Of a DNA stretch of 64,000 nt, positions 1 through 64,000 are shown piece after piece. Source of the DNA: an uncultured Oleiphilaceae bacterium (GTDB taxonomy: Bacteria; Pseudomonadota; Gammaproteobacteria; Pseudomonadales; Oleiphilaceae); assembly GCA_913060665.1 (NCBI GenBank), contig CAJXUY010000017.1, positions 1 through 64,000 on the forward strand. The letters are read 5' to 3'. The notes below the pieces were generated by a model, which saw only the letters and a program-made list of their open reading frames with translations, did no database searches and was not told the origin of the DNA. Every line of letters starts with the position of its first letter. Positions within the stretch are counted from its first letter, which is position 1. Both the position numbers and the translations under genes were made by a program.

Positions 1-112
1 CCGCCTTGAAGGCAAAAAGCCTCTTATTTGTTGATACTTTCACAGCCTCTGCGCTGCATCACGGCTACGGGTGTTTCGGAAAACCAATGCACAAACCAAT
101 GGGGCAACAAAC

Positions 113-190
113 CAATGGGGTCAGACTCTATTGGTTAGAGTTAAGCGGGCTAAATAAATAGGCCTCTTTCAATCGAGTCTGACCCTATTG
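113..190. repeat. Inverted repeat, MITE/REP-type remnant
   Basis: A 16-base arm (caatggggtcagactc, 113-128) is repeated in inverted orientation at 175-190 with one mismatch, enclosing about 46 bases. The short motif accaatg also recurs three times just before it (about 83-117). Such gggtcagactc arms are often seen as dispersed repeats near RAYT-type transposases in gammaproteobacteria, from memory. No transposase gene is present here. The rest of 1-320 holds another REP-like piece (about 43-80, ctgcatcacggctacggg) that resembles the sequence at 28,800. I see no gene in 1-320 other than the pseudogene tail that ends at 321. Confidence 0.6.
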
Positions 191-320
191 ATATGCTTTG
201 ATTGAAAATTTTAGAATGATCTTTGATGATTTACTTTTTCAGTCAAAGCAAAAGCATACAGCTCAGCAATGGCTTAGAAACCGAACTTTTGCTGACTATG
301 CCTTTCTTGAGTGAATAATT

Positions 321-1164
321 CTATTTTTCTAACACGCATCTAAACCCTGTCTCTAGACCTATTAGAGATTGTGGGATATTCATACGAGTAACGGTTGTAT
401 TACCCCAAAAGTCTGAGAGCCCACCGCCTCTAGCGACTTTTTGTTGATCCATCGTGGTGTCAGAGTTATGTATTTGCCCATTCTTTGTGTTCTGGTGAGT
501 GTTGGTAGTAATCTGGCTGATAATTGTCTTGTACCCACTCTATAGCATTGCCAGACATATCATATAAACCTAGCGGGTTGGCAGGAAAGCTGCCAGGAGG
601 AAGAGGTAGGGCGCTTGGGTCTATATAGAGCTTGGTTGATCGCGAAGCCATATTGATTGAAGGCGTAGCTTCACCTGTATCGGTGGCAAAGCGATACATT
701 TGTCCTCGGGAGCGGGCTGCGTATTCCCATTGAGCTTCGGTTGGTAGGTCTATTTTTATGTTGCCTATTTCGCCGAGCCACAGGCAAAAGGTTTTAGCAT
801 CAGACCAAGCAGCAACGGCTGGTAGTTTAGCAACAAAACGACCGGGGTATCTTTCCCTATCTTTGTCATAGCTGTTGTAAGCAGACACATATCCCGTCAC
901 CTCCATAAACAAATCCATATCCCCTTGAGTCACTTCATACTTCTGAATAGAAAAACTATCCAGCGTGACTTTGTGAGCGGGGTAAGAATCAGCACCTAAA
1001 GCCCAACCTAAACCAGGATTTCCCATCATAAACGACCCGCCCTCTACAAACACAAACGCATTCATATGACGTTCTAGTAGATCATTTATTTTGTCTTCGG
1101 TGGAGGTGCAGGCAGCGAGGGTTATTGTTGATAGTAGGGTGATGATTTTGAGGGCGGTATTCAT
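321..1164 (-). pseudogene. FGE/SUMF1-like lipoprotein, frameshifted
   Basis: The first reading frame (1164 down to 466, 232 aa) begins with a lipoprotein signal peptide ending in LAAC (Cys19). It continues with a formylglycine-generating-enzyme-type fold: FVEGGSFMMG, PAHKVTLDSF, YEVTQGD, LPTEAQWEYAAR, GLYDMSGNAIEWVQD. It then stops at 466, before the C-terminal block every member of the family needs. That block is present one frame over. From about 470 to the stop at 321 the other - strand frame reads VARGGGLSDFWGN and ends GLETGFRCVLEK, matching the usual RGGSW...GFR ending. One indel near 470-490 therefore separates the two parts, and the intact protein would be about 280 aa. It could be a real mutation or a sequencing error. 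True FGE copper-binding cysteines are not evident, so this is a FGE-like paralogue of unknown role, probably periplasmic and membrane-anchored. The start ATG is preceded by AAGGA. Confidence 0.8.
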
Positions 1165-1428
1165 CCGTGTATTCCTTGATTAATTGAAATCCGTTTTCAA
1201 TTTTTAAGAGGGGAATTATAACAGGGAAGTGATTGCGGGTGAAAACGTTTATCAGGGCGCAAACGGACTCAAGGTTTATATATATCCGCTGGTTACGAAT
1301 TAATACCCAATAAAGTTGCTCAATAGCCCGATATAAGGGAAAATACTTGCCTTTTTTTATTGCGCATTCTGTTAACTTTAGTCGCTGGAATGTTCAAATA
1401 TTTTAAACTGTCGGTGGGAGACAATTTA

Positions 1429-3423
1429 ATGCCATCTCGTAGAGATCTAGCAAACGCAATTCGTGCACTCAGTATGGATGCTGTTCAACAAGCCAATTCA
1501 GGGCACCCTGGTGCTCCGATGGGGATGGCCGATATCGCTGAGGTTTTGTGGAATGACCACATGACACATAACCCAGCAAACCCTGAATGGACTAACCGTG
1601 ATCGATTTATTCTATCCAACGGTCACGGTTCAATGCTTATATACTCTCTACTGCATCTTACGGGTTACGATCTTAGTATTGATGACCTTAAAAACTTCAG
1701 ACAGTTACATTCAAAAACCCCTGGGCATCCTGAGTATGGTTATACGCCGGGTGTTGAAACTACCACTGGCCCGTTAGGTCAGGGCATTGCTAATGCAGTG
1801 GGTATGGCGATTGCTGAAAAATCACTGGCGGCGCAGTTTAACCGAGAAGGGCATGATATTGTCGATCACAATACTTTTGTGTTTTTAGGTGATGGTTGCT
1901 TAATGGAAGGTATCTCTCACGAAGTGAGCTCTTTGGCCGGTACACTTGGCTTAGGCAAGCTTATTGCGTTTTATGATGACAATGGCATCTCGATTGATGG
2001 CGAAGTGGAAGGTTGGTTTACTGATGATACCCCTGCGCGCTTTGAATCTTACGGCTGGCAGGTCATTCCTGCGGTTGATGGCCATGATTCAGAGGCTATT
2101 CGTGAGGCAATCGCACAAGCAAAAGCCAATACTGATCAGCCAACTATGATTTGCTGTAAAACAGTGATCGGTTTTGGTTCTCCTAATAAAGAAGGGACTG
2201 AAGGTTGTCACGGTGCACCATTAGGTGCAGATGAAATTACTGCGACCCGTGAAAAACTAGGTTGGACTCATGGCTCTTTTGAAGTGCCTGAAGATATTTA
2301 CGCGGGCTGGAATGCGAAAGAAAAGGGCGGTGCTGCAGAAGCTGCATGGGATAAGTCTTTTGCGGCATACCAGGCGGCATACCCGGAGTTAGCAACAGAG
2401 CTGACTCGCAGAATGAAGGGCGAATTACCTGCTGATTTTTCTGTTAAGGCTGATGCCTATGTTCAGGAATGTCAGGAAAAAGGCGAAACAGTGGCTAGCC
2501 GTAAAGCCTCACAAAATACATTGAATGCGTTTGGTCCTTTACTGCCTGAGTTGTTAGGTGGTTCTGCTGATTTAGCGGGTTCAAACTTAACCCTTTGGAA
2601 AGATTGTAAAGGGTTAGAAAAAGACGACGCATCGGGTAACTATATATTCTACGGTGTGCGTGAATTTGGTATGTCAGCCATCATGAATGGTATTGCATTG
2701 CACGGTGGGTTTGTTCCTTACGGTGCAACTTTCTTGATGTTTATGGAATACGCGCGTAATGCGGTTCGTATGTCTGCATTGATGAAGCAACGTGTTATCA
2801 ACGTTTACACTCATGACTCTATAGGCCTAGGCGAAGATGGCCCGACTCACCAGCCTGTTGAGCAGATGGCGAGTTTGAGAAATACACCGAATATGAATTT
2901 GTGGCGTCCATGTGACACGGTTGAGTCTGCGGTTGCGTGGAAGTCTGCTATTGAACGTCAAGATGGTCCTTCTTCATTAATCTTCTCTCGTCAGGGCTTG
3001 CCTCATCAAGCGCGTAGCACAGAGCAAGTGGCACTGATTACGCGTGGTGGTTACGTACTGTCTGATTCAGAAGGTACGCCTGATGTGATCTTGATCGCGA
3101 CCGGCTCTGAAATTGGTTTAGCGCAGAGTGTGGCTGACGTGCTTCGTGATAAAGGCACTAAAGTTCGTGTTGTATCGATGCCATCTACCGATGTATTTGA
3201 TGCGCAAGATGCTGAATACAAGCAGCAAGTGCTTCCATTAGAGGTTTCTGCGCGTGTAGCAATTGAAGCGGGTATTGAAGACTTCTGGTATAAGTATGTA
3301 GGTCTTGATGGGCGTATCGTGGGTATGTCTACTTACGGTGAGTCTGCCCCGGCTAAAGAATTATATGAAGAGTTCGGGTTTACTGTTGAAAATATTGTGG
3401 CGGTAACAGAAGAATTGCTTTAA
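1429..3423 (+). CDS. tkt: Transketolase
   Basis: Thiamine-diphosphate enzyme that moves two-carbon ketol units between sugar phosphates in the pentose phosphate pathway. From ATG 1429 it encodes 664 aa, the usual size. The start is chosen because [12 protein letters not shown] matches transketolase N-termini and GGGAGA lies just upstream; the open frame extends 23 codons further up only from a TTG. Visible motifs are [19 protein letters not shown], the ThDP/Mg-binding [12 protein letters not shown] followed by N, the pyrimidine-domain [12 protein letters not shown], and [20 protein letters not shown]. It is first in the run tkt-epd-pgk-fba, a conserved arrangement in gammaproteobacteria that links the pentose pathway with lower glycolysis/gluconeogenesis. 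Confidence 0.97.
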
Positions 3424-3440
3424 TCGTAAACGTACCTTAT

Positions 3441-3468
3441 TGTCATTCCTGCCTTCGCGGGGATGACA
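3441..3468. repeat. REP-type hairpin after tkt
   Basis: Imperfect hairpin with outer arms TGTCAT/ATGACA and an inner CC..TTCG..GG tip, containing cctgccttcgcgggga. The same core occurs in the right half of the larger element at 5898-5987. No T-run follows, so it is better read as a REP element than as an intrinsic terminator. It could still stabilise the tkt mRNA end. Confidence 0.6.
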
Positions 3469-3531
3469 GATATTTCGGGATAGGCACTAGCTAGAAGTGC
3501 AAAGTTCCACATAAAGAGTTGTTGCAAACTA

Positions 3532-4602
3532 ATGTCATACCGTGTGGCGATAAATGGATATGGACGTATAGGGCAGTGTGTTCTCCGTGCGCTGTATGAA
3601 AATGGATATCGCGAAAAACTTCAGGTTGTTGCTATCAATGAGCTATCGGATATCGATACGATTGCTTATTTAACTCGCTATGACTCTACGCATGGTCGTT
3701 TTTCCGGTTCTGTTAATGTGAACGCCGATCGGCTTTGCATCAAAAGTGGCAGTCGTTACAACAACGCTGAATACGACAAAGATGCTCACCACGATCATAT
3801 CGACATTATTAATCATCAATCTCCTCAAAACCTTCCGTGGAAGGATCTGGATGTAGATTTAGTGTTGGAGTGTACGGGGGCATTTGGTGACAGAAAGGGC
3901 GCTGAAGCTCATGTATTAGCAGGTGCGGGTAGAGTGTTATTCTCTCAGCCGGCAGATGCTAGCGTAGATAAAACCATTGTTTATGGTATTAACCATAAGA
4001 CGTTGAGTCATTCAGATCGTATTGTCTCGAATGCTTCCTGCACCACCAACTGTATCGTGCCTGTCATAAAAGTTCTGCATGATAAGTTGGGGATTGAGCG
4101 GGGAACGATCACGACGATTCACTCTGCAATGAATGATCAACCCACCATTGATGCATATCATCATCAGGATTTACGTCGCACTCGTAGTGCAATGCATAAC
4201 ATCGTGCCAGTGGATACGGGGTTGGCAAAAGGGATAGACCGATTACTGCCTGAAATGGAAGGTCGTTTTAGTTCGGTCGCGATAAGAGTGCCGACTATTA
4301 ATGTATCGTTACTCGACTTAACGATCAACGTGAGCCGTAACACCAGCATTCAGGAGGTTAATCAGATTTTATCTGAAGCGTCACTTAATGGCCTGAGTGG
4401 TGTTTTAGGTTTTACTGAAGAACCGTTGGCGTCTTCTGACTTTAATCATGATTCCCGATCAGGAATCGTTGATGGGAGTCAGACTCAAGTGAGTGATGGT
4501 AAAATGGTTAAAGTGCTGACCTGGTTTGATAATGAGTGGGGTTTTGCTAATCGTATGCTCGATGTTGCATCGGTGTGGTTGGATGCTGCAAGTAAACGCT
4601 AA
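3532..4602 (+). CDS. epd: Erythrose-4-phosphate dehydrogenase (GapA family)
   Basis: NAD-dependent dehydrogenase of the GAPDH superfamily, 356 aa. The N-terminal Rossmann motif is INGYGRIGQCVLRAL. The catalytic Cys lies in SNASCTTNC (about residue 170) and the C-terminus carries WFDNEWGFANRM. Its place between tkt and pgk, and the slightly divergent sequence (ELSDIDTIAYLTRYDSTHG), fit Epd, which oxidises erythrose-4-phosphate to 4-phosphoerythronate toward pyridoxal phosphate. A glycolytic GAPDH role cannot be excluded from sequence alone. It lies about 110 bases after tkt, with the REP hairpin between them. Confidence 0.85.
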   Translation: MSYRVAINGYGRIGQCVLRALYENGYREKLQVVAINELSDIDTIAYLTRYDSTHGRFSGSVNVNADRLCIKSGSRYNNAEYDKDAHHDHIDIINHQSPQNLPWKDLDVDLVLECTGAFGDRKGAEAHVLAGAGRVLFSQPADASVDKTIVYGINHKTLSHSDRIVSNASCTTNCIVPVIKVLHDKLGIERGTITTIHSAMNDQPTIDAYHHQDLRRTRSAMHNIVPVDTGLAKGIDRLLPEMEGRFSSVAIRVPTINVSLLDLTINVSRNTSIQEVNQILSEASLNGLSGVLGFTEEPLASSDFNHDSRSGIVDGSQTQVSDGKMVKVLTWFDNEWGFANRMLDVASVWLDAASKR

Positions 4603-4718
4603 GAGTTATCACGCTCAGAGCAAATGATAGAAACGACATGTGATAGGGTGTGCTGAAACGTTATTATTTTATAGTTTACTGATATTATTGTTTAAATTAG
4701 AGTACATGAGGATAAAGA

Positions 4719-5882
4719 ATGGCGATCATCAAAATGACAGATCTTGATCTTGCAGGAAAGCGAGTCTTGATCCGCGAAGATCTTAACGTCCCTGTTAAAG
4801 ATGGAAAAGTTACCAGCGATGCACGTATTAGGGCGTCTTTGCCAACTATTAAGTTGGCAGTAGAAGCTGGTGCAAAGGTGATGTTGATGACACATTTGGG
4901 CCGCCCAACTGAAGGTGAGTATGCTGAAGAGTTCTCATTAAAGCCAGTTGCTGAGCATTTGTCAGGGCTATTAGGACAGAATGTTGCTGTTGTTGCAGAC
5001 TGGGAAAATGGTATTGACCTAGAAGACGGTCAAGTAGTACTGTTTGAAAATGTTCGATTTAATAAAGGCGAGAAGAAAGATGACGAGTCACTTTCACGAG
5101 CCTACGCAGCGTTATGTGATATTTATGTCATGGACGCATTTGGTACTGCACACCGTGCACAAGCTTCTACTCATGGCGCAGGAAAGTACGCGCCTGTTGC
5201 CTGTGCAGGGCCACTACTGGCGGGCGAATTAGAGGCATTGGGCAAAGCGCTTGATAACCCCGCTCGACCATTAGTCGCGATTGTCGGTGGTTCAAAGGTA
5301 TCGACTAAGCTTACGGTTCTAGAGTCACTGTCTGACGTGGTTGATAAGATGATAGTGGGTGGCGGTATTGCAAACACCTTTCTTGCAGCCGCGGGTAACC
5401 CCGTCGGTAAGTCGCTTTGTGAACATGACTTGATACCCAATGCTAAGGCGCTGATGGAAAAGGTTGATGTACCCGTACCGACCGATGTTGTGGTAGGTCA
5501 GGAATTTTCCGAAACGGCTGAAGCAACACTTAAAACCGCATCTGATGTTGCTGAAGGCGATATGATTTTTGATATTGGCCCTGATTCGGTTAAAGCACTT
5601 GCTGCAACGTTAAAACAAGCTAAAACGATCATTTGGAATGGCCCTGTTGGTGTATTTGAGTTTGACCAGTTTGGCGAAGGGACTAAAGCGCTTTCGTTAG
5701 CGATTGCTGAAAGCGATGCCTTCTCAATTGCCGGCGGAGGTGATACGTTAGCAGCTGTTGATAAATATGATATTGCAGATAAAGTGTCTTATATTTCTAC
5801 AGGAGGCGGAGCCTTCCTTGAGTTTGTAGAAGGTAAAACACTGCCTGCTGTAGCGATGTTAGAAACGCGTGGTACTAAGTAA
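4719..5882 (+). CDS. pgk: Phosphoglycerate kinase
   Basis: Transfers phosphate between 1,3-bisphosphoglycerate and ADP in glycolysis/gluconeogenesis. The 387 aa match the normal bacterial length. Diagnostic motifs are [18 protein letters not shown] near the N-terminus, [20 protein letters not shown], the hinge [25 protein letters not shown], and the C-terminal nucleotide-binding [15 protein letters not shown] / [13 protein letters not shown]. The ATG follows ATGAGGATAAAGA. A 116-base gap separates it from epd, with no clear terminator, so co-transcription is plausible. Confidence 0.97.
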
Positions 5883-5897
5883 TACACATTAGGGCTC

Positions 5898-5987
5898 TCG
5901 TCATTCCGGCCAACCCTAGGGTGGGCCGGAATCTATTGTTGCTAAATGCCTTAAGACACTGGATCCCCGCCTTCGCGAGGATGACAA
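5898..5987. repeat. REPIN-like composite element between pgk and fba
   Basis: Two REP-type hairpins face each other inside outer inverted arms GTCAT (5900-5904) and ATGAC (5981-5985). The left unit is a GC-rich stem (ccggcc ... ggccgg, about 5905-5931). The right unit carries ggatccccgccttcgcgagg, the same core as the single REP at 3441-3468. The size (about 90 bases) and paired inverted layout match REPINs mobilised by RAYT enzymes. It sits 15 bases after pgk and ends 33 bases before fba, so it is transcribed if the cluster is an operon. Confidence 0.7.
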
Positions 5988-6020
5988 GAATATATAATAT
6001 TGAATTAAAAGGAAAAAAAC

Positions 6021-7070
6021 ATGGCACTTATTAGCATGCGTCAGATGCTCGATCACGCGGCAGAATTTGGATATGGTGTACCCGCGTTTAATGTTAACAA
6101 CCTTGAACAAATGCGCGCCATTATGGAAGCTGCAGACAAGACTAATAGTCCGGTTATTGTTCAGGCTTCTGCAGGCGCTCGCAGCTATGCAGGTGCACCT
6201 TTTTTAAGGCACCTGATTCTTGCTGCTATTGAAGAGTTTCCACATATTCCGGTTTGTATGCATCAGGATCACGGTACTTCACCAGCTATTTGTCAGCGTT
6301 CGATTCAACTTGGATTTTCATCTGTGATGATGGATGGCTCTTTGATGGAAGACGGTAAAACACCCGCTTCTTATGAGTACAACGTTGACGTAACACGCCG
6401 TACGGTTGATATGGCCCATGCATGCGGTGTTTCAGTTGAAGGTGAGTTAGGTTGCTTGGGTTCTTTAGAAACCGGTCAGGCGGGAGAAGAAGACGGAGTA
6501 GGTGCGGAAGGGATATTGACTGCAGATCAAATGCTGACAGACCCCGAAGAAGCCGCAGACTTTGTAGCAAAAACCAATGTTGATGCGCTTGCAATTGCTT
6601 GTGGTACTAGCCACGGTGCCTATAAATTTACTCGTCCACCGACAGATGATATTTTGGCGATTGATCGTATTAAAGCGATACATGCGCGCATTCCGAATAC
6701 GCACCTTGTTATGCACGGTTCATCATCGGTTCCTCAGGAATGGTTAGCTGTTATCAATGAGTTTGGTGGTGAGATTCCAGAAACTTACGGTGTACCTGTC
6801 GAGCAAATTGTAGAAGGTATTAAACACGGTGTTCGTAAAGTGAATATTGATACCGATCTTCGTTTAGCATCGACTGGCGCGATTCGTCGCTTTATGGGGA
6901 ATAACCCCGCAGAATTTGACCCGCGTAAATACCTGAAAGAGTCTGTTAAGGCGATGACTGATATTTGTATCGCTCGCTACGATGCATTTGGTACATCAGG
7001 CAATGCAAGCAAGATCAAAACAGACTCACTAGAAGTTATGTTTGAGCGTTATGAATCTGGCAAGTTATAA
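6021..7070 (+). CDS. fba: Fructose-bisphosphate aldolase, class II
   Basis: Zinc-dependent aldolase cleaving fructose-1,6-bisphosphate to two triose phosphates. It is 349 aa, the Calvin-type class II subfamily length. Seen are [10 protein letters not shown] (catalytic Asp83, zinc ligand His84), [39 protein letters not shown] and [32 protein letters not shown] precedes the ATG. It is the last gene of the tkt-epd-pgk-fba run and is followed at once by a strong terminator. Confidence 0.96.
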
Positions 7071-7092
7071 ATAGAAATAGCTAATCAGCGTC

Positions 7093-7123
7093 AAAAAAAC
7101 CGTGCTTAGTCACGGTTTTTTTT
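7093..7123 (+). terminator. Intrinsic terminator after fba
   Basis: Stem ACCGTG/CACGGT with loop cttagt, flanked by an A-run before and a run of eight Ts after. It lies 22 bases after the fba stop and closes the carbon-metabolism cluster. Confidence 0.93.
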
Positions 7124-7225
7124 CGACGGTTAAATAAGCTTATTGATTAGATTTACTTTGATGGGCACACTAACGGCTCTTCCAATACATTCTACTTATT
7201 ACCCGACACTGCGAGATTCAATCTT

Positions 7226-8185
7226 ATGGATAAGCAAGCCAGACCAGCAAGGGATAAACTTTTTTCGTTTTCATTAATATTAATTGCTGGATCGATTTGT
7301 TATTTCTCTTACTCACTATTGAGTGTGAGTAGACAAATTCCTGACATACTTGATCAAATCAGTGTGGTAAGTAAACAAATTGATCGTACTACCCATAATA
7401 TTGAACCTCTGTTAGGCACTGTTCCCAACATACTAGAGACTCTTCCTAGCATTTTAAAGACGATTGATAATACCACCAACTCGATTCCTCCGATCTTGGC
7501 AGAGTCTGCCAATATACGAGCCATTATTCCTAGTGTGTTAGGAGAGGTCGAGTCTGTCAGAACAACTCTACCTGCTGTTCTTGATCGCGTCGATAGTCTT
7601 CAAAAGCAGGTTGCACAGCTACAGAAAGACATTCCTGTAATTTTGAAATCGGTTAATGGCGTAACCGCTGTGGTGCATGAAACCAATCAGCGAGTGGATA
7701 AAATTATTCCGCTGGTGCCTAAAGTCTTGGGTGAAGTTCAAGCGACACGAGCTGAGATACCGAATTACTTAACTCGAGTAGAAAACATCGTGGCCAACAC
7801 TAAAGGTATTAGTGAAGAAGCAGGAAAGGGCGCTGTGACGGGATTTTTTAAAGGTATTGTCGCAACCCCCTTTGAACTACTAAAAGGAACCGAAAATAGA
7901 GTCAGGTCAAGCCTGAAAAATGAACGTTTATTGACCGATGAAGATTTCCAGTTAGTGTACGAGGCATCAACTAAGCTATTACAAAGCGATGGGCAAGAGC
8001 CGCAAGCTTGGAGAAACCCTACTACGGGAAATGAAGGTAAATTGACTATATTAAAGACTTACCAGTACAACGGCGAATCTTGCAGAACGGTCCAAATGTT
8101 GTTCAAAACGAGAAATGGCAGTGAAGATACGACCAATAAAGATGTATGTCAAAGTAGCGATGGTAAATGGAGGGCCGTTGACTAA
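7226..8185 (+). CDS. Membrane-anchored coiled-coil protein, unknown function
   Basis: 319 aa. One N-terminal membrane segment (about residues 13-35, FSLILIAGSICYFSYSLL) is followed by a long, regular helical region (about 36-200). That region has recurring I/L-P-x-I/V-L steps (IPDILDQI, VPNILETLPSIL, IPPILAES, IPSVLGEV, LPAVLDRV, IPVILKSV, VPKVLGEV), which suggests tandem repeats of about 20-30 residues. The C-terminus (about 255-319) resembles a small surface-antigen type domain, with SCRTVQMLFKTRNG and DVCQSSDGKWRAV. I do not recognise a defined family. It probably faces the periplasm from the inner membrane. Its end overlaps the next gene, which suggests the two are co-translated. Confidence 0.8.
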   Translation: MDKQARPARDKLFSFSLILIAGSICYFSYSLLSVSRQIPDILDQISVVSKQIDRTTHNIEPLLGTVPNILETLPSILKTIDNTTNSIPPILAESANIRAIIPSVLGEVESVRTTLPAVLDRVDSLQKQVAQLQKDIPVILKSVNGVTAVVHETNQRVDKIIPLVPKVLGEVQATRAEIPNYLTRVENIVANTKGISEEAGKGAVTGFFKGIVATPFELLKGTENRVRSSLKNERLLTDEDFQLVYEASTKLLQSDGQEPQAWRNPTTGNEGKLTILKTYQYNGESCRTVQMLFKTRNGSEDTTNKDVCQSSDGKWRAVD

Positions 8186-9788
8186 CAACGGCCGCACTAT
8201 TAGCCAGTTGTGGATAAACAGCTGGCTTCGATTATGCTCATCTAAAGCAATCGTGAAGGGGTTACTGCTGGTGTTTTTGGCAGTGAGTTCTGGGTGCGCG
8301 TCATTACCTGATAATACTGAACCCGAAGAAAGCGTGTCGTTGGTGGCGCCATCAGCAGCAAAATTAAGCAAGTTAGCATTAGATAATACTCCGGTAGATA
8401 AAGCTCAGTCAGCCTTTATTTTATTGAATGATGGGACTGATGCTTTTGTTGCCAGAATGGCATTAGCCTCGGCCGCAGAGACCAGTATTGATGCACAATA
8501 CTATATATGGCACGGCGATGTGACCGGAAACTTATTAATCAGTGAACTTATCAATGCAGTTGAAAGAGGCGTTAGAGTTAGGCTGTTGGTAGATGATATC
8601 AACCTCTCTGCAGCTAATGATGATGCCTTGGCCATGATCTCGGCGCACCCTAACGCGTCGGTACGTATCTTTAACCCGTTTAGTCGTAATACTGGTAAAT
8701 TGAGTCAAATGGTCACTCGCTTCGGGGATGTTACCCGGCGTATGCACAATAAGTCATTTGTGGTCGACGGACGCGTAAGTATTATTGGCGGAAGAAATAT
8801 TGGAGATGAATATTTTGGTGCCAATAGTCAACTGGAATTCGCGGATCTCGACGTATTATCGGTCGGGCCTGTAGTGGGAGAAGTATCTTCGGTCTTTGAT
8901 CTGTATTGGAATAGCCCATTGGCTTACCCGATTGAATTGCTTCGCCCTCAGGTCTTCGATGAGGAGTATGTAACGGAGAGAAGGGAAGAAATATCAGCCT
9001 TTGTGAAAGGTCAAAAGCATTCAGCGTTTGCGGATAAAGTTCGCTCTTCTGATTTTTTAAAGCGGTTGTTAGAGCGTAATCTAGAATTCTTTTCCGGAGA
9101 GGTCGAGCTGTTGTACGATCTACCCGAAAAAATCACCAGCAGTCGCGATCAGACTGAACTTCATTTGTCTGATGGACTGAACCGTCATGTTGATGCAATT
9201 GAAGAAGAGTTTCTAATTGTGTCGCCTTATTTTGTGCCAACCGAAGAGGGCGTGGATTTCTTATTAGACCTGGAAAGAAGGGGCGCGCAGGTCAAAATAG
9301 TGACTAATTCATTAGCCTCGTCTGATGTATCCATCGTGCATGCCGGGTATAAGCTTACGCGTAAAAAATTACTTCATGGTGGCATTGAACTCTATGAAAT
9401 AAAAGCGGATCTAGCGTCTACAGTAGAGGTGGATAAGAATAGTTTTGGTTCTTCAAAGGCCAGTTTGCATGCTAAAACATTTGTGATTGACCGTACTATG
9501 CTGTTTGTGGGGTCCTTAAATCTAGACCCTCGATCCTTTACTGAGAATACAGAAATTGGCATGTTGATCTACTCAGAGAAGGTCGCACAAGCGTTAGGGG
9601 GGTGGTTTGATACGGAGTTAGAAACTGTCGCTTACACACTGTATTGGGACGAAGACGAAAGTGGCATTAAGTGGCTAGATAAAACTGACAGCTCGGTGAC
9701 GACCTATGATTATGACCCAGGCACCAGTTGGTGGCTGAGGCGTTGGGTTGATTTTTTAAGCCTGTTCCCCATTGAATCACAACTCTAA
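8160..9788 (+). CDS. Phospholipase D/cardiolipin synthase-family lipoprotein
   Basis: Two HKD motifs define the PLD superfamily: MHNKSFVVDGRVSIIGGRN and LHAKTFVIDRTMLFVGSLN. Both keep His, Lys and Asp, and each is followed by the usual G-x-x-N segment, so the enzyme should be active. The layout is like the ClsC/YmdC branch, which makes or remodels cardiolipin. The N-terminus has a hydrophobic segment and lipobox-like LAVSSGC, suggesting export and lipid anchoring. The start is uncertain: ATGs at 8115, 8142 and 8160, or TTG 8178, which sits just after TGGAGGG and overlaps the stop of the preceding gene. 8160 is a compromise (about 542 aa). All options overlap the upstream coiled-coil gene. Confidence 0.85.
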   Translation: MVNGGPLTNNGRTISQLWINSWLRLCSSKAIVKGLLLVFLAVSSGCASLPDNTEPEESVSLVAPSAAKLSKLALDNTPVDKAQSAFILLNDGTDAFVARMALASAAETSIDAQYYIWHGDVTGNLLISELINAVERGVRVRLLVDDINLSAANDDALAMISAHPNASVRIFNPFSRNTGKLSQMVTRFGDVTRRMHNKSFVVDGRVSIIGGRNIGDEYFGANSQLEFADLDVLSVGPVVGEVSSVFDLYWNSPLAYPIELLRPQVFDEEYVTERREEISAFVKGQKHSAFADKVRSSDFLKRLLERNLEFFSGEVELLYDLPEKITSSRDQTELHLSDGLNRHVDAIEEEFLIVSPYFVPTEEGVDFLLDLERRGAQVKIVTNSLASSDVSIVHAGYKLTRKKLLHGGIELYEIKADLASTVEVDKNSFGSSKASLHAKTFVIDRTMLFVGSLNLDPRSFTENTEIGMLIYSEKVAQALGGWFDTELETVAYTLYWDEDESGIKWLDKTDSSVTTYDYDPGTSWWLRRWVDFLSLFPIESQL

Positions 9789-9904
9789 ATACTCCTCATA
9801 CTTTGTATTATCTGGCCGATAAGCTTAAGAGAGTAAACGCTTATAGCTGCCTTAACGGTAAGTAATTGATACCAAAAGGTAGCGCTAGTTGTAGAGGAGG
9901 TAGC

Positions 9905-11230
9905 ATGAAAATCGATTCTAGTGCTATTCAGATGACGGCCCAAGCGGCTCAAGCAAACAGTTTGAAACAACAGCAAAATGCATCATTAGTGGTGTCTGAT
10001 AACATTCCTATCAGTTCAGGTCTTGTGGCTATTTCTGAGCACGAAGCAACCTATCAATATCATGCTGAAGACCGTCTATATTTATATTCCAGTGGTCATG
10101 TATCTCAAAATGGTGAGGTTTCTAAAGCGTTCAATAATAACCACTTACTGACCGAAGTGATTGATGTGGCCTTGAGTGGAAAAGACGCTACTCATGCTTT
10201 GACAGTGAAAAATGGACAGCCAGTCGGATCTGGTATTCCAGGTTTCTCAGGCTCTGCTCAGATTGAATTATCACGATACCAGTTTATATCGGAGTCATAA
10301 GATTTGACCTTTAGCTCTCGAGGGGGTATTAAAACTGAAGATGGCCGAGATATCGATTTTTCACTTTATCTTCACTTAAACCAGCGTGCGACATATGAGA
10401 CTACAGAATCATTTGTGATGGATGTTCAGCAGATGCGAGACCCTCTAGTCATTAACTTTGGTGCAGATTCGGTTAGTTTGACTGATCAATATTTTGAATT
10501 CGATTTGGAAGGGGATGGAGAGGATGAGATGGTTGCGTCGCTCGCCTCAGGTAGTGGTTATTTGGTGTTGGATAAAAATGCCAATGGTCGCGTGGATAGT
10601 GGTAGTGAGTTGTTTGGCACACAAACCGGAAAGGGGTTTTCAGAGTTGGCCACGTTTGATCATGATGGAAATTTGTGGATTGATGAGAATGATGAAATAT
10701 TCTCTGAACTGAAACTATGGGTTGGGGGCGAAAGCGGTGAACCGCAATTGCGATCTTTGAAGGAGGTTGGTGTAGGGGCAATATATTTAGGCTACGCGGA
10801 AGGGCATTTTAATCTTCACTCATCAACTGGCGCTGTATTAGGCGATATAAAATCATCAGGTATTGTTTTAATGGAAGACGGTAACGTTAGGACGATTCAG
10901 GAAATCGACCTGGCTGATCTATCTGAGCCTAAGATCGAATCAATACAACGCATCCCCTTATCTGGTGATTTTCGATTACCGGAAAGTGAAGAGCCAGAGG
11001 CGCCAGCAGACTTAAAAATCATTGCTATTAATAATGCGCTGGAGCGGTTTGAGGAAATTAGAGCCCAGCAACGAGCCCATTCAGATAGCTTATCGGATGA
11101 TCATCTTAACGCTAAATCCCCCTTAACTGAGCTGCTTGAAAAAATGGAGGAAATACGTTTGGAAGTGCTTGAGAAGCAGCGAGCAAAAGCTGAGACTTTC
11201 TACCGGCAGTATGCTGAGAGTGGTTCATAG
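9905..11230 (+). pseudogene. VCBS/EF-hand-like protein split by one in-frame stop
   Basis: ATG 9905 follows an excellent GAGGAGGT and opens MKIDSSAIQMTAQAA. The frame reaches a TAA at 10298-10300, then continues in the same frame without another stop to 11230. The downstream half reads LTFSSRGGIKTEDGRDIDFSL, then DPLVINFG, FDLEGDGEDEM, a Ca-binding-like LDKNANGRVDSGSELFG and DHDGNLWIDENDEIF, and ends in a charged helix. As I recall, homologues in Pseudomonas-like bacteria are single proteins containing all these blocks in this order. So this is one gene of 442 codons broken by a single nonsense codon (or a base error). Without readthrough, the second half has only a weak TTG (10304) with no SD sequence. 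Function unknown. Confidence 0.8.
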
Positions 11231-11232
11231 CT

Positions 11233-11346
11233 TTACAGTAGTGAAATGCCAAAGGAGAGCAGTATGGTAACGATGGTGATTAATATGATGCGTTCCGATA
11301 GGCTCAAGCCTATTTTGGCAGCAGGTAAGGGGTCAAGTTCTTGCAT
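11233..11346 (-). CDS. Possible 37-aa single-pass membrane peptide
   Basis: From ATG 11346 the - strand reads MQELDPLPAAKIGLSLSERI followed by a hydrophobic helix and a final SLL. This looks like a short cytosolic head with one transmembrane segment. The longer open frame upstream (to 11481) has no SD sequence and an unlikely composition. There is no clear RBS for the short form either, so this is only a candidate. The remaining intergenic sequence 11347-11568 shows nothing recognisable. Confidence 0.3.
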   Translation of the reverse strand: MQELDPLPAAKIGLSLSERIILITIVTILLSFGISLL

Positions 11347-11568
11347 ATTATTATGTAGAGTTCTGTTTTGTGGAATATGCGCTAATTGTACCTGCTCTAA
11401 ATAGGTGATTGGGGGTAGCAATTTGAAATTTTGTAAAAAGTGAAAAATTGTGTACATAGTTCGCACGTTAATGACTGGCACCTAAGGTGGTTATCATTTG
11501 GAAACGGGCTGATAGTTTAGGATAAACTGTATCAATGCAATGTCAGTCCCAGCTCTCGTATAGTGTTA

Positions 11569-12870
11569 TTACTTACCCTTCTTCTTCCTTGTTGTCTTTG
11601 CGGATCCCCTGTTAGGTCCTCTATTACCGCTTTTTGTTGTGGTAACTTTATCACGTGCAATCTTTGTTTGTGTTGCCTTGTTTGTACGCGCCGCGCGAGG
11701 GCTTTCTGCTAGGTTATTCCATAGCGACTCTCGACTCCCAACCTCATAGCCAGGCAAACTTTCTCGTTCTATGGTGTAGCCAATGAGGCGCTCGATATTG
11801 TCGAGTACGCGTTCTTCTTCGCGGCTGACGAATGATATGGCCTGACCTTTTGTTCCCGCTCTTCCTGTACGTCCGATGCGATGCACGTAATCTTCTGCTA
11901 GATAAGGCAGGTTATAGTTAACCACGTGCTCAAGGCCTTGAATATCGAGCCCGCGAGCGGCTACTTCGGTGGCAATCAGTACTTGGATTTTACCTGACTT
12001 AAAGTCGGCCAATGCGCGACGGCGTGACCCTTGACTTTTATCGCCATGACAAAGTGCTACGTCAAACTTAGCTTTCTTTAGCGTGCGCATTAATGTATCC
12101 GCTTGGGCTTTGGTACTGGTAAATACCAGCACCTGAAACCAGTTATACATGTTAATAAGTTCCACAAATAGCTCGGCTTTACGACGTTCTTCAACCGGGT
12201 AAACAGTATGTACGACGGTGTCAGCCGTGGCGTTCTGCTTGGCAACACTAACGACTTCATGGTTGATGAGGAGTTTGTGGGCAAGCTCATTAACTGACTT
12301 TGATAAGGTTGCAGAAAACAGTAAGGTTTGGCGTTTCTTAGGCGCTTTTTGTAGTAGTGACTGTACGTCAGCAATAAAGCCCATGTCCAACATTCTATCG
12401 GCTTCATCCAGTACTACAAACTCAACCTTAGAAAGGTTAATGTTACACTGTTCTATGTGTTCCAGAAGACGGCCTGGGGTTGAGATGACGATATCGACTC
12501 CGACATTTAGTTTCTTCTGCTGCCCGCTCATTTTGACACCACCATAGAGGGCCGTGACTGATAACGGCAAAAACTGAGCATAGCGTTTAATAGTGTCAGC
12601 TAATTGCTCGGCCAGCTCACGTGTGGGTGTTAGAATTAATGCTCGGGCATTCCCAGGCAATTTAGCCTTCGGGTTGTCATGTAACCGTTGTAATATTGGA
12701 ATCGCAAACGCGGCTGTTTTTCCGGTGCCTGTTTGTGCGTTGGCCAGAATGTCTTTACCTCGTCGGGCAGGAATAATTGCGCCTTCCTGAATCGGCGTCA
12801 TTTGACTATAACCACAGGCATCAAGGGCTTGCTGAATCTCAGGCGCCAAATCTAAAGATGAAAATATCAT
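11569..12870 (-). CDS. DEAD-box RNA helicase, RhlE-like
   Basis: ATP-dependent RNA helicase of 433 aa, starting at ATG 12870 after AGGA (a TTG two codons upstream is less likely). Motifs in order: the Q motif GYSQMTPIQEGAI, Walker A AQTGTGKT, PTRELAEQL, TPGRLLEHI, VLDEADRMLDMGF, SAT, then the second RecA domain with HGDKSQGSRRRAL, ATEVAARGLDIQGL and HRIGRTGRAG. The C-terminal 40 residues are basic and rich in K, R, T and G, as in RhlE-type helicases that help ribosome assembly or RNA turnover. It stands alone on the - strand. Confidence 0.92.
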   Translation of the reverse strand: MIFSSLDLAPEIQQALDACGYSQMTPIQEGAIIPARRGKDILANAQTGTGKTAAFAIPILQRLHDNPKAKLPGNARALILTPTRELAEQLADTIKRYAQFLPLSVTALYGGVKMSGQQKKLNVGVDIVISTPGRLLEHIEQCNINLSKVEFVVLDEADRMLDMGFIADVQSLLQKAPKKRQTLLFSATLSKSVNELAHKLLINHEVVSVAKQNATADTVVHTVYPVEERRKAELFVELINMYNWFQVLVFTSTKAQADTLMRTLKKAKFDVALCHGDKSQGSRRRALADFKSGKIQVLIATEVAARGLDIQGLEHVVNYNLPYLAEDYVHRIGRTGRAGTKGQAISFVSREEERVLDNIERLIGYTIERESLPGYEVGSRESLWNNLAESPRAARTNKATQTKIARDKVTTTKSGNRGPNRGSAKTTRKKKGK

Positions 12871-13038
12871 GAACAATCCTATGTAAATCGCGTACAGTCA
12901 AAATGGAACGCGAATTATAAAGGATTTCGACCCGCTTAGTGAGATCATTTCACTATTGAGATATTATTTCGCCATTGGGTTAGCTTTGAGTTAGGCTAGT
13001 CGAAACTAAATAGACACTATAAATGTTGAATATAGATT

Positions 13039-13998
13039 ATGAAGCATGATTGGACTCGGAGTAAGATAACGGCTCAAATGTCAGCATTTGATTTCAATAA
13101 CCTCCCTGAACTAACTGAAGAAGCCAAACGTTACTGTCGTTATTATCAAATTGATTTTTGTGATACGTTGCCTGATGTAAAGCATTATCTAGGGAGTTTT
13201 GACTCGCTAGGTTATCGCATGGCAATGCATTACTATTTGCCGGAATCGGTAAAAGGGACGGTGTTTATATTTCATGGTTATTTTGATCATGTTGGGCTGT
13301 ACGGTCACCTTATTAAACACTGCTTAGAGCAAAATTTAGCTGTGATCGCTTATGACCTCCCAGGGCATGGATTGTCATCAGGCCGCCCCACTGCTATTAA
13401 ATCGTTTGATGATTATCAGTTAGCACTAAAAAGTTGTGTTAACTTATGCCAAGACTATATCCAAGCGCCATTTTATGGCATAGGTCAGAGCACAGGCGGA
13501 GCCGTACTGGTCGATCATTTGTTAAATCGTACCCAGCAGTTCTCGTCTACTATCTTTGACAAAGTGATTTTATTGGCACCGCTCGTTAGACCGGTTGGGT
13601 GGAGTGGCGCACTATTTATACATTCTGTAGTCGGGCCTTTTATAAGCACCTGGAAGCGTGTTTTTTCAGAGAATAGTAATGACCCTGTGTTTATCAAATT
13701 TTTAAAAAACCATGATCCGTTGCAGTCCCGAAATATGTCTATTGAGTGGATTACAGCGTTAAGGCGTTGGATAAAAGCGATAGAAAGCACTGATGCCATT
13801 GATGGATGTGTTTCTATTGTTCAGGGTAAGCGGGATATGACGGTAGATTGGCGTCACAATATTACGATTCTACAACAGAAGTTTTCTGAAGTAGATGTAC
13901 ATTATCTACCCAAAGGGCGTCACCATTTAGTTAATGAGTCCGAAGAGATAAGGCAGGATGTGTTTAATTTCATTGATAGAGTATTGGCATCGTCTTAA
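13039..13998 (+). CDS. Alpha/beta hydrolase (monoacylglycerol lipase-like)
   Basis: 319 aa with the Hydrolase_4/lysophospholipase pattern. The oxyanion region is FIFHGYFDHVGLYGHL, strand four AYDLPGHGLSSGRP, and the nucleophile elbow GIGQSTGG (Ser). The general acid Asp is probably in VQGKRDMTVDW, and the catalytic His in KGRHHLVNE near the C-terminus. There is no signal peptide, so it is cytosolic. It likely hydrolyses acyl esters such as lysophospholipids or monoglycerides; the exact substrate is not visible. An in-frame ATG at 13078 is an alternative start. The OmpA-family lipoprotein gene follows 51 bases later. Confidence 0.85.
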   Translation: MKHDWTRSKITAQMSAFDFNNLPELTEEAKRYCRYYQIDFCDTLPDVKHYLGSFDSLGYRMAMHYYLPESVKGTVFIFHGYFDHVGLYGHLIKHCLEQNLAVIAYDLPGHGLSSGRPTAIKSFDDYQLALKSCVNLCQDYIQAPFYGIGQSTGGAVLVDHLLNRTQQFSSTIFDKVILLAPLVRPVGWSGALFIHSVVGPFISTWKRVFSENSNDPVFIKFLKNHDPLQSRNMSIEWITALRRWIKAIESTDAIDGCVSIVQGKRDMTVDWRHNITILQQKFSEVDVHYLPKGRHHLVNESEEIRQDVFNFIDRVLASS

Positions 13999-14049
13999 CA
14001 TTTAATTTACGTTCCAACGAAATAGTAACTATCAGGAGATAGAGAAGTA

Positions 14050-14706
14050 ATGATTCGTAAGGGTTTAAGTATTGCAATTGTATCTGTGCTGGCATCTGGC
14101 TGTATGACATATGATCCATACACTGGTGAAGAAAAAGTATCGAGCGCGACCACAGGTGCCGCCATTGGAGCGGTAGCCGGTGCTGCCATTGGTGCAGCGT
14201 CTTCAAGTAAAAAAGATCGCGGTAAGGGTGCGTTAATAGGCGCAGCGGCAGGCGGCGCGATGGGCGGTGGTATTGGTTATTATATGGATCAGCAGGAGGC
14301 TGAGCTACGTCATCAATTGAAAGGCTCTGGCGTGCAGGTAGCTCGCTCTGGTGATGAAATCACCTTGATTATGCCGGGCAATATTACCTTCGATACAGGC
14401 AAGTCTAATATCAAAGGTAATTTCACTGAAGTCTTAGGGTCTGTAGCCATTGTCTTGAAAGAGTTTGATGAGACAGCGATACAGGTTGAAGGTCATACTG
14501 ATTCAACGGGTTCGTTGAGCTTAAACCAGACTTTAAGCGAGCAACGTGCGAATAGTGTTAAGTACTTCTTGCAGACTAAGCAGATTCCATCAGGACGTAT
14601 ACATGCGTCCGGTCTTGGTCCTCGTTACCCTATAGCAACCAACAGTTCTGCTGCGGGTCGTGAAGCCAATCGACGAGTAGAGCTAAAGCTATTGCCTTTG
14701 AAATAG
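14050..14706 (+). CDS. OmpA-family outer-membrane lipoprotein (YiaD-like)
   Basis: 218 aa. Signal peptide with lipobox ASGC (Cys18). A glycine-zipper segment (GAAIGAVAGAAIGAA ... GALIGAAAGGAMGGGIGYY, about residues 35-80) probably inserts in or packs against the membrane. The C-terminal OmpA domain binds peptidoglycan, with IQVEGHTDSTGS, LNQTLSEQRANSVKYFL and GREANRRVEL, including the conserved Asp and Arg. It should tether the outer membrane to the cell wall. RBS AGAGAAG precedes the ATG. Transcription ends at the shared terminator downstream. Confidence 0.92.
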   Translation: MIRKGLSIAIVSVLASGCMTYDPYTGEEKVSSATTGAAIGAVAGAAIGAASSSKKDRGKGALIGAAAGGAMGGGIGYYMDQQEAELRHQLKGSGVQVARSGDEITLIMPGNITFDTGKSNIKGNFTEVLGSVAIVLKEFDETAIQVEGHTDSTGSLSLNQTLSEQRANSVKYFLQTKQIPSGRIHASGLGPRYPIATNSSAAGREANRRVELKLLPLK

Positions 14707-14725
14707 ACTGGCATAATTTTACAAT

Positions 14726-14757
14726 AAAAAAAGGGGCTGTTTTACGGCCCCTTTTTT
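14726..14757. terminator. Bidirectional terminator between ompA-like gene and serA
   Basis: Stem GGGGCTGT/ACGGCCCC (one G-U pair) with a 3-base loop, preceded by an A-run and followed by six Ts. It can serve both converging genes, the OmpA-like lipoprotein (+) and serA (-). Confidence 0.93.
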
Positions 14758-14782
14758 CGTACTAGACTTGTTATAAAATAAA

Positions 14783-16012
14783 CTAGTACAGCACGCGACT
14801 ACGAATAGTGCCTTTAACGGCGCTTAGTTTCTCAAGTGCTAGCTGACTGTAGTCTTTATCAACTTCTACTACCACATAACCGACTTTTTCATTGGTTTGC
14901 AGATACTGTCCACCGATATTGATGTCGTTGTCAGAGAACACTTTGTTAATCTCTGACAGTACACCAGGCACGTTTTCATGAATATGCAGCAAACGATGCT
15001 TATCTGGATGTGCAGGCAGTGCTACTTCTGGGAAGTTAACCGACGATACGGTAGTGCCTGTATCACTATAGGTTGAAAGCTTTTCAGCGACTTCTACCCC
15101 GATGTTCTCCTGAGCTTCCATTGTGCTTCCGCCCACGTGAGGGGTCAGAATAACATTGTCCAGGCCTCGCAATGGAGAGACAAACTCTTCAGAGTTTGAT
15201 TTAGGCTCAACAGGGAATACATCAATCGCGGCACCCAATAACTTTTTACTTTTTATCGCTTCAGCCAGTGCGTCAATATCAACAACGGTTCCGCGAGCCG
15301 CATTCATTAGAATGCTACCTTGCTTCATTTGCTCAAACTGCTCTGCGCCAAACATATACTTGGTCGCCGGTGTTTCAGGAACATGAAGGCTGACAATATC
15401 AGACATTTCAAGCAGCTCTTTTAACGAGCCTACTTGAGTGGCGTTACCGAGTGGTAGCTTAGTGACGACATCGTAAAAGTAGACTTTCATGCCGAGAGAT
15501 TCAGCCAGTACACTAAACTGAGTACCGATGCTGCCGTAACCAATAATCCCCAGCTTTTTACCACGAATTTCATAGCTGTCTTTAGCTGATTTTAACCAGC
15601 CGCCACGGTGGCACATGGCATTCTTTTCAGGTACACCGCGTAGCAATAATATGGCCTGAGCTAAAACAAGCTCGGCAACGCTACGAGTATTAGAGAAGGG
15701 TGCGTTAAATACAGGAACCCCTTTTGAAAGGGCTGCTAGTAGATTGACCTGATTGGTTCCTATGCAGAAACAACCTACCGCAATGAGCTTTTTGGCTGCA
15801 GCGAATACGTTCTCTGTCAGTTGTGTACGAGATCGGATACCAATGAAGTGAACATCCTTAATCTTCTCAATCAACTCTTCTTCTGAAAGTGAAGTGGTTA
15901 AGTATTCGATATTGGTATAACCAGCAGCATTCAAAGTATCGACGGCAGATTGGTGAAGACCTTCAAGAAGAAGGAATTTAATCTTGCTCTTATCGAGAGA
16001 CGTCGTAGTCAT
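14783..16012 (-). CDS. serA: D-3-phosphoglycerate dehydrogenase
   Basis: First step of serine synthesis: 3-phosphoglycerate to 3-phosphohydroxypyruvate with NAD. 409 aa, the E. coli-type length. Motifs: GCFCIGTNQVNL, NAD-binding GKKLGIIGYGSIGTQ, SLHVPETPAT, NAARGTVVDIDAL, the His of ILTPHVGGST, and a C-terminal ACT domain (about 335-409, LLHIHENVPGVLSEINKVF) for serine feedback. Enzymes of this type can also reduce 2-oxoglutarate to D-2-hydroxyglutarate, which fits the divergent neighbour that oxidises that product. About 250 bases separate the two starts. Confidence 0.96.
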   Translation of the reverse strand: MTTTSLDKSKIKFLLLEGLHQSAVDTLNAAGYTNIEYLTTSLSEEELIEKIKDVHFIGIRSRTQLTENVFAAAKKLIAVGCFCIGTNQVNLLAALSKGVPVFNAPFSNTRSVAELVLAQAILLLRGVPEKNAMCHRGGWLKSAKDSYEIRGKKLGIIGYGSIGTQFSVLAESLGMKVYFYDVVTKLPLGNATQVGSLKELLEMSDIVSLHVPETPATKYMFGAEQFEQMKQGSILMNAARGTVVDIDALAEAIKSKKLLGAAIDVFPVEPKSNSEEFVSPLRGLDNVILTPHVGGSTMEAQENIGVEVAEKLSTYSDTGTTVSSVNFPEVALPAHPDKHRLLHIHENVPGVLSEINKVFSDNDINIGGQYLQTNEKVGYVVVEVDKDYSQLALEKLSAVKGTIRSRVLY

Positions 16013-16265
16013 GATGTTACATTAACCTTTACAAGTAGGAAGCAATACAATCAGGCTGGCAAGGGCCATAAAAACCACTTCGAGAAGAAATTTTCATTGA
16101 ATTAGCAAGCCGAGATCAACAGAATAAGCGCGGTATGATACCATAAATGGAAGTGAGTGCACGGCATCAAATAGAGTAGGTGTAATTATTAAAGAGTTAC
16201 GCCTATTTTTAGCACGTTTTGAGCGAATGACAGGTTTAGACTGAACTAAAGGTTTCGAGAGAACT

Positions 16266-17660
16266 ATGGCCCCAGAGCAGATGATTGAAGAGCTAAAAAA
16301 CTTGGTCGATGAAGGTAAAGTAAGAGTGGATGAAGACTCATTACAGACCTTTGGTAAAGATTGGACAAAAATCCATGAGCCTAAGCCTGTGGCGATTGTG
16401 TTCCCCAAGACCACAGAGCAAGTTCAGTCTATCGTTAAGTTTGCTAATAAGCACAACATAGGGTTAGTACCCTCGGGTGGTCGAACGGGACTTAGTGCTG
16501 GTGCTGTTGCCACCAATGGTGAAATTGTGGTGTCGTTTGATTACATGAACCAGGTTCTTGATTTCAGTGCCAGTGATCGAACCGTTAAATGTCAGTCGGG
16601 TGTGATCACTGAGCAGTTGCAGGATTACGCTGAACAACAAGGGCTTTATTATCCCGTCGATTTCGCCTCTGCGGGCTCTAGTCAGTTAGGTGGAAACCTC
16701 TCGACTAATGCAGGTGGTATTAAGGTCATTCGTTATGGCATGAGCCGTGACTGGGTCTCGGGCTTGAAAGTGGTGACCGGTAATGGCGATATCCTTGAGT
16801 TAAATAAGGATCTTGAGAAAAACAATACAGGGTACGATATTCGACACCTGTTTATTGGCGCAGAAGGCACATTGGGCTTTATTACAGAAGCGACGATGAA
16901 GCTAACACGCCAACCCTCGAACCTCACGGTGTTAGTATTAGGGTTGAGCGACTTAACGAATACGATGGATGTTTTACAGACGTTCCAGCAACAGATAGAT
17001 TTGACTGCCTATGAGTTTTTCTCTCATCAGGCCATGGGTCATGTATTAGCACATGGTGATGTTCAGGCACCGTTTGAAGGTGAAGCGCCTTATTATGCAC
17101 TGCTTGAGTTTGAAGCGGTTTCAGGTGCGGTGATGGACGATGCCATGGCATTGTTTGAGAAATGTGTAGAAGAGGGCTGGGTCGTTGATGGTGTGATTAG
17201 TCAAAGCGAAACACAGGCACAGAACTTATGGCGCTTAAGGGAAGGCATTTCAGAGTCTATAGCGCCCCATACACCCTATAAAAATGATATCTCAGTCGTG
17301 GTGTCTAAAGTCCCTCAATTTTTGCAAGAAATTGATGCTGTGGTGACAGAGCATTACCCTGACTTTGAAATTATCTGGTTTGGCCATATAGGTGATGGAA
17401 ACCTTCACCTCAATATACTCAAACCGGCAGACCTGGCCAAAGAAGAGTTTTTCGAAAAGTGTTTGCAAGTCAACAAATGGGTATTTGAAATTGTCGAAAA
17501 ATATAACGGCAGCGTATCTGCAGAGCATGGCGTTGGCTTGACCAAAAAAGATTACCTGAGCTACACCCGTAGCCCAGTCGAGATCGAATATATGAAAGGC
17601 ATCAAACGGGTATTTGATCCCAAGAATCTTATGAACCCTGGGAAAGTAATCGATTTATAG
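16266..17660 (+). CDS. FAD-linked oxidase, probable D-2-hydroxyglutarate dehydrogenase
   Basis: 464 aa with an FAD_binding_4 domain (GLVPSGGRTGLSAGAV, DFASAGSSQLGGNLSTNAGG, FIGAEGTLGFITEATMKL) and a C-terminal FAD-oxidase domain with the metal/substrate signature WFGHIGDGNLHLNI and SAEHGVGLTKKDYL. It resembles the bacterial D2HGDH group, which passes electrons to the respiratory chain via ETF. Divergence from serA is the arrangement described in Pseudomonas, where the enzyme removes D-2-hydroxyglutarate made by SerA and pulls the serine pathway forward. D-lactate or glycolate oxidase activity is the main alternative. Confidence 0.87.
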   Translation: MAPEQMIEELKNLVDEGKVRVDEDSLQTFGKDWTKIHEPKPVAIVFPKTTEQVQSIVKFANKHNIGLVPSGGRTGLSAGAVATNGEIVVSFDYMNQVLDFSASDRTVKCQSGVITEQLQDYAEQQGLYYPVDFASAGSSQLGGNLSTNAGGIKVIRYGMSRDWVSGLKVVTGNGDILELNKDLEKNNTGYDIRHLFIGAEGTLGFITEATMKLTRQPSNLTVLVLGLSDLTNTMDVLQTFQQQIDLTAYEFFSHQAMGHVLAHGDVQAPFEGEAPYYALLEFEAVSGAVMDDAMALFEKCVEEGWVVDGVISQSETQAQNLWRLREGISESIAPHTPYKNDISVVVSKVPQFLQEIDAVVTEHYPDFEIIWFGHIGDGNLHLNILKPADLAKEEFFEKCLQVNKWVFEIVEKYNGSVSAEHGVGLTKKDYLSYTRSPVEIEYMKGIKRVFDPKNLMNPGKVIDL

Positions 17661-17670
17661 TGTATTGATA

Positions 17671-17686
17671 GGTGCGCTAGCGCACC
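17671..17686. repeat. Perfect 16-base palindrome after the D2HGDH gene
   Basis: GGTGCGCT followed directly by AGCGCACC, 10 bases after the stop codon. No T-run follows, so it is not a standard terminator. It could be an mRNA 3'-end hairpin or a protein-binding site for the downstream gene at 17,769. Confidence 0.55.
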
Positions 17687-17768
17687 ACTGGGTTGCTAGA
17701 TAGAGTCTAAGAATGTTCTTTAACCGATTCGTGGCTCTACTTTTACCGCAAAAATAAGTGGAGTTACC

Positions 17769-18431
17769 ATGTCCTACCAGCACCAATTCTCTGATGGAAC
17801 ACCCTTTAATCACACCCTAGGGAAAGTCGTTTGTGTAGGGCGTAACTACGCAGAACACGCGAAAGAACTGAATAACCCCATTCCTACCAGTCCCATTCTA
17901 TTTATCAAACCGGCGACAACCGTTATGCCGCTATCCGATGAAATTAAACTCCCTCAAGGCAAGGGCGATACCCATTACGAAGCTGAATTGGCGATTTTGA
18001 TCGGTGAACAGCTAACCTGTGCTAGCACTGCTGATATAGAGCGAGCGATAGCAGGATATGGTCTAGCGTTAGACTTAACACTAAGAGACCTGCAGAGCGA
18101 ACTAAAGACGAAAGGTCACCCGTGGGAAATTGCAAAAAGCTTCGATGGCGCTTGCCCGTTATCAGCGTTTGTAAAGCCAGCTACCATAACTGACCCCTCG
18201 AATATCGAATTTACCTTGAAAATTAATGGCGAGCTTCGTCAGCATGGTCATACTAATGAGATGATTACTGCGGTTACTCCCTTAATAGCGTTTATTAGTC
18301 AGCATTTTACCCTGATGCCGGGGGACGTTGTGTTAACGGGGACTCCCGCCGGTGTTGGGCTTTTGCCGTCCGGCGCTAAGCTTGAGGTTGACCTCGAATC
18401 TGTTTTGCATACAGAGACCACTGTTAAATAA
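17769..18431 (+). CDS. Fumarylacetoacetate hydrolase-family protein
   Basis: 220 aa, the short FAH/YcgM type. Motifs: KVVCVGRNYAEHAKEL, PILFIKPATT, the metal-binding cluster HYEAELAILIG (two acidic ligands), GLALDLTLRDLQ, AKSFDGACP and GDVVLTGTPAGVGLL. Relatives hydrolyse or decarboxylate acylpyruvates or oxaloacetate with a divalent metal; the substrate here is unknown. RBS GTGGAG precedes the ATG. The ABC1 kinase gene follows after 33 bases and is likely co-transcribed. Confidence 0.9.
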   Translation: MSYQHQFSDGTPFNHTLGKVVCVGRNYAEHAKELNNPIPTSPILFIKPATTVMPLSDEIKLPQGKGDTHYEAELAILIGEQLTCASTADIERAIAGYGLALDLTLRDLQSELKTKGHPWEIAKSFDGACPLSAFVKPATITDPSNIEFTLKINGELRQHGHTNEMITAVTPLIAFISQHFTLMPGDVVLTGTPAGVGLLPSGAKLEVDLESVLHTETTVK

Positions 18432-18464
18432 CATGGCTCTATCTCATCGTTAATCAAGGTATTT

Positions 18465-19772
18465 ATGGCTAAAAAATCAGTAACGACTCGAACCGGGCGG
18501 TTTATGAAATTGGCGGGTATGACGGCCAGCGTAGCAGGGCGTTACGCGTCTGAAAAAGTTCGCAGTAGTTTAGGTTCTGAGGATAAGAAAGAAGAACGCC
18601 TGTCGAAGACCTACGATAAAATGGCCAATGATATCGTCTCAACGCTGGGTGAGTTAAAAGGTGCGGTGATGAAGGTGGGGCAGATTGCCTCACAAACTCA
18701 GGATTTCTTGCCTAAAGAGTTTTCTAACGCGCTGCAGAAACTGCAAAAAGAAGCGCCTCCTATGGACTTCTCACTGATTCGTCAGCAGATAAAGGATGAG
18801 TTGGGCGGAGAGCCAGAAGCGATATTTGATTTTTTTGAACAGAAACCCTATGCCGCTGCATCAATAGGACAGGTTCATCGCGCCATGACCAAAGATGGGC
18901 GTGATGTTATTGTAAAAGTTCAATATCCCGGTGTTGATAAGTCTTGTGACTCTGATCTTAAGCAGTTAAGAATGACGCTAAAGTTAGGAGGGTTGCTTAA
19001 AATACCTAAAGAGAGTGTTGATCAGCTATTTCAAGAGATTCTAGAACGGTTGCATGAAGAATTGGATTATCAAAACGAAGCGAAAAATATTAAGCGCTTT
19101 CAGGATTTTCACAAAGGTGACTCCGGGCTTATTATTCCAACAGTGATTGATGAATTATCGACCCGTCGGATACTTACCATGGAGCTAGTAGAGGGCGATC
19201 ACCTTAGTGAGCTTGAACCTGAGGTCTATACACAGGAGATCATTAACCTAATTGGCCACCGTATCTTTACCACCATGGCTGATCAGCTGTTTAAGTTTCA
19301 ATGTATTCACGGCGACCCTCATGCAGGGAACTTCGCGTTCCGCCCAGATGGCACCGTTATTATGTATGATTTTGGCTGCGTTAAGCAGTTAAAGCCAGAA
19401 ATTGTAACTGCATACAAAGCGGCTCTGAATGCGGGTATCGGAGAGGACTATCGATTACTCGATAAACGCCTGATAGAGCTGGGCGTGAGAGTAGAAGATA
19501 AGCCTGCTTTAGAGGAAGGCTATTATGCCATGTGGCGTGATATATTTATTACACCGTTTGAGCATAAAGATGAAATTTATGATTTTGCTCAAGCAAGTTT
19601 GCATACTAAAGTGGCATCAAAGGCACCAACGGTGTTTAAGCATCTGGACTCCTTCAAACCGCCTGTAGAGAGCTTGTTTATTGATCGGTTAATCGCAGGG
19701 CACTACTGGATGATGAAAAACCTAGGTGTGCAAGCCGCGTTTAGAAATGAGCTGGAAGCGTATTTAAAATAA
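18465..19772 (+). CDS. ABC1/UbiB-family atypical kinase
   Basis: 435 aa. It has the family hallmark KxGQ segment (MKVGQIASQTQDFLPKEF), the A-rich loop AAASIGQVHRA replacing the usual P-loop, VKVQYPG with the nucleotide-binding Lys, the catalytic loop HGDPHAGNF and the metal-binding DFG. The family supports coenzyme Q metabolism and lipid or isoprenoid homeostasis as an ATPase rather than as a protein kinase. The absence of C-terminal membrane helices separates it from UbiB proper, so it is closer to the AarF/ADCK3-like soluble group. RBS AAGG. Confidence 0.88.
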   Translation: MAKKSVTTRTGRFMKLAGMTASVAGRYASEKVRSSLGSEDKKEERLSKTYDKMANDIVSTLGELKGAVMKVGQIASQTQDFLPKEFSNALQKLQKEAPPMDFSLIRQQIKDELGGEPEAIFDFFEQKPYAAASIGQVHRAMTKDGRDVIVKVQYPGVDKSCDSDLKQLRMTLKLGGLLKIPKESVDQLFQEILERLHEELDYQNEAKNIKRFQDFHKGDSGLIIPTVIDELSTRRILTMELVEGDHLSELEPEVYTQEIINLIGHRIFTTMADQLFKFQCIHGDPHAGNFAFRPDGTVIMYDFGCVKQLKPEIVTAYKAALNAGIGEDYRLLDKRLIELGVRVEDKPALEEGYYAMWRDIFITPFEHKDEIYDFAQASLHTKVASKAPTVFKHLDSFKPPVESLFIDRLIAGHYWMMKNLGVQAAFRNELEAYLK

Positions 19773-19798
19773 ACTGAGCATGGTTCATTGTCGATGCG

Positions 19799-19842
19799 TG
19801 GATTTAACTAGGAAGTCGTCTGGATTTAATTAGGAAGTAGTG
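19799..19842 (+). repeat. 22-base tandem duplication containing the rluF RBS
   Basis: Two adjacent 22-base units (19799-19820 and 19821-19842) match at 19 of 22 positions. Each begins tggattta and contains TAGGAAGT, and a third partial unit (tggatt) begins inside the coding sequence. The second copy supplies the Shine-Dalgarno sequence for the GTG start at 19842, so the site has two potential SDs. Confidence 0.75.
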
Positions 19843-20711
19843 TGGATTCAAGCAACGAAAAGCGTCTTAATAAATATATCAGTGAATCTGGTTTTTGCTC
19901 TCGACGTGAGGCGGATAAACTGATTGAAGCTAATAGGGTCACCATCAATGGAAAACTACCCGAACTGGGAACCAAAGTCGCCTCCGGCGATGAGGTACTG
20001 GTTGATGGGCGGCGTATTAAAGCCAGTGCGGTAAATAAGTCTGACCGAGTGTATATTGCGTATCATAAACCCATCGGCATTACTTGTACGACGGAGCATA
20101 AGGTCAAAGGCAATATTATTGATGATATTGGCCATAAGCAGCGTATCTTCCCGGTTGGAAGGCTTGATAAACCTTCAGAAGGGTTGATATTTCTCACCAG
20201 TGATGGCGATATTGTTAATAAAATTTTACGAGCAGAAAATGCTCATGATAAGGAGTACGTCGTTACCGTAGATAAACCGCTTAGTGAGCGCTTTGTTGAG
20301 CGAATGTCCCGAGGCGTACCGATTCTCGACACTGTCACCAAACCCTGTAAAGTTACGATTCAAAGTAGGTTTGTATTTACCATCATTCTTACTCAAGGGC
20401 TTAACCGGCAGATTCGTCGAATGTGTGAGTATCTTGGCTACGAGGTTAAAAAACTAAAACGAACCCGCATTATGTCAGTTCATTTGAGAGGCTTAAAACC
20501 GGGACAATGGCGAAATTTAACGAGTGATGAAATGGCTGAGATTAATCAGGCGGTAGCGCATTCGAATAAAACGGCCACGCCAAACAAAAACGCTGAAAAG
20601 AAAAGTCCTAAGCCTAAACCGAAGCCGAAAGCGCGCAGCTTGAACCATAGAGCAAAACAATCCGCTGATCACCATCAGGCTAAATCGACAAAGAAAACCA
20701 GGTCTAGGTAA
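19842..20711 (+). CDS. rluF: 23S rRNA pseudouridine synthase, RluF-like
   Basis: 289 aa from a GTG start preceded by AGGAAG. The N-terminal S4 RNA-binding domain (LNKYISESGFCSRREADKLI, about residues 6-60) is followed by the RsuA-type catalytic domain: YHKPIGITCTT, catalytic Asp in PVGRLDKPSEGLIFLTSDG, KEYVVTVD and LTQGLNRQIRRMCEYLGYEV. This pattern fits RluF, which modifies U2604 of 23S rRNA. The last 50 residues form a K/P/S/H-rich basic tail, probably an extra RNA contact. Confidence 0.88.
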   Translation: MDSSNEKRLNKYISESGFCSRREADKLIEANRVTINGKLPELGTKVASGDEVLVDGRRIKASAVNKSDRVYIAYHKPIGITCTTEHKVKGNIIDDIGHKQRIFPVGRLDKPSEGLIFLTSDGDIVNKILRAENAHDKEYVVTVDKPLSERFVERMSRGVPILDTVTKPCKVTIQSRFVFTIILTQGLNRQIRRMCEYLGYEVKKLKRTRIMSVHLRGLKPGQWRNLTSDEMAEINQAVAHSNKTATPNKNAEKKSPKPKPKPKARSLNHRAKQSADHHQAKSTKKTRSR

Positions 20712-20731
20712 TCACTGCTTGGCGCTTGTTA

Positions 20732-21286
20732 TTAAAATACAAAGCCAAACATCAAACCACCGCGATCAATATCGACACGATCTTTATCCAGAACTTTAAC
20801 GTATTCCAAGCCAACCATGATCATATTGAAGTAGTAGATGGCACCAGCGCCGTATGAGAAAGAAAACTCAGTATACTTATCGCTTGATTGCAAACAGATA
20901 ATACCGCATAAAACTTGAGAGGTTTCTGACGAGACAAAACTGGTTCCCATCAAGGCATAAGTATTTAGACGGCCAAAGGTATATTGAGGTTTAAAATAGA
21001 GTGAAGCGTAATGGTTGAGTGAATAAGATTTACTTCCTGAGGTGTCGGTTCCGCCGAAACCCAAACGACCCTCAATGCCCATGTTGGGGTGAAACGTGGC
21101 GCCGCCTATCAGGTCAAATGTATACATCTGAAAGTCGTTGTTAAGGTTGTTTTCTTCAATTTCCATCCAGCCTTGTGCTATCCCAAAGTAGGTGCCCAGG
21201 GTCGAGAACTTTTTTTGAGGTTCGGCGATGGCCGCGTTTGTAGAGATCATTAGCAGGCCTGCCAAGACCCAAATAATTTGTTTCAT
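20732..21286 (-). CDS. Small outer-membrane beta-barrel protein
   Basis: 184 aa with a cleavable signal peptide (MKQIIWVLAGLLMISTNAAIAEPQ). The rest alternates short amphipathic strands (FQMYTFDLIGGATFH, GIEGRLGFGG, HYASLYFKPQYTFGRLNTYALMGTSF, YTEFSFSYGAGAIYYFNMIMVGLEYVKVL) and ends in an aromatic residue (GLMFGFVF), as expected of an 8-stranded OmpX/OmpA-like barrel. Two cysteines (CGIIC) lie in a loop and may form a disulfide. Role unknown. It lies downstream of apt on the same strand. Confidence 0.8.
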   Translation of the reverse strand: MKQIIWVLAGLLMISTNAAIAEPQKKFSTLGTYFGIAQGWMEIEENNLNNDFQMYTFDLIGGATFHPNMGIEGRLGFGGTDTSGSKSYSLNHYASLYFKPQYTFGRLNTYALMGTSFVSSETSQVLCGIICLQSSDKYTEFSFSYGAGAIYYFNMIMVGLEYVKVLDKDRVDIDRGGLMFGFVF

Positions 21287-21340
21287 TGTTGTAGTCCTTT
21301 ATCATTGTTGTTTGAGTCATTACCCTTTCAACCAGCAGAA

Positions 21341-21931
21341 CTAGTCACCTTCATACTGACAGACGCTATAAACTGCTAGGCCTTTTTCTTTTAATTTTTT
21401 TGAGCCGCCTAAGTCTGGAAGATCGATAATGGCAGCCGCTTCTATGATCTCTGCTCCGAGTCTTTCAATCAGAGATGCTGCTGCTAGCAGTGTCCCACCG
21501 GTCGCAATCAGGTCGTCGACTAATATTACCTTATTACCCTTTTGGAAGGCATCTTTATGAATTTCGACTTCTGCTTTTCCATATTCCAGTTCGTAGCTTT
21601 CTGATACGGTGTCAAAGGGGAGCTTTCCCTTTTTACGAATGGGGACAAAGCTCGCGTTGAGCTCATAGGCTAATACAGATCCGATGATGAACCCTCTAGC
21701 ATCAACTCCGGCTACCGCATCAATCGGTAAATGATGATAGCGGTGGATAAAAGCGTCAATGAGCTTTCTAAAAACCGTACGGTTTTGCAAGGCGGTGGTG
21801 ATGTCTCGAAACATCACGCCTTGTTCAGGCCAGTCTGGTACAGTTCTTATAGATTTCTTGACCACATCACTAAAATATTGCTCGCTTAAGTGGAGGCTTT
21901 CTTTGAGTTGACTATCCATTACCGAGTCCAT
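21341..21931 (-). CDS. apt: Adenine phosphoribosyltransferase
   Basis: Converts adenine and PRPP to AMP in purine salvage. 196 aa, slightly longer than E. coli Apt at the N-terminus; an in-frame ATG at codon 5 is possible. Motifs: [31 protein letters not shown] and the PRPP-binding [17 protein letters not shown]. It starts one base after the stop of the upstream NCS2 permease gene, so uptake and salvage of purine base are made together. Confidence 0.95.
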
Positions 21932-21932
21932 C

Positions 21933-23228
21933 TTAGGCGCCTAAAAATATAAACTTAAGAACAAAGAGTATCGAGATTAGCACTAAACTAATATTGAGCG
22001 AGCTAAGCTTTCCACTGCATAGTTTTATGGCAGTATAGGTGATAAAACCAATAGCTATACCATTCGCAATAGAGAACGTCAGAGGCATCATCAGTGCTGT
22101 AACGGCTGCCGGAGCGGCTTCGGTAATATCATCCCAGTCAACATGGGACAATCCACTCGCCATAAGAACGGCTACATAGAGTAAGGCGGGGGCTGTTGCA
22201 TAAGCGGGTACGATAGATGCGATAGGTGATAAGAACAAGCAGAGCAAAAACAGTACTGCGACGATTACAGCGGTTAAGCCGGTGCGGCCACCTGTCGAAA
22301 TACCTGCGGTGCTTTCAATATAGCTGGTCGTGGTTGATGTCCCTAACGCTGCACCACTCATGGTTGCAACGCTATCTGCCATTAATGCTTTTCCTAAACG
22401 AGGTAACTTACCATTTTGATCTAACAGCTTACCTTGGTGAGCTGCGCCAATTAGTGTGCCAGAGGTATCAAACAGGTCAACAAACAGAAACGCAAACACG
22501 ATACTCACAAGCCCTACATTAAGCGCGCCGGCAATATCCATCTGCATGAACGTAGGCGCTAGGCTTGGCGGCATTGAGGCAAACCCTTTGTAGTCAATCA
22601 ACCCCAATATTAGTGAGATCACTGTAATGGCGATAATCCCGATCATTACAGCGCCAGTAACACGTCTATACGCTAGCGCACAGATGATAAAAAAACCACT
22701 CAGTGTGAGTAGGCTAGGTAGACTGGTAATGTCGCCTATTGATACGAGTGTTGCAGGGTGATCAATCACAATACCTGCGTTTTTTAGTGCTATTAGTGCC
22801 AAGAAAAAGCCGATACCTGCGGATATACCAAATCGTAAAGACAGTGGAATACTATTGATTATCCACTCACGTACTTTGAATATACTTAGAAAGAAAAATA
22901 TGACGCCTGAAAGAAACACCGCACCGAGTGCGACCTGCCAGATGTGCCCCATGCCTTGAACTACGGCAAACGCAAAGAAGGCGTTGAGCCCCATACCCGG
23001 TGCGAGTGCGATGGGGTAGTTAGCAAGCAACCCCATGATTAAAGAACCAATGGCCGCTGCTATACAGGTAGCAGCAAACACCGCGCCATAGTCCATGCCT
23101 GATGCCGATAAAATGTCTGGATTAACTACGATAATGTACGCCATTGTGAGAAAGGTAGTGACTCCCGCAATGATCTCTGTTTTGACATCCGTGCCGTGTT
23201 CTTTCAACTGAAATAGTTTTTCTAGCAT
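21933..23228 (-). CDS. NCS2 purine permease (AzgA/GhxP-like)
   Basis: 431 aa from ATG 23228, chosen because [22 protein letters not shown] matches AzgA-type N-termini (an upstream ATG at 23273 is possible). About 12-14 hydrophobic helices. Family motifs: [31 protein letters not shown], the helix-break [18 protein letters not shown], and [24 protein letters not shown]. It should import adenine, guanine or hypoxanthine by proton symport. The 1-base spacing to apt supports adenine/purine as substrate. Confidence 0.93.
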
Positions 23229-23341
23229 TGAAATAGGGCCTATTCGAACGAGAAAGGAGCAAATTTTAATCATTTGCCAGTACTCTTTAAAGTATAATGA
23301 CTAAAGTATCCTAAATTATTTTATAAAAACTGATTTTAATT

Positions 23342-23370
23342 TTGTAAATTACTGACTAGACTGGTATTTA
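23342..23370 (+). promoter_or_regulatory. Putative sigma70 promoter of the lpp-like gene
   Basis: TTGTAA (23342-23347), 17-base spacer, TATTTA (23365-23370). Immediately downstream lie a 12-base palindrome (gccgctagcggc, 23371-23382) and an inverted repeat AAAGCCTT (23395-23402)/AAGGCTTT (23420-23427) that could fold in the roughly 90-base leader. Confidence 0.45.
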
Positions 23371-23475
23371 GCCGCTAGCGGCAGAAAAATCCTCAAAGCC
23401 TTATTTATCCAAAATCCCAAAGGCTTTAAAGAAGGAATGATTTAAAAGCATATTGCTAAACAATGGAGTAATACA

Positions 23476-23790
23476 ATGTTGAAAAAAATAGTCGCGTTAG
23501 GTGCTGTCACTACAATGGCTTTGGCAACAGGCTGTGCTAGCTTGTCTAAAGATGATCAGTCAACACTTAATTCAGCCGCACAAGACGCTGCTCAGGCACA
23601 AAGTGCAGCGAATTCTGCAAAAACAGCAGCGGGCGCAGCGATGACCAAAGCTACTAGCGCTGATAGTAAAGCTGATGACGCATATAGCAAAGCTGAAGAA
23701 GCGTTGATGATGGCACAGGAAGCGATGAAAAAAGCTGAAGAATCAGCAGAAAAAGCTGAGCGTATGCTTAAGAAAGCAAGCAGCAAGTAA
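23476..23790 (+). CDS. Alanine-zipper outer-membrane lipoprotein (Lpp/OprI-like)
   Basis: 104 aa. The signal peptide ends in the lipobox ATGC (Cys20). The mature part is one long alanine-rich heptad helix (SAAQDAAQAQSAANSAKTAAGAAMTKA, then EEALMMAQEAMKKAEESAEKAERM) ending in KKASSK. This resembles the OprI/Lpp trimeric alanine zipper that ties the outer membrane to peptidoglycan through its terminal lysine. OprI is usually about 83 aa, so this one has an extended helix. RBS GGAG. It ends in a strong terminator and is expected to be highly expressed. Confidence 0.9.
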   Translation: MLKKIVALGAVTTMALATGCASLSKDDQSTLNSAAQDAAQAQSAANSAKTAAGAAMTKATSADSKADDAYSKAEEALMMAQEAMKKAEESAEKAERMLKKASSK

Positions 23791-23805
23791 TAGGTTTCAC
23801 CTGCA

Positions 23806-24783
23806 TTAATTAATAATGTTGGATGATGATAAAGGGCTGACGGCAACAACGTCGGCCTTTTTATTGTCTTTAATTTGTCCAGCTGCTTTGGTGCCAATGA
23901 GTTGGGGAACACCTAAAGGTTTATCGATAGCGCGTTCTATAGCGTAAATATCAAGGTCCACCGGGCCGTGGCGTTTTTCTATCCGTATCGCTTTTTGTAT
24001 GATTTCTTGAACCATTTTCTTATTAGATATGTTGTCTGCTTCATCTGGGTGTAGTTCAACAAAGAGTTGATCGTCTTTCAACCCTACTTTTATGGGTTCT
24101 TTTACAAATCTAACTGGGGTTTTTTTCGGTACTTTGAATACGAGCTCCGAGATATCTTCATTGTATAAACGTATGCAACCGTGGCTTACCTTGGTGCCAA
24201 TGCCAAATGACTTGTTAGTGCCGTGTAGGAAGTAGCCTGGTATATCAAGCTGAATAGCATATGGTCCTAATGGGTTACTGGGCCCTGGTGGGAACACCCT
24301 CTTCATTTCTTCGCCATGTTCTTTTAGATACTTTGCTCTCACTGAGGCGGGAGGGTACCAGTTGGGTTTTTCAATCTTGAGCTTTACCTGTGTTTCGATC
24401 AGAGGAGAGGGGGTATCTTGAGCACCAATGCCGACTGGGTAAGTGATGACTTTTCTACCATCTTTTGGGAAGTAATACAGACGAAACTCACGAAGGTTGA
24501 TGACGATACCTTCACGAATACTGGGTAAAATATATTCGGAGGGGACGACGATTTGGCTGCCCTCACCGGGTAGCCACGCATCTATGCCCGGATTAGCTGT
24601 AACAATTTCATTGAAACCAATATTGTTAGATTCACCGACATCAGATAGTGTATCTTCGTATTTAGCCGTTACTATGTGTTGCTCTCCTATAATGTCGTTG
24701 TGCGCGCCCCAAGGGAACTCCTTAGTTAAAGCAGAGGTTGTGAGTAATGCTGAGACACTAAATGTTAGTAGGGAGCGAATCAT
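23806..24783 (-). CDS. L,D-transpeptidase with LysM-like segment (YkuD/ErfK family)
   Basis: 325 aa. A signal peptide (MIRSLLTFSVSALLTTSALT) is followed by a LysM-type region (HIVTAKYEDTLSDVGESNNI ... NPGIDAWLPGEGSQIVVP, about 30-85) and a YkuD catalytic domain with HGTNKSFGIGTKVSHGCIRL (catalytic His and Cys). It makes 3-3 peptidoglycan cross-links or attaches Lpp to the wall in the periplasm. Its convergent neighbour encodes exactly such a lipoprotein, so an ErfK/YbiS-type Lpp-anchoring role is attractive, but that is inference. Confidence 0.93.
   Translation of the reverse strand: MIRSLLTFSVSALLTTSALTKEFPWGAHNDIIGEQHIVTAKYEDTLSDVGESNNIGFNEIVTANPGIDAWLPGEGSQIVVPSEYILPSIREGIVINLREFRLYYFPKDGRKVITYPVGIGAQDTPSPLIETQVKLKIEKPNWYPPASVRAKYLKEHGEEMKRVFPPGPSNPLGPYAIQLDIPGYFLHGTNKSFGIGTKVSHGCIRLYNEDISELVFKVPKKTPVRFVKEPIKVGLKDDQLFVELHPDEADNISNKKMVQEIIQKAIRIEKRHGPVDLDIYAIERAIDKPLGVPQLIGTKAAGQIKDNKKADVVAVSPLSSSNIIN
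23831..23863 (+). terminator. Terminator of the lpp-like gene, inside the 3' end of the L,D-transpeptidase gene
   Basis: Stem GGCTGACG/CGTCGGCC (one G-U pair), 7-base loop, and a run of five Ts. It lies 41 bases after the lipoprotein stop and within the last codons of the converging gene at 23806-24783. The two genes therefore share this DNA as coding sequence and terminator. Confidence 0.85.
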
Positions 24784-24942
24784 AGATTTATAAATAAGTA
24801 CTTTCGATTAATTAGACGTAGTCGATAAATAGAGGCGCCTGCATAAAATAAACGCCTCTTAATAGGTGAACCATAGCGTTCTCTGGGAGCTATGTCTATA
24901 AACAGGATTAGCTTCTTGATATATTGGAAGCAAAGGAACTGT

Positions 24943-25776
24943 TTACTCAGCTACAAACAGATCCGTCATCAACGGCTTATCGCAGTCTGGGTTATATCGA
25001 TACTGATCAAAATCTGTGACGCCGCGATCTTTGAGTATGGCTTCATCAATTACAAACTCACCGGTTAATTCACAGTTTTCAGTGGTCAGTATTTCGTAGG
25101 CAGCATCAGCCATTATGGCTGGCTTTCTACCTCTGTCTAGCGTTTCTTTGCCTCCACCTTCAAACTCTACTGCTGCTGTCGAAATGACCGTTTGAGGCCA
25201 TAATGAGTTGACAGCGACGCCGTGTCGTTTCATTTCTTGTGACAGCCCCATGGTCAGCATAGACATACCGTATTTAGTAATCGTATAAGGCGAGTAGTGA
25301 GCAAACCATTTAGAGTCTAGGTTTAGCGGTGGTGATAGGCTGATAATGTGCCCTTGATCTGACTTCTTGAGCCACGGCAGGGCAGCTTGAGCGGTTGACA
25401 GTACCGCGCGCGAGTTAATTTGTGTCATCAAATCAAAACGTTTTAGGGGTAGGCTTGTGGCGCCCATGAGTTTAATTGCACCTGCATTGTTGATAACAGC
25501 ATCAATGCCGCCGAAGGCGTCGGCGGCCCGATACATTGCGGCCTTTACGGCTTCATCGTCGCGCACATCGAGTTGAATCGCTAGTGCTTTTCCACCTGAA
25601 GCTTCGACTTCCTTAGCCACTGAAAATATGGTTCCCGGTAGTTTGGGGTGAGTCTCAATGGACTTTGCCAGTATCACAATGTTAGCGCCGTCTTTAGCAC
25701 ATTTAAGGGCGATCTCACGACCAATACCACGGCTGGCACCGGTGATTACGATGGTTTTGTCTTTCAAGTTAGCCAT
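24943..25776 (-). CDS. atuG: Short-chain dehydrogenase AtuG-like
   Basis: 277 aa SDR. Cofactor motif TGASRGIGREIALKC near the N-terminus, then NNAGAIKLMG. The active-site region has S in HIISLSPPLNL and YTITKYGM (YxxxK). It is the last gene of the atu cluster, 29 bases after atuF. In the citronellol/geraniol pathway of Pseudomonas, AtuG is a proposed alcohol dehydrogenase or related oxidoreductase acting on acyclic terpenoids. The exact step is not certain. The C-terminal 60 residues (TTENCELTGEFVIDE) are of the HSDL2-like SDR type. Confidence 0.85.
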   Translation of the reverse strand: MANLKDKTIVITGASRGIGREIALKCAKDGANIVILAKSIETHPKLPGTIFSVAKEVEASGGKALAIQLDVRDDEAVKAAMYRAADAFGGIDAVINNAGAIKLMGATSLPLKRFDLMTQINSRAVLSTAQAALPWLKKSDQGHIISLSPPLNLDSKWFAHYSPYTITKYGMSMLTMGLSQEMKRHGVAVNSLWPQTVISTAAVEFEGGGKETLDRGRKPAIMADAAYEILTTENCELTGEFVIDEAILKDRGVTDFDQYRYNPDCDKPLMTDLFVAE

Positions 25777-25805
25777 TTACTTTAGTCTCTTTTTTAACTG
25801 TCTGT

Positions 25806-27809
25806 CTATTCTTCGTCAGCAGCAATGGTGACTAATAGCTGACGGATTTTAACCTGATCACCGGCTTGTACCTTTATTGACTCAACGGTGCCACCGACAT
25901 CTGATTTAAGCGGATGTTCCATTTTCATCGCTTCTAGCATAACCAATGATTGCCCCTTAACAACTCTGTCGCCGACTTCGGCCAATACATCAATAATAGC
26001 CCCATCCATGCTGGCAATGATTTTTCCTGAGCCTGCCGCACCTTCGCTGACGGCTTCTTCATGAGTAAGGTCAGTATAGTGATGATAACCGGTACCCACT
26101 CTAAGATAGATATCGTCACCATCAATAAGGTATTCACATCGTTGACGAACCCCGTTATAAATAAAGGTTAACTGCTCATCTGTTTGTGCTAGGGTCGAGA
26201 TCTCAACGGAAATGGCTGGCTGACCAGGGCCTTGATCTTCGCTGATGACAAAGTGTTTATCCTGTTCATTGAGCGCTATTTCTAATACCGATTTACCGCA
26301 ACGTAATTCATAAGGCCAAGGTGTAGGGTTGGAGTTCTGCCAGCCGCTGAGTACTTCACTATAATGAGCCTCCGAGTGGCGTTGGCTGTAAAGAAGAATA
26401 CCTGTTAGGGCGGTAGCGAGCTTATCAGCGGGCACAGTAGACATGGAACTGTGTTGGCCAAAGTCCTCTTCAATAAACGCAGTGGTCGCTTCGCCATCAA
26501 TAAACGTGTCATGCTGAATCACATGGGACAAAAACTCACTATTAACCGGAACACCCAGTAACGTACTTTCTTCAATGGCTCGAGCTAAGCGTCGTCTGGC
26601 TTCCTCTCGGCTGCTTCCAAAGGCAATGATTTTTGCTAGCATCGGGTCGTAGTAGGGTGATATTTGCTGACCGGTTACGATACCTGAATCGATTCGAATA
26701 CCGTCTCCCATTGCAGGGGTCCAGCGCTTAATATAGCCAGTCTGAGGCATAAATTTTTGTCTTGGGTCTTCTGCATATAAACGCACTTCAATCGCATGGC
26801 CGGAGATGTTTATTTGGTCTTGAGTCAGCGGAAGTGTGCCACCAGCAGCAACATTTAATTGCCATGCGACTAAATCGGTTCCGGTGACTAACTCGGTAAC
26901 CGGGTGTTCAACCTGTAAACGCGTGTTCATCTCTAAAAAGTAGAAATTCTTATCGGTATCGACTAAAAACTCGACGGTTCCCGCGCCTACATACTGGCAA
27001 GACCTGGCGGCCTGACACGCCGCCTCACCCATTCGTGCCCTTAATGCTTCATCGACAAAAGGCGAGGGCGCTTCCTCAACGACTTTTTGATGACGGCGTT
27101 GAATGGAGCAATCACGCTCGCCTAGATACACCACGTTACCCTGTTTATCGGCAAATACTTGAATCTCAATGTGGCGTGGCTGGATAACGGATTTTTCCAG
27201 AATCAACTCACCATTACCAAATGCGTTTTCCGCCTCTGAACGAGCCGTTTTAATTTGTTCTGCCAGTTCTGAAGTTTGGTGTACTAAGCGAATTCCTCGG
27301 CCGCCACCGCCTGCTGAGGCTTTGATCACTACCGGAAAGCCAATGCGTGTCGCTTCGTTGATGAGTGTTGCTTCGTCTTGTGCTTCGCCTTCGTAACCTG
27401 GGATGCAGGGCACGTCGGCATTAATCATTGCAATCTTCGACAGGCGCTTGCTGCCCATTAATGAAATGGCATCTGTTGGCGGGCCGATAAACTCGATCGA
27501 CTCTTTGTGGCAGATACGCGCAAAATCGGCGTTCTCAGATAGAAAACCATATCCTGGGTGAATTGCCTCGGCACCGGTAAGTTTGGCTGCATCGATGATC
27601 TTATTTATAACCAGATAAGATTCACCCACCGCAGCAGCACCAATACAAACGGCTTCATCGGCAGCACTGACATGAGGAGCATTGGCGTCCGCTTCGCTAT
27701 AGACCGCGACGGTTTTAAATCCGAGGTTTTTTGCCGTGCGAATAACCCTTACTGCGATCTCTCCACGGTTTGCAACCAGCACTTTTGAAAAACTGCATTT
27801 GAGTGACAT
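25806..27809 (-). CDS. atuF: Geranyl-CoA carboxylase, biotin (alpha) subunit
   Basis: 667 aa biotin carboxylase plus biotin carrier. N-terminal FSKVLVANRGEIAVRVIRTA; AIHPGYGFLSENADFA; ATP-grasp loop VIKASAGGGGRGIRLV; FLEMNTRLQVEHPVTELVTG; and a C-terminal BCCP domain with the biotinyl lysine in LEAMKMEHPL (Lys629). It carboxylates biotin with bicarbonate and ATP for transfer to geranyl-CoA by AtuC. By sequence alone it could be a 3-methylcrotonyl-CoA carboxylase subunit; the full atuA-G order argues for geranyl-CoA. Confidence 0.92.
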   Translation of the reverse strand: MSLKCSFSKVLVANRGEIAVRVIRTAKNLGFKTVAVYSEADANAPHVSAADEAVCIGAAAVGESYLVINKIIDAAKLTGAEAIHPGYGFLSENADFARICHKESIEFIGPPTDAISLMGSKRLSKIAMINADVPCIPGYEGEAQDEATLINEATRIGFPVVIKASAGGGGRGIRLVHQTSELAEQIKTARSEAENAFGNGELILEKSVIQPRHIEIQVFADKQGNVVYLGERDCSIQRRHQKVVEEAPSPFVDEALRARMGEAACQAARSCQYVGAGTVEFLVDTDKNFYFLEMNTRLQVEHPVTELVTGTDLVAWQLNVAAGGTLPLTQDQINISGHAIEVRLYAEDPRQKFMPQTGYIKRWTPAMGDGIRIDSGIVTGQQISPYYDPMLAKIIAFGSSREEARRRLARAIEESTLLGVPVNSEFLSHVIQHDTFIDGEATTAFIEEDFGQHSSMSTVPADKLATALTGILLYSQRHSEAHYSEVLSGWQNSNPTPWPYELRCGKSVLEIALNEQDKHFVISEDQGPGQPAISVEISTLAQTDEQLTFIYNGVRQRCEYLIDGDDIYLRVGTGYHHYTDLTHEEAVSEGAAGSGKIIASMDGAIIDVLAEVGDRVVKGQSLVMLEAMKMEHPLKSDVGGTVESIKVQAGDQVKIRQLLVTIAADEE

Positions 27810-27839
27810 CTGTATATCCCTTAGCTGTATTGGCGCATG

Positions 27840-28646
27840 CTATGACCAGTTTGGCTGACGCTTTTGTATAAATGCCATGGTGCCCTCTTGGCCCTCTTGG
27901 CCTTGCACACAACCTGAAAACGAAGTGGCTGCCTGGTCGAGTACCGTATCTAGTTCGTGATTGCCGACGGATAGAATAAGTGCTTTAGTGATAGCGTTGG
28001 CGTCTGGTGCGCAACGCTTCACTTGGGCAAGTATGCTTTCAAGTTCCTGATCAATATCCGCTTCACTACAAACCGTGTGAACAATGCCTAACCTCGCAGC
28101 TTCGGTGCCATTAAAGCGAGCGCCCAGCAATGCCAATCGCCTTGTCTGTGTTAAACCGATACGGTTAACTACAAAAGGGGCGATCTGGGCAGGTGGGATA
28201 CCCAGCCCTGTTTCGGGCAGACCAAACCTGGCGGACTCGGCTGCAATGGCGACATCTGAAACGCATGCCAAACCAAAACCACCGCCAAGTACTGCGCCTT
28301 CGGTCACCGCAATGACGACTTGAGGCGCTGTGTTCACTTGTGTGAGCATACGACCAAACTCACGATTGAGTGTGTAAAACGGGTCACTGTTTTTATCTGC
28401 CTTACTCGCAGCGGCTCGTGCGCCAGCCATGTCCTTAATGTCACCTCCAGCACAGAAGTGACCGCCTGCACCGCGCAAGACTACGGCACGAATCTCTCGG
28501 TCATCTTTAATACTCTCAAATGCCGCCATCAATTCGTGCACCATTTTCAAATTCATGGCATTACTAACCTTGGGGCGGTTGATAGTTATGTGTAGTGCGT
28601 GGTCTTTTTGTTCTAAGAGCAGCGTTTCTGTAGTGGGTAAACTCAT
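27840..28646 (-). CDS. atuE: Isohexenylglutaconyl-CoA hydratase
   Basis: 268 aa crotonase-fold protein. Substrate/oxyanion motifs are ITINRPKVSNAMNLKM, GAGGHFCAGGDIKDM and EGAVLGGGFGLACVSDVAIA; the helix ending FGLPETGLGIPP carries the expected acidic residue. In the acyclic terpene pathway it hydrates the product of geranyl-CoA carboxylase. It lies 30 bases before atuF. A 181-base gap with REP elements separates it from atuD upstream. Confidence 0.9.
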   Translation of the reverse strand: MSLPTTETLLLEQKDHALHITINRPKVSNAMNLKMVHELMAAFESIKDDREIRAVVLRGAGGHFCAGGDIKDMAGARAAASKADKNSDPFYTLNREFGRMLTQVNTAPQVVIAVTEGAVLGGGFGLACVSDVAIAAESARFGLPETGLGIPPAQIAPFVVNRIGLTQTRRLALLGARFNGTEAARLGIVHTVCSEADIDQELESILAQVKRCAPDANAITKALILSVGNHELDTVLDQAATSFSGCVQGQEGQEGTMAFIQKRQPNWS

Positions 28647-28687
28647 AGTTAAACCATTTAATAATTAGCCAAGCAAGATTCGTCATA

Positions 28688-28820
28688 GCCTTGATGCAGC
28701 GAAGCGGAATCAGGATTTTGGGATTGTATTTCACTGCCACTATTTCCTTGATTCCAGTCGTACCCAAAGCGTTTCGGGGGGCAGGCTCTGCCTCCTTTCA
28801 TCACCGCTACGGGTATTCAC
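28688..28820. repeat. REP-like elements between atuD and atuE
   Basis: A unit CCTTGATGCAGCGAAGCGGA (from 28689, continuing atcagg) closely matches the one at 30044-30070. Further on, CCTTGATTCCAG (about 28752) and tttcatcaccgctacgggta (about 28796-28815) resemble the REP piece at the left edge of the window (about 53-80). The whole 181-base gap is repeat material with no gene. It may fold in the atu mRNA and lower or stabilise downstream expression. Confidence 0.65.
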
Positions 28821-28827
28821 CGTTGTT

Positions 28828-29988
28828 TTACTTCTTTTTCTTACTCGGCAATATACCCATCAGCTTACAAATAATGTCCAGCATGATCTCGTCTGCACCA
28901 CCGCCGATAGAGACTAAGCGAATATCACGCATACAACGGCTAACCGGGTTGTCCCACATATAACCCATACCGCCCCAATACTGCAGGCAGGAGTCCGTGA
29001 CTTCACGACCTAGTCGGCCCGCTTTTAACTTGGCCATCGATGCTAATCGTGTGGCATCTTTGCCGCTAAGGTATAGCTCTACTGCCTGATAGGTTAAGGC
29101 TCTTAGCGCTTCGATTTCGGTTTGTAATTCTGCAAAACGGAAGTGAATAACTTGGTTGTTGATCAGTGGCTGGCCAAAGGTCTCGCGCTCCTTGCAGTAT
29201 GCAATGGTCTTATTCACACATCCTTCAAGGCCCATGAGTGTGTTAGCGGCGCCAAACATGCGTTCTTCTTGAAATTGCATCATCTGCATCATAAAACCCA
29301 TGCCTTCGTTACCAATGCGATTGCGTTGAGGTACGCGTACATTGTCAAAGAATACTTGGGCGGTTTCAGATGAGCGCATGCCTAATTTCTCGAGCTTTGG
29401 TGCCACCGTGACGCCGGGCGTGTTCATTGGTACGACGATAAGCGACTTGTTGATATGTACTTTGTCGTCAGAGGTGTTGGCGAGTAGGCAAATAAAGTCG
29501 GCACTGGGTGCATTGGTAATCCACATTTTAGTACCATTGATGATGTAATCATCTCTGTCTTTCTTGGCTGTGGTCTTAAGGCCTGCTACGTCAGAGCCAG
29601 CGCTCGGTTCACTCACACCGATGCAGCCAATCATGTCGCCAGCGATAGCGGGTGCCAGAAACTCTTTGCGTAGTTCATCAGAACCAAAGCGTGCGAGGGC
29701 TGGCGTACACATGTCGGTTTGAACGCCAATAGCCAGCGGTACACCGCCGCAATGAGCAGCCCCTAATGCCTCAGCAGCAACAATGTTGTAACTATAATCG
29801 AGGCCCATGCCACCATACTCTTCAGGCTTGCTGATACCTAATAAGCCTAGATCACCCATTTTCTTGAAAAGCTCACGCATAGGAAATGTGCCAGCTGCTT
29901 CCCATTCATCACAGTAGGGGTTTATTTCACTCTCAACAAAGTTCTTAACGGTACGGCGTAGTTCATTATGTTCTTGTGTAAATAGCAT
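28828..29988 (-). CDS. atuD: Citronellyl-CoA dehydrogenase (acyl-CoA dehydrogenase)
   Basis: 386 aa FAD enzyme. ATG 29988 is chosen because MLFTQEHNELRRTVKNFVESE is the normal ACAD N-terminus; the frame stays open upstream through a REP element, but that part is not protein-like. Motifs: CIGVSEPSAGSDVAGLKTTA, WITNAPSADFICLLA, FQEERMFGAAN, LQYWGGMGYMWDNPVSR, and GGADEIM with the candidate catalytic Glu. It makes the 2,3-double bond in citronellyl-CoA to give geranyl-CoA-type substrates for the carboxylase. It is separated from atuC by a 97-base REP-containing gap. Confidence 0.92.
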   Translation of the reverse strand: MLFTQEHNELRRTVKNFVESEINPYCDEWEAAGTFPMRELFKKMGDLGLLGISKPEEYGGMGLDYSYNIVAAEALGAAHCGGVPLAIGVQTDMCTPALARFGSDELRKEFLAPAIAGDMIGCIGVSEPSAGSDVAGLKTTAKKDRDDYIINGTKMWITNAPSADFICLLANTSDDKVHINKSLIVVPMNTPGVTVAPKLEKLGMRSSETAQVFFDNVRVPQRNRIGNEGMGFMMQMMQFQEERMFGAANTLMGLEGCVNKTIAYCKERETFGQPLINNQVIHFRFAELQTEIEALRALTYQAVELYLSGKDATRLASMAKLKAGRLGREVTDSCLQYWGGMGYMWDNPVSRCMRDIRLVSIGGGADEIMLDIICKLMGILPSKKKK

Positions 29989-30043
29989 GGAGGTTACCTT
30001 ATATATAAATATTTTTTGTTCTAATCGTTTAGTAGCCCTTGTA

Positions 30044-30070
30044 GCCTTGATACAGCGAAGCGGAATCAGG
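30044..30070. repeat. REP-like element between atuC and atuD
   Basis: CCTTGATACAGCGAAGCGGA continuing to atcagg. It is the same 26-base unit as at 28689 with one base changed, and in the same orientation. It occupies most of the gap between the atuC stop (30086) and the atuD start (29988). Confidence 0.7.
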
Positions 30071-30085
30071 GTTTTGTGGCAACGC

Positions 30086-31702
30086 CTAGAGTCTTGGAAC
30101 GCCAAATCGAGTAGGGCGCAGCGGTCTGGCGGTTGCTTCGGCACAAATATCAAGCAAATATGCGAGTATATTGCGAGTGTCCCTAGGGTCTATTAGCCCG
30201 TCATCCCAAAGCCTGGCGGTGCCATAAAGTGGTGTAGAGCCTGCTTCTAGCTTCTGGGCGGTCGCTTGTTCAATGACGTCTAACATTTTAGGGTCAGCTT
30301 CTTTCCCCATTCTGGCACGCTTTTCTTCAGTCACAATGCGTAGCACTTTTCCTGCTTGTGCGCCCCCCATGACAGCTGTGCGGCTGTTAGGCCATGCAAA
30401 TATAAAACGAGGGTCAAGCCCTCGGCCACACATGGCATAGTTACCAGCGCCATAAGAACCGCCGATCACAACCGTCAATTTAGGCACTGTTGCGTTGGCA
30501 ACCGCTTGTAGCATTTTCGAACCGTGTTTAATTACGCCGTTCTGCTCTGACTCCGTGCCAACCATAAAGCCGGTTGTATTGTGGAAAAACAATATGGCGA
30601 TGTTAGATTGCTCGCACAATTGAATAAACTGAGCCGCTTTGGCTGCCCCTTGGGGTGTGATAGGCCCGTTGTTGCCGATAATACCGCAGGCGTGACCCTC
30701 TATATTGATATGTCCACATACGGTTTGGTTATCAAAAAGGGGTTTGAAATCCAAAAACTCGGAGCCATCAGCGATGCGAGCAATCACTTCTCGCACATCA
30801 TAGGGTTGCTTAGGGTCGTTTGGTACAACGCCTATTAATTCTTTCGGAGAATAGATTGGAGCCTTCCACTGTTGCGAATGCTTGGGAGGAAGCTGCTCAT
30901 TCCATGGAATACTTCGTACTATTTCTCGCGCAATGCGAATTCCATCTGAGTCGTCTTCTGCCATGTACTCAGCGGTACCGGCGACACTGGCATGCATCTC
31001 AGCACCACCTAGCTCTTCGTCTGACGCAACTTCGCCGGTGGCGGCTTTGAGTAAAGGGGGGCCAGCCAGAAACATTTTGGCTTTGTCTTTGATCACGATA
31101 TTGTAGTCAGACAGCCCCGGTTGATAAGCACCGCCAGCGGTAGCATTACCGTGAACGATGGTGACCTGAGGAATACCTGCAGCCGATAGTCTCGCTTGAT
31201 TGGCAAAGCCTCGGGCACCTTGAACGAATATTTCCGTGGCGTAGTTTAGGTTGGCGCCGCCGCTTTCGGCCATTGTAATAATCGGTAGTTTATTCTCTCT
31301 GGCGATATCCTGAACACGCAGCGACTTATCGAGGCCCGCGGGTGAGATGGTACCGCCTTTGATCGCGCTATTGCTGGCTACTATTAAGCAGCGAACACCT
31401 TCAACATAACCAATGCCTGCAATGATGCCGCCGCCCGCCATGGAGCCGTCTTTGTCATCATGCATTTTGTAACCAGCCAATGGGCAGATTTCCAAGAACG
31501 GTGCGCTTCTGTCAAGCAACAGTTTTAGGCGCTCCCTGGGCAGCAGTTTTCCACGCTTATGAATTTTAACTTTTGATTCATTGGCTTTATCGATAACCTT
31601 TTGCTCTACGCCACGAAACTCATCAATGCAAGCCTGCATAGCGTCAGCGTTTTGTTGGAACTCGTCTGATAGTGCGTCAATCTGTGATTGTATTACTGGC
31701 AT
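30086..31702 (-). CDS. atuC: Geranyl-CoA carboxylase, carboxyltransferase (beta) subunit
   Basis: 538 aa, the length of AtuC/MccB-type carboxyltransferases. Motifs: RERLKLLLDRSAPFLEI, GGGIIAGIGYVEG, ITMAESGGANL, HGNATAGGAYQPGLSDYNI, FLAGPPLLKAATGE, GHINIEGHACGIIGNNGPI, FFHNTTGFMVG and VVIGGSYGAGNYAMCGRG. It transfers CO2 from AtuF biotin to the delta-methyl carbon of geranyl-CoA. It is 12 bases downstream of atuB. Distinguishing it from methylcrotonyl-CoA carboxylase depends here on gene context. Confidence 0.92.
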   Translation of the reverse strand: MPVIQSQIDALSDEFQQNADAMQACIDEFRGVEQKVIDKANESKVKIHKRGKLLPRERLKLLLDRSAPFLEICPLAGYKMHDDKDGSMAGGGIIAGIGYVEGVRCLIVASNSAIKGGTISPAGLDKSLRVQDIARENKLPIITMAESGGANLNYATEIFVQGARGFANQARLSAAGIPQVTIVHGNATAGGAYQPGLSDYNIVIKDKAKMFLAGPPLLKAATGEVASDEELGGAEMHASVAGTAEYMAEDDSDGIRIAREIVRSIPWNEQLPPKHSQQWKAPIYSPKELIGVVPNDPKQPYDVREVIARIADGSEFLDFKPLFDNQTVCGHINIEGHACGIIGNNGPITPQGAAKAAQFIQLCEQSNIAILFFHNTTGFMVGTESEQNGVIKHGSKMLQAVANATVPKLTVVIGGSYGAGNYAMCGRGLDPRFIFAWPNSRTAVMGGAQAGKVLRIVTEEKRARMGKEADPKMLDVIEQATAQKLEAGSTPLYGTARLWDDGLIDPRDTRNILAYLLDICAEATARPLRPTRFGVPRL

Positions 31703-31714
31703 GAGACTATTCCG

Positions 31715-32611
31715 CTAGCTGTCGTTTTGATTTTTTGTTGCGCTCTCTACATCTTGAAATATCTTTGGCGTAGTGGCCCTATGAAATCCGTTATAAGACT
31801 CAGAGTTTTTGGCTCTTGGGAGTGGCCAAACCCGAGAGCCCTGAGAGGCTGCGCCATCGATTCTGACGCAGTCGCCACTCACAAAGTTTGCACCGTCGCT
31901 GAGTAAAAAGCAGATAACCGAGCTGATCTCTGATTCAGTGCCGATGCGTTTAAGGGGTACGGCATCTTTTAATGACAGAATATAAGGCTTCATATGAGGG
32001 GGATAAGTATCCATGCCGCTGGTAGCTACCCAGCCCGGCGCAATTGCATTTACCCTCACACCGGATGCAGCCCACTCAATGGCGGCCGTTTGAGTAAAGT
32101 TAACCATGCCCGCTCTCGCTGCGCCGGAGTGTCCCATTCCGGGCATGCCTCCCCACATATCTGCAACAATATTGACGATTGAGCCGCCACTTTTAGACAT
32201 CGATTGGGTGTACACTTCACGGGCAACCAGAAAACCACCGGTTAAATTAGTTCGAACGACGGTTTCCCATCCTTTTTGATTGATCGCGGCTAAAGGAGAA
32301 GGAAATTGCCCTCCGGCATTGTTGACCAATCCACTGATATGGCCATGTTTCGAAACAATCTCGTTAATCATCACCTTAACATTGTTTTCTTCTCGAATAT
32401 CGCAGCTAAAGTGATCAACCTTGCCGCCATCTTCTTCGATTTCTGTGGAGACTTGTTGTAGTTTTTCAACGTTTCGACCAACAATAATAACGTTTGCGCC
32501 TAAAGCGGATAGCTCATGTGCGGCGCAACGACCAATACCACTACCGCCACCGGTGACGATGATGTTTTTGCCTTCGAAAAGGCTTTCTTTGTAAATTGAG
32601 TTATAGCCCAT
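31715..32611 (-). CDS. atuB: Short-chain dehydrogenase AtuB-like
   Basis: 298 aa from ATG 32611, four bases after the atuA stop. The frame continues upstream into atuA, but that part is a shadow. SDR motifs: IIVTGGGSGIGRCAAHEL, NNAGGQFPSPL, SIVNIVADMWGG and the later GWVATSG; the catalytic Tyr region is modified (GMGHSGAARAGM, no clear YxxxK). This is typical of the DECR/PDC-like SDR branch lacking the classical Tyr. Likely an oxidoreductase in acyclic terpene breakdown, exact step unproven. Confidence 0.85.
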   Translation of the reverse strand: MGYNSIYKESLFEGKNIIVTGGGSGIGRCAAHELSALGANVIIVGRNVEKLQQVSTEIEEDGGKVDHFSCDIREENNVKVMINEIVSKHGHISGLVNNAGGQFPSPLAAINQKGWETVVRTNLTGGFLVAREVYTQSMSKSGGSIVNIVADMWGGMPGMGHSGAARAGMVNFTQTAAIEWAASGVRVNAIAPGWVATSGMDTYPPHMKPYILSLKDAVPLKRIGTESEISSVICFLLSDGANFVSGDCVRIDGAASQGSRVWPLPRAKNSESYNGFHRATTPKIFQDVESATKNQNDS

Positions 32612-32615
32612 TCTT

Positions 32616-34436
32616 TTATATAACCTCTTTGGCAATAGCAGATGATACAGGTATCGGGAATTCAAGTAGTTGTTGAGCGTACGCTTTGCCCTGTGGGTCG
32701 ATTCGTAAACTGGCAACGCCCCCACCACCAAGGCTATGTTCGAGTATAAAATTGATGGCATCAATACCCGGTAGCTCCCAGCTATTAATGTTGCCATGTT
32801 CGCGGTCGAGAGTGTGCTGCATAAAGCGAGCGACATTCTGGGTTGAGAGCGCTTCTCTAATATAGGGGAGATATTCAGGTTTTCGGGCAATGACCCCAAT
32901 GTTTGAGTGGTCACCTTTGTCGCCGCTGCGCGCCCAGGCGAGTTTAATAAGGGGGACTTCGTCTGTTGTAGGTTCAGGTGCGTTGGTATCGGTTGGTTGA
33001 GGCAATACGCACTCATCGCTAAAACCGCCGACTGTATTCACTGTGACGGGGGTTAATTTGCTATCAATATCCACCGCAACATCAACCCCTTCTTTGGGTA
33101 CGAGACATGAAAAGAGCTTGATCTTCGGCCATACCGTGGGCCGACCACCGACAATGCCGGTTAGGCCTGGTGCCATGCCGGTACCTGCTTGCGCGATCTC
33201 TCGAGAAAACAGAATAAGTGCTTTCTTTTCTGGGTGAGCAACGGCAATTTTTACGACCACTTCTCTTGTGTTGCCCTGAGAGGCCCTCTCTCCATAGGTT
33301 GTTTCGGTACCGAGTATTTCGATGTTTACTTCGGAGAAAGGTTTCATCTCTCGAGACTCAAATAGACGACTGGTTTTTTTGATGATGGCGTTAGCCACGG
33401 CTCTGCCTTTAGGTTCAGCTTGTAGGCCGCAAATCAAAAAAGAGACGCTGCATTTAAATCCATCTAGATAAGTCGCAGAAACCTTATACAGTTCAGACGG
33501 AGGGTGGCCTATAGCGCCGGTAACATGAACTTGGTTCTCGCCAAGTTGCTTGAGCTGAACCCGAGTAAAGTCACAGACGACATCGGGGAGAAAGTAGGCC
33601 CGAGGGTCGCCGATTTCATATACTAACTGTTCGCCAACGGTTGCCGTGCTCACCAGTCCACCCGTTCCTTCGGGTTTGCTGACGATGAAATTGCCATTAC
33701 TCTCGACTTCTACGATAGGGAACCCCATATCATCATAACCATCAGCTACCGACTCCCAATCAGTAAAGTTGCCGCCGGTGCATTGAGCGCCGCATTCGAT
33801 AATATGGCCCGCTAAACTACCCTGAGCAAGTTTGTGGTAATCATCTAGTGACCAGTTGAATTCATGAATCAGCGCGCCCAATACGACTGCACTATCGACT
33901 ACTCGTCCCGTGATAATAATATCGGCATCCGCTTCAAGAGCTGAAACTACTCCAGGGGCACCTAAGTACGCGTTCATGCTAACTAGCATTGGAGGGATTG
34001 GCTCCCCCGTATACATTTCGGTGGTTTCTTGCTTGGCATAAGCGTTTTTCTTGGGGAGGATGTTATCGCCATTAATGACCGCAACTTTTAGCGCTATGTC
34101 AGCGTTGTTTGCCGCCTTTTGTAACGCGTCTCGGCAGGCTTGGGGGTTAACACCTCCCGCGTTGCTGATTACTTTAATGCCTTTAGTTTTAATGTCGGCT
34201 AATAATGGTGTCATGACCGTTTTAACAAAATCAGTCGCATAGCCAGCATTGGGATCTTTCATCTTTTGCCCAGCCATAATCGATATAGTGATTTCAGCCA
34301 GATAATCAAACACTAGGTAATCGATATTTCCTTTTTCCACCAATTGAGAGGCCGCTGTTTCGGTATCACCCCAAAAAGCTGCAGCACAGCCAATGCGTAC
34401 TTTTTTTGTGGTTTCACTGCTAGTTTGAGTACTCAT
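32616..34436 (-). CDS. atuA: Acyclic terpene utilization protein AtuA
   Basis: 606 aa, DUF1446/AtuA family, first gene of the cluster. The N-terminal part contains [98 protein letters not shown]-terminal ferredoxin-like domain (about 500-606, [20 protein letters not shown] ... [20 protein letters not shown]) is fused as in AtuA of Pseudomonas. Genetically required for citronellol growth there; its biochemical role is not settled. It is the marker that separates this cluster from the liu leucine cluster. It is controlled by the palindrome 81 bases upstream. Confidence 0.92.
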
Positions 34437-34516
34437 AGCGTGCTTGTCCTGTTTGATCGCTTGGCTCTAATCATTATTTTCAGTTTTACATGTAGTTAAC
34501 CATACAGTAGAAAAAT

Positions 34517-34538
34517 AAACCAAGCAAGCGCTTGGTTT
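34517..34538. promoter_or_regulatory. Palindromic operator between atuA and atuR
   Basis: Perfect inverted repeat: AAACCAAGC (34517-34525), 4-base spacer AAGC, then GCTTGGTTT (34530-34538). It lies about 80 bases before atuA and 95 before atuR, in the only shared regulatory region. TetR repressors bind such sites. In Pseudomonas aeruginosa AtuR binds inverted repeats with a 4-base spacer in the atuA-atuR gap (established). I found only one clear copy here. Confidence 0.8.
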
Positions 34539-34632
34539 GTGGAAGGCCTCACTTATGGTTATTATGTATAGCGGTGCTATGTTGTGCTGGGTGTTGTAGA
34601 ATTGCCGCGGATACTGATAAAGGTGGTGCAGG

Positions 34633-35238
34633 TTGAAGTCTGAATTAGAAATATTGGTCGAAGAAGGGTATGTGACTAATCCTGAAAGTGCGCGTGGAAG
34701 GCTGCTGGTTAAGGCTGCCCACTTATTTAAGATTAAAGGTTATGAGCGAACCACCGTGAGAGATTTGGCCAACGAGGTGGGTATTCAATCCGGTAGTATT
34801 TTTCATCACTTTAAGACCAAAGAAGAAATCCTAAAAGCCGTGATGGAAGAAGCTATTCGTTATAATACTGAGCGAATGAAGCGTGCACTAGCCAACTCCC
34901 AGACCGCAAAAGAAAAATTGTTAGAGCTGATTAAGTGCGAGCTAACCTCTATCACCGGCTTTACAGGGGAGGCGATGACAGTCTTAGTCTATGAGTGGCG
35001 TAGCCTTTCTGCAGAGAGCCAAGCTTATATTTTGTCACTTAGAGATATCTACGAACAGTTATGGTTAGATACTTTAAATCAGGCAAAAGAAGAGGGGTTA
35101 ATTAAAGGTGATACGTTTATTCTTCGCCGTTTTCTAACGGGAGCCCTAAGCTGGACCACCACTTGGTTTGACGAGCGGGGTGGAATGACGCTTGACGAGT
35201 TGGCAGAGCAGGCTCTATTGCTAGCGTTAAAATCATAA
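34633..35238 (+). CDS. atuR: TetR-family regulator of the atu cluster
   Basis: 201 aa. An HTH with YERTTVRDLANEVGIQSGSIFHHFKTKEEIL (about residues 35-66, split here across helix 2, helix 3 and the following helix) is followed by a helical ligand domain. The start is a TTG preceded by AAAGGTGG; an in-frame stop at 34618 rules out anything upstream. Divergent from atuA with the operator between them, so it should repress atu genes and itself until an acyclic terpenyl-CoA or related ligand appears. It converges with the amidase gene. Confidence 0.88.
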   Translation: MKSELEILVEEGYVTNPESARGRLLVKAAHLFKIKGYERTTVRDLANEVGIQSGSIFHHFKTKEEILKAVMEEAIRYNTERMKRALANSQTAKEKLLELIKCELTSITGFTGEAMTVLVYEWRSLSAESQAYILSLRDIYEQLWLDTLNQAKEEGLIKGDTFILRRFLTGALSWTTTWFDERGGMTLDELAEQALLLALKS

Positions 35239-35399
35239 ATAGCTACGACTATTTCTGTTAAATAAACCAAATTCACCTAGTTTCAGTATGCGCTACGTAA
35301 CCAACCGTTAAGAATCTTTTAGAGCGAATAATCCGCTCCGTAATTTCCCTTGTCGTCTATATTGTCCTTTCTGCGAAGGTGGGAACCCACTTCATACGC

Positions 35400-37091
35400 T
35401 CAAAAAAGAGGAAAGTGCACCTTTGGTTTTTGTTTTGGCGTCGCATGATCAATAACCCGTCCCATGCGTAGCAACAAACTTTCTTCCCATGGTCGCCCCA
35501 TTAGCTGTACTCCTATCGGTAGCCCTTCTACTGTATAGCCTGCATTAATGGTTAGTGCAGGCAAACCGGTAAAGTTTGCCGAGGTTGCAAAGCGCATAAT
35601 CTCAGTAAGATCTGACAGATTTGATTCACCTTCAGGGAGTGCTTTAGTGTTGATAGTTGGCGCAGGAATGGCAGACGAAGGCGTGATAATAACATCGACA
35701 TCCTTGAATGCATCCATAAATTCCTTAATGGCCAGCCCTCTAACCTTCTGCGCTTTTACATAATCAGTCGAGGTAAAGGTTGAGGCAAGGGCCAAATTAA
35801 TGCGAGTGTCTAAGGCAAAACGTTCAGCTCCTTCACGATATTCTTTTTCAACGGAGGTTAACATCTCACTTGAAATAGTGACCGCATGAGCGATTCGCTG
35901 AGCATCTAGATTCTTTATGGTGATTTCATGTCGCGTTGCACCCTGGCTTTCAAGTAATTTGAGTGCCTGCATACAGTGCTCGATTACTTCCTTGTCTGCA
36001 TGGTTAAACCAAGGCGTAAAAACTCCAACCCGCAATCCTGTGAGGTCTTTATTAAGGTAGTCTTTTAAATGTACATTGGGTTGTTCAAACGTGACGTTGT
36101 CCTGAGTATCTGGCCCAGCCATGAGACTGTACCCCAGCGCAACATCATCGACAGTTGCCCCTAATGGACCAATATGCGCAACGCTCCAGCATAGTGGTGC
36201 GGCACCAAATTCGCTGACACGACTCCAGGTAGATTTAAGCCCCGCTACACCGCAAAGCGCTGCAGGAATTCTCACCGATCCACCACCGTCAGCACCCACT
36301 GATAATGGACATAGGCCTGCCGCGACCGCTGAGGCTGACCCGCTTGAAGAACCGCCGGTATGATGCAGGGGGTTATAGGGGTTACGGCAAACCCCAAAAT
36401 GAGGGTTTCCACCAGTGACGCCGATGCCAATTTCATGCATATTGGCTTTGCCAATTAAGAGTGCGCCTGCTGCGCGCAGTCTAGCCACAACAGTCGCGTC
36501 ATCAGAGGCAGAGTGATTTTGGTCATAAATCTGAGTGCCTACCGATGTAGAGTAGGGTACCATATCAATTTCGTCTTTAACGGCAACGGGTACCCCATCT
36601 AATATACTAAGGGGGTTACCTTCATCAATTCGTTTTTGTGAGGCTTTAGCCTGTTTTAGAATATCTTGCTCACTTGAATTAATGATGGCATGCAGCGGCG
36701 TTTTGTCTTCATTAGATGTTTTAATTGCCTTAATGACCTCTTCTGCAACCGCGACCGGTGTTGTGGAACCGTTTCGGTAGGCGTTGGCAAAGTCAAATAC
36801 ACTCTGAAAATGGAACCCGGGTAGATCAACCTTAGAAAACGGATGAGTATTGAATATCTCAAGGGTTTCCTTAGCGTTCGCTGCTGATATTGAGCGCCCT
36901 TTTGGGTATTTAGGGGTCATGATGGGAGCATCATCTGGTGTTAATGCCCGCAGCTTATCCACACCCACTTCTTTAATAAGAGGGTTTTCAAGGAGCTTTC
37001 GGGAATAACCGTTTTCAAGCAATGTGACTAATGTTTTTAACGGTAGCCCCCAAAGACGAGGGACCCGAAGAGATTTTAAATCGTAAGGCAT
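35400..37091 (-). CDS. Amidase (amidase-signature family)
   Basis: 563 aa. The signature region holds the Ser-cisSer-Lys triad: Lys in GVPVAVKDEID, then GGSSSGSASAVAAGL and GADGGGSVRIPAALCGVAGLK. The C-terminus has LPALTINAGYTVEGLPIGVQLMG. The first 100 residues are an unusual N-terminal extension (RVPRLWGLPLKTLVTLLENG). No GatBC partners nearby, so it is a stand-alone amide hydrolase rather than GatA; the substrate is unknown. No signal peptide. It is transcribed toward atuR, with about 160 bases between the stops. Confidence 0.9.
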   Translation of the reverse strand: MPYDLKSLRVPRLWGLPLKTLVTLLENGYSRKLLENPLIKEVGVDKLRALTPDDAPIMTPKYPKGRSISAANAKETLEIFNTHPFSKVDLPGFHFQSVFDFANAYRNGSTTPVAVAEEVIKAIKTSNEDKTPLHAIINSSEQDILKQAKASQKRIDEGNPLSILDGVPVAVKDEIDMVPYSTSVGTQIYDQNHSASDDATVVARLRAAGALLIGKANMHEIGIGVTGGNPHFGVCRNPYNPLHHTGGSSSGSASAVAAGLCPLSVGADGGGSVRIPAALCGVAGLKSTWSRVSEFGAAPLCWSVAHIGPLGATVDDVALGYSLMAGPDTQDNVTFEQPNVHLKDYLNKDLTGLRVGVFTPWFNHADKEVIEHCMQALKLLESQGATRHEITIKNLDAQRIAHAVTISSEMLTSVEKEYREGAERFALDTRINLALASTFTSTDYVKAQKVRGLAIKEFMDAFKDVDVIITPSSAIPAPTINTKALPEGESNLSDLTEIMRFATSANFTGLPALTINAGYTVEGLPIGVQLMGRPWEESLLLRMGRVIDHATPKQKPKVHFPLF

Positions 37092-37293
37092 GGTGAGACA
37101 CTATTTGTAAAATTACAGAAATGAAACAATAAGGTTTGTATTTTGGTTTAGAATAGACGTAATTGTTGAATAACGCTACGGGCAACGCAAATCCGGTTGT
37201 TTGGAACTGTTTTCGTTAGAAAATGTCGAACGGACAAGTGTTTGGTTTGTTGGTAATCAAGACTGCATACCGGGTGGTGCTTTGGAAGGTGGG

Positions 37294-40038
37294 ATGGGTA
37301 TGGCTGAATACAAAGGGTTTTCGAGGCTTTTGCTTGCGTTACTGTGCACGGCAGTAGCAGGGTGCGGCGGTGGAGGCGGAAGTGGAGGTGGAGGTGAAAC
37401 TACATTGACCACAACTCCAGCCCCCACGGAGTTCAATGTGTCCGGGACGATACAAATACCCGCTGGGTCTGTTGCCGATGATGATGTTATGCAACCTACA
37501 TTGGCGCTGTTTCAGCAAAACAATACGACATCAACAGCACAAGATATCAGTAACCCATCGGTGACTGGAGGGTATGTCAGTTTAGACTCAGGTCGTTATC
37601 AAGATAGCCGTTTTTCTTACAGTGCAGACCCGGTTGATATCTATTCGGTCAGATTGCTAAAAGGTCAAGTGGTTACACTGGTCGCTTTTCCGGCAGAGTC
37701 GGGTACATCAGCTGTTGATCTGAAAACCTCACTAATTCTAAGGGCTGTCGATGGGGATCCTGCTGCAACACTACCGGTATCAAATGTCGATGCTAAATCC
37801 ATAACGGTCACCGATACAGATGATTATTATATTGAAGTCTACGCAGACGAAGGGCCTGTACTTTATCTTTTAACGGTTTCTCAAGGCGTTGCTGCTGCGA
37901 ATCATTCGCTCTCTATGGCTTATGATTTTGTGCCGGGTGAAGTGCTGGTGAAACTAAAAGAGAGTTCTCTTGCTGGAGTTAGCGCATCAGCATTTTCTTT
38001 GCTGGGTGATGCCCAACTCAATGAAAGCGCTAAAGGCCAGTTAGAGTCTATTAAAGGGTTAACGCATGTCGCAGGAAACTCCAAACATGGCATGAAGATG
38101 AAGATAGACCTTACCGTGCCTCGTGCAACGATGAATAAGGCGTCAGTTAACCTTCAGGACTGGCCAGAGGAGCAAAGAGAGAAGTTAGAAACCATTAATT
38201 ATATTGAAACCTTAAAGGCGAGAGATGATGTTGAATGGGCAGAGCCTAATTATATTCGTAAAGCCTTTGCGGAAACGGATAACCCTCTTTACACGGCTCA
38301 ATGGCATTACCCGCTGATTAATGTGCCTGATGCTTGGAGTGTAGCGGTTACCGGTACAGGTGTTAAAGTGGCAGTAATTGATACCGGGATCGCAGGCGCC
38401 CATGCCGACTTTCAAGGCAAGATCCTTAATACAGGTTATGACTTTGTTTCATTGGTTTCAATTGCCGGTGATGGAGATGGCCTTGATGATAACCCAGAGG
38501 ATATGGGGGGCAGCTTTCACGGATCTCATGTCGCGGGAACAATAGCGGCAGCCAATAATATGATCGGGGGGGTAGGCGTTGCTTATGGTGCCGATATTAT
38601 GCCGTTACGTGTTTTAGGTATAGATGGTTCTGGCAACGATGCTGATATCGCTCAGGCCATTTTATATGCGGCAGGAATCGATAATGATAGCGGTGTTACT
38701 TTAGGAGGCAATGAAATTGCTAGTATCATTAACCTATCACTAGGTGGGTCTGGCTTCTCGAATTCACTTAAATCTGCTGTAGATGCCGCAGTTAACAAAG
38801 GCATTATAGTTGTGGCCGCAGCGGGCAATGAGAATTCATCGGTTCCATCATATCCAGCGGCCTTTTCAAATGTCATCTCGGTTAGTGCTGTTGGTCAGAC
38901 CCGAGAGCTAGCGCCTTATTCAAATTTTGGAAGTACGATTAATGTAGCAGCACCAGGCGGTGATATGTCGCAGGATGCCAACGGTGATGGTAATGCTGAT
39001 GGCGTTTTAAGTACCGTTAATGCGAGTTACTACTCTTGGTTTCAAGGTACATCGATGGCCGCTCCTCATGTAGCGGGTGTTGCTGCGTTGATGAAACAGG
39101 TCAACTCTGGTTTGACCGCAGCTGAATTCAGCACGTGGTTGGCGTCTGGTGATATTACCGATGACCTTGGAGCCCTAGGTAGGGATGACCTGTTTGGGTA
39201 TGGGCTAATCAATGCCTCAAAAGCTGTAGAAAAAGCAGGGCAGACAATCCCCGCTTTCTTATCTATTAACCCTCAGAGTATGAGTTTTGATGGCCTTGAT
39301 ACATCGTCTCAATTGACGTTGGCTCAGGGTGGAACAGGCTCCGTTGTGGTAACTGAAATTTCTGCGGTTGATAATGAAGATCCTGCTGATAATTGGCTCA
39401 CAGTTGATCCCGCAGGTGTTACTGGCGATGGATTAAGAACATATACTGTAAATGTAAATCGGTCAGGTAAGGGTGAAGGAACATCTTATTCAGGAAAAGT
39501 TACGGTGAAGTTTACGGTTGATGGAGGTGTTGAGCAAAGCAAAGCAATACCTGTTCTTATGACCGTTCCAGACCCTAGTAAAGTAGCAACAGTGGGGGAT
39601 CTGTTCGTTGGCTTAATCGAGCGCTCAAAGCAAGAAGCCGCAGAAAATGCGCTGAATCAAGGGCAAGAAAGTGTCGTGATCGAGATTTTTGAGTTTCAGG
39701 CGGCACAAGAAAACCAAGGAACCTACACGTACTCATTCGATGATGTTCCTATTGGTGACTATTACGTCTTTGCCAGCACTAACATGGACCAAGATGGCCT
39801 AGTCAGTGATTTGGGTGAAGCGCAGGGAGATTACCCTGTAGTGGGTGACCCTACCTTAATAGAGGTGCGTGATGCGGATATATCCGAGCTTAACTTCAAT
39901 GTAGGTTACCTAAACTTTGTAGAAGGGCTCTCTACTGAAACGACCGAACAGAAAAAGATACTTAGACAAGTGCCTGAGTCATTTTTGAATATCAGTGACG
40001 AGAGTGGTGAAGAGCAGGTTATTCAGAAACAATATTGA
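37294..40038 (+). CDS. Subtilisin-like (S8) serine protease lipoprotein
   Basis: 914 aa from ATG 37294, which follows GGAAGGTGGG; an upstream TTG at 37201 is less likely. Lipobox AVAGC (Cys24), then a glycine-rich linker. A PPC-like beta domain (about 90-200) is followed by a propeptide-like stretch (FVPGEVLVKLKES, AEPNYIRKA) and the S8 domain with triad Asp363 (AVIDTGI), His409 (FHGSHVAGT) and Ser587 (GTSMAAPHVAG), including the oxyanion Asn (AAAGNENS). The C-terminus holds two beta domains, the last with FASTNMDQDGLVSDLGEA. It is probably exported and surface- or outer-membrane-anchored, and self-activating. Confidence 0.92.
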   Translation: MGMAEYKGFSRLLLALLCTAVAGCGGGGGSGGGGETTLTTTPAPTEFNVSGTIQIPAGSVADDDVMQPTLALFQQNNTTSTAQDISNPSVTGGYVSLDSGRYQDSRFSYSADPVDIYSVRLLKGQVVTLVAFPAESGTSAVDLKTSLILRAVDGDPAATLPVSNVDAKSITVTDTDDYYIEVYADEGPVLYLLTVSQGVAAANHSLSMAYDFVPGEVLVKLKESSLAGVSASAFSLLGDAQLNESAKGQLESIKGLTHVAGNSKHGMKMKIDLTVPRATMNKASVNLQDWPEEQREKLETINYIETLKARDDVEWAEPNYIRKAFAETDNPLYTAQWHYPLINVPDAWSVAVTGTGVKVAVIDTGIAGAHADFQGKILNTGYDFVSLVSIAGDGDGLDDNPEDMGGSFHGSHVAGTIAAANNMIGGVGVAYGADIMPLRVLGIDGSGNDADIAQAILYAAGIDNDSGVTLGGNEIASIINLSLGGSGFSNSLKSAVDAAVNKGIIVVAAAGNENSSVPSYPAAFSNVISVSAVGQTRELAPYSNFGSTINVAAPGGDMSQDANGDGNADGVLSTVNASYYSWFQGTSMAAPHVAGVAALMKQVNSGLTAAEFSTWLASGDITDDLGALGRDDLFGYGLINASKAVEKAGQTIPAFLSINPQSMSFDGLDTSSQLTLAQGGTGSVVVTEISAVDNEDPADNWLTVDPAGVTGDGLRTYTVNVNRSGKGEGTSYSGKVTVKFTVDGGVEQSKAIPVLMTVPDPSKVATVGDLFVGLIERSKQEAAENALNQGQESVVIEIFEFQAAQENQGTYTYSFDDVPIGDYYVFASTNMDQDGLVSDLGEAQGDYPVVGDPTLIEVRDADISELNFNVGYLNFVEGLSTETTEQKKILRQVPESFLNISDESGEEQVIQKQY

Positions 40039-40230
40039 GTGATGAGTTTTTTACCCAGCGATTAAATGAGGGTTTAGGTCGGTGCTTTAGTAACTCATAA
40101 TATTGATGAATAACTAGAGCTTCGATATTGCCTTTTCAGTGTAATTCGATAAGCTAGGGGCCTGTTTAACTTCTAATAAGCGGTCTTTCAGACCAGTCTA
40201 CGTTTGATACCTACAGGGTGCCTGTTCTAG

Positions 40231-42123
<1,893 letters not shown>

Positions 42124-42148
42124 TTGTGTGTCGGACTTCATTTAATCC

Positions 42149-42205
42149 TTCCCTAAACGTCATAAGGCTTTCCCTAAACTTCACACACGTCGCTACGTGT
42201 GTGAA
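42149..42205. repeat. Direct repeats and strong hairpin just after parE
   Basis: ttccctaaac occurs at 42149-42158 and again at 42170-42179. A perfect inverted repeat follows directly: TTCACACACGT/ACGTGTGTGAA (42180-42205) with a 4-base loop. The hairpin is strong, but no T-run follows on either strand, so termination would be atypical. This marks the end of core genes. Confidence 0.6.
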
Positions 42206-42286
42206 ATGAGAAAATGAAGGATAAGGGACTCAGATTTTAAAAAACAGACGTATTTCGGTTTTTTGATCAAAAAGTGAACTCCGTAA

Positions 42287-42307
42287 ATTGCCGAAGAATT
42301 CGGCAAT
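42287..42307. promoter_or_regulatory. Palindrome and promoter upstream of the XRE gene
   Basis: Perfect inverted repeat ATTGCCGAA (42287-42295), 3-base centre GAA, TTCGGCAAT (42299-42307). A further half-like cttcttcggcc follows at about 42313. TATAAT at about 42350 with TTGCAT 15 bases upstream could be the promoter, placing the palindrome near -50 to -60 relative to it. A natural candidate for autoregulation by the XRE protein. Confidence 0.5.
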
Positions 42308-42380
42308 AACTACCAGCTTCTTCGGCCTTGCATTTCTTCCAGGCTAGGTATAATTCTTTTTATTCGAAAGAGATAAAATA

Positions 42381-42620
42381 GTGAACAAACAAGACCCCAG
42401 ATATTTGAAGATACGCGGTTTTCTAAAAGACCTAAGAAAGGAGCAGGGTGTTAAACAACAAGACTTGGCCGATAAATTGGGGTTGCCTCAATCTTATGTG
42501 TCGAAGTACGAGAGCGGAGAAAGGAATATCGATTTAGTTGAATTAATTGATATTGTTAAATTTCTTGATCTAGAACCAACCACAGTAATACCAGAGCTAG
42601 TTGCAAGTTTGACTGAATAA
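42381..42620 (+). CDS. XRE-family HTH regulator
   Basis: 79 aa single HTH domain: FLKDLRKEQGVKQQDLADKL, LPQSYVSKYESGERNIDLVEL. It starts with GTG after AGAGATAAAATA. It is almost nothing but the DNA-binding fold (about residues 10-68), like small regulators of restriction and toxin-antitoxin loci. It converges with the McrBC-like module, whose last gene ends 128 bases away, so it may control that island or be a remnant of a lost neighbour. The palindrome upstream suggests autoregulation. Confidence 0.88.
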   Translation: MNKQDPRYLKIRGFLKDLRKEQGVKQQDLADKLGLPQSYVSKYESGERNIDLVELIDIVKFLDLEPTTVIPELVASLTE

Positions 42621-42748
42621 GCTATTGCGCTAATCTTTTAATATTTGGTTTATTCATTCTGCAATTTCCCTCACGTTATCTAGAGCTCGGTGTTTTATCG
42701 GGTATCTTTCTAATAATAGGTCGTATCTAAAGTTACAGATACCTCTTG

Positions 42749-44740
42749 TTAATACAATGAAAAGTAGCGAACTTTCATAAGGAATGGTAATTCAATTGTT
42801 GAGCTTAATATTTTTTGAACAAATTCATTATGCTTCAATTCATTAAAATATTCTTTGTCAGGTTTAAGTTTTCCGTTTATATAGTCATTATGAATCTGGG
42901 TTACGATCTTTAAGAACAGTGAAATCTCAGACCCTCCTAGATCGAAAGCTTTTGAACTTTTGGATATGTACTTCATAGCTTTAGTTTTATTTCCCTTTTG
43001 TAGCTCATATAAGGCAAGTTCGCGTAAAACCAAATCTACTGGGTGGCCTAGCTTATTTAAATCAATAAGAGAAAGGCTCGATTCTAATATATGATCAACA
43101 GCTGAAATGTCTATATCTTTCGCAACAAGTAAAGTGTCATTCACTGCTTTCAAAAACCATAGCGTATCAAAAATACTAAAGTTATTTCTTTGCGGATCGG
43201 CATATTTATTAATATACCAGCTAACAGCCTTAATAGACTTTCGCTGCTTTAATAGCAGCATGATTTTATAATTGTTAAATCGGCTAATATCGATTTTATT
43301 GCTCAGATATGCCCTAATATTAGATAAACGACTATCAATATCTAAAATTGGTAATGAATCATAAAGACCGATACATATTATATTTATTCTTAATAAGGTC
43401 ATTTCTGATTTGATATTGGCTCTAGAAGAATTAAAGCCTGAAAGCTCATCATCATTCAATAGTAACGCCCAAACATCCCTATAACTTTCTATTATTTTCG
43501 AGTAATCAATAGCTAGAGTTAATGCTTTGTTTAACTCAAGTGAATTAAGGTGAGTCTCAGTTTCGGTTACTTTGAAATCTAGAACTAGTTTAAAATATTC
43601 AGGGTTAGTTGCTAGAGTAGGAACTAACTTGTTCTGCTCAGCGATTATTAGAAGAGCTTCAGTCGTTCTTCCAAGATGATTTTCAATGATCAATCTCAGA
43701 TTTCTAAGGCGAAATACAAGGTTGTCATGTCTTTTTGGAGATATATTATCAACGTATTCATTGAGCTCAAAATCAAGTGTACTTAATTTTTGAGATAAAC
43801 TAGCGTACTTTTCAAAGGTATTATTATTCCTCCATAGTCTTTCAATAAGTGCTTCAAAAGAAACCACATAGCCTGACGTGCCTCTTGTGTTAAAGGTTTT
43901 TTCAAATAATCGCTGTATTGATTCTTTTGCCTTTGCCTTTGTATCCGCATTATTTACATAACTTATATTAATCCAGCGATAGAGCGCCAAAACGTAATCA
44001 TTATTTCTCTCTGCGACATGAGCCCTTCTAACATCAAAGCTTCCGAAGGACTCAAATAATGAATATTTATTTTCTAAGCGTAACTCTTCTAAAAAGCTCC
44101 TCTCATTATCTCTTCTATTGTGATAATTGAGGTTTGCTAGGAAATCCGCACAAACTAAACCCCAAGAATTATTAGCGTAATCCATGTGGATTTTTATATT
44201 TTTACCCATTAAGTCAACTAACCCTTTTGTTGCTAAATCAACTTCTAAAGCAATGGGCAGAGATTGAATAATATCTTGGTCTATATTGCTAATAGACGTC
44301 TGTAATTCTCCACCTATTGTTCTCGATGCGACAACAAGATCAAGTTTTGTGATCACTTCGTCATCAGGGATAGACGTTTCACATATAGCTAATATATCAG
44401 CCAACATTAGCCTATAGGTTTTTTCTCTTGTAGATAGTGAGGATTTTGTATAATTTATTGATGCTATGGCATGGTACTTAACGGTGAGCGCATCAAGCTT
44501 CTTATACACTTGCTTAGCCATTTTGACAGCCGTTTCATGGCCGAACTCTCTTCTAAACTCCGTTAAATGAAAGTCTTTAATTGACCTAAGCCCCATTTGT
44601 TGAGGAACCATATCGAATTTTCGAGAAAGAATTTTTTCACACGTAACGTAATTTTCAGCAATTAATATACCTGCTAAAACCCACTGGCCGCGAGACGATT
44701 CAAAATCTCCAGATTCATCTATATATAAAGTGTATTTCAC
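42749..44740 (-). CDS. DUF3800 protein with long helical-repeat C-terminus
   Basis: 663 aa from GTG 44740, eight bases after the McrC-like stop and preceded by TGAGGAAGAAT; an ATG 36 bases upstream would overlap. The N-terminal 230 residues are DUF3800: YTLYIDESGDF (acidic pair Asp8/Glu9), WVLAGILIA, then HMDYANNSWGLVCADFLANL with a second acidic and polar cluster. DUF3800 is thought to have an RNase H-like fold, so a nuclease role is inferred. The other 430 residues are helical, with TPR-like stretches (YVLALYRWINISY, ELALYELQKGNKTKAMKYI). Last gene of the module mcrB-mcrC-this. The long tail is unusual compared with typical DUF3800 proteins of about 230-300 aa. Possible sensor or scaffold. 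Confidence 0.85.
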   Translation of the reverse strand: MKYTLYIDESGDFESSRGQWVLAGILIAENYVTCEKILSRKFDMVPQQMGLRSIKDFHLTEFRREFGHETAVKMAKQVYKKLDALTVKYHAIASINYTKSSLSTREKTYRLMLADILAICETSIPDDEVITKLDLVVASRTIGGELQTSISNIDQDIIQSLPIALEVDLATKGLVDLMGKNIKIHMDYANNSWGLVCADFLANLNYHNRRDNERSFLEELRLENKYSLFESFGSFDVRRAHVAERNNDYVLALYRWINISYVNNADTKAKAKESIQRLFEKTFNTRGTSGYVVSFEALIERLWRNNNTFEKYASLSQKLSTLDFELNEYVDNISPKRHDNLVFRLRNLRLIIENHLGRTTEALLIIAEQNKLVPTLATNPEYFKLVLDFKVTETETHLNSLELNKALTLAIDYSKIIESYRDVWALLLNDDELSGFNSSRANIKSEMTLLRINIICIGLYDSLPILDIDSRLSNIRAYLSNKIDISRFNNYKIMLLLKQRKSIKAVSWYINKYADPQRNNFSIFDTLWFLKAVNDTLLVAKDIDISAVDHILESSLSLIDLNKLGHPVDLVLRELALYELQKGNKTKAMKYISKSSKAFDLGGSEISLFLKIVTQIHNDYINGKLKPDKEYFNELKHNEFVQKILSSTIELPFLMKVRYFSLY

Positions 44741-44748
44741 ATTCTTCC

Positions 44749-47352
44749 TCAAACTAAGCTTGCGCAAGATGGGCATTTAATATTGGTGGGTTCAAGTGCT
44801 TTTGTTGCATGATATGTCCAATATTCCCCGTGTTTTATTAGCCTATTCCCACAATTTCCACAGTAATTATAGGCAGTGAAGTGTTGACATTCTCCACATG
44901 TAATCCACCAAGAGCTCTTCCCAGGAGGCTGATAATAATGATATTTATCTGAACCACAGACAAGACAAAACAACTTTCCATCAACCATAGTCTGTTCGCT
45001 ACAGTTTTGGTTATTTTCAGTACCATACTGTAGAAACATGCCTATTAATCGTTGGAGGTCATCCAAAAAACTACTTTGTATCATTGGTGACACTAGAACT
45101 GCACCATATTTATGGTGTGAGTTGTTTCTTAATGAGCTATCCCATTCAAAAAGTTGATTCTCTCCATAATAAGAACTCTCAGCCCAAGTTTGAGGTGTTT
45201 TCTTTTTGGGCACTGATTGTTTTGATGGGTGAAGTATGAAAACGGAGTTCTTTTCTCCTTCAGAATAATCTTTTTCTTGGTATAAATCCTGTATTACCTT
45301 AGAAATACCACCATGTCTTTTGGAGTCAATGTGTTCATAAAATTTCGCATCCATAACTAATCGATGAGATGTTGCACTTCCATCTTTATAGTTATCAACT
45401 GTTACATCTAGAATAAAGTCTGGTCTGCGTAAATTAGATAGCTCCTTCTCATACCAAAGTGTGATTGCTCTCCCAGTATCACCATTAGCAAAATCTATCT
45501 TTATATTTTTTTTAAAGTTAATTGTTTGATCGATTAATTTATCTTTCCAGTTAAGTTCCGGAAGGAAACGATACTTATCAATGAGTACTTTAATAATTTG
45601 GAGCAAGCACCAACGTTCATAAATCAGTGATATATTCACGATGCCTATTTTTTCGACTTCCTGTAAAGCAATAAATAGATGTTCATCGAAACCCGATAAC
45701 TCAATTATTTCTTTATACAGTTTGTGAGCACCTTGATAGCTGGGGTTTTGAACAAAAGTCATTGAATTAGGTAGTGTACTATCGGTAATTATATTGAGCT
45801 TTATAAAGCTACGTTTAATGCTTTTGAGTTTTGATACATACGGTGTCAGCTCTTCAAATAGCTGAGCGCTTAAATCATGAGCTTTGTGGGCCATATCAAA
45901 AGATTTCTTGACTGATATTTGTTCCTTATCTTGTAACTGTTTCTCAGGCACTGTTAACCGTCTAAGCCAGTTTGTACTCTCTAGTTCTTCAATTTTTTTA
46001 TTAGTAGAAGCTAGTTCAGAAGTGATTTTACAATTTATAATACTAACTGAGGCTATATAAACATAATCTAGAAATATACCTAATTTTTTTTGGTTTTGAT
46101 CTTTTGAAAAACCTCTTCTTATATAACCCTGAATTTCATATTCTGCATGCTCAATTAACACTCCATCAAAGAATTCTTTGCTGAATGTCATCAATATATA
46201 GGAGGTGTTATATACAAAACCATCATGCAACACGTCAGTTCTACTAGACCAATTGGCTGCTTGTTGAACTTTTACTTCACCAAAAAACTTGAGACTATCA
46301 GTGTTATCTAGCTTTTTAGTCAATTTTATATTTATCACTTCCGAGACTAGAGGATAAATATTCATGTTGTGGTCTTGAGATTTTACAGCCTCAAGCAATC
46401 CTATTTTCTGATTAACCTGTAATTCAGTTAGCTCTTCCACTTCATTTAGAACAACCTGCTTATCAATTTTTTTATAATCGGAGAAGCTATCAAGCCTGGC
46501 TTTATAATCTTTTAAATTGCGTTGCTGGATATTTGCAGTGTATTTAGATACTTCACTGAGGCCTCGAATTAAAACAAGAATTCTAGAAATTAAATAGTGA
46601 ATATATTTATTTTCAGGCACATTATAACTTTCGACATAGGCTCTACTGGTCAGCATTTTTCGCCTCCCCATAGTAGATATCTCCATGAAAGTTCTAGGAA
46701 CCGGACGAACATTTTTTATCGGTACAAGAGCTTGTGTTTCATGTAGTGCTTTTTTGGGTTTATTAATAATCTGTGATGTATAATCAATAAATCTTGCTAT
46801 TAATTTTACGGATGAACTATCAAGTAACTTCTTCTTATTATTTTTAGCCGGCCCTTTAATGTAGCTCGTTTCATGTAGTATTAAATACCAAAAATCATTT
46901 CTAAAATCTTGCAAGTACAGTTCAAGTTCTTTATATGAAAAGCTTGAACTGGCTATATGTATACGGCATTTTATCTTGCCTATACTGAGAACAACTTCTC
47001 CTGCAGACCTAAATATTTCTGATTCCCACCGTTTTTGTTTTGGACTCCATTTCTGAGCCTCTACCCACCAGATATTACCCGTTAGGCTATCTTTTATCGG
47101 TTTGAGCGGGCTCGATAGTGTGCTATTAATTTTAAATGATAAGGGATGTTTATTTGTTTCGTCTAATTTACGAAAAGCAAGTTGCCCTAGATTTCCATTA
47201 CATGCATTACTGTACGTAATAGCGTCTAGTTGATAGTTAAGAGGCTCAAGTTCCAATAAATCTAGAGATTTATCAGACACTTTAATACTTAAAGCAGAGT
47301 GCTGATCTGCCCAAATGACCTGTATATATTTTGCTTCAAATGTAGGATTCAT
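44749..47352 (-). CDS. McrC-like DUF2357 nuclease with zinc-ribbon C-terminus
   Basis: 867 aa. N-terminal beta-rich DUF2357-type region (1-230) and a long helical middle. The PD-(D/E)XK nuclease has IYERWCLLQIIKVL (Glu579), RRPDFILDV (Asp645) and LVMDAKFYE (Asp668, Lys670), the McrC pattern with all key residues. The last 75 residues hold four CxxC pairs (Cys796/799, 819/822, 831/834, 860/863), probably two zinc ribbons that could bind nucleic acid. It starts six bases after the McrB-like gene. In McrBC systems the McrC partner cuts when McrB is activated by target recognition. Ordinary McrC is about 350-450 aa, so this is an enlarged form. Confidence 0.88.
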   Translation of the reverse strand: MNPTFEAKYIQVIWADQHSALSIKVSDKSLDLLELEPLNYQLDAITYSNACNGNLGQLAFRKLDETNKHPLSFKINSTLSSPLKPIKDSLTGNIWWVEAQKWSPKQKRWESEIFRSAGEVVLSIGKIKCRIHIASSSFSYKELELYLQDFRNDFWYLILHETSYIKGPAKNNKKKLLDSSSVKLIARFIDYTSQIINKPKKALHETQALVPIKNVRPVPRTFMEISTMGRRKMLTSRAYVESYNVPENKYIHYLISRILVLIRGLSEVSKYTANIQQRNLKDYKARLDSFSDYKKIDKQVVLNEVEELTELQVNQKIGLLEAVKSQDHNMNIYPLVSEVINIKLTKKLDNTDSLKFFGEVKVQQAANWSSRTDVLHDGFVYNTSYILMTFSKEFFDGVLIEHAEYEIQGYIRRGFSKDQNQKKLGIFLDYVYIASVSIINCKITSELASTNKKIEELESTNWLRRLTVPEKQLQDKEQISVKKSFDMAHKAHDLSAQLFEELTPYVSKLKSIKRSFIKLNIITDSTLPNSMTFVQNPSYQGAHKLYKEIIELSGFDEHLFIALQEVEKIGIVNISLIYERWCLLQIIKVLIDKYRFLPELNWKDKLIDQTINFKKNIKIDFANGDTGRAITLWYEKELSNLRRPDFILDVTVDNYKDGSATSHRLVMDAKFYEHIDSKRHGGISKVIQDLYQEKDYSEGEKNSVFILHPSKQSVPKKKTPQTWAESSYYGENQLFEWDSSLRNNSHHKYGAVLVSPMIQSSFLDDLQRLIGMFLQYGTENNQNCSEQTMVDGKLFCLVCGSDKYHYYQPPGKSSWWITCGECQHFTAYNYCGNCGNRLIKHGEYWTYHATKALEPTNIKCPSCASLV

Positions 47353-47358
47353 TAATAG

Positions 47359-49593
47359 TTAGGACCAATAATTAATAATCCAGTCATTTGTCCTTGCTTT
47401 TTCAATGATGCCTCTTAGCTCTTCTATGGCATTTACTCCAGTTGAGCTATCGTTTGTAACCTCTAATGCTTGTTCTAGTTTATCAATGAGACTACTTAGT
47501 AATTTATATTTTTCAGTTTCACCAACCATCTTATTTCCATCAAAGGTCATTTTAGGAAGAATTTTATGCAAGAAAAAATTATTAATAGCTAGATCTTTAT
47601 CGTCATTGAATTTCAAAAAATTCTCTTGATAATTGAGCCCCTGTCTAATTGTTCTAAGACCAACTTCAATACCTAATGGCCTGAAATATAGCTTTGTAAA
47701 TTCAACCATGAGGCTACAAAACTCATTTTTAACTTTGTATTTAGGATAAGGTACTCTGCTACCTAGGTCTTCTAGCTCAAAATGTATTTTTCTTGTTACA
47801 TCATCAAAACCGTAAGACTTAATATTTTCCTCAATAGTAGCCCAGTCATGTAACAGAGGGCTTTCAAATTTAATCACATGAGCACGATCCAATATTTTTG
47901 GTGACAAATTATTCGTAGTCTCATCTATATTGATAGCTCCAATTATTCTTACGTTAGGTGGGAAGCTAATAGTTGCAGGTGTTTTTAATACACCTCCTAG
48001 CATTCTCCTTAAGTCAGAATGATATTTTATCAGTGAGTCTTTATCACTAAATCCAAATACACGCTTGAGTTCTGTATTAATTTCCTCATCTTGGAGTAAT
48101 TTTGCAAAATCATTTATATGCTCTTTATTGTACTTTTGTTTGGCATCTGTGATGAGTTGAATGACATGCTTAAACTCAGAAAGAGTATGAGAAGACTCAT
48201 CATCTGAATACAAATATATTTCAGGTATGTCATTTCTTTCTTCTAGCTTGGAGAGAAAATCAGCGAAATAGTATTCAACATGCGCCAAATTCATCTCATC
48301 CAAACAAATAAAATAGGGCGTTTCTGGATTATTGCCAGCATCAATAAGTGCTTCTAAAAAAGGAGTGGACAAGTATTTTTTTTCTAGGGGGTTATAGTAA
48401 CCCAGCAAATCTTCTGAACTTGTCCAATTAGGTTTAACAGGGATAACCCTAGACTCACCGCCGATAGCTTTGGCAAATGATTGCACTAAATTTGTTTTGC
48501 CGGAGCCAGAATCTCCAGCTAATATAATCAGGTCATTAGTTTGGATTAATGCAAAGAAGTCCTCTAAAACATATCTAGGGTAGATTATATCTTGAGCAGA
48601 TAAATATGCTTGTATATAAGATACTGATTTTGCGTAGTCTCTTTGGAAGTCATCAGTAAAACTGAGAGAATTTTCACTTGATCTCTTATTTACCCTGCCA
48701 GATAACAAACTATCAAACTCTTCGTCATCAATAAATTCCAAATCTTTTAATATGATTGCTTTATCTTTTACAAAGCTTTCTAGTTTTTTTAGTTTCTTAG
48801 ACATATCGTTCTCGTATTCAGCATGGAGAGTTTTCAGTGCTTGAAAATCGTTCTTAAGTTCAGTTTCTTTGAGGGCAAGACTTTGTAAATCTTGGATAAC
48901 CCGTTCTCTTTTTGTCTGTTGTTGTTCAAGTGTTTTTTCTGTGGCAGTAAGTTTGTACTGAACCTTTTTTACATCTTGCTCAATGCTAAATTGAGTTTTA
49001 TTTAATTCTTCTTGTTCTTTACCTAAAAGGTTTTTGAAATCTGTATGCTCTCTTTGTAATTTTGCTTCTAATACTTCTTTTTCTTTTTGCAATGCTTCTT
49101 CATTTTGACGAACATATATGTCATAAACAGACTGGCTAATATAACTATTAATCTCGTCGTTATGAATCTCTTCACTCAACCTTGGTAGCTCTTTAAGTAA
49201 TTCTATTGACTTAAACTCAACTGATACTTCAAGAGGGTTATTATGATCCTCCCTTACAGTGCTAGGTGATAATTTGAGGTCACAAGAAAGTAGGGCTCCA
49301 GCGGAGTACTTGCTAAAAATATCTTTGTCATTAACTGTAATAAAGACCCCTTTTTCTGAAATAGGTATGACACCAGAAGTAGGGTATTCAATGATAGATT
49401 TTGTATATATGTCTTTTACTTTCTTAAGACTAAATACGTATCTCCCCTTAAGAGTTTTATGTTTGTATAGCTCACCCCAAACAGAAATCTTTCTATTATT
49501 CGGTATCTCCCAGTCATTTTTTAGAATTGACAATACTTCTGAATCGGTGAGATCTTGCAACTCTTTAAGGCTGTATATTTTGCCTTCAGACAC
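47359..49593 (-). CDS. McrB-like AAA+ NTPase with coiled coil
   Basis: 744 aa from GTG 49593 (CTGGGGA upstream). The N-terminal beta-rich domain (about 30-135, possibly OB-like) is followed by a long coiled coil (about 160-285, rich in E, K, Q and L), then an AAA+ domain. Walker A is GDSGSGKT (360-367), Walker B FICLDEMNLAHVEYYF (428-443), and the McrB-type signature region IGAINIDETT (551-560) then LDRAHVIKF. McrB GTPases usually carry MNTAD at that site; here it is NIDET. The coiled coil before the motor and the DUF2357 partner recall the CoCoNuT class of type IV systems, thought to target RNA. What it recognises is unknown. Confidence 0.88.
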   Translation of the reverse strand: MSEGKIYSLKELQDLTDSEVLSILKNDWEIPNNRKISVWGELYKHKTLKGRYVFSLKKVKDIYTKSIIEYPTSGVIPISEKGVFITVNDKDIFSKYSAGALLSCDLKLSPSTVREDHNNPLEVSVEFKSIELLKELPRLSEEIHNDEINSYISQSVYDIYVRQNEEALQKEKEVLEAKLQREHTDFKNLLGKEQEELNKTQFSIEQDVKKVQYKLTATEKTLEQQQTKRERVIQDLQSLALKETELKNDFQALKTLHAEYENDMSKKLKKLESFVKDKAIILKDLEFIDDEEFDSLLSGRVNKRSSENSLSFTDDFQRDYAKSVSYIQAYLSAQDIIYPRYVLEDFFALIQTNDLIILAGDSGSGKTNLVQSFAKAIGGESRVIPVKPNWTSSEDLLGYYNPLEKKYLSTPFLEALIDAGNNPETPYFICLDEMNLAHVEYYFADFLSKLEERNDIPEIYLYSDDESSHTLSEFKHVIQLITDAKQKYNKEHINDFAKLLQDEEINTELKRVFGFSDKDSLIKYHSDLRRMLGGVLKTPATISFPPNVRIIGAINIDETTNNLSPKILDRAHVIKFESPLLHDWATIEENIKSYGFDDVTRKIHFELEDLGSRVPYPKYKVKNEFCSLMVEFTKLYFRPLGIEVGLRTIRQGLNYQENFLKFNDDKDLAINNFFLHKILPKMTFDGNKMVGETEKYKLLSSLIDKLEQALEVTNDSSTGVNAIEELRGIIEKARTNDWIINYWS

Positions 49594-49674
49594 GTTTTAA
49601 TTCCCCAGAGAAACAATTATTTAAACTACTGGAATATGAAGACAGTGTAATTATCTTACTTGATTTAATTGACA

Positions 49675-52600
49675 TCATATTTGCGCCCCCAGCATACTTC
49701 TCAAACTCTGCTGCATTGCAGATTTAAACGCACCATCTTTAGCTAATAGCTTATATAGATCTATCTCACTCTTACGCTGTTTAAGCATTACTTCTTCGAA
49801 GATTTTCTCGAATGCCAAGTCACGGTTGTGAGTGTCTTGGTTATTCTGGAATTTTTCTTCAAAGTCGGGGTGGGCTTTAATGTTGTCTGCGATATTTACG
49901 AACTTAACGCGTTGTTCTTCTGGTGTTGCTGACCAGCCTTGAAACCAGCGCTCATTAAAGTTTCGGATAATTTCATCCAATGGGTCGTGTTCTTCTTCGC
50001 CGCCATGAGCGCCCCTAGGGTTAGGGTTCTGTGGGTCGAGTTCAGTTTCACTATCATCTAGGCCAATGCTGTGATTAAGTTTTACTCGTTCCAATCCATA
50101 AGTTGATAAGTCAACCGATTCTAGCAAAGCATCAATTAGGTCTTTGTCGGGATCTTCTATTTTTAATTTTGGGATAAGGAATTTAAGAAACCAATAGAGT
50201 TTTTCCCAGGCGACTATTTCATAGGGCATGATCGAGGCCATTTGGCCGTAAATTTTCACGAAGTGTTTAGATTTTATTTTAAAATCAATTTTATCTTCAT
50301 CTTCCAGGTCTAATGCGGCATTGAATCGGTCTGCCGCAGTATCAATGATAGGACTAAGGTCTTGTGCATCAGCATTATCGAAGTAAAGCTCATTAAAACG
50401 TTCTACTTCATGCCACTCATAAACACCTATATCGTCCAGTGAGTCCTTTAGTTCGTGAAGTAAATTGACGTCGGTCGCTTCGGATAGAGATGTGGCGGTG
50501 TAAAAGTCATCGAAAGCTGTTTTGATATCATCTACAGAATTGAAGAAATCTAAAACAAATAAGTCTTCGGTTTTCTTACCCCATTTTGGAGCTGAACGGT
50601 TTAATCTGGATAACGCCTGAACGGCTAAAACGCTTTGCAGTTTTTTGTCTACATACATAGCGGCAAGCTTTGGTTGATCAAAACCAGTTAAATATTTGTT
50701 TGCAACTACCAGTAAACGATATTGATCTTCATTAATGTCTTTTTTAGGTTGCTTTTCACCAACGTAGTTCTTGTCGAACATTTCCTTCGTGTTTTTTTCA
50801 GGAAAGCCATTCATATCCGCTTCAGTGTATTCAATGCCGTCGACTTCTTTTACTCCAGAAAAGGATACAATCGCTTTAAAAGGATTACCTTTCTCGTCTA
50901 ATAAGCGACTAATAGCCTTGAAATACCGAATGGCAGTTTCGATATTTTGGGTGATGATCATCCCTTTTGCTTTACCCTTAATTTTTTTAGTGTTAACAAC
51001 GTGAGGAATGAAATGCTCAAGCATAATTTCAGCTTTAGTATTAATTGTTTGTTGGTCTCGTTCTACATAAGCACGTAGCTTCTTCTGTGCTTTTTTACTG
51101 TCGAAAAGCGGGTTTTCCTCGATAGATTTTTCAATCTCGTAATAACTTTTGTATGTGGTGTAGTTTGCAAGCACATCAAGGATGAAGCCTTCTTCGATGG
51201 CTTGTTTCATTGAATATAAATCGAATGGGTCGAATGAACCATCATCCTGTTTAATACCAAACTTCTCAAGAGTGCTGCCTTTAGGCGTAGCGGTGAATGC
51301 GAGGTAAGAAGCGTTACCACGCATCTTTCTTGAGCGCATAGCTTCTATGATTTTGTCTTGGGCATCATCGGTGCTTTCGGATCCACTTTGATCATAAGAA
51401 CCTTTACCCATTGCTCGATTCATATTGTCGTGAGCTGACCCGCTTTGTGAGCTATGGGCCTCATCGATAATAACCGCGAAACGTTTCTCACTTAAATCAG
51501 AGATACCATCAATGATAAAGGGGAATTTTTGAATTGTTGTAATGATGATCTTTTTGCCTTGCTCTAAAGCGCTTTTTAATTCAGACGATTTATAAGCAGG
51601 TGCAATGATGTTCTTAACTTCGGAGAAATCTTTAATATTATCTCTAAGCTGTTTATCTAGTAAACGTCGATCTGTAACTACAATGACTGAATCAAACAAG
51701 GGTTGATCTACACTTTTGGCACCTGGGATATCCGCGCTTATGGGGTATGTTTCAATGAGTTGATATGCTGCCCAAGTGATAGAGTTAGATTTACCAGAAC
51801 CAGCCGAGTGTTGGATTAAATATGTCTGACCAGCCCCGTGCTCACTTGCATGGCTAATAAGCTTTCGAACAACATTTAACTGATGGTAACGAGGAAAAAA
51901 TAGTGTGCGTTTGTTCAGAGGGGTTTTGCTTGTGCCATCTAAGCGTACAAAGTGCTGAATAATATTGGCAACGCTGTCTTTGCTAAATATTTCCTCCCAC
52001 AAGTAGGCAGTTTTATGCCCTTTTGGGTTAGGAGGGTTTCCTTGGCCATAATTATGACCCTTGTTAAAGGGGAGGAAGAAGGTGCTCTTACCTGTTAGTT
52101 TAGTGGTCATAAATACTTCGTCGGTATCGACAGCCATATGAACCAAACAACGTCCAAACTGCATCAATGGTTGTTTGACGTCTCTATCATTACGATACTG
52201 TTTTTGCCCATGGTAACGAGCAGTTTGGCCTGTCCATGGGTTTTTAAGCTCAAGAGTGGCAAAGGGGAGGCCATTAATGAACAGCACTACATCAATTTCT
52301 TCTAAGGGATTTTCTATAGAGTATCTGAGCTGCCGTGTACTACTGAATATATTACTATCAAAATTCTGTTTCACCTTATCTGAACTGCTCGCCAACGGTG
52401 CTGGATACATAAGGTTAAAAAAGGCGTCATCAACGCTTAAGCCTTTTTTTAGCATATAAAGTAAGCCATACTTTTTTACAAGGCGGTCAAATCGTTCAAG
52501 AATTTTGCGCTGCCAATCACTGCTAGCTTTCTGAAGTTTCTCTAGCTCTTCCTGTTGAGTATTTTGAAGAAAAGCCCAAAAACAAACTTCGTCGATAGCA

Positions 52601-52782
52601 TACTGTGCATTAAAGTTTTTAGGGTAGCCTAAGCGATAGCCATGATGATTGCCGAAAGGAACCTGTTCTTCGCGTACTTCGTTTTTTGAAGTAGTACTTG
52701 ATTTGAGTTCTTCCAGGCAGGTGCCAGTCAGCCTTTTTTCAATAGCGGCTTCTAATGCTTGTTCATTTGTTTGGCTAACCAT
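49675..52782 (-). CDS. hsdR: Type I restriction enzyme, R subunit
   Basis: 1035 aa. The N-terminal nuclease has EEIDVVLFINGLP (Asp164) and TLELKNP (Glu178-x-Lys180). SF2 translocase: Walker A HSAGSGKSNS (about 325-334), VVTDRRLLDKQL, DEAH at 440-443, YLAFTATPKGST, then VVANKYLTGFDQPKL and ALSRLNR. The C-terminal helical part binds the methylase core. It moves DNA and cuts unmodified DNA when bound with HsdM and HsdS. It is separated from the other hsd genes by three accessory genes and a 251-base gap (52783-53033) with small inverted repeats but no gene. The McrB-like gene follows after 81 bases. Confidence 0.95.
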   Translation of the reverse strand: MVSQTNEQALEAAIEKRLTGTCLEELKSSTTSKNEVREEQVPFGNHHGYRLGYPKNFNAQYAIDEVCFWAFLQNTQQEELEKLQKASSDWQRKILERFDRLVKKYGLLYMLKKGLSVDDAFFNLMYPAPLASSSDKVKQNFDSNIFSSTRQLRYSIENPLEEIDVVLFINGLPFATLELKNPWTGQTARYHGQKQYRNDRDVKQPLMQFGRCLVHMAVDTDEVFMTTKLTGKSTFFLPFNKGHNYGQGNPPNPKGHKTAYLWEEIFSKDSVANIIQHFVRLDGTSKTPLNKRTLFFPRYHQLNVVRKLISHASEHGAGQTYLIQHSAGSGKSNSITWAAYQLIETYPISADIPGAKSVDQPLFDSVIVVTDRRLLDKQLRDNIKDFSEVKNIIAPAYKSSELKSALEQGKKIIITTIQKFPFIIDGISDLSEKRFAVIIDEAHSSQSGSAHDNMNRAMGKGSYDQSGSESTDDAQDKIIEAMRSRKMRGNASYLAFTATPKGSTLEKFGIKQDDGSFDPFDLYSMKQAIEEGFILDVLANYTTYKSYYEIEKSIEENPLFDSKKAQKKLRAYVERDQQTINTKAEIMLEHFIPHVVNTKKIKGKAKGMIITQNIETAIRYFKAISRLLDEKGNPFKAIVSFSGVKEVDGIEYTEADMNGFPEKNTKEMFDKNYVGEKQPKKDINEDQYRLLVVANKYLTGFDQPKLAAMYVDKKLQSVLAVQALSRLNRSAPKWGKKTEDLFVLDFFNSVDDIKTAFDDFYTATSLSEATDVNLLHELKDSLDDIGVYEWHEVERFNELYFDNADAQDLSPIIDTAADRFNAALDLEDEDKIDFKIKSKHFVKIYGQMASIMPYEIVAWEKLYWFLKFLIPKLKIEDPDKDLIDALLESVDLSTYGLERVKLNHSIGLDDSETELDPQNPNPRGAHGGEEEHDPLDEIIRNFNERWFQGWSATPEEQRVKFVNIADNIKAHPDFEEKFQNNQDTHNRDLAFEKIFEEVMLKQRKSEIDLYKLLAKDGAFKSAMQQSLRSMLGAQI

Positions 52783-53033
52783 GTTTTCGCAACTCCTGTA
52801 AATGCCCAGCCAAGGTAACTGACTGTATTTAAATACTATTCTGTTAAAAATCTTTAGAGTGATGTTTATTGTTATAGCTACTTCAGCGTCTAAATTTTTG
52901 TTTTATGTGAAACTGGTCTACACTTTAAGTTGACAGTGAGGGTCTCTTTCATAGAGAATCTCACTCGCTCACCTACCATTGAGTAGAAAGAGGTGACCGC
53001 TAATCGCCCGGTCCATAATAGGCGACCATTCTT

Positions 53034-53576
53034 TTAGAACCATTCACAGCTTTCTAATTCTTCGTTATTACCTGACATGTACTCTTCATACCATTTATCG
53101 TATGAACTGCGTTTATATGATTCAGTTATATAAAAGCTGGTAACTAAATAACAGTCCGATTCGCCTAATTTTTGCACAATAACAACAAAATCATGTTGGT
53201 GAGCCCAGAAATAAAGTCTAACTGGCTTCTTACCCTTTGTTTCCTTTCGATAAAACAACTTAATATCACCGTGTGTATGATTGGTTAGCATAGGCTTTAT
53301 CCATTCAATCCTGCATGCACGGTCAGGGTCATATGGGCGCGTTTTGATATTAACGAAGTGCTTACCCTGCTTTACTTTTTTCTTCTTTTCCCTAGTTGTG
53401 ATATGCCAAAAGACTTCTTCCTTACCATCTCTTAGCCCTTGAGAATTTGGGTCTACATAGATTCCACTGCCTATTGTGGTTTGGCTATCTACAAAGTCTC
53501 TTATAAAGTATGGGTGCAATATATCAAAAACCTCAGGTTCTGATTGGCCCGCTAAATCTAAAATTGGAGGTAGCAT
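53034..53576 (-). CDS. Unknown 180-aa protein, possible BECR-type RNase
   Basis: Not recognised with confidence. The ATG directly abuts the previous stop (TAAATG) with AGGAGA upstream, so it is coupled to the DUF3800 gene. Features: EEVFWHITTREKKKKVKQGKHF, DPDRACRIEWIKPML, and a C-terminal pattern HQHDFVVIVQKLGESDCYLVTSFYI followed by Tyr/Lys-rich residues. The HI...K, basic patch and YLVTSFYI layout recalls barnase/EndoU/colicin-like (BECR) RNases found in phage-linked and toxin proteins, but this is only a guess from shape. No signal peptide or membrane segment. Confidence 0.7.
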   Translation of the reverse strand: MLPPILDLAGQSEPEVFDILHPYFIRDFVDSQTTIGSGIYVDPNSQGLRDGKEEVFWHITTREKKKKVKQGKHFVNIKTRPYDPDRACRIEWIKPMLTNHTHGDIKLFYRKETKGKKPVRLYFWAHQHDFVVIVQKLGESDCYLVTSFYITESYKRSSYDKWYEEYMSGNNEELESCEWF

Positions 53577-54281
53577 TTAGGATCTCCTGGGAGCGAAGCG
53601 AAAAATATTGAATTGGCGTTCCCATGGAGGGGTTGTGTAATTCAATTCGTGCCCAAGTTTAGCTTCAAGGTAAGCTACGATTTGACCCTTGATAATGCTT
53701 TTGTGACTGATGTCAGTTCGGTTTTTATATGAAATAGCACCAATTAACAAGTCACATAATTGAATTAGTTGAGCTTCATAGGATTGCACTATAAATGCGT
53801 TAACACTCAGGCTCCAGTCAGTTGAGTTCTGTAAAACATCGCATAACTCTTTTGTCTTGCTTCCTCCTAACGTATCCATATAGTCTAGATAAATTCGATA
53901 TCTATTATTAGGTCCCAAGAAATCCTTTAGTGTGTAATAGAACATTTTGTAGTAAAACGTATTATGCGACCCCGCATTGTATCTTTCATGATCAAGAGAT
54001 TGTTTATGTTGTACTACAGTTGCTTTAAACCAAATATCACAGTCATCAAAAAGCATATCTAGTAGCGATCTATAGAATGGCCATTGTTTGGCAATTAATT
54101 TAGTCCATTTTAGTTCGTTGTGATAATTATGCTGATGACGAAGCCACTTAATATGTTTGGTTAGTGCTGTGGCTTTTTCTGCAGTGCAGTGAAGTGCGCC
54201 CAGCACCATGATGTCAGCTCCGTCATGCTCTAGGTGGCAGCTTTCGTCACAGAAGATCTTATAAATATTTTGTTCAGTCAT
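53577..54281 (-). CDS. DUF3800 protein
   Basis: 234 aa, the usual short DUF3800. YKIFCDESCHLEHDGADIMVLGALHC supplies the Asp-Glu-Ser acidic motif. ELKWTKL, YRIYLDYMDTLGGSKTKEL (a second acidic cluster) and IQLCDLLIGAISYKN follow. The RNase H-like fold is inferred for the family, with a nuclease role likely but unproven. It lies one base after the DUF4268-type gene and directly before the unknown gene at 53,576. A second, much longer DUF3800 protein lies at 42,749-44,740. Such proteins are frequent in defence islands. Confidence 0.85.
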   Translation of the reverse strand: MTEQNIYKIFCDESCHLEHDGADIMVLGALHCTAEKATALTKHIKWLRHQHNYHNELKWTKLIAKQWPFYRSLLDMLFDDCDIWFKATVVQHKQSLDHERYNAGSHNTFYYKMFYYTLKDFLGPNNRYRIYLDYMDTLGGSKTKELCDVLQNSTDWSLSVNAFIVQSYEAQLIQLCDLLIGAISYKNRTDISHKSIIKGQIVAYLEAKLGHELNYTTPPWERQFNIFRFAPRRS

Positions 54282-54282
54282 A

Positions 54283-55410
54283 TTATGCCCTTTGCCTCAG
54301 TTGGCTCGCTGCATCGGCTAAGGGTTGCTTAAGCGCCTTTTCAAACTTGGTCATTTCAGCAATCATCCATTCAATCGACTGTGGCCATAGATCTTTGTTG
54401 TTCGCGTCTGCTGCTTTAGTGAGCTGAATACGAGAGGACTTTTTATCATTCAAGCGCATCCACTCAAGCTCATGACCGGTTACTTGTTCGATGGCGTCTT
54501 TCTGCTCAAGCAGCTGTTCAAAGATTAATTTATTATCTTCAGTAACCGAACGGCTTATCCATAGCTCTACACGAATTTCTTTTTGGTTAAATATCAGATT
54601 GAAGGGGCAGCCGGTCACACCTGAACCAGCAGACAACCAGTGATCCTTACTAGCGCTAATGTTGTTGAATAGATTGCAGGGACTGTTTTGAAAAGCTTCC
54701 AATGCCTCTTCCCAAAAAGCGCGTCGCACGGTATGGCGTGTTTTTAATACTACCTCAGTGTTCTTTTCTTCTTTTTCCTTGGCTGACATACCAATCATTA
54801 GTTCTTCAGCTTCAGGTGTAGGAATGATTTGCTCTACATTTAACAGTAATTGTTCACCCAGTGCATAAGGCGTCACTTTAAAGCAATGTACTGAAATACC
54901 TTGGCCAAGTAGCCATAGTGCAGTACTGGTGACTTCTTTACGGAAGTTGGCAGCGACAAACATAATGCGCTGGCTGTTGCCAGTATTAAGCTTTAACTCA
55001 TCTATATCCGGTGTGCCGATAAACTCACAGACTTGGGCTTTGGCATCGCCACCTTGTTGGTAGCGGTTTAAATACTGCTGAAAGATATCGACAATTTGGT
55101 GTTTGATTAGATTGGCGCAATAGGAAGCATACTTTAGTGCTTGCCACACCACATCGCGGCCGCTGTCATCTAGCTTATTTTCGATAATAACTAGGTTGCC
55201 CATTTTGTCTAAAGCTAGTAAATCCAATCGCTCTCTGGTGTCGTCAAAGCCGTCAAATTCTTTTTGGATGATCAGAAGCTCTTCACCCAATGCGTTAGGT
55301 TCGTTGGCTAACCATTCCTGTAGATGATGGCGTTCTGTAAAACCTAAATCACTAAAACGTTTAATGACCAATGGCGCAATGCGGTTACTGTCCTTATCTA
55401 TGGTGTACAT
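54283..55410 (-). CDS. PD-(D/E)XK nuclease-like protein with DUF4268-type C-terminus
   Basis: 375 aa. N-terminal nuclease-like core: LGEELLIIQKEFDGFD (Glu), RLDLLALDKMGNLVIIENKL (Asp63, Glu77-x-Lys79) and DVVWQALKYASYC. The C-terminus (about 235-360) resembles DUF4268, with FNLIFNQKEIRVELWI, FEQLLEQKDAIEQV and LEWMRL. The start overlaps the end of hsdS by 13 bases, so the gene is translationally coupled to it. Proteins like this ride in type I restriction operons; their function is not known. Possibly a second nuclease or a guard. Confidence 0.83.
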   Translation of the reverse strand: MYTIDKDSNRIAPLVIKRFSDLGFTERHHLQEWLANEPNALGEELLIIQKEFDGFDDTRERLDLLALDKMGNLVIIENKLDDSGRDVVWQALKYASYCANLIKHQIVDIFQQYLNRYQQGGDAKAQVCEFIGTPDIDELKLNTGNSQRIMFVAANFRKEVTSTALWLLGQGISVHCFKVTPYALGEQLLLNVEQIIPTPEAEELMIGMSAKEKEEKNTEVVLKTRHTVRRAFWEEALEAFQNSPCNLFNNISASKDHWLSAGSGVTGCPFNLIFNQKEIRVELWISRSVTEDNKLIFEQLLEQKDAIEQVTGHELEWMRLNDKKSSRIQLTKAADANNKDLWPQSIEWMIAEMTKFEKALKQPLADAASQLRQRA

Positions 55411-56729
55411 TCTGTTTCCTTGACTTCAGCGCTAATATCTTCGACACCGAGCACTCTAATTTTGCCTGTAACAGCACTATTGATAAGTGTGGCTTTGTAT
55501 TCTTTTAGTTTATCTATTTGCTGTTGTTGTAAGTTGATGGCTGTGTCGATTTTAAGGGATTCTGCATTAATAAATTCAACGATTGTTGTTTGTTCTTCTT
55601 TGGGTGGGTATGGAGCCATTACCACTCCGAATTTGTCAAAGTAGAGACGTAATCGCATATCCATAATTCCACGGGAGTGTTTTTTTAGCTCTGCTGAGCA
55701 GGACTTAGTGCGGAAAAGGTAATGATAAAACATTCCCTCTATTGGTTTAACTGACCGCAAAATATCATATGCAGGGCTTGTGACTCCTTCGTAGTTAGAG
55801 AGCCCGATTGCTCCCATCCATGCAAGAAGTTTGTTAACAATAAAATCTCCTTTCTTAACAATCCAATAGCCATCAGTGGTCGAAGCTTTGTTGCCTTTTG
55901 CTTTTAACTCCTTTCTTGGCTTAACACCTATATCGGTGTAGATTGATAGAAGCTCATGATCATTGTTTTTTTCAGAAGGCTCCATTATTAATTGGAAAAT
56001 ATTCTTTATTCGTTTCACCTCCCAATGTTCCGGGATCTCTCCAATCCAATCTACTCCAGAATCTTGCATAGGCGCATCAATATTAAGCCCGCGAATCACC
56101 GTATTTTGAATAAGGATTTGCTTGTGCTCTGTGAGTAGAGTTATTTGTTTCTCTTTGGTGGCGATGGCTTGGTCGATTTTTGCTGTTTTTTGATCTAAGA
56201 AATTGGTTATGGCGGTTTGTTCTTGAACAGGTGGAATAATCACTTTTATATCGTATAGATCATCAGTATATAGACGGATAAAACCTTCCATGACTCCTGT
56301 GACGCGTTTTTTGAACTCTGCTAGATATTCGGGTTGTAGAAGCAAATAATTAAGAAAATAAATGTTTAAACAGTCAGTATTCTGAGATTTATAAATTGAG
56401 TAATCTGGACTAGTAATGCCTTTTAGTTTAGAAACTGATAATAGTCCATTTACCGCTTGCATCTTATTTATAACTAGATGATTTTCATAGACTTTCTTAT
56501 AGCCAACGAGGGAGTTAGCTTGTCCAGCCCGCTCTTCAAGACTAGACTTAGGAATAACTCCGCTGTACTTGCTCAAAGATAGTAGCTCTTCTTCTCCAGT
56601 CGTTGATCTTTCGTTAACCTCTGACAGAAGGTATTTAAGTCTGCAAGTCTTCCAGTGTGACGGAATATCATCTATCCAACCTTCTTCAGAGTCTTTGTAG
56701 CTCTTATACTTAGTTATACTTTTAGGCAT
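55398..56729 (-). CDS. hsdS: Type I restriction enzyme, specificity subunit
   Basis: 443 aa from ATG 56729, which overlaps the hsdM stop by eight bases and has GGGG upstream. Two target-recognition domains: TRD1 (about 15-165, WIDDIPSHWKTCRLKYLL) and TRD2 (about 230-370, WIGEIPEHWEVKRIKNIF). Each is followed by a spacer helix (FLDQKTAKIDQAIATKEKQI; FINAESLKIDTAINLQQQQI). This is the standard pseudo-dimeric HsdS that reads a bipartite asymmetric site and links M and R. The recognised sequence cannot be predicted. Confidence 0.93.
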   Translation of the reverse strand: MPKSITKYKSYKDSEEGWIDDIPSHWKTCRLKYLLSEVNERSTTGEEELLSLSKYSGVIPKSSLEERAGQANSLVGYKKVYENHLVINKMQAVNGLLSVSKLKGITSPDYSIYKSQNTDCLNIYFLNYLLLQPEYLAEFKKRVTGVMEGFIRLYTDDLYDIKVIIPPVQEQTAITNFLDQKTAKIDQAIATKEKQITLLTEHKQILIQNTVIRGLNIDAPMQDSGVDWIGEIPEHWEVKRIKNIFQLIMEPSEKNNDHELLSIYTDIGVKPRKELKAKGNKASTTDGYWIVKKGDFIVNKLLAWMGAIGLSNYEGVTSPAYDILRSVKPIEGMFYHYLFRTKSCSAELKKHSRGIMDMRLRLYFDKFGVVMAPYPPKEEQTTIVEFINAESLKIDTAINLQQQQIDKLKEYKATLINSAVTGKIRVLGVEDISAEVKETECTP

Positions 56730-59121
56730 TCTCAATCCCCGAAATTTCTTTAACGGGAATGTCAAGAATATCGGATAATAAGCCTTCCGCTTGTTGTTCT
56801 AAGCAAATAATATCCTTTGCAACTTCGTCCATACTACGCAACGGATTATGGCGGTAGAAGTATTTGTTAAAACTAATCTCGTAACCAATCTTGGTGGAGT
56901 TGAGATTGATCCAAGCTTCTTCTAGATGAGGCTTCACTTCAGTAAGGAAGAAACGGTGAATGTCGTCTTTTAAGGGGATTGATTCGCTATCTCGTAAATC
57001 GGTATTCGGTTCGTAGGAGATATATTCACTGTTTTTATCAGTTGGGTAAAAGCCGAATTCAGGAAGATCACTTAATCGACAGCCTAGCTGGTCAATTAGT
57101 TCTTCGAGTTTGTCGTTGGTTAGCTTAAATTTTTTCTTAATGACTTTAACTGCTGTTTCATCGTACCAGCTGACGGTGTTTAAAATGACATTTTTGTCAC
57201 CCGAACCGAGTTTCACGTTTTGTTCTTTAAGTATCTGTTTTAATGATACATCCACTTCGGTTTTAAACAGGTTAAAGTCATTGACTTCGTCTGTGCCTAT
57301 AACGTCCATTAACGAATAGGCTGTTGTGACTTGTAATTTGTGTTTTTGCCAAAGCTTCGGGTCGAATAGCTTTTTACGTGCTTTGGTATTGAGTTCATTT
57401 TCATTTTCTTCGCACCACTTAATAATGGTCTTTTCTGCTGCTTTTAAGGTGTCTGCTTTGTAGATGGCCTCACCGTATTGCTGGTAGGCCCAACGCATGG
57501 GTTCCAATAAGCTCTTATCAAAGCGAAGGGTTTCAATTCGCTCAGTACTGAACTGTGCTTTACGGCGATCGGGTCGTTCGATATTCACTTTATAATAACC
57601 GAAGTCGCTATTATCGAATATTTGTGCAGCGATACCAGAATCATCGGCATTGCGTTCTTTGATAGATAGCTGCAAATAGGTGTCTGTGATCTCGCGAACA
57701 TGCTTTGGTGTAAATTCGCAGTTTTTATTACCGAGACTCTTACGTAGTTTACGATAAAGCTGGCTGCCATCAATTAGTTGAATTTTGTTTTGTCTGTGAG
57801 TTAGTTTTTTGTTGCTGAGTAACCAGATATAAGTGGTAATGCCTGTGTTATAGAATAAATTGTTGGGTAGTTGAATAATGGCTTCGAGTAAGTCGTTCTC
57901 GATAATAAAGCGACGGATATTGCTTTCGCCGCTGCCTGCATCTCCAGTGAACAAACTTGAGCCGTTATGAACCGAAGCGATACGTGAGCCAGTAGGGCTG
58001 GTATCGTGCGGTTTCATTTTGCTGACCATTTCCATTAGAAATAACAACTGCCCATCGCTGGAGCGAGGTGCTGCATCAACGACTTCTTCTTCACCCCAAT
58101 AATTTTTAAGATTTACCTGGAACCGAGGGTCAATAACCTCGCCACCTTCCTTGATATTCTTTTGCTCACTGGACCAGCTTTTACCATAAGGTGGGTTAGA
58201 CAACATAAAGTCGAAACGGGTACCGGCAAATTCATCGTAACTAAGTGTTGAACCAGATTTAATGTTAGCGGGGTTGTTGCCCTTGATCATCATGTCCGAT
58301 TTACAAATGGCATAAGTTTCGTCGTTAATCTCTTTACCGTATAGATAAACATCGCCATTAGCGCGAATATTACCGTCAGGGTTGGTAATAAAGTTTTGTG
58401 ATTCAGTGAGCATGCCGCCACTGCCGCAAGCAGGGTCATAAATGGTCATAACCGGGGGTAACTGATCTTTGATTGGGTCAAACACCAAATGCGTCATCAA
58501 CTCGATAACTTCACGTGGGGTAAAGTGTTCGCCAGCCTCTTCATTGTTGTCTTCGTTAAACTTACGAATCAGTTCTTCAAAGACATAACCCATCCCTAAG
58601 TTAGTTAGAGCAGGTAAGCGGTTGCCGTCGGGGTCTTCGCCTTCAAATGGTGTAAGGTTGATGTAAGGGTCGGTAAATTTCTCAAGCACATCTAAGAGCA
58701 CATCTTTATTTGCCATGTGTCGAACTTGATCTTTGAGTTTAAATTTCTCGATGATTTCACCAACATTACTGCCAAAGCCGTTAAGGTATTCTTCCACATT
58801 GGCTAACAATATTTGTTGGTTGTTCGTAGCGGTGGAGAATAGTTGCGTTAAGGTCCATTTACTGGTGTTGTAAAATACATAACCAGATGCTTCGCGTAGC
58901 CCTGTTTCATCAAACTCAGTGAGTTGCATTTCTTCTAGCTGGAACTTTACTTCTTCCAGTACTTTGTCTTTTGTAGGCTCTAATAAACTATCCAGGCGAC
59001 GGAGCACCACCATAGGTAGAATGACGTCACGATATTTGCCACGCACATAGACATCACGCAGGCAGTCGTCGGCAATGGACCAAATAAAAGAAACGAGTTT
59101 GTTATGGGCTGCATGGTTCAT
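56722..59121 (-). CDS. hsdM: Type I restriction enzyme, modification subunit (long form)
   Basis: 799 aa N6-adenine methylase. SAM motif DPACGSGGMLTES (about 229-241), catalytic NPPYGKSW (309-316), FTPREVIELM, and an N-terminal HsdM_N helical part (SFIWSIADDCLRDVYVRGKYRDVILPMVVLRRLD). Classical HsdM is about 500 aa; this one has a C-terminal extension of about 250-300 residues ending IGYEISFNKYFYRHNPLRSM and an extra helix, typical of a long HsdM branch. It starts 10 bases after the WYL regulator gene. Confidence 0.95.
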   Translation of the reverse strand: MNHAAHNKLVSFIWSIADDCLRDVYVRGKYRDVILPMVVLRRLDSLLEPTKDKVLEEVKFQLEEMQLTEFDETGLREASGYVFYNTSKWTLTQLFSTATNNQQILLANVEEYLNGFGSNVGEIIEKFKLKDQVRHMANKDVLLDVLEKFTDPYINLTPFEGEDPDGNRLPALTNLGMGYVFEELIRKFNEDNNEEAGEHFTPREVIELMTHLVFDPIKDQLPPVMTIYDPACGSGGMLTESQNFITNPDGNIRANGDVYLYGKEINDETYAICKSDMMIKGNNPANIKSGSTLSYDEFAGTRFDFMLSNPPYGKSWSSEQKNIKEGGEVIDPRFQVNLKNYWGEEEVVDAAPRSSDGQLLFLMEMVSKMKPHDTSPTGSRIASVHNGSSLFTGDAGSGESNIRRFIIENDLLEAIIQLPNNLFYNTGITTYIWLLSNKKLTHRQNKIQLIDGSQLYRKLRKSLGNKNCEFTPKHVREITDTYLQLSIKERNADDSGIAAQIFDNSDFGYYKVNIERPDRRKAQFSTERIETLRFDKSLLEPMRWAYQQYGEAIYKADTLKAAEKTIIKWCEENENELNTKARKKLFDPKLWQKHKLQVTTAYSLMDVIGTDEVNDFNLFKTEVDVSLKQILKEQNVKLGSGDKNVILNTVSWYDETAVKVIKKKFKLTNDKLEELIDQLGCRLSDLPEFGFYPTDKNSEYISYEPNTDLRDSESIPLKDDIHRFFLTEVKPHLEEAWINLNSTKIGYEISFNKYFYRHNPLRSMDEVAKDIICLEQQAEGLLSDILDIPVKEISGIENA

Positions 59122-59131
59122 GAAATTTTAC

Positions 59132-60019
59132 TTAATCCTTTGGGGTGGTATAGCCTGGAGCGATAGTTAAGTTATCGACGCCATATAATGTTTGGGTGTT
59201 CTTCAGCCAGAGATGAATTTCTGGTGAATTGAGTGTGTGTTGTTCTGAGCAATCCACGTTCCAGCGCCTGAGTACATAACCGGTTACAGCAGCTCGAACT
59301 TTTATATCAATTACTCCTGCCTCCATACCATATTCCATTTCGATGGTTTCTGGGTGTTTGAGATTAGGGTGTGGGACGATTTGCATCTCTACAATTCGAC
59401 TCCATTGAATATCGGCTTCTTTGTTTTGGTTTGACGGAACTTCAGGTTTAAGCTGTTTTGGTTTAGCGATTCGGTTAATGATAAAGTCTGTGAATCGCTC
59501 TCTTTTTCGATCATAAGCTCGCACATACCATCGTATACCGTTATCGATTAATGCAAATGGGACGATCTCACGTTTGGTTAAACCACTAGAAAGTGATCGG
59601 TATTCAATTTTAAGCGCTTTTTTCTGGTAGATGGCTTTAGTTACTTCAGCTAAAACGTCTAGGTTTGGTGTCTTGAACTGTGTCGGGGCCTCTGCATCGA
59701 TTAATGAGGTGCGCGTATTAACAACCTCATCGCCTAAACCTTTGCTGATTGCAATGAGTGCCTGAGAACCAGAGTATTTGAATAAAGGCTTAAATTTACC
59801 GGTTTGAAAATAGGTTTTGGCTTTGGTGTCGTAGTGTAAGTTTGTTGGTGCGAGCTCTTTATAGAGAGCGATATCACGAGTCGCTGCTGCTTGTTTAATA
59901 CCAAAACGGGTGACAAGGTTATTTCTGTTAATCGCGCCAAGGAATCGCAGTTTGAAATCGACATGAAATAGCCGTTCCTTCTGCGCTTGGCTGATGTCAT
60001 CAAGTGAAGCTTGGGGCAC
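59132..60019 (-). CDS. WYL-domain regulator (BrxR/CapW-like)
   Basis: 295 aa. N-terminal winged helix (FKLRFLGAINRNNLVTRFGI, then QAAATRDIALYKEL), a WYL domain in the middle (IEYRSLSSGLTKREIVPFALIDN, RWYVRAYDRKRERFTDFIINRI), and a C-terminal WCX-like part (LRRWNVDCSEQHTL). The same layout as BrxR/CapW, which repress BREX, CBASS and related defence loci and release on an infection-linked ligand. It is first in the hsd operon and divergent from the gene at 60,174. Promoters for both should lie in the 154-base gap 60020-60173, where I see no clear palindrome. Confidence 0.9.
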   Translation of the reverse strand: MPQASLDDISQAQKERLFHVDFKLRFLGAINRNNLVTRFGIKQAAATRDIALYKELAPTNLHYDTKAKTYFQTGKFKPLFKYSGSQALIAISKGLGDEVVNTRTSLIDAEAPTQFKTPNLDVLAEVTKAIYQKKALKIEYRSLSSGLTKREIVPFALIDNGIRWYVRAYDRKRERFTDFIINRIAKPKQLKPEVPSNQNKEADIQWSRIVEMQIVPHPNLKHPETIEMEYGMEAGVIDIKVRAAVTGYVLRRWNVDCSEQHTLNSPEIHLWLKNTQTLYGVDNLTIAPGYTTPKD

Positions 60020-60173
60020 CTTAACCTATCCTTGTTTGTTATTATTTTGAGTGGTCAGTTTTGTCATTAATTAATGAACTTATATTATATAAGGATATTA
60101 AAGTTGTCGCGTGTAGGCGTCAATAGTATTTGTGGTCATAATCAAATTGATTAGTATATTTTAGGGCTGAAAT

Positions 60174-61355
60174 ATGAACTACTTAGTTATTGAAAGGAAG
60201 GAACTTTACGACCTCGTTTGGTCGAAACCAATCACTAAAATAGCTGTAGATTACGGTATTTCGGACTCTATGGTGATTAAAATCTGTAAAAAGCTAGGAG
60301 TGCTAAGACCCGGCCTTGGTCATTGGGCAAAAGTTGCAGCGGGTAAAAAAGTTAGGCAATTACCATTAGGGAAGCTACCCAAAGATTGCCAAGAGAAATA
60401 TCATTTAAGTTCTCACGCTCGGAATAGCAAACATCATGCCTTCACACAGTACGAACCTCCGCATCCTCTAGTTGAACTGGAACTGAGTGATGAGTTGAAA
60501 GTGACGGTAGCTGATGACCTTGTAAACCCTCACACTTTGGTTGCTCGAAATATCAAAGCATTCAATAACGCTAAAGCTACGGATAAACTGACTCTAAAGC
60601 CCCGTGCAAAAAATTATTTTGATATCCATGTAACGGAAGGAACAAAAGAGCGAGCTTTGCGGATTATGGATGCACTAATGCATGCTTTTGATAAGCGTGG
60701 TTGGTCATTTAAGCTTTCATCTGAACCTGAAGTATCAATGACCGTAACAGTGTTAGATGAATCGATTAGATTTCATCTCGAAGAAAAGATTAAGCATGTC
60801 GAGCATGTGCTAACAGATAAGGAGGTTAGTGCAAAAGCTGCCGGTAAATGGATATGGCCACCTAGGTATGATTTGGTAGCGAGTGGTAACTTGTCTATTC
60901 ATATCCATGCTGGGTACCGTTTGATTAATCGACATTCGTGGTCTGATGGCAAGGTTCAGCGCGTTGAAAATTGCCTTAACAAATTCTGCATTGTGCTTAT
61001 TGAACTGGCTGAAGCTATTAAGCTTGATCGCATCAAGAGGGATGAAGAAGAAAGACAGCGTGAGATTGCTAGGCTGAAAAGGCAAGAACTTAAAGACGCT
61101 AGGAAGGCTGAGCTAACCAGGAGGGAGGGGATTGAGACGGATTTCGCTAGATGGGATAAAGCAAATCGTTTACGGCAGTATATCAGTGAGTTTGAAGCTT
61201 CAATGATGATCGAAAGTGCATCACCTGGGGATATAACTGAGAAAGAGCAATGGTTAGCCTGGGCTAAGAATTATGCGGACTTAATTGATCCACTAGCAGA
61301 AGGTGAGTCAACAGTGGTGGAAGAAACTGAAGGAATGTATTTGGATTCTTGGTAA
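60174..61355 (+). CDS. Unknown HTH plus coiled-coil protein
   Basis: 393 aa. The N-terminus is an HTH-like pattern: RKELYDLVWSKPITKIAVDY, ISDSMVIKICKKLG, LGHWAKVAAGKKV. A family with the same opening (ELYDxVWSxPMTKLAKEYGIS ... GYWAK) is widespread near mobile and defence genes, from memory, with no known function. The middle (about 130-280) is mixed alpha/beta. A basic coiled coil follows (about 283-325, KRDEEERQREIARLKRQELK). Divergent from the WYL regulator, so the two may share control. Possible effector or regulator. It ends before the small - strand ORF. Confidence 0.8.
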   Translation: MNYLVIERKELYDLVWSKPITKIAVDYGISDSMVIKICKKLGVLRPGLGHWAKVAAGKKVRQLPLGKLPKDCQEKYHLSSHARNSKHHAFTQYEPPHPLVELELSDELKVTVADDLVNPHTLVARNIKAFNNAKATDKLTLKPRAKNYFDIHVTEGTKERALRIMDALMHAFDKRGWSFKLSSEPEVSMTVTVLDESIRFHLEEKIKHVEHVLTDKEVSAKAAGKWIWPPRYDLVASGNLSIHIHAGYRLINRHSWSDGKVQRVENCLNKFCIVLIELAEAIKLDRIKRDEEERQREIARLKRQELKDARKAELTRREGIETDFARWDKANRLRQYISEFEASMMIESASPGDITEKEQWLAWAKNYADLIDPLAEGESTVVEETEGMYLDSW

Positions 61356-61385
61356 ATATTAAAATAAGAATAATGGCTTAAAGTT

Positions 61386-61595
61386 TTAAGAGTTTGAGTA
61401 GCGAACAGTCCTACCATCTGCATGCAATACCCAAAGATCATCATTGTTCTCATGGTTTGGGACAGGTTTACCATGAGCTAAGGCTGTAAGTGTTTCATCT
61501 AATTGATCGAGGACTTGGCTTCTTGCTATAGGTCTGACTCGAATTGATTCGTCTAGCATTTCTTCAAGCGTTTCTGCCTCATAGCTTGCTGTCAT
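61386..61595 (-). CDS. Small acidic protein, possible antitoxin-like
   Basis: 69 aa with a good GGGAGA SD before ATG 61595. Sequence: AETLEEMLDESIRVRPIARS, QVLDQLDETLTALAHGKPVP. It is acidic, helical at the N-terminus, with a short C-terminal beta segment (DLWVLHADGRTVRYS). The size and charge resemble type II antitoxins, but no toxin partner lies next to it; the 30-base space to the 60,174 gene stop makes them convergent. Family not recognised. Confidence 0.6.
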   Translation of the reverse strand: MTASYEAETLEEMLDESIRVRPIARSQVLDQLDETLTALAHGKPVPNHENNDDLWVLHADGRTVRYSNS

Positions 61596-61765
61596 ATATT
61601 TCTCCCAAACATATAGTAAAAGTGTAGCAAATACATTAGGTATTTAACTCTCAACTTGTATAAAGCTAACATAAATTAGTCTTTAGCAATTTGGTTTGTT
61701 CAATTCTAATAAAACTTGATTATATCCAAATATCGGATATTATTACCTTTTAATTGTACAAAATA

Positions 61766-61820
61766 TGTACACTTTAAGATATAGAGTTTAATTCGTCACT
61801 GTTAATGCCGTTATTCGTCA
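61766..61820. other. Candidate terminus and TnsB sites of a Tn7-like element
   Basis: TGTACA occurs at 61755-61760 and 61766-61771, separated by aaata (5 bases, the length of a Tn7 target duplication). Inside, ATTCGTCA is repeated at 61791-61798 and 61813-61820, 22 bases apart; Tn7-type TnsB sites have such lengths and spacing. tnsA begins 69 bases later. The opposite end is outside the window, so the boundary cannot be confirmed. Confidence 0.45.
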
Positions 61821-61888
61821 TCTTTTAGGACTTATTAAGGTTGTTAGGCGCTTTATGCTCAAACTTCATCGTAATTAAGGAGTTTGAA

Positions 61889-62536
61889 ATGAAAGTACTT
61901 AAGAAGAGAAAAATACCTAAGAAGTCCACGCACAAAAATTTGATTCAGTTTCATTCACATAAGAATCAGAAGCATATGTTCTGTGAGTCTTATCTAGAGA
62001 GTGATGTATATCTTACGTTCGAATTTTTAAAAAATATTGTCAGTTACACCGTTCAAGAATTCAGAGTTCAATTCGACTTGGATGGACGCCCTAGCACTTA
62101 TACACCAGACGCTAAAGTCATTCTACATGATGACTACCATAGTAAAGGCGTTATCGTTGAAGTTAAACGAACAGAAGAATTAATTAAACCAAAGGTTTGG
62201 CGTAAATTGCGTCGTGCTCGTCAGGAATTTGTCGCTGAAGGGTATGGCTTTGTAATCTGTAAGGATTCTGATTTCCAGGTCCAGCCACGTTTAAATAACT
62301 TACGCTTGTTATATCGTTATCGGGATAGTCTGCCGGAGCAAGAGACTCAAAACCTTATATATGATCGTGTTCGTGGCAATGACGATGTCACTATTGGTGA
62401 ATTGAATAAGTTAGTAAAACAGAGAGGCGGGCTAGACACAAATGCTTATGCCATGGCTTCTCGTGGTTTATTAACGTTAGATATTAATCAGGTTATCACG
62501 CCTAATAGTCTAGTTTCGTTAGGAGGTGTGAAATGA
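61889..62536 (+). CDS. tnsA: TnsA-like transposon endonuclease
   Basis: 215 aa from ATG 61889, which has AAGGAG upstream (the frame stays open to 61841). The PD-(D/E)XK nuclease core has Glu33/Glu37 (CESYLESD), Asp74 (YTPDAKV) and Glu91-x-Lys93 (VEVKRTEE), matching the Tn7 TnsA active site. It should cut the 5' ends so that, with TnsB, transposition is cut-and-paste. It is shorter than Tn7 TnsA (273 aa), with a short C-terminal winged-helix part (about 150-215). It overlaps tnsB by four bases (ATGA). Confidence 0.9.
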   Translation: MKVLKKRKIPKKSTHKNLIQFHSHKNQKHMFCESYLESDVYLTFEFLKNIVSYTVQEFRVQFDLDGRPSTYTPDAKVILHDDYHSKGVIVEVKRTEELIKPKVWRKLRRARQEFVAEGYGFVICKDSDFQVQPRLNNLRLLYRYRDSLPEQETQNLIYDRVRGNDDVTIGELNKLVKQRGGLDTNAYAMASRGLLTLDINQVITPNSLVSLGGVK

Positions 62537-64000
62537 TCTCGTTTATGGATGTCGGTACTCAATTTAATCTTCACGGCGAGCCCTGGAAGGTACGTAAGGT
62601 CATTTCGCCGATCGAAGTTGAAATGAGCCATATGATTAGTGGCACTACAGCGGTTTATGATCGTAAACGTTATATGGCTGACTTTATAAGCGAATCGCTT
62701 GTGCTTCCTACTCCACAACTAGGGAAGGACGATACTGAAGTTTGGCTTATGTCTGATTGGCCACCAGAAGCTCAAAAGAAAATTAAATATCGTCTGAAGT
62801 GGGTACAGGGTATCGATAAATACAATGTGCCAAAATCTAAGCCAAAGTTGCTACCATTCATTAAGTCTTACTCACAAGAAATAGATGATATTAAGCCACC
62901 ATCCTATAAAACCATCTCCAACTGGCATACCACCTGGGTTAAAGCTAATCGCCACTACTCAGTATTAATAAGTGGTGATGACATTCGAAAGCGATCTCCT
63001 AGAGTTCAAAAGGATTTAAATAAACTGTACCTAGAAGGCATTGAAACGGTTTATTTTGCAGGCCCTGAAACCAATGCAACCGATGTAAAGGTCTGGGTTG
63101 AAGGTAAGGTTGAATCTGATAGATATAGCCATATATCACAGGAAAAGGTCTCTCTCAGCACTATCGAGCGACGTATCAAAGATCTTGACGAGTTTGAGAG
63201 AGTTGCACGTAAGTTTGGTCGTACTGTTGCCTTGAATCTTTTTAATTCACGAAAGAAAGTAACGGTGCCTTCGCGTGTTTTGCAAGCTGTCGAAATCGAT
63301 GAGACCTGGGCTGATATTTTTGTTGTCGCTGAAGATGGTACGCCACTCGGTCGGCCTAATATTATTTTTGTAGTTGATGTTTATTCAAGGATGATTTTGG
63401 CAGTTAATATTTCATTTATGACGCCGTCATCATCGACAGTCTTACATGCTATAAAACAGGCTATCTTACCTAAAAATACCATTCTTGATCAGTTAACTTA
63501 TGTGAAAGAAGATTGGGATGTTTACGGTATTCCAGATGCAATTAAAACCGATAATATTCAACACTATTTATCAGATGACTTTATCGCAGGGCTCGGTGAA
63601 CTGGGTATTGATCATATTAAATGCCCAGTAGGGCGTCCGAATTTTAAAGGAATTGTGGAACGGTTATTTGGCAAGGTGAGTCGTAAAATATTAGCGAAGT
63701 CACCGGGCTATGCTAAACCCTTAAAGCAACGTTTCACAGAGCTGGATCTAGACCCCGAAAAAACAGCTGTATTTACAATCGATGAAGTTCGTGAGCTTGT
63801 TTATAAGTACTTCATTGACATTTACTGCCACGATTATCAGCATGCTTTGGAAGGAACACCGATTGAACTGTGGGAAGACTCGTTCAAGGATTTTGGTGTT
63901 CGAATGGACCAGCCGCTAAGAAAGATTGAATTGGCATTGCGCAACACTGGCGAAGCGTCCATACAAAACGGAGGGCTCACCTTTGAGCGTATTGAATATG
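62533..64000 (+). CDS. tnsB: TnsB-like DDE transposase (partial)
   Basis: 489 codons visible, running off the window. ATG overlaps the tnsA stop (ATGA) after GGAGGTG. N-terminal DNA-binding region (1-240) with HTH-like stretches (YKTISNWHTTWVKANRHYSV, LSTIERRIKDLDEFERVARK). The integrase core has Asp256 (VEIDETW), Asp340 (IKTDNIQHY) and Glu376 (GIVERLFGKV), D(83)D(35)E spacing as in TnsB/Tn552-type enzymes. It performs 3'-end cleavage and joining. The stop is outside the window. Confidence 0.93.
   Translation, partial: MISFMDVGTQFNLHGEPWKVRKVISPIEVEMSHMISGTTAVYDRKRYMADFISESLVLPTPQLGKDDTEVWLMSDWPPEAQKKIKYRLKWVQGIDKYNVPKSKPKLLPFIKSYSQEIDDIKPPSYKTISNWHTTWVKANRHYSVLISGDDIRKRSPRVQKDLNKLYLEGIETVYFAGPETNATDVKVWVEGKVESDRYSHISQEKVSLSTIERRIKDLDEFERVARKFGRTVALNLFNSRKKVTVPSRVLQAVEIDETWADIFVVAEDGTPLGRPNIIFVVDVYSRMILAVNISFMTPSSSTVLHAIKQAILPKNTILDQLTYVKEDWDVYGIPDAIKTDNIQHYLSDDFIAGLGELGIDHIKCPVGRPNFKGIVERLFGKVSRKILAKSPGYAKPLKQRFTELDLDPEKTAVFTIDEVRELVYKYFIDIYCHDYQHALEGTPIELWEDSFKDFGVRMDQPLRKIELALRNTGEASIQNGGLTFERIEY

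Follow-up and report, generated by a model that had tools for sequence, protein, structure and literature searches.

A DUF3800-TPR-like protein as the probable third subunit of a type I-A CoCoNuT variant

The described systems closest to the locus examined here are the type I-A CoCoNuTs which, in the portions of the naming paper drawn on here, are published as two-gene systems, CnuB plus CnuC (Bell et al. 2024, PMC11090510). The same portions give NxD as a signature of the GTPases of the CoCoNuT branch and put forward RNA targeting by CoCoNuTs as a prediction (PMC11090510); the term ‘DUF3800’ is absent from the main text of that paper. DUF3800 has been reported to be an RNase H nuclease fold, and a protein with TPR and DUF3800 partners one Cas12a2 branch (PMC10910872); DUF3800 is also found in some VI-F and V-A2 loci (PMC12669027). 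An earlier note on the DNA studied here knew of no system with the third partner that it carries, and indeed our literature searches found no description of a CoCoNuT with such a partner. We find that the CnuB/CnuC pair is of an already known kind and that the third gene is the new part. The three genes probably form one operon, in which a DUF3800-TPR protein serves as a dedicated third subunit of a type I-A CoCoNuT core.

The genes lie in tandem in a 64,000-nucleotide stretch (the window) from an uncultured Oleiphilaceae bacterium, all on the minus strand, as are all features given below. The tight spacing described in the earlier note is upheld, with gaps of 6 bases between cnuB and cnuC and 8 bases between cnuC and the GTG start of gene 3. 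The first gene, cnuB (47359..49593, 744 aa, GTG start), encodes an McrB-like AAA+ GTPase with a coiled coil, cnuC (44749..47352, 867 aa) an McrC-like nuclease, and gene 3 (42749..44740, GTG start, 663 aa) a DUF3800-TPR-like protein. Counted from its first ATG, the gene 3 ORF would span 42749-44776 (675 aa). However, the GTG at 44740 appears the likelier start, because the gene 3 homologues open with M-K/N-Y-T/S-L (less clearly so in locus L047); this GTG is 8 bases past the cnuC stop, with GAGGAAG immediately upstream. A type I restriction-modification (RM) run (hsdM, hsdS, DUF4268, DUF3800/PDC-M04A, PDC-M04B and hsdR; 49675..59121) lies upstream and leads into cnuB; the second DUF3800 gene, PDC-M04B and the DUF4268 gene of the window are all within this run. 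At the gathering score, Rfam had no match in the window or in the six homologous loci; a more permissive scan of positions 40000-61000 yielded four matches, all sub-threshold. Promoter and terminator scans returned 41 matches versus 52.8 expected and 14 versus 12.8 expected, respectively.

CnuB matches the PADLOC model PDC-M26A over its full length (E 1e-278) and has an AAA_5 domain detected with Pfam, and the profile of its family finds E. coli McrB (6hz4) at an E of 6.7e-4. Walker A, GDSGSGKT (48493..48516), is found at residue 360, LDEMN at residue 431 and NIDET (47917..47931) at residue 555, in place of the MNTAD of E. coli K-12 McrB. This replacement stands as first noted, but NIDET is neither a private oddity of this protein nor a degenerate or broken motif, a reading that we rejected, since it corresponds to the NxD signature published for that branch; N555 and D557 are invariant in all 47 rows. 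The stretch from Walker B to NxD includes an insert (47974..48210) that is a hallmark of type I-A, in whose definition it is a helical element of the GTPase domain. This stretch is 93 residues long in the window and ranges from 90 to 93 in all 45 type I-A-like rows, compared to 19-35 in 10 of the 11 other rows and 192 in the eleventh. A coiled coil is predicted at about residues 183-266 (48796..49047), based on weak SMC-type matches inside residues 123-318 and on heptad periodicity (z of 4.0, 4.1 and 2.3 in overlapping windows, with the maximum of 4.1 at residues 197-252), although the heptad test is simple and noisy and also gives z of 2.8-3.3 elsewhere. The definition of type I-A further includes a CSD-like OB fold at the CnuB N-terminus; 47 members matched 66 Pfam families, and the 25 of these that were listed include none of the CSD kind.

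CnuC is likewise matched full length, by PDC-M26B (E 3e-263), and its Pfam matches are PDDEXK_7 (E 1.7e-7, above cut-off) and DUF2357 (E 2.8e-4, below cut-off). The AlphaFold2 model has an N-terminal beta-sandwich (residues 1-134, 46951..47352), which in Foldseek weakly resembles complement C3/C5 chains, and an OB/CSD-like barrel (residues 337-440, 46033..46344) inserted between long helices 246-324 and 442-518; the best Foldseek matches of this barrel are single-stranded-DNA-binding OB folds (E 5e-3). The PD...DxK site and the four CxxC pairs attributed to this enlarged nuclease in the earlier note are both present. The active site (residues 644-670, 45343..45423) comprises PDF at 644 and DAK at 668, with P644, D645, D668 and K670 invariant across 47 of 47 aligned rows, and the zinc ribbons (residues 796-863, 44764..44967) have CxxC at 796, 819, 831 and 860, with five of the eight cysteines invariant, two nearly invariant and C834 in neither group. 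The best match of CnuC to solved structures by sequence has an E of 0.055.

Judged from sequence and predicted structure, the pair has the type I-A features for which we tested, in agreement with the proposed kinship to CoCoNuTs. The proposal that the whole is a new defence system did not survive, and we rejected a categorically new system, because PADLOC-DB already lists the pair as PDC-M26A/B and its features fit those of a type I-A CoCoNuT. A match to an already described type, which the earlier note had named as evidence against itself, was found for the pair, whereas the gene 3 partner is not described there.

Gene 3 consists of an N-terminal DUF3800-like domain with a predicted RNase H fold (44045..44740; fold of DUF3800 as in PMC10910872) and a TPR-like tail (42752..44038), which in the AlphaFold2 model is all-helical from about residue 235 to 663 (mean pLDDT 82.4). 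The helical tail proposed from the sequence was recovered in the model. The DUF3800 call that went with it rests on profile-profile and fold comparison, because the Pfam score is sub-threshold: the match to PF12686 scores 15.7 bits (15.6 from the GTG start), below the 21-bit cut-off, and four of the seven gene 3 members match DUF3800 in Pfam at E ≤0.1 (best 0.0028). By hhalign, the gene 3 family matches eight above-cut-off DUF3800 members (probability 76%, E 2.3e-5, 67 N-terminal columns), but the comparison with the PDC-M04A DUF3800 subgroup is not significant (probability 0.9%, E 0.064). The best viral fold match of the model is a phage DUF3800 protein (TM 0.61 to target, E 2e-3, Foldseek) and the second best is a TPR protein; the tail resembles TPR/PPR superhelices, with weak matches. 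No fold match of gene 3 reached an E of 0.001 or better, and by sequence its best match to solved structures has an E of 0.11. The PADLOC PtuB1 model weakly matches the helical region in the window (E 0.0032) and in locus L038 (E 0.0015), which constitutes one weak lead only, because these two proteins are closely related; the gene 3 proteins of L035, L047 and L048 have no PADLOC match at E up to 1. Together, the model and the comparisons support reading gene 3 as a DUF3800 domain plus a TPR-like solenoid, and as a predicted nuclease.

TPR-like proteins often act as sensors or adaptors, and the top PDB fold match of gene 3 is AimR, a TPR-type phage regulator. Gene 3 might thus be a regulator, safety brake or adaptor, with a TPR-like arm that keeps CnuBC inactive and a DUF3800 domain that only senses or processes nucleic acid, and such an optional control layer could likewise be missing from most relatives. 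We consider this unlikely, as the DESGD motif at residue 8, H58, E61, D134 and D199 are invariant in all seven gene 3 rows, which suggests catalysis over binding alone.

If the locus instead carried out ordinary McrBC-type restriction of modified DNA, gene 3 would be a second DNA nuclease with a RuvC/RNase H fold. The pair does adjoin type I RM genes, as does E. coli K-12 mcrBC, and the OB fold of CnuC is closest to single-stranded-DNA-binding proteins. However, the DNA-binding specificity domain of canonical McrB was not detected in CnuB in family profile searches, and the parts of PMC11090510 cited above predict RNA as the target of CoCoNuTs; we therefore regard this explanation as improbable.

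To define how often gene 3 accompanies the pair, we scanned genome contigs with CnuC and obtained 47 loci, 44 of which have at least 700 bases downstream; a gene 3 homologue is directly behind cnuC in six of the 47. Thus, the genome survey suggested in the earlier note finds the three-gene set in six loci besides the window, and each of the seven known copies, spread over five phyla, immediately follows the 3' end of cnuC in the same orientation, either overlapping it slightly or after a short gap. The taxonomy of five of the six homologous loci may be mistaken, as these are MAG contigs, and in two loci the homologue is incomplete (it ends at 262 aa in L019 and runs off the contig in L039). 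Since the six relatives were located by inspecting the surroundings of cnuC, the independent test is provided by surveys with a gene 3 profile: six such surveys, comprising 1,442 genome searches that may overlap, gave matches only in already known genomes, and no gene 3 copy away from cnuBC was seen in the six genome surveys, two plasmid searches and one phage search. Plasmid records, of which 160 match CnuC across 80% or more of its length, had no gene 3 match, and the viral contigs searched with gene 3 or CnuC yielded no relatives. A single-sequence gene 3 scan of genome contigs was uninformative, with patterns so strict that even the 70% relative obtained in the CnuC scan was missed.

Gene 3 is absent from 38 of the 44 CnuBC loci with sufficient downstream sequence, where the gene 3 profile detected no further copies at E up to 10; the pair can therefore do without gene 3. 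In three loci (L023, L030 and L034) a DUF4268-like gene occupies the gene 3 slot. Rare linkage, proposed earlier as grounds for refutation, consequently holds in one direction and fails in the other: most of the pairs are without gene 3, but every gene 3 copy seen accompanies the pair. The recurrence of the set makes a chance arrangement implausible, and its presence in distantly related bacteria makes the extra gene look like a genuine machine part.

The divergence of gene 3 follows that of its neighbors, with a Mantel r of 0.85 for CnuB (reached in 8 of 5040 permutations) and of 0.87 for CnuC (reached in 4 of 5040), and two splits are common to the gene 3, CnuB and CnuC trees. Other parts of the trees conflict: a starred group in the CnuC tree unites the window, L035 and L038, with L019 outside, whereas the gene 3 tree groups the window with L038 and L019 (85/96), with L035 outside. 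On the CnuB tree rooted with K-12, the presence of gene 3 needs three changes, which implies gain and loss rather than a single clean clade; we rejected the idea that the common ancestor of all type I-A systems had gene 3. Conserved, constant in position and diverging in step with its neighbors, gene 3 is, from its sequences and placement, a partner of CnuBC. The alternative that gene 3 is a passenger acting on its own, a DUF3800 defence gene behind a standard type I-A CoCoNuT of two genes, would suit its absence from most loci, the other genes in its slot, the partial tree conflict and the habit of defence islands, this window with its additional DUF3800, PDC-M04B and DUF4268 genes included, of gathering unrelated systems, but is quite unlikely given the fixed position of all seven copies (albeit found via the surroundings of cnuC), the co-divergence across phyla and the lack of any copy elsewhere in the searches.

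In the machine that we propose, with gene 3 as a dedicated subunit of the CoCoNuT core, CnuB would form an AAA+ ring powered by NTP hydrolysis, which CnuC would stimulate as in McrBC. The OB-fold and zinc-ribbon domains would hold on to nucleic acid of the phage, with RNA or a transcription intermediate as the most likely target. The motor would then license two nucleases, the PD-(D/E)xK site of CnuC and the predicted RNase H-fold domain of gene 3, which would dock to the complex via its TPR-like arm; phage nucleic acid would be destroyed or, failing that, the infected cell shut down. We suggest, tentatively, that DUF3800-TPR proteins may be portable second nucleases of RNA-sensing immunity that were plugged independently into the Cas12a2, VI-F and CoCoNuT lineages, in the last case making a two-nuclease machine with the motor and CnuC that might cut phage transcripts or RNA-DNA hybrids. 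A variant with a predicted second nuclease, similar in architecture to the partner of RNA-activated Cas12a2, provides a handle on the RNA-targeting prediction. Some type I-A systems have more than two genes, and a third gene that overlaps cnuC or comes immediately after it is a marker for further cases.

Among known systems, the locus is most like type I-A CoCoNuT, with which it shares NxD in place of NxxD, the Walker B-NxD insert and the coiled coil in CnuB, a CnuC with a beta-sandwich, an OB/CSD fold and coiled coil inserted in DUF2357, an intact PD-(D/E)xK and zinc ribbons, the cnuB-cnuC order and type I RM neighbors. It differs from the type as defined, which has two genes, in the third gene present here and in six of the 47 loci, and is therefore filed as a variant. 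It matches both models of PDC-M26, a candidate system of PADLOC-DB 2.0.0, full length, but gene 3 matches no PADLOC model strongly. E. coli K-12 McrBC is similar in pairing an AAA+ GTPase with McrC near hsdS and hsdM; unlike the window, it has MNTAD, a small McrC, two genes and a Walker B-NxxD stretch of 24 residues. Type II/III CoCoNuTs also combine an NxD GTPase with a coiled coil, but two loci that we read as type II have a stretch of 30 residues, compared to 93 here, and other partner genes. In its predicted architecture, gene 3 may be like the partner of the Cas12a2 branch, with a tail that weakly matches TPR joined to a DUF3800-like domain beside an immune effector, and in some VI-F and V-A2 loci DUF3800 is likewise an RNase H-fold domain beside such an effector; unlike in all of these cases, the partner here is a CoCoNuT, not a CRISPR effector.

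The three tandem minus-strand genes, cnuB (47359-49593), cnuC (44749-47352) and gene 3 (ending at 42749), emerged from our ORF call as the earlier note had described them, and the motifs reported for the three proteins were found again. The listed ATG start of gene 3, at 44776, overlaps cnuC; the likely starts of its homologues line up with a GTG at 44740, 8 bases past the cnuC stop. With this likelier start, which gives a protein of 663 amino acids, we obtained the 8-base gap claimed for the cnuC-gene 3 junction.

Judged by profile matches, the CnuB/CnuC pair is already known. CnuB matches the PADLOC-DB model PDC-M26A (E 1e-278, residues 3-744) and CnuC matches PDC-M26B (E 3e-263, residues 1-865), in which the ‘PDC’ prefix denotes a candidate defence system. 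The CoCoNuT paper (PMC11090510) describes an McrB branch, including a coiled-coil clade, whose NxxD motif has lost one residue to become NxD, usually with E or D next; it distinguishes type I-A CoCoNuTs by a helical insert that separates Walker B from NxD, and gives type I-A CnuC a beta-sandwich, a PD-(D/E)xK nuclease and zinc ribbons, with DUF2357 interrupted by an OB fold and a coiled coil. The stretch from Walker B to NxD measures 90-93 residues in all 45 aligned rows of the type I-A kind. Eleven other rows come from type II, K-12 McrB and further McrB-like proteins; ten of them have 19-35 residues and one has 192. The coiled coil of CnuB is backed by heptad periodicity, with z up to 4.1 in a simple test that also gave z of 2.8-3.3 at two non-coiled-coil places. 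The structure model of CnuC (42-row alignment, mean pLDDT 85.0, pTM 0.80) has a beta-sandwich at residues 1-134 and a barrel flanked by long helices at 337-440; about 574-760 is nuclease-like, and the zinc ribbons coincide with short strands. Foldseek returned no match to this model at E 0.001; single-stranded-DNA-binding OB folds were on top (E 5e-3), complement chains were also matched, and the Thermococcus McrB-McrC complex ranked 39th. Two other loci (L014 and L015) resemble type II CoCoNuT in gene order, as read from their ORFs, and in an Enterovibrio locus (L040, 7823-12583) cnuB is split over two ORFs and cnuC over three.

Across the loci compared, gene 3 is a recurrent partner of cnuBC. 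A gene-3 homologue is the ORF directly behind cnuC in 6 of the 47 loci found by scanning genome contigs with a CnuC alignment; three loci have fewer than 700 bases behind cnuC, which leaves 6/44 with at least that length, or 7/45 with the window. The homologues come from MAGs of Spirochaetes (L019, 70% identity, stopping at 262 amino acids), Sulfurimonas (L038, 54%), Desulfurivibrionaceae (L048, 32%) and Armatimonadetes (L047, 28%), from a further MAG (L039, 35%, cut by the contig end) and from a Paraferrimonas haliotis isolate (L035, 37%). At the junction with cnuC, the two genes overlap by up to 4 bases or stand up to 21 bases apart (the L047 start is uncertain). A gene-3 profile run against the ORFs of 65 loci found the same seven and no further copy at E up to 10. 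In independent surveys of possibly overlapping genome samples, with a gene-3 profile that could miss distant stand-alone copies, every genome matched was already known: 1/398 in Pseudomonadota (the phylum as judged by kinship of loci), 2/297, 1/200, 1/151 and 1/149 in the phyla of L048, L038, L047 and L019, respectively, and 1/247 in the order of L035. No gene-3 match was found in plasmids (queried with the window and L048 proteins), in phages (queried with the L038 protein) or in viral contigs. Counting against the partnership, 160 plasmid records contain a CnuC that spans 80% or more of the full protein, and no plasmid record matches gene 3. In three other loci like type I-A, L023 (12614-13606), L030 (12620-13612) and L034 (12760-13755), a relative of the window DUF4268 protein occupies the place behind cnuC that is held by gene 3 in the window, so that this position may be open to alternative accessory genes; two enterobacterial loci (L027 and L033) share a 194-aa ORF 26 bases behind cnuC.

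Pairwise identities over the seven loci are correlated between gene 3 and CnuB (r 0.85; 8/5040 permutations as high), gene 3 and CnuC (r 0.87; 4/5040) and CnuB and CnuC (r 0.94; 10/5040). In all three seven-row trees, L048 and L039 form a starred group, and the window, L038, L019 and L035 are set off from the rest (91/95 for gene 3, starred for CnuB and CnuC). Within the latter, the CnuC tree has a starred group of the window, L035 and L038, with L019 outside, but the gene-3 tree joins the window, L038 and L019 (85/96), with L035 outside; the last grouping is also starred in a 47-row CnuB tree. Since the deep splits are common to the three trees and the finer branching is at odds, shared descent is backed by the deep branching and less certain in its finer course, and some swapping may have occurred. 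With the GTPase tree rooted on K-12 McrB, three changes are needed to explain where gene 3 is present. A single gain with losses in L049 and in a 20-row clade that contains the enterobacterial plasmid forms would be one such history; several separate gains are also conceivable.

In the window, the three-gene set ends a minus-strand run of hsdM, hsdS, DUF4268 (PDC-S11), DUF3800 (PDC-M04A), PDC-M04B, hsdR and cnuB, headed by a WYL-domain gene (59132-60019) 10 bases upstream of hsdM. Several candidate defence genes, namely the DUF4268 gene, the second DUF3800 gene and PDC-M04B, are thus enclosed by a single type I RM run, between hsdS and hsdR (53034-55410); at L082, in a genome of the same order, a comparable pairing of DUF4268-like and DUF3800 genes was seen by eye. 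Homologues of hsdM or hsdR occur in 9/47 CnuC loci within the DNA examined, in agreement with a remark on type I RM neighbours in the CoCoNuT paper (PMC11090510). They are absent from all six gene-3 loci, of which four are informative (L019 and L039 are short contigs), and gene 3 seems to travel with cnuBC rather than with RM genes. Upstream in the Sulfurimonas locus, at 1049-2494 and 6942-7682, a viperin-like match (E 3e-7) is accompanied by a PDC-S02 protein; in L035 and L048, PADLOC matched none of four proteins encoded close to gene 3 at E 0.001. In the three congeners compared (four searched), parE is conserved and most DNA behind it differs, so that the island occupies a variable spot. 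A small HTH ORF (XRE-like by eye, plus strand, about 42381-42621) lies between gene 3 and parE, convergent with gene 3, and in one congener (G002) similarity to the window runs about 450 bases beyond parE, into this ORF. G002 also has two stretches of 69-70% identity to the WYL gene, some 13 and 16 kb past parE, which suggests a defence hot spot in this place.

The gene 3 model (7-row alignment, mean pLDDT 82.4, pTM 0.68) folds as a mixed alpha/beta domain over about residues 1-232 and is helical from there to the C-terminal end. Pfam DUF3800 is sub-threshold on the window protein. When its N-terminal part was compared by hhalign with eight above-cut-off DUF3800 proteins, DESGD paired with DESGD and H58 with a conserved H (E 2.3e-5, probability 76%, 67 columns); comparison with the PDC-M04A type gave a non-significant E of 0.064. 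D8-D12 (DESGD), H58, E61, D115, D134 and D199 are invariant in 7/7 rows. Among predicted viral structures, the best match is a phage DUF3800 protein (TM 0.61 to target, E 2e-3) and the second a TPR protein; PDB matches (best E 5.8e-3) are mostly TPR/PPR-type superhelices. Near the start of the helical tail, two of five gene-3 proteins tested weakly match PADLOC PtuB1 (positions 116-197 of 222): the window protein at residues 263-343 (E 0.0032) and the L038 homologue at 259-328 (E 0.0015).

Domain make-up, conservation and linkage of the three-gene set are established directly, and we consider it probable that the genes encode one machine. CnuB, CnuC and gene 3 would form a motor-driven complex with two nucleases, to which gene 3 might dock via its TPR-like arm. 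RNA is the target of both Cas12a2 and Cas13. DUF3800 is reported to have an RNase H nuclease fold and, joined to TPR, to be the partner of one Cas12a2 branch (PMC10910872), and a DUF3800 nuclease of the RNase H fold is listed for some VI-F and V-A2 loci (PMC12669027). The target would be phage-derived nucleic acid, and the CoCoNuT argument makes RNA likelier than DNA. The estimates for the four readings overlap in part: gene 3 is unlikely to be a brake or adaptor, and we are equally doubtful that the set is a DNA restriction system. That gene 3 is a passenger seems less likely still.

DUF3800 and McrBC were not found together in any paper of the literature searched (main texts, with few of the preprints and subscription journals), and ‘DUF3800’ does not occur in the main text of the CoCoNuT paper PMC11090510 or of a later paper extending CoCoNuTs, PMC12458937. 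Because the pair is known and we found no description of its link to gene 3, what is new here is a three-gene version of a known system rather than a new system.
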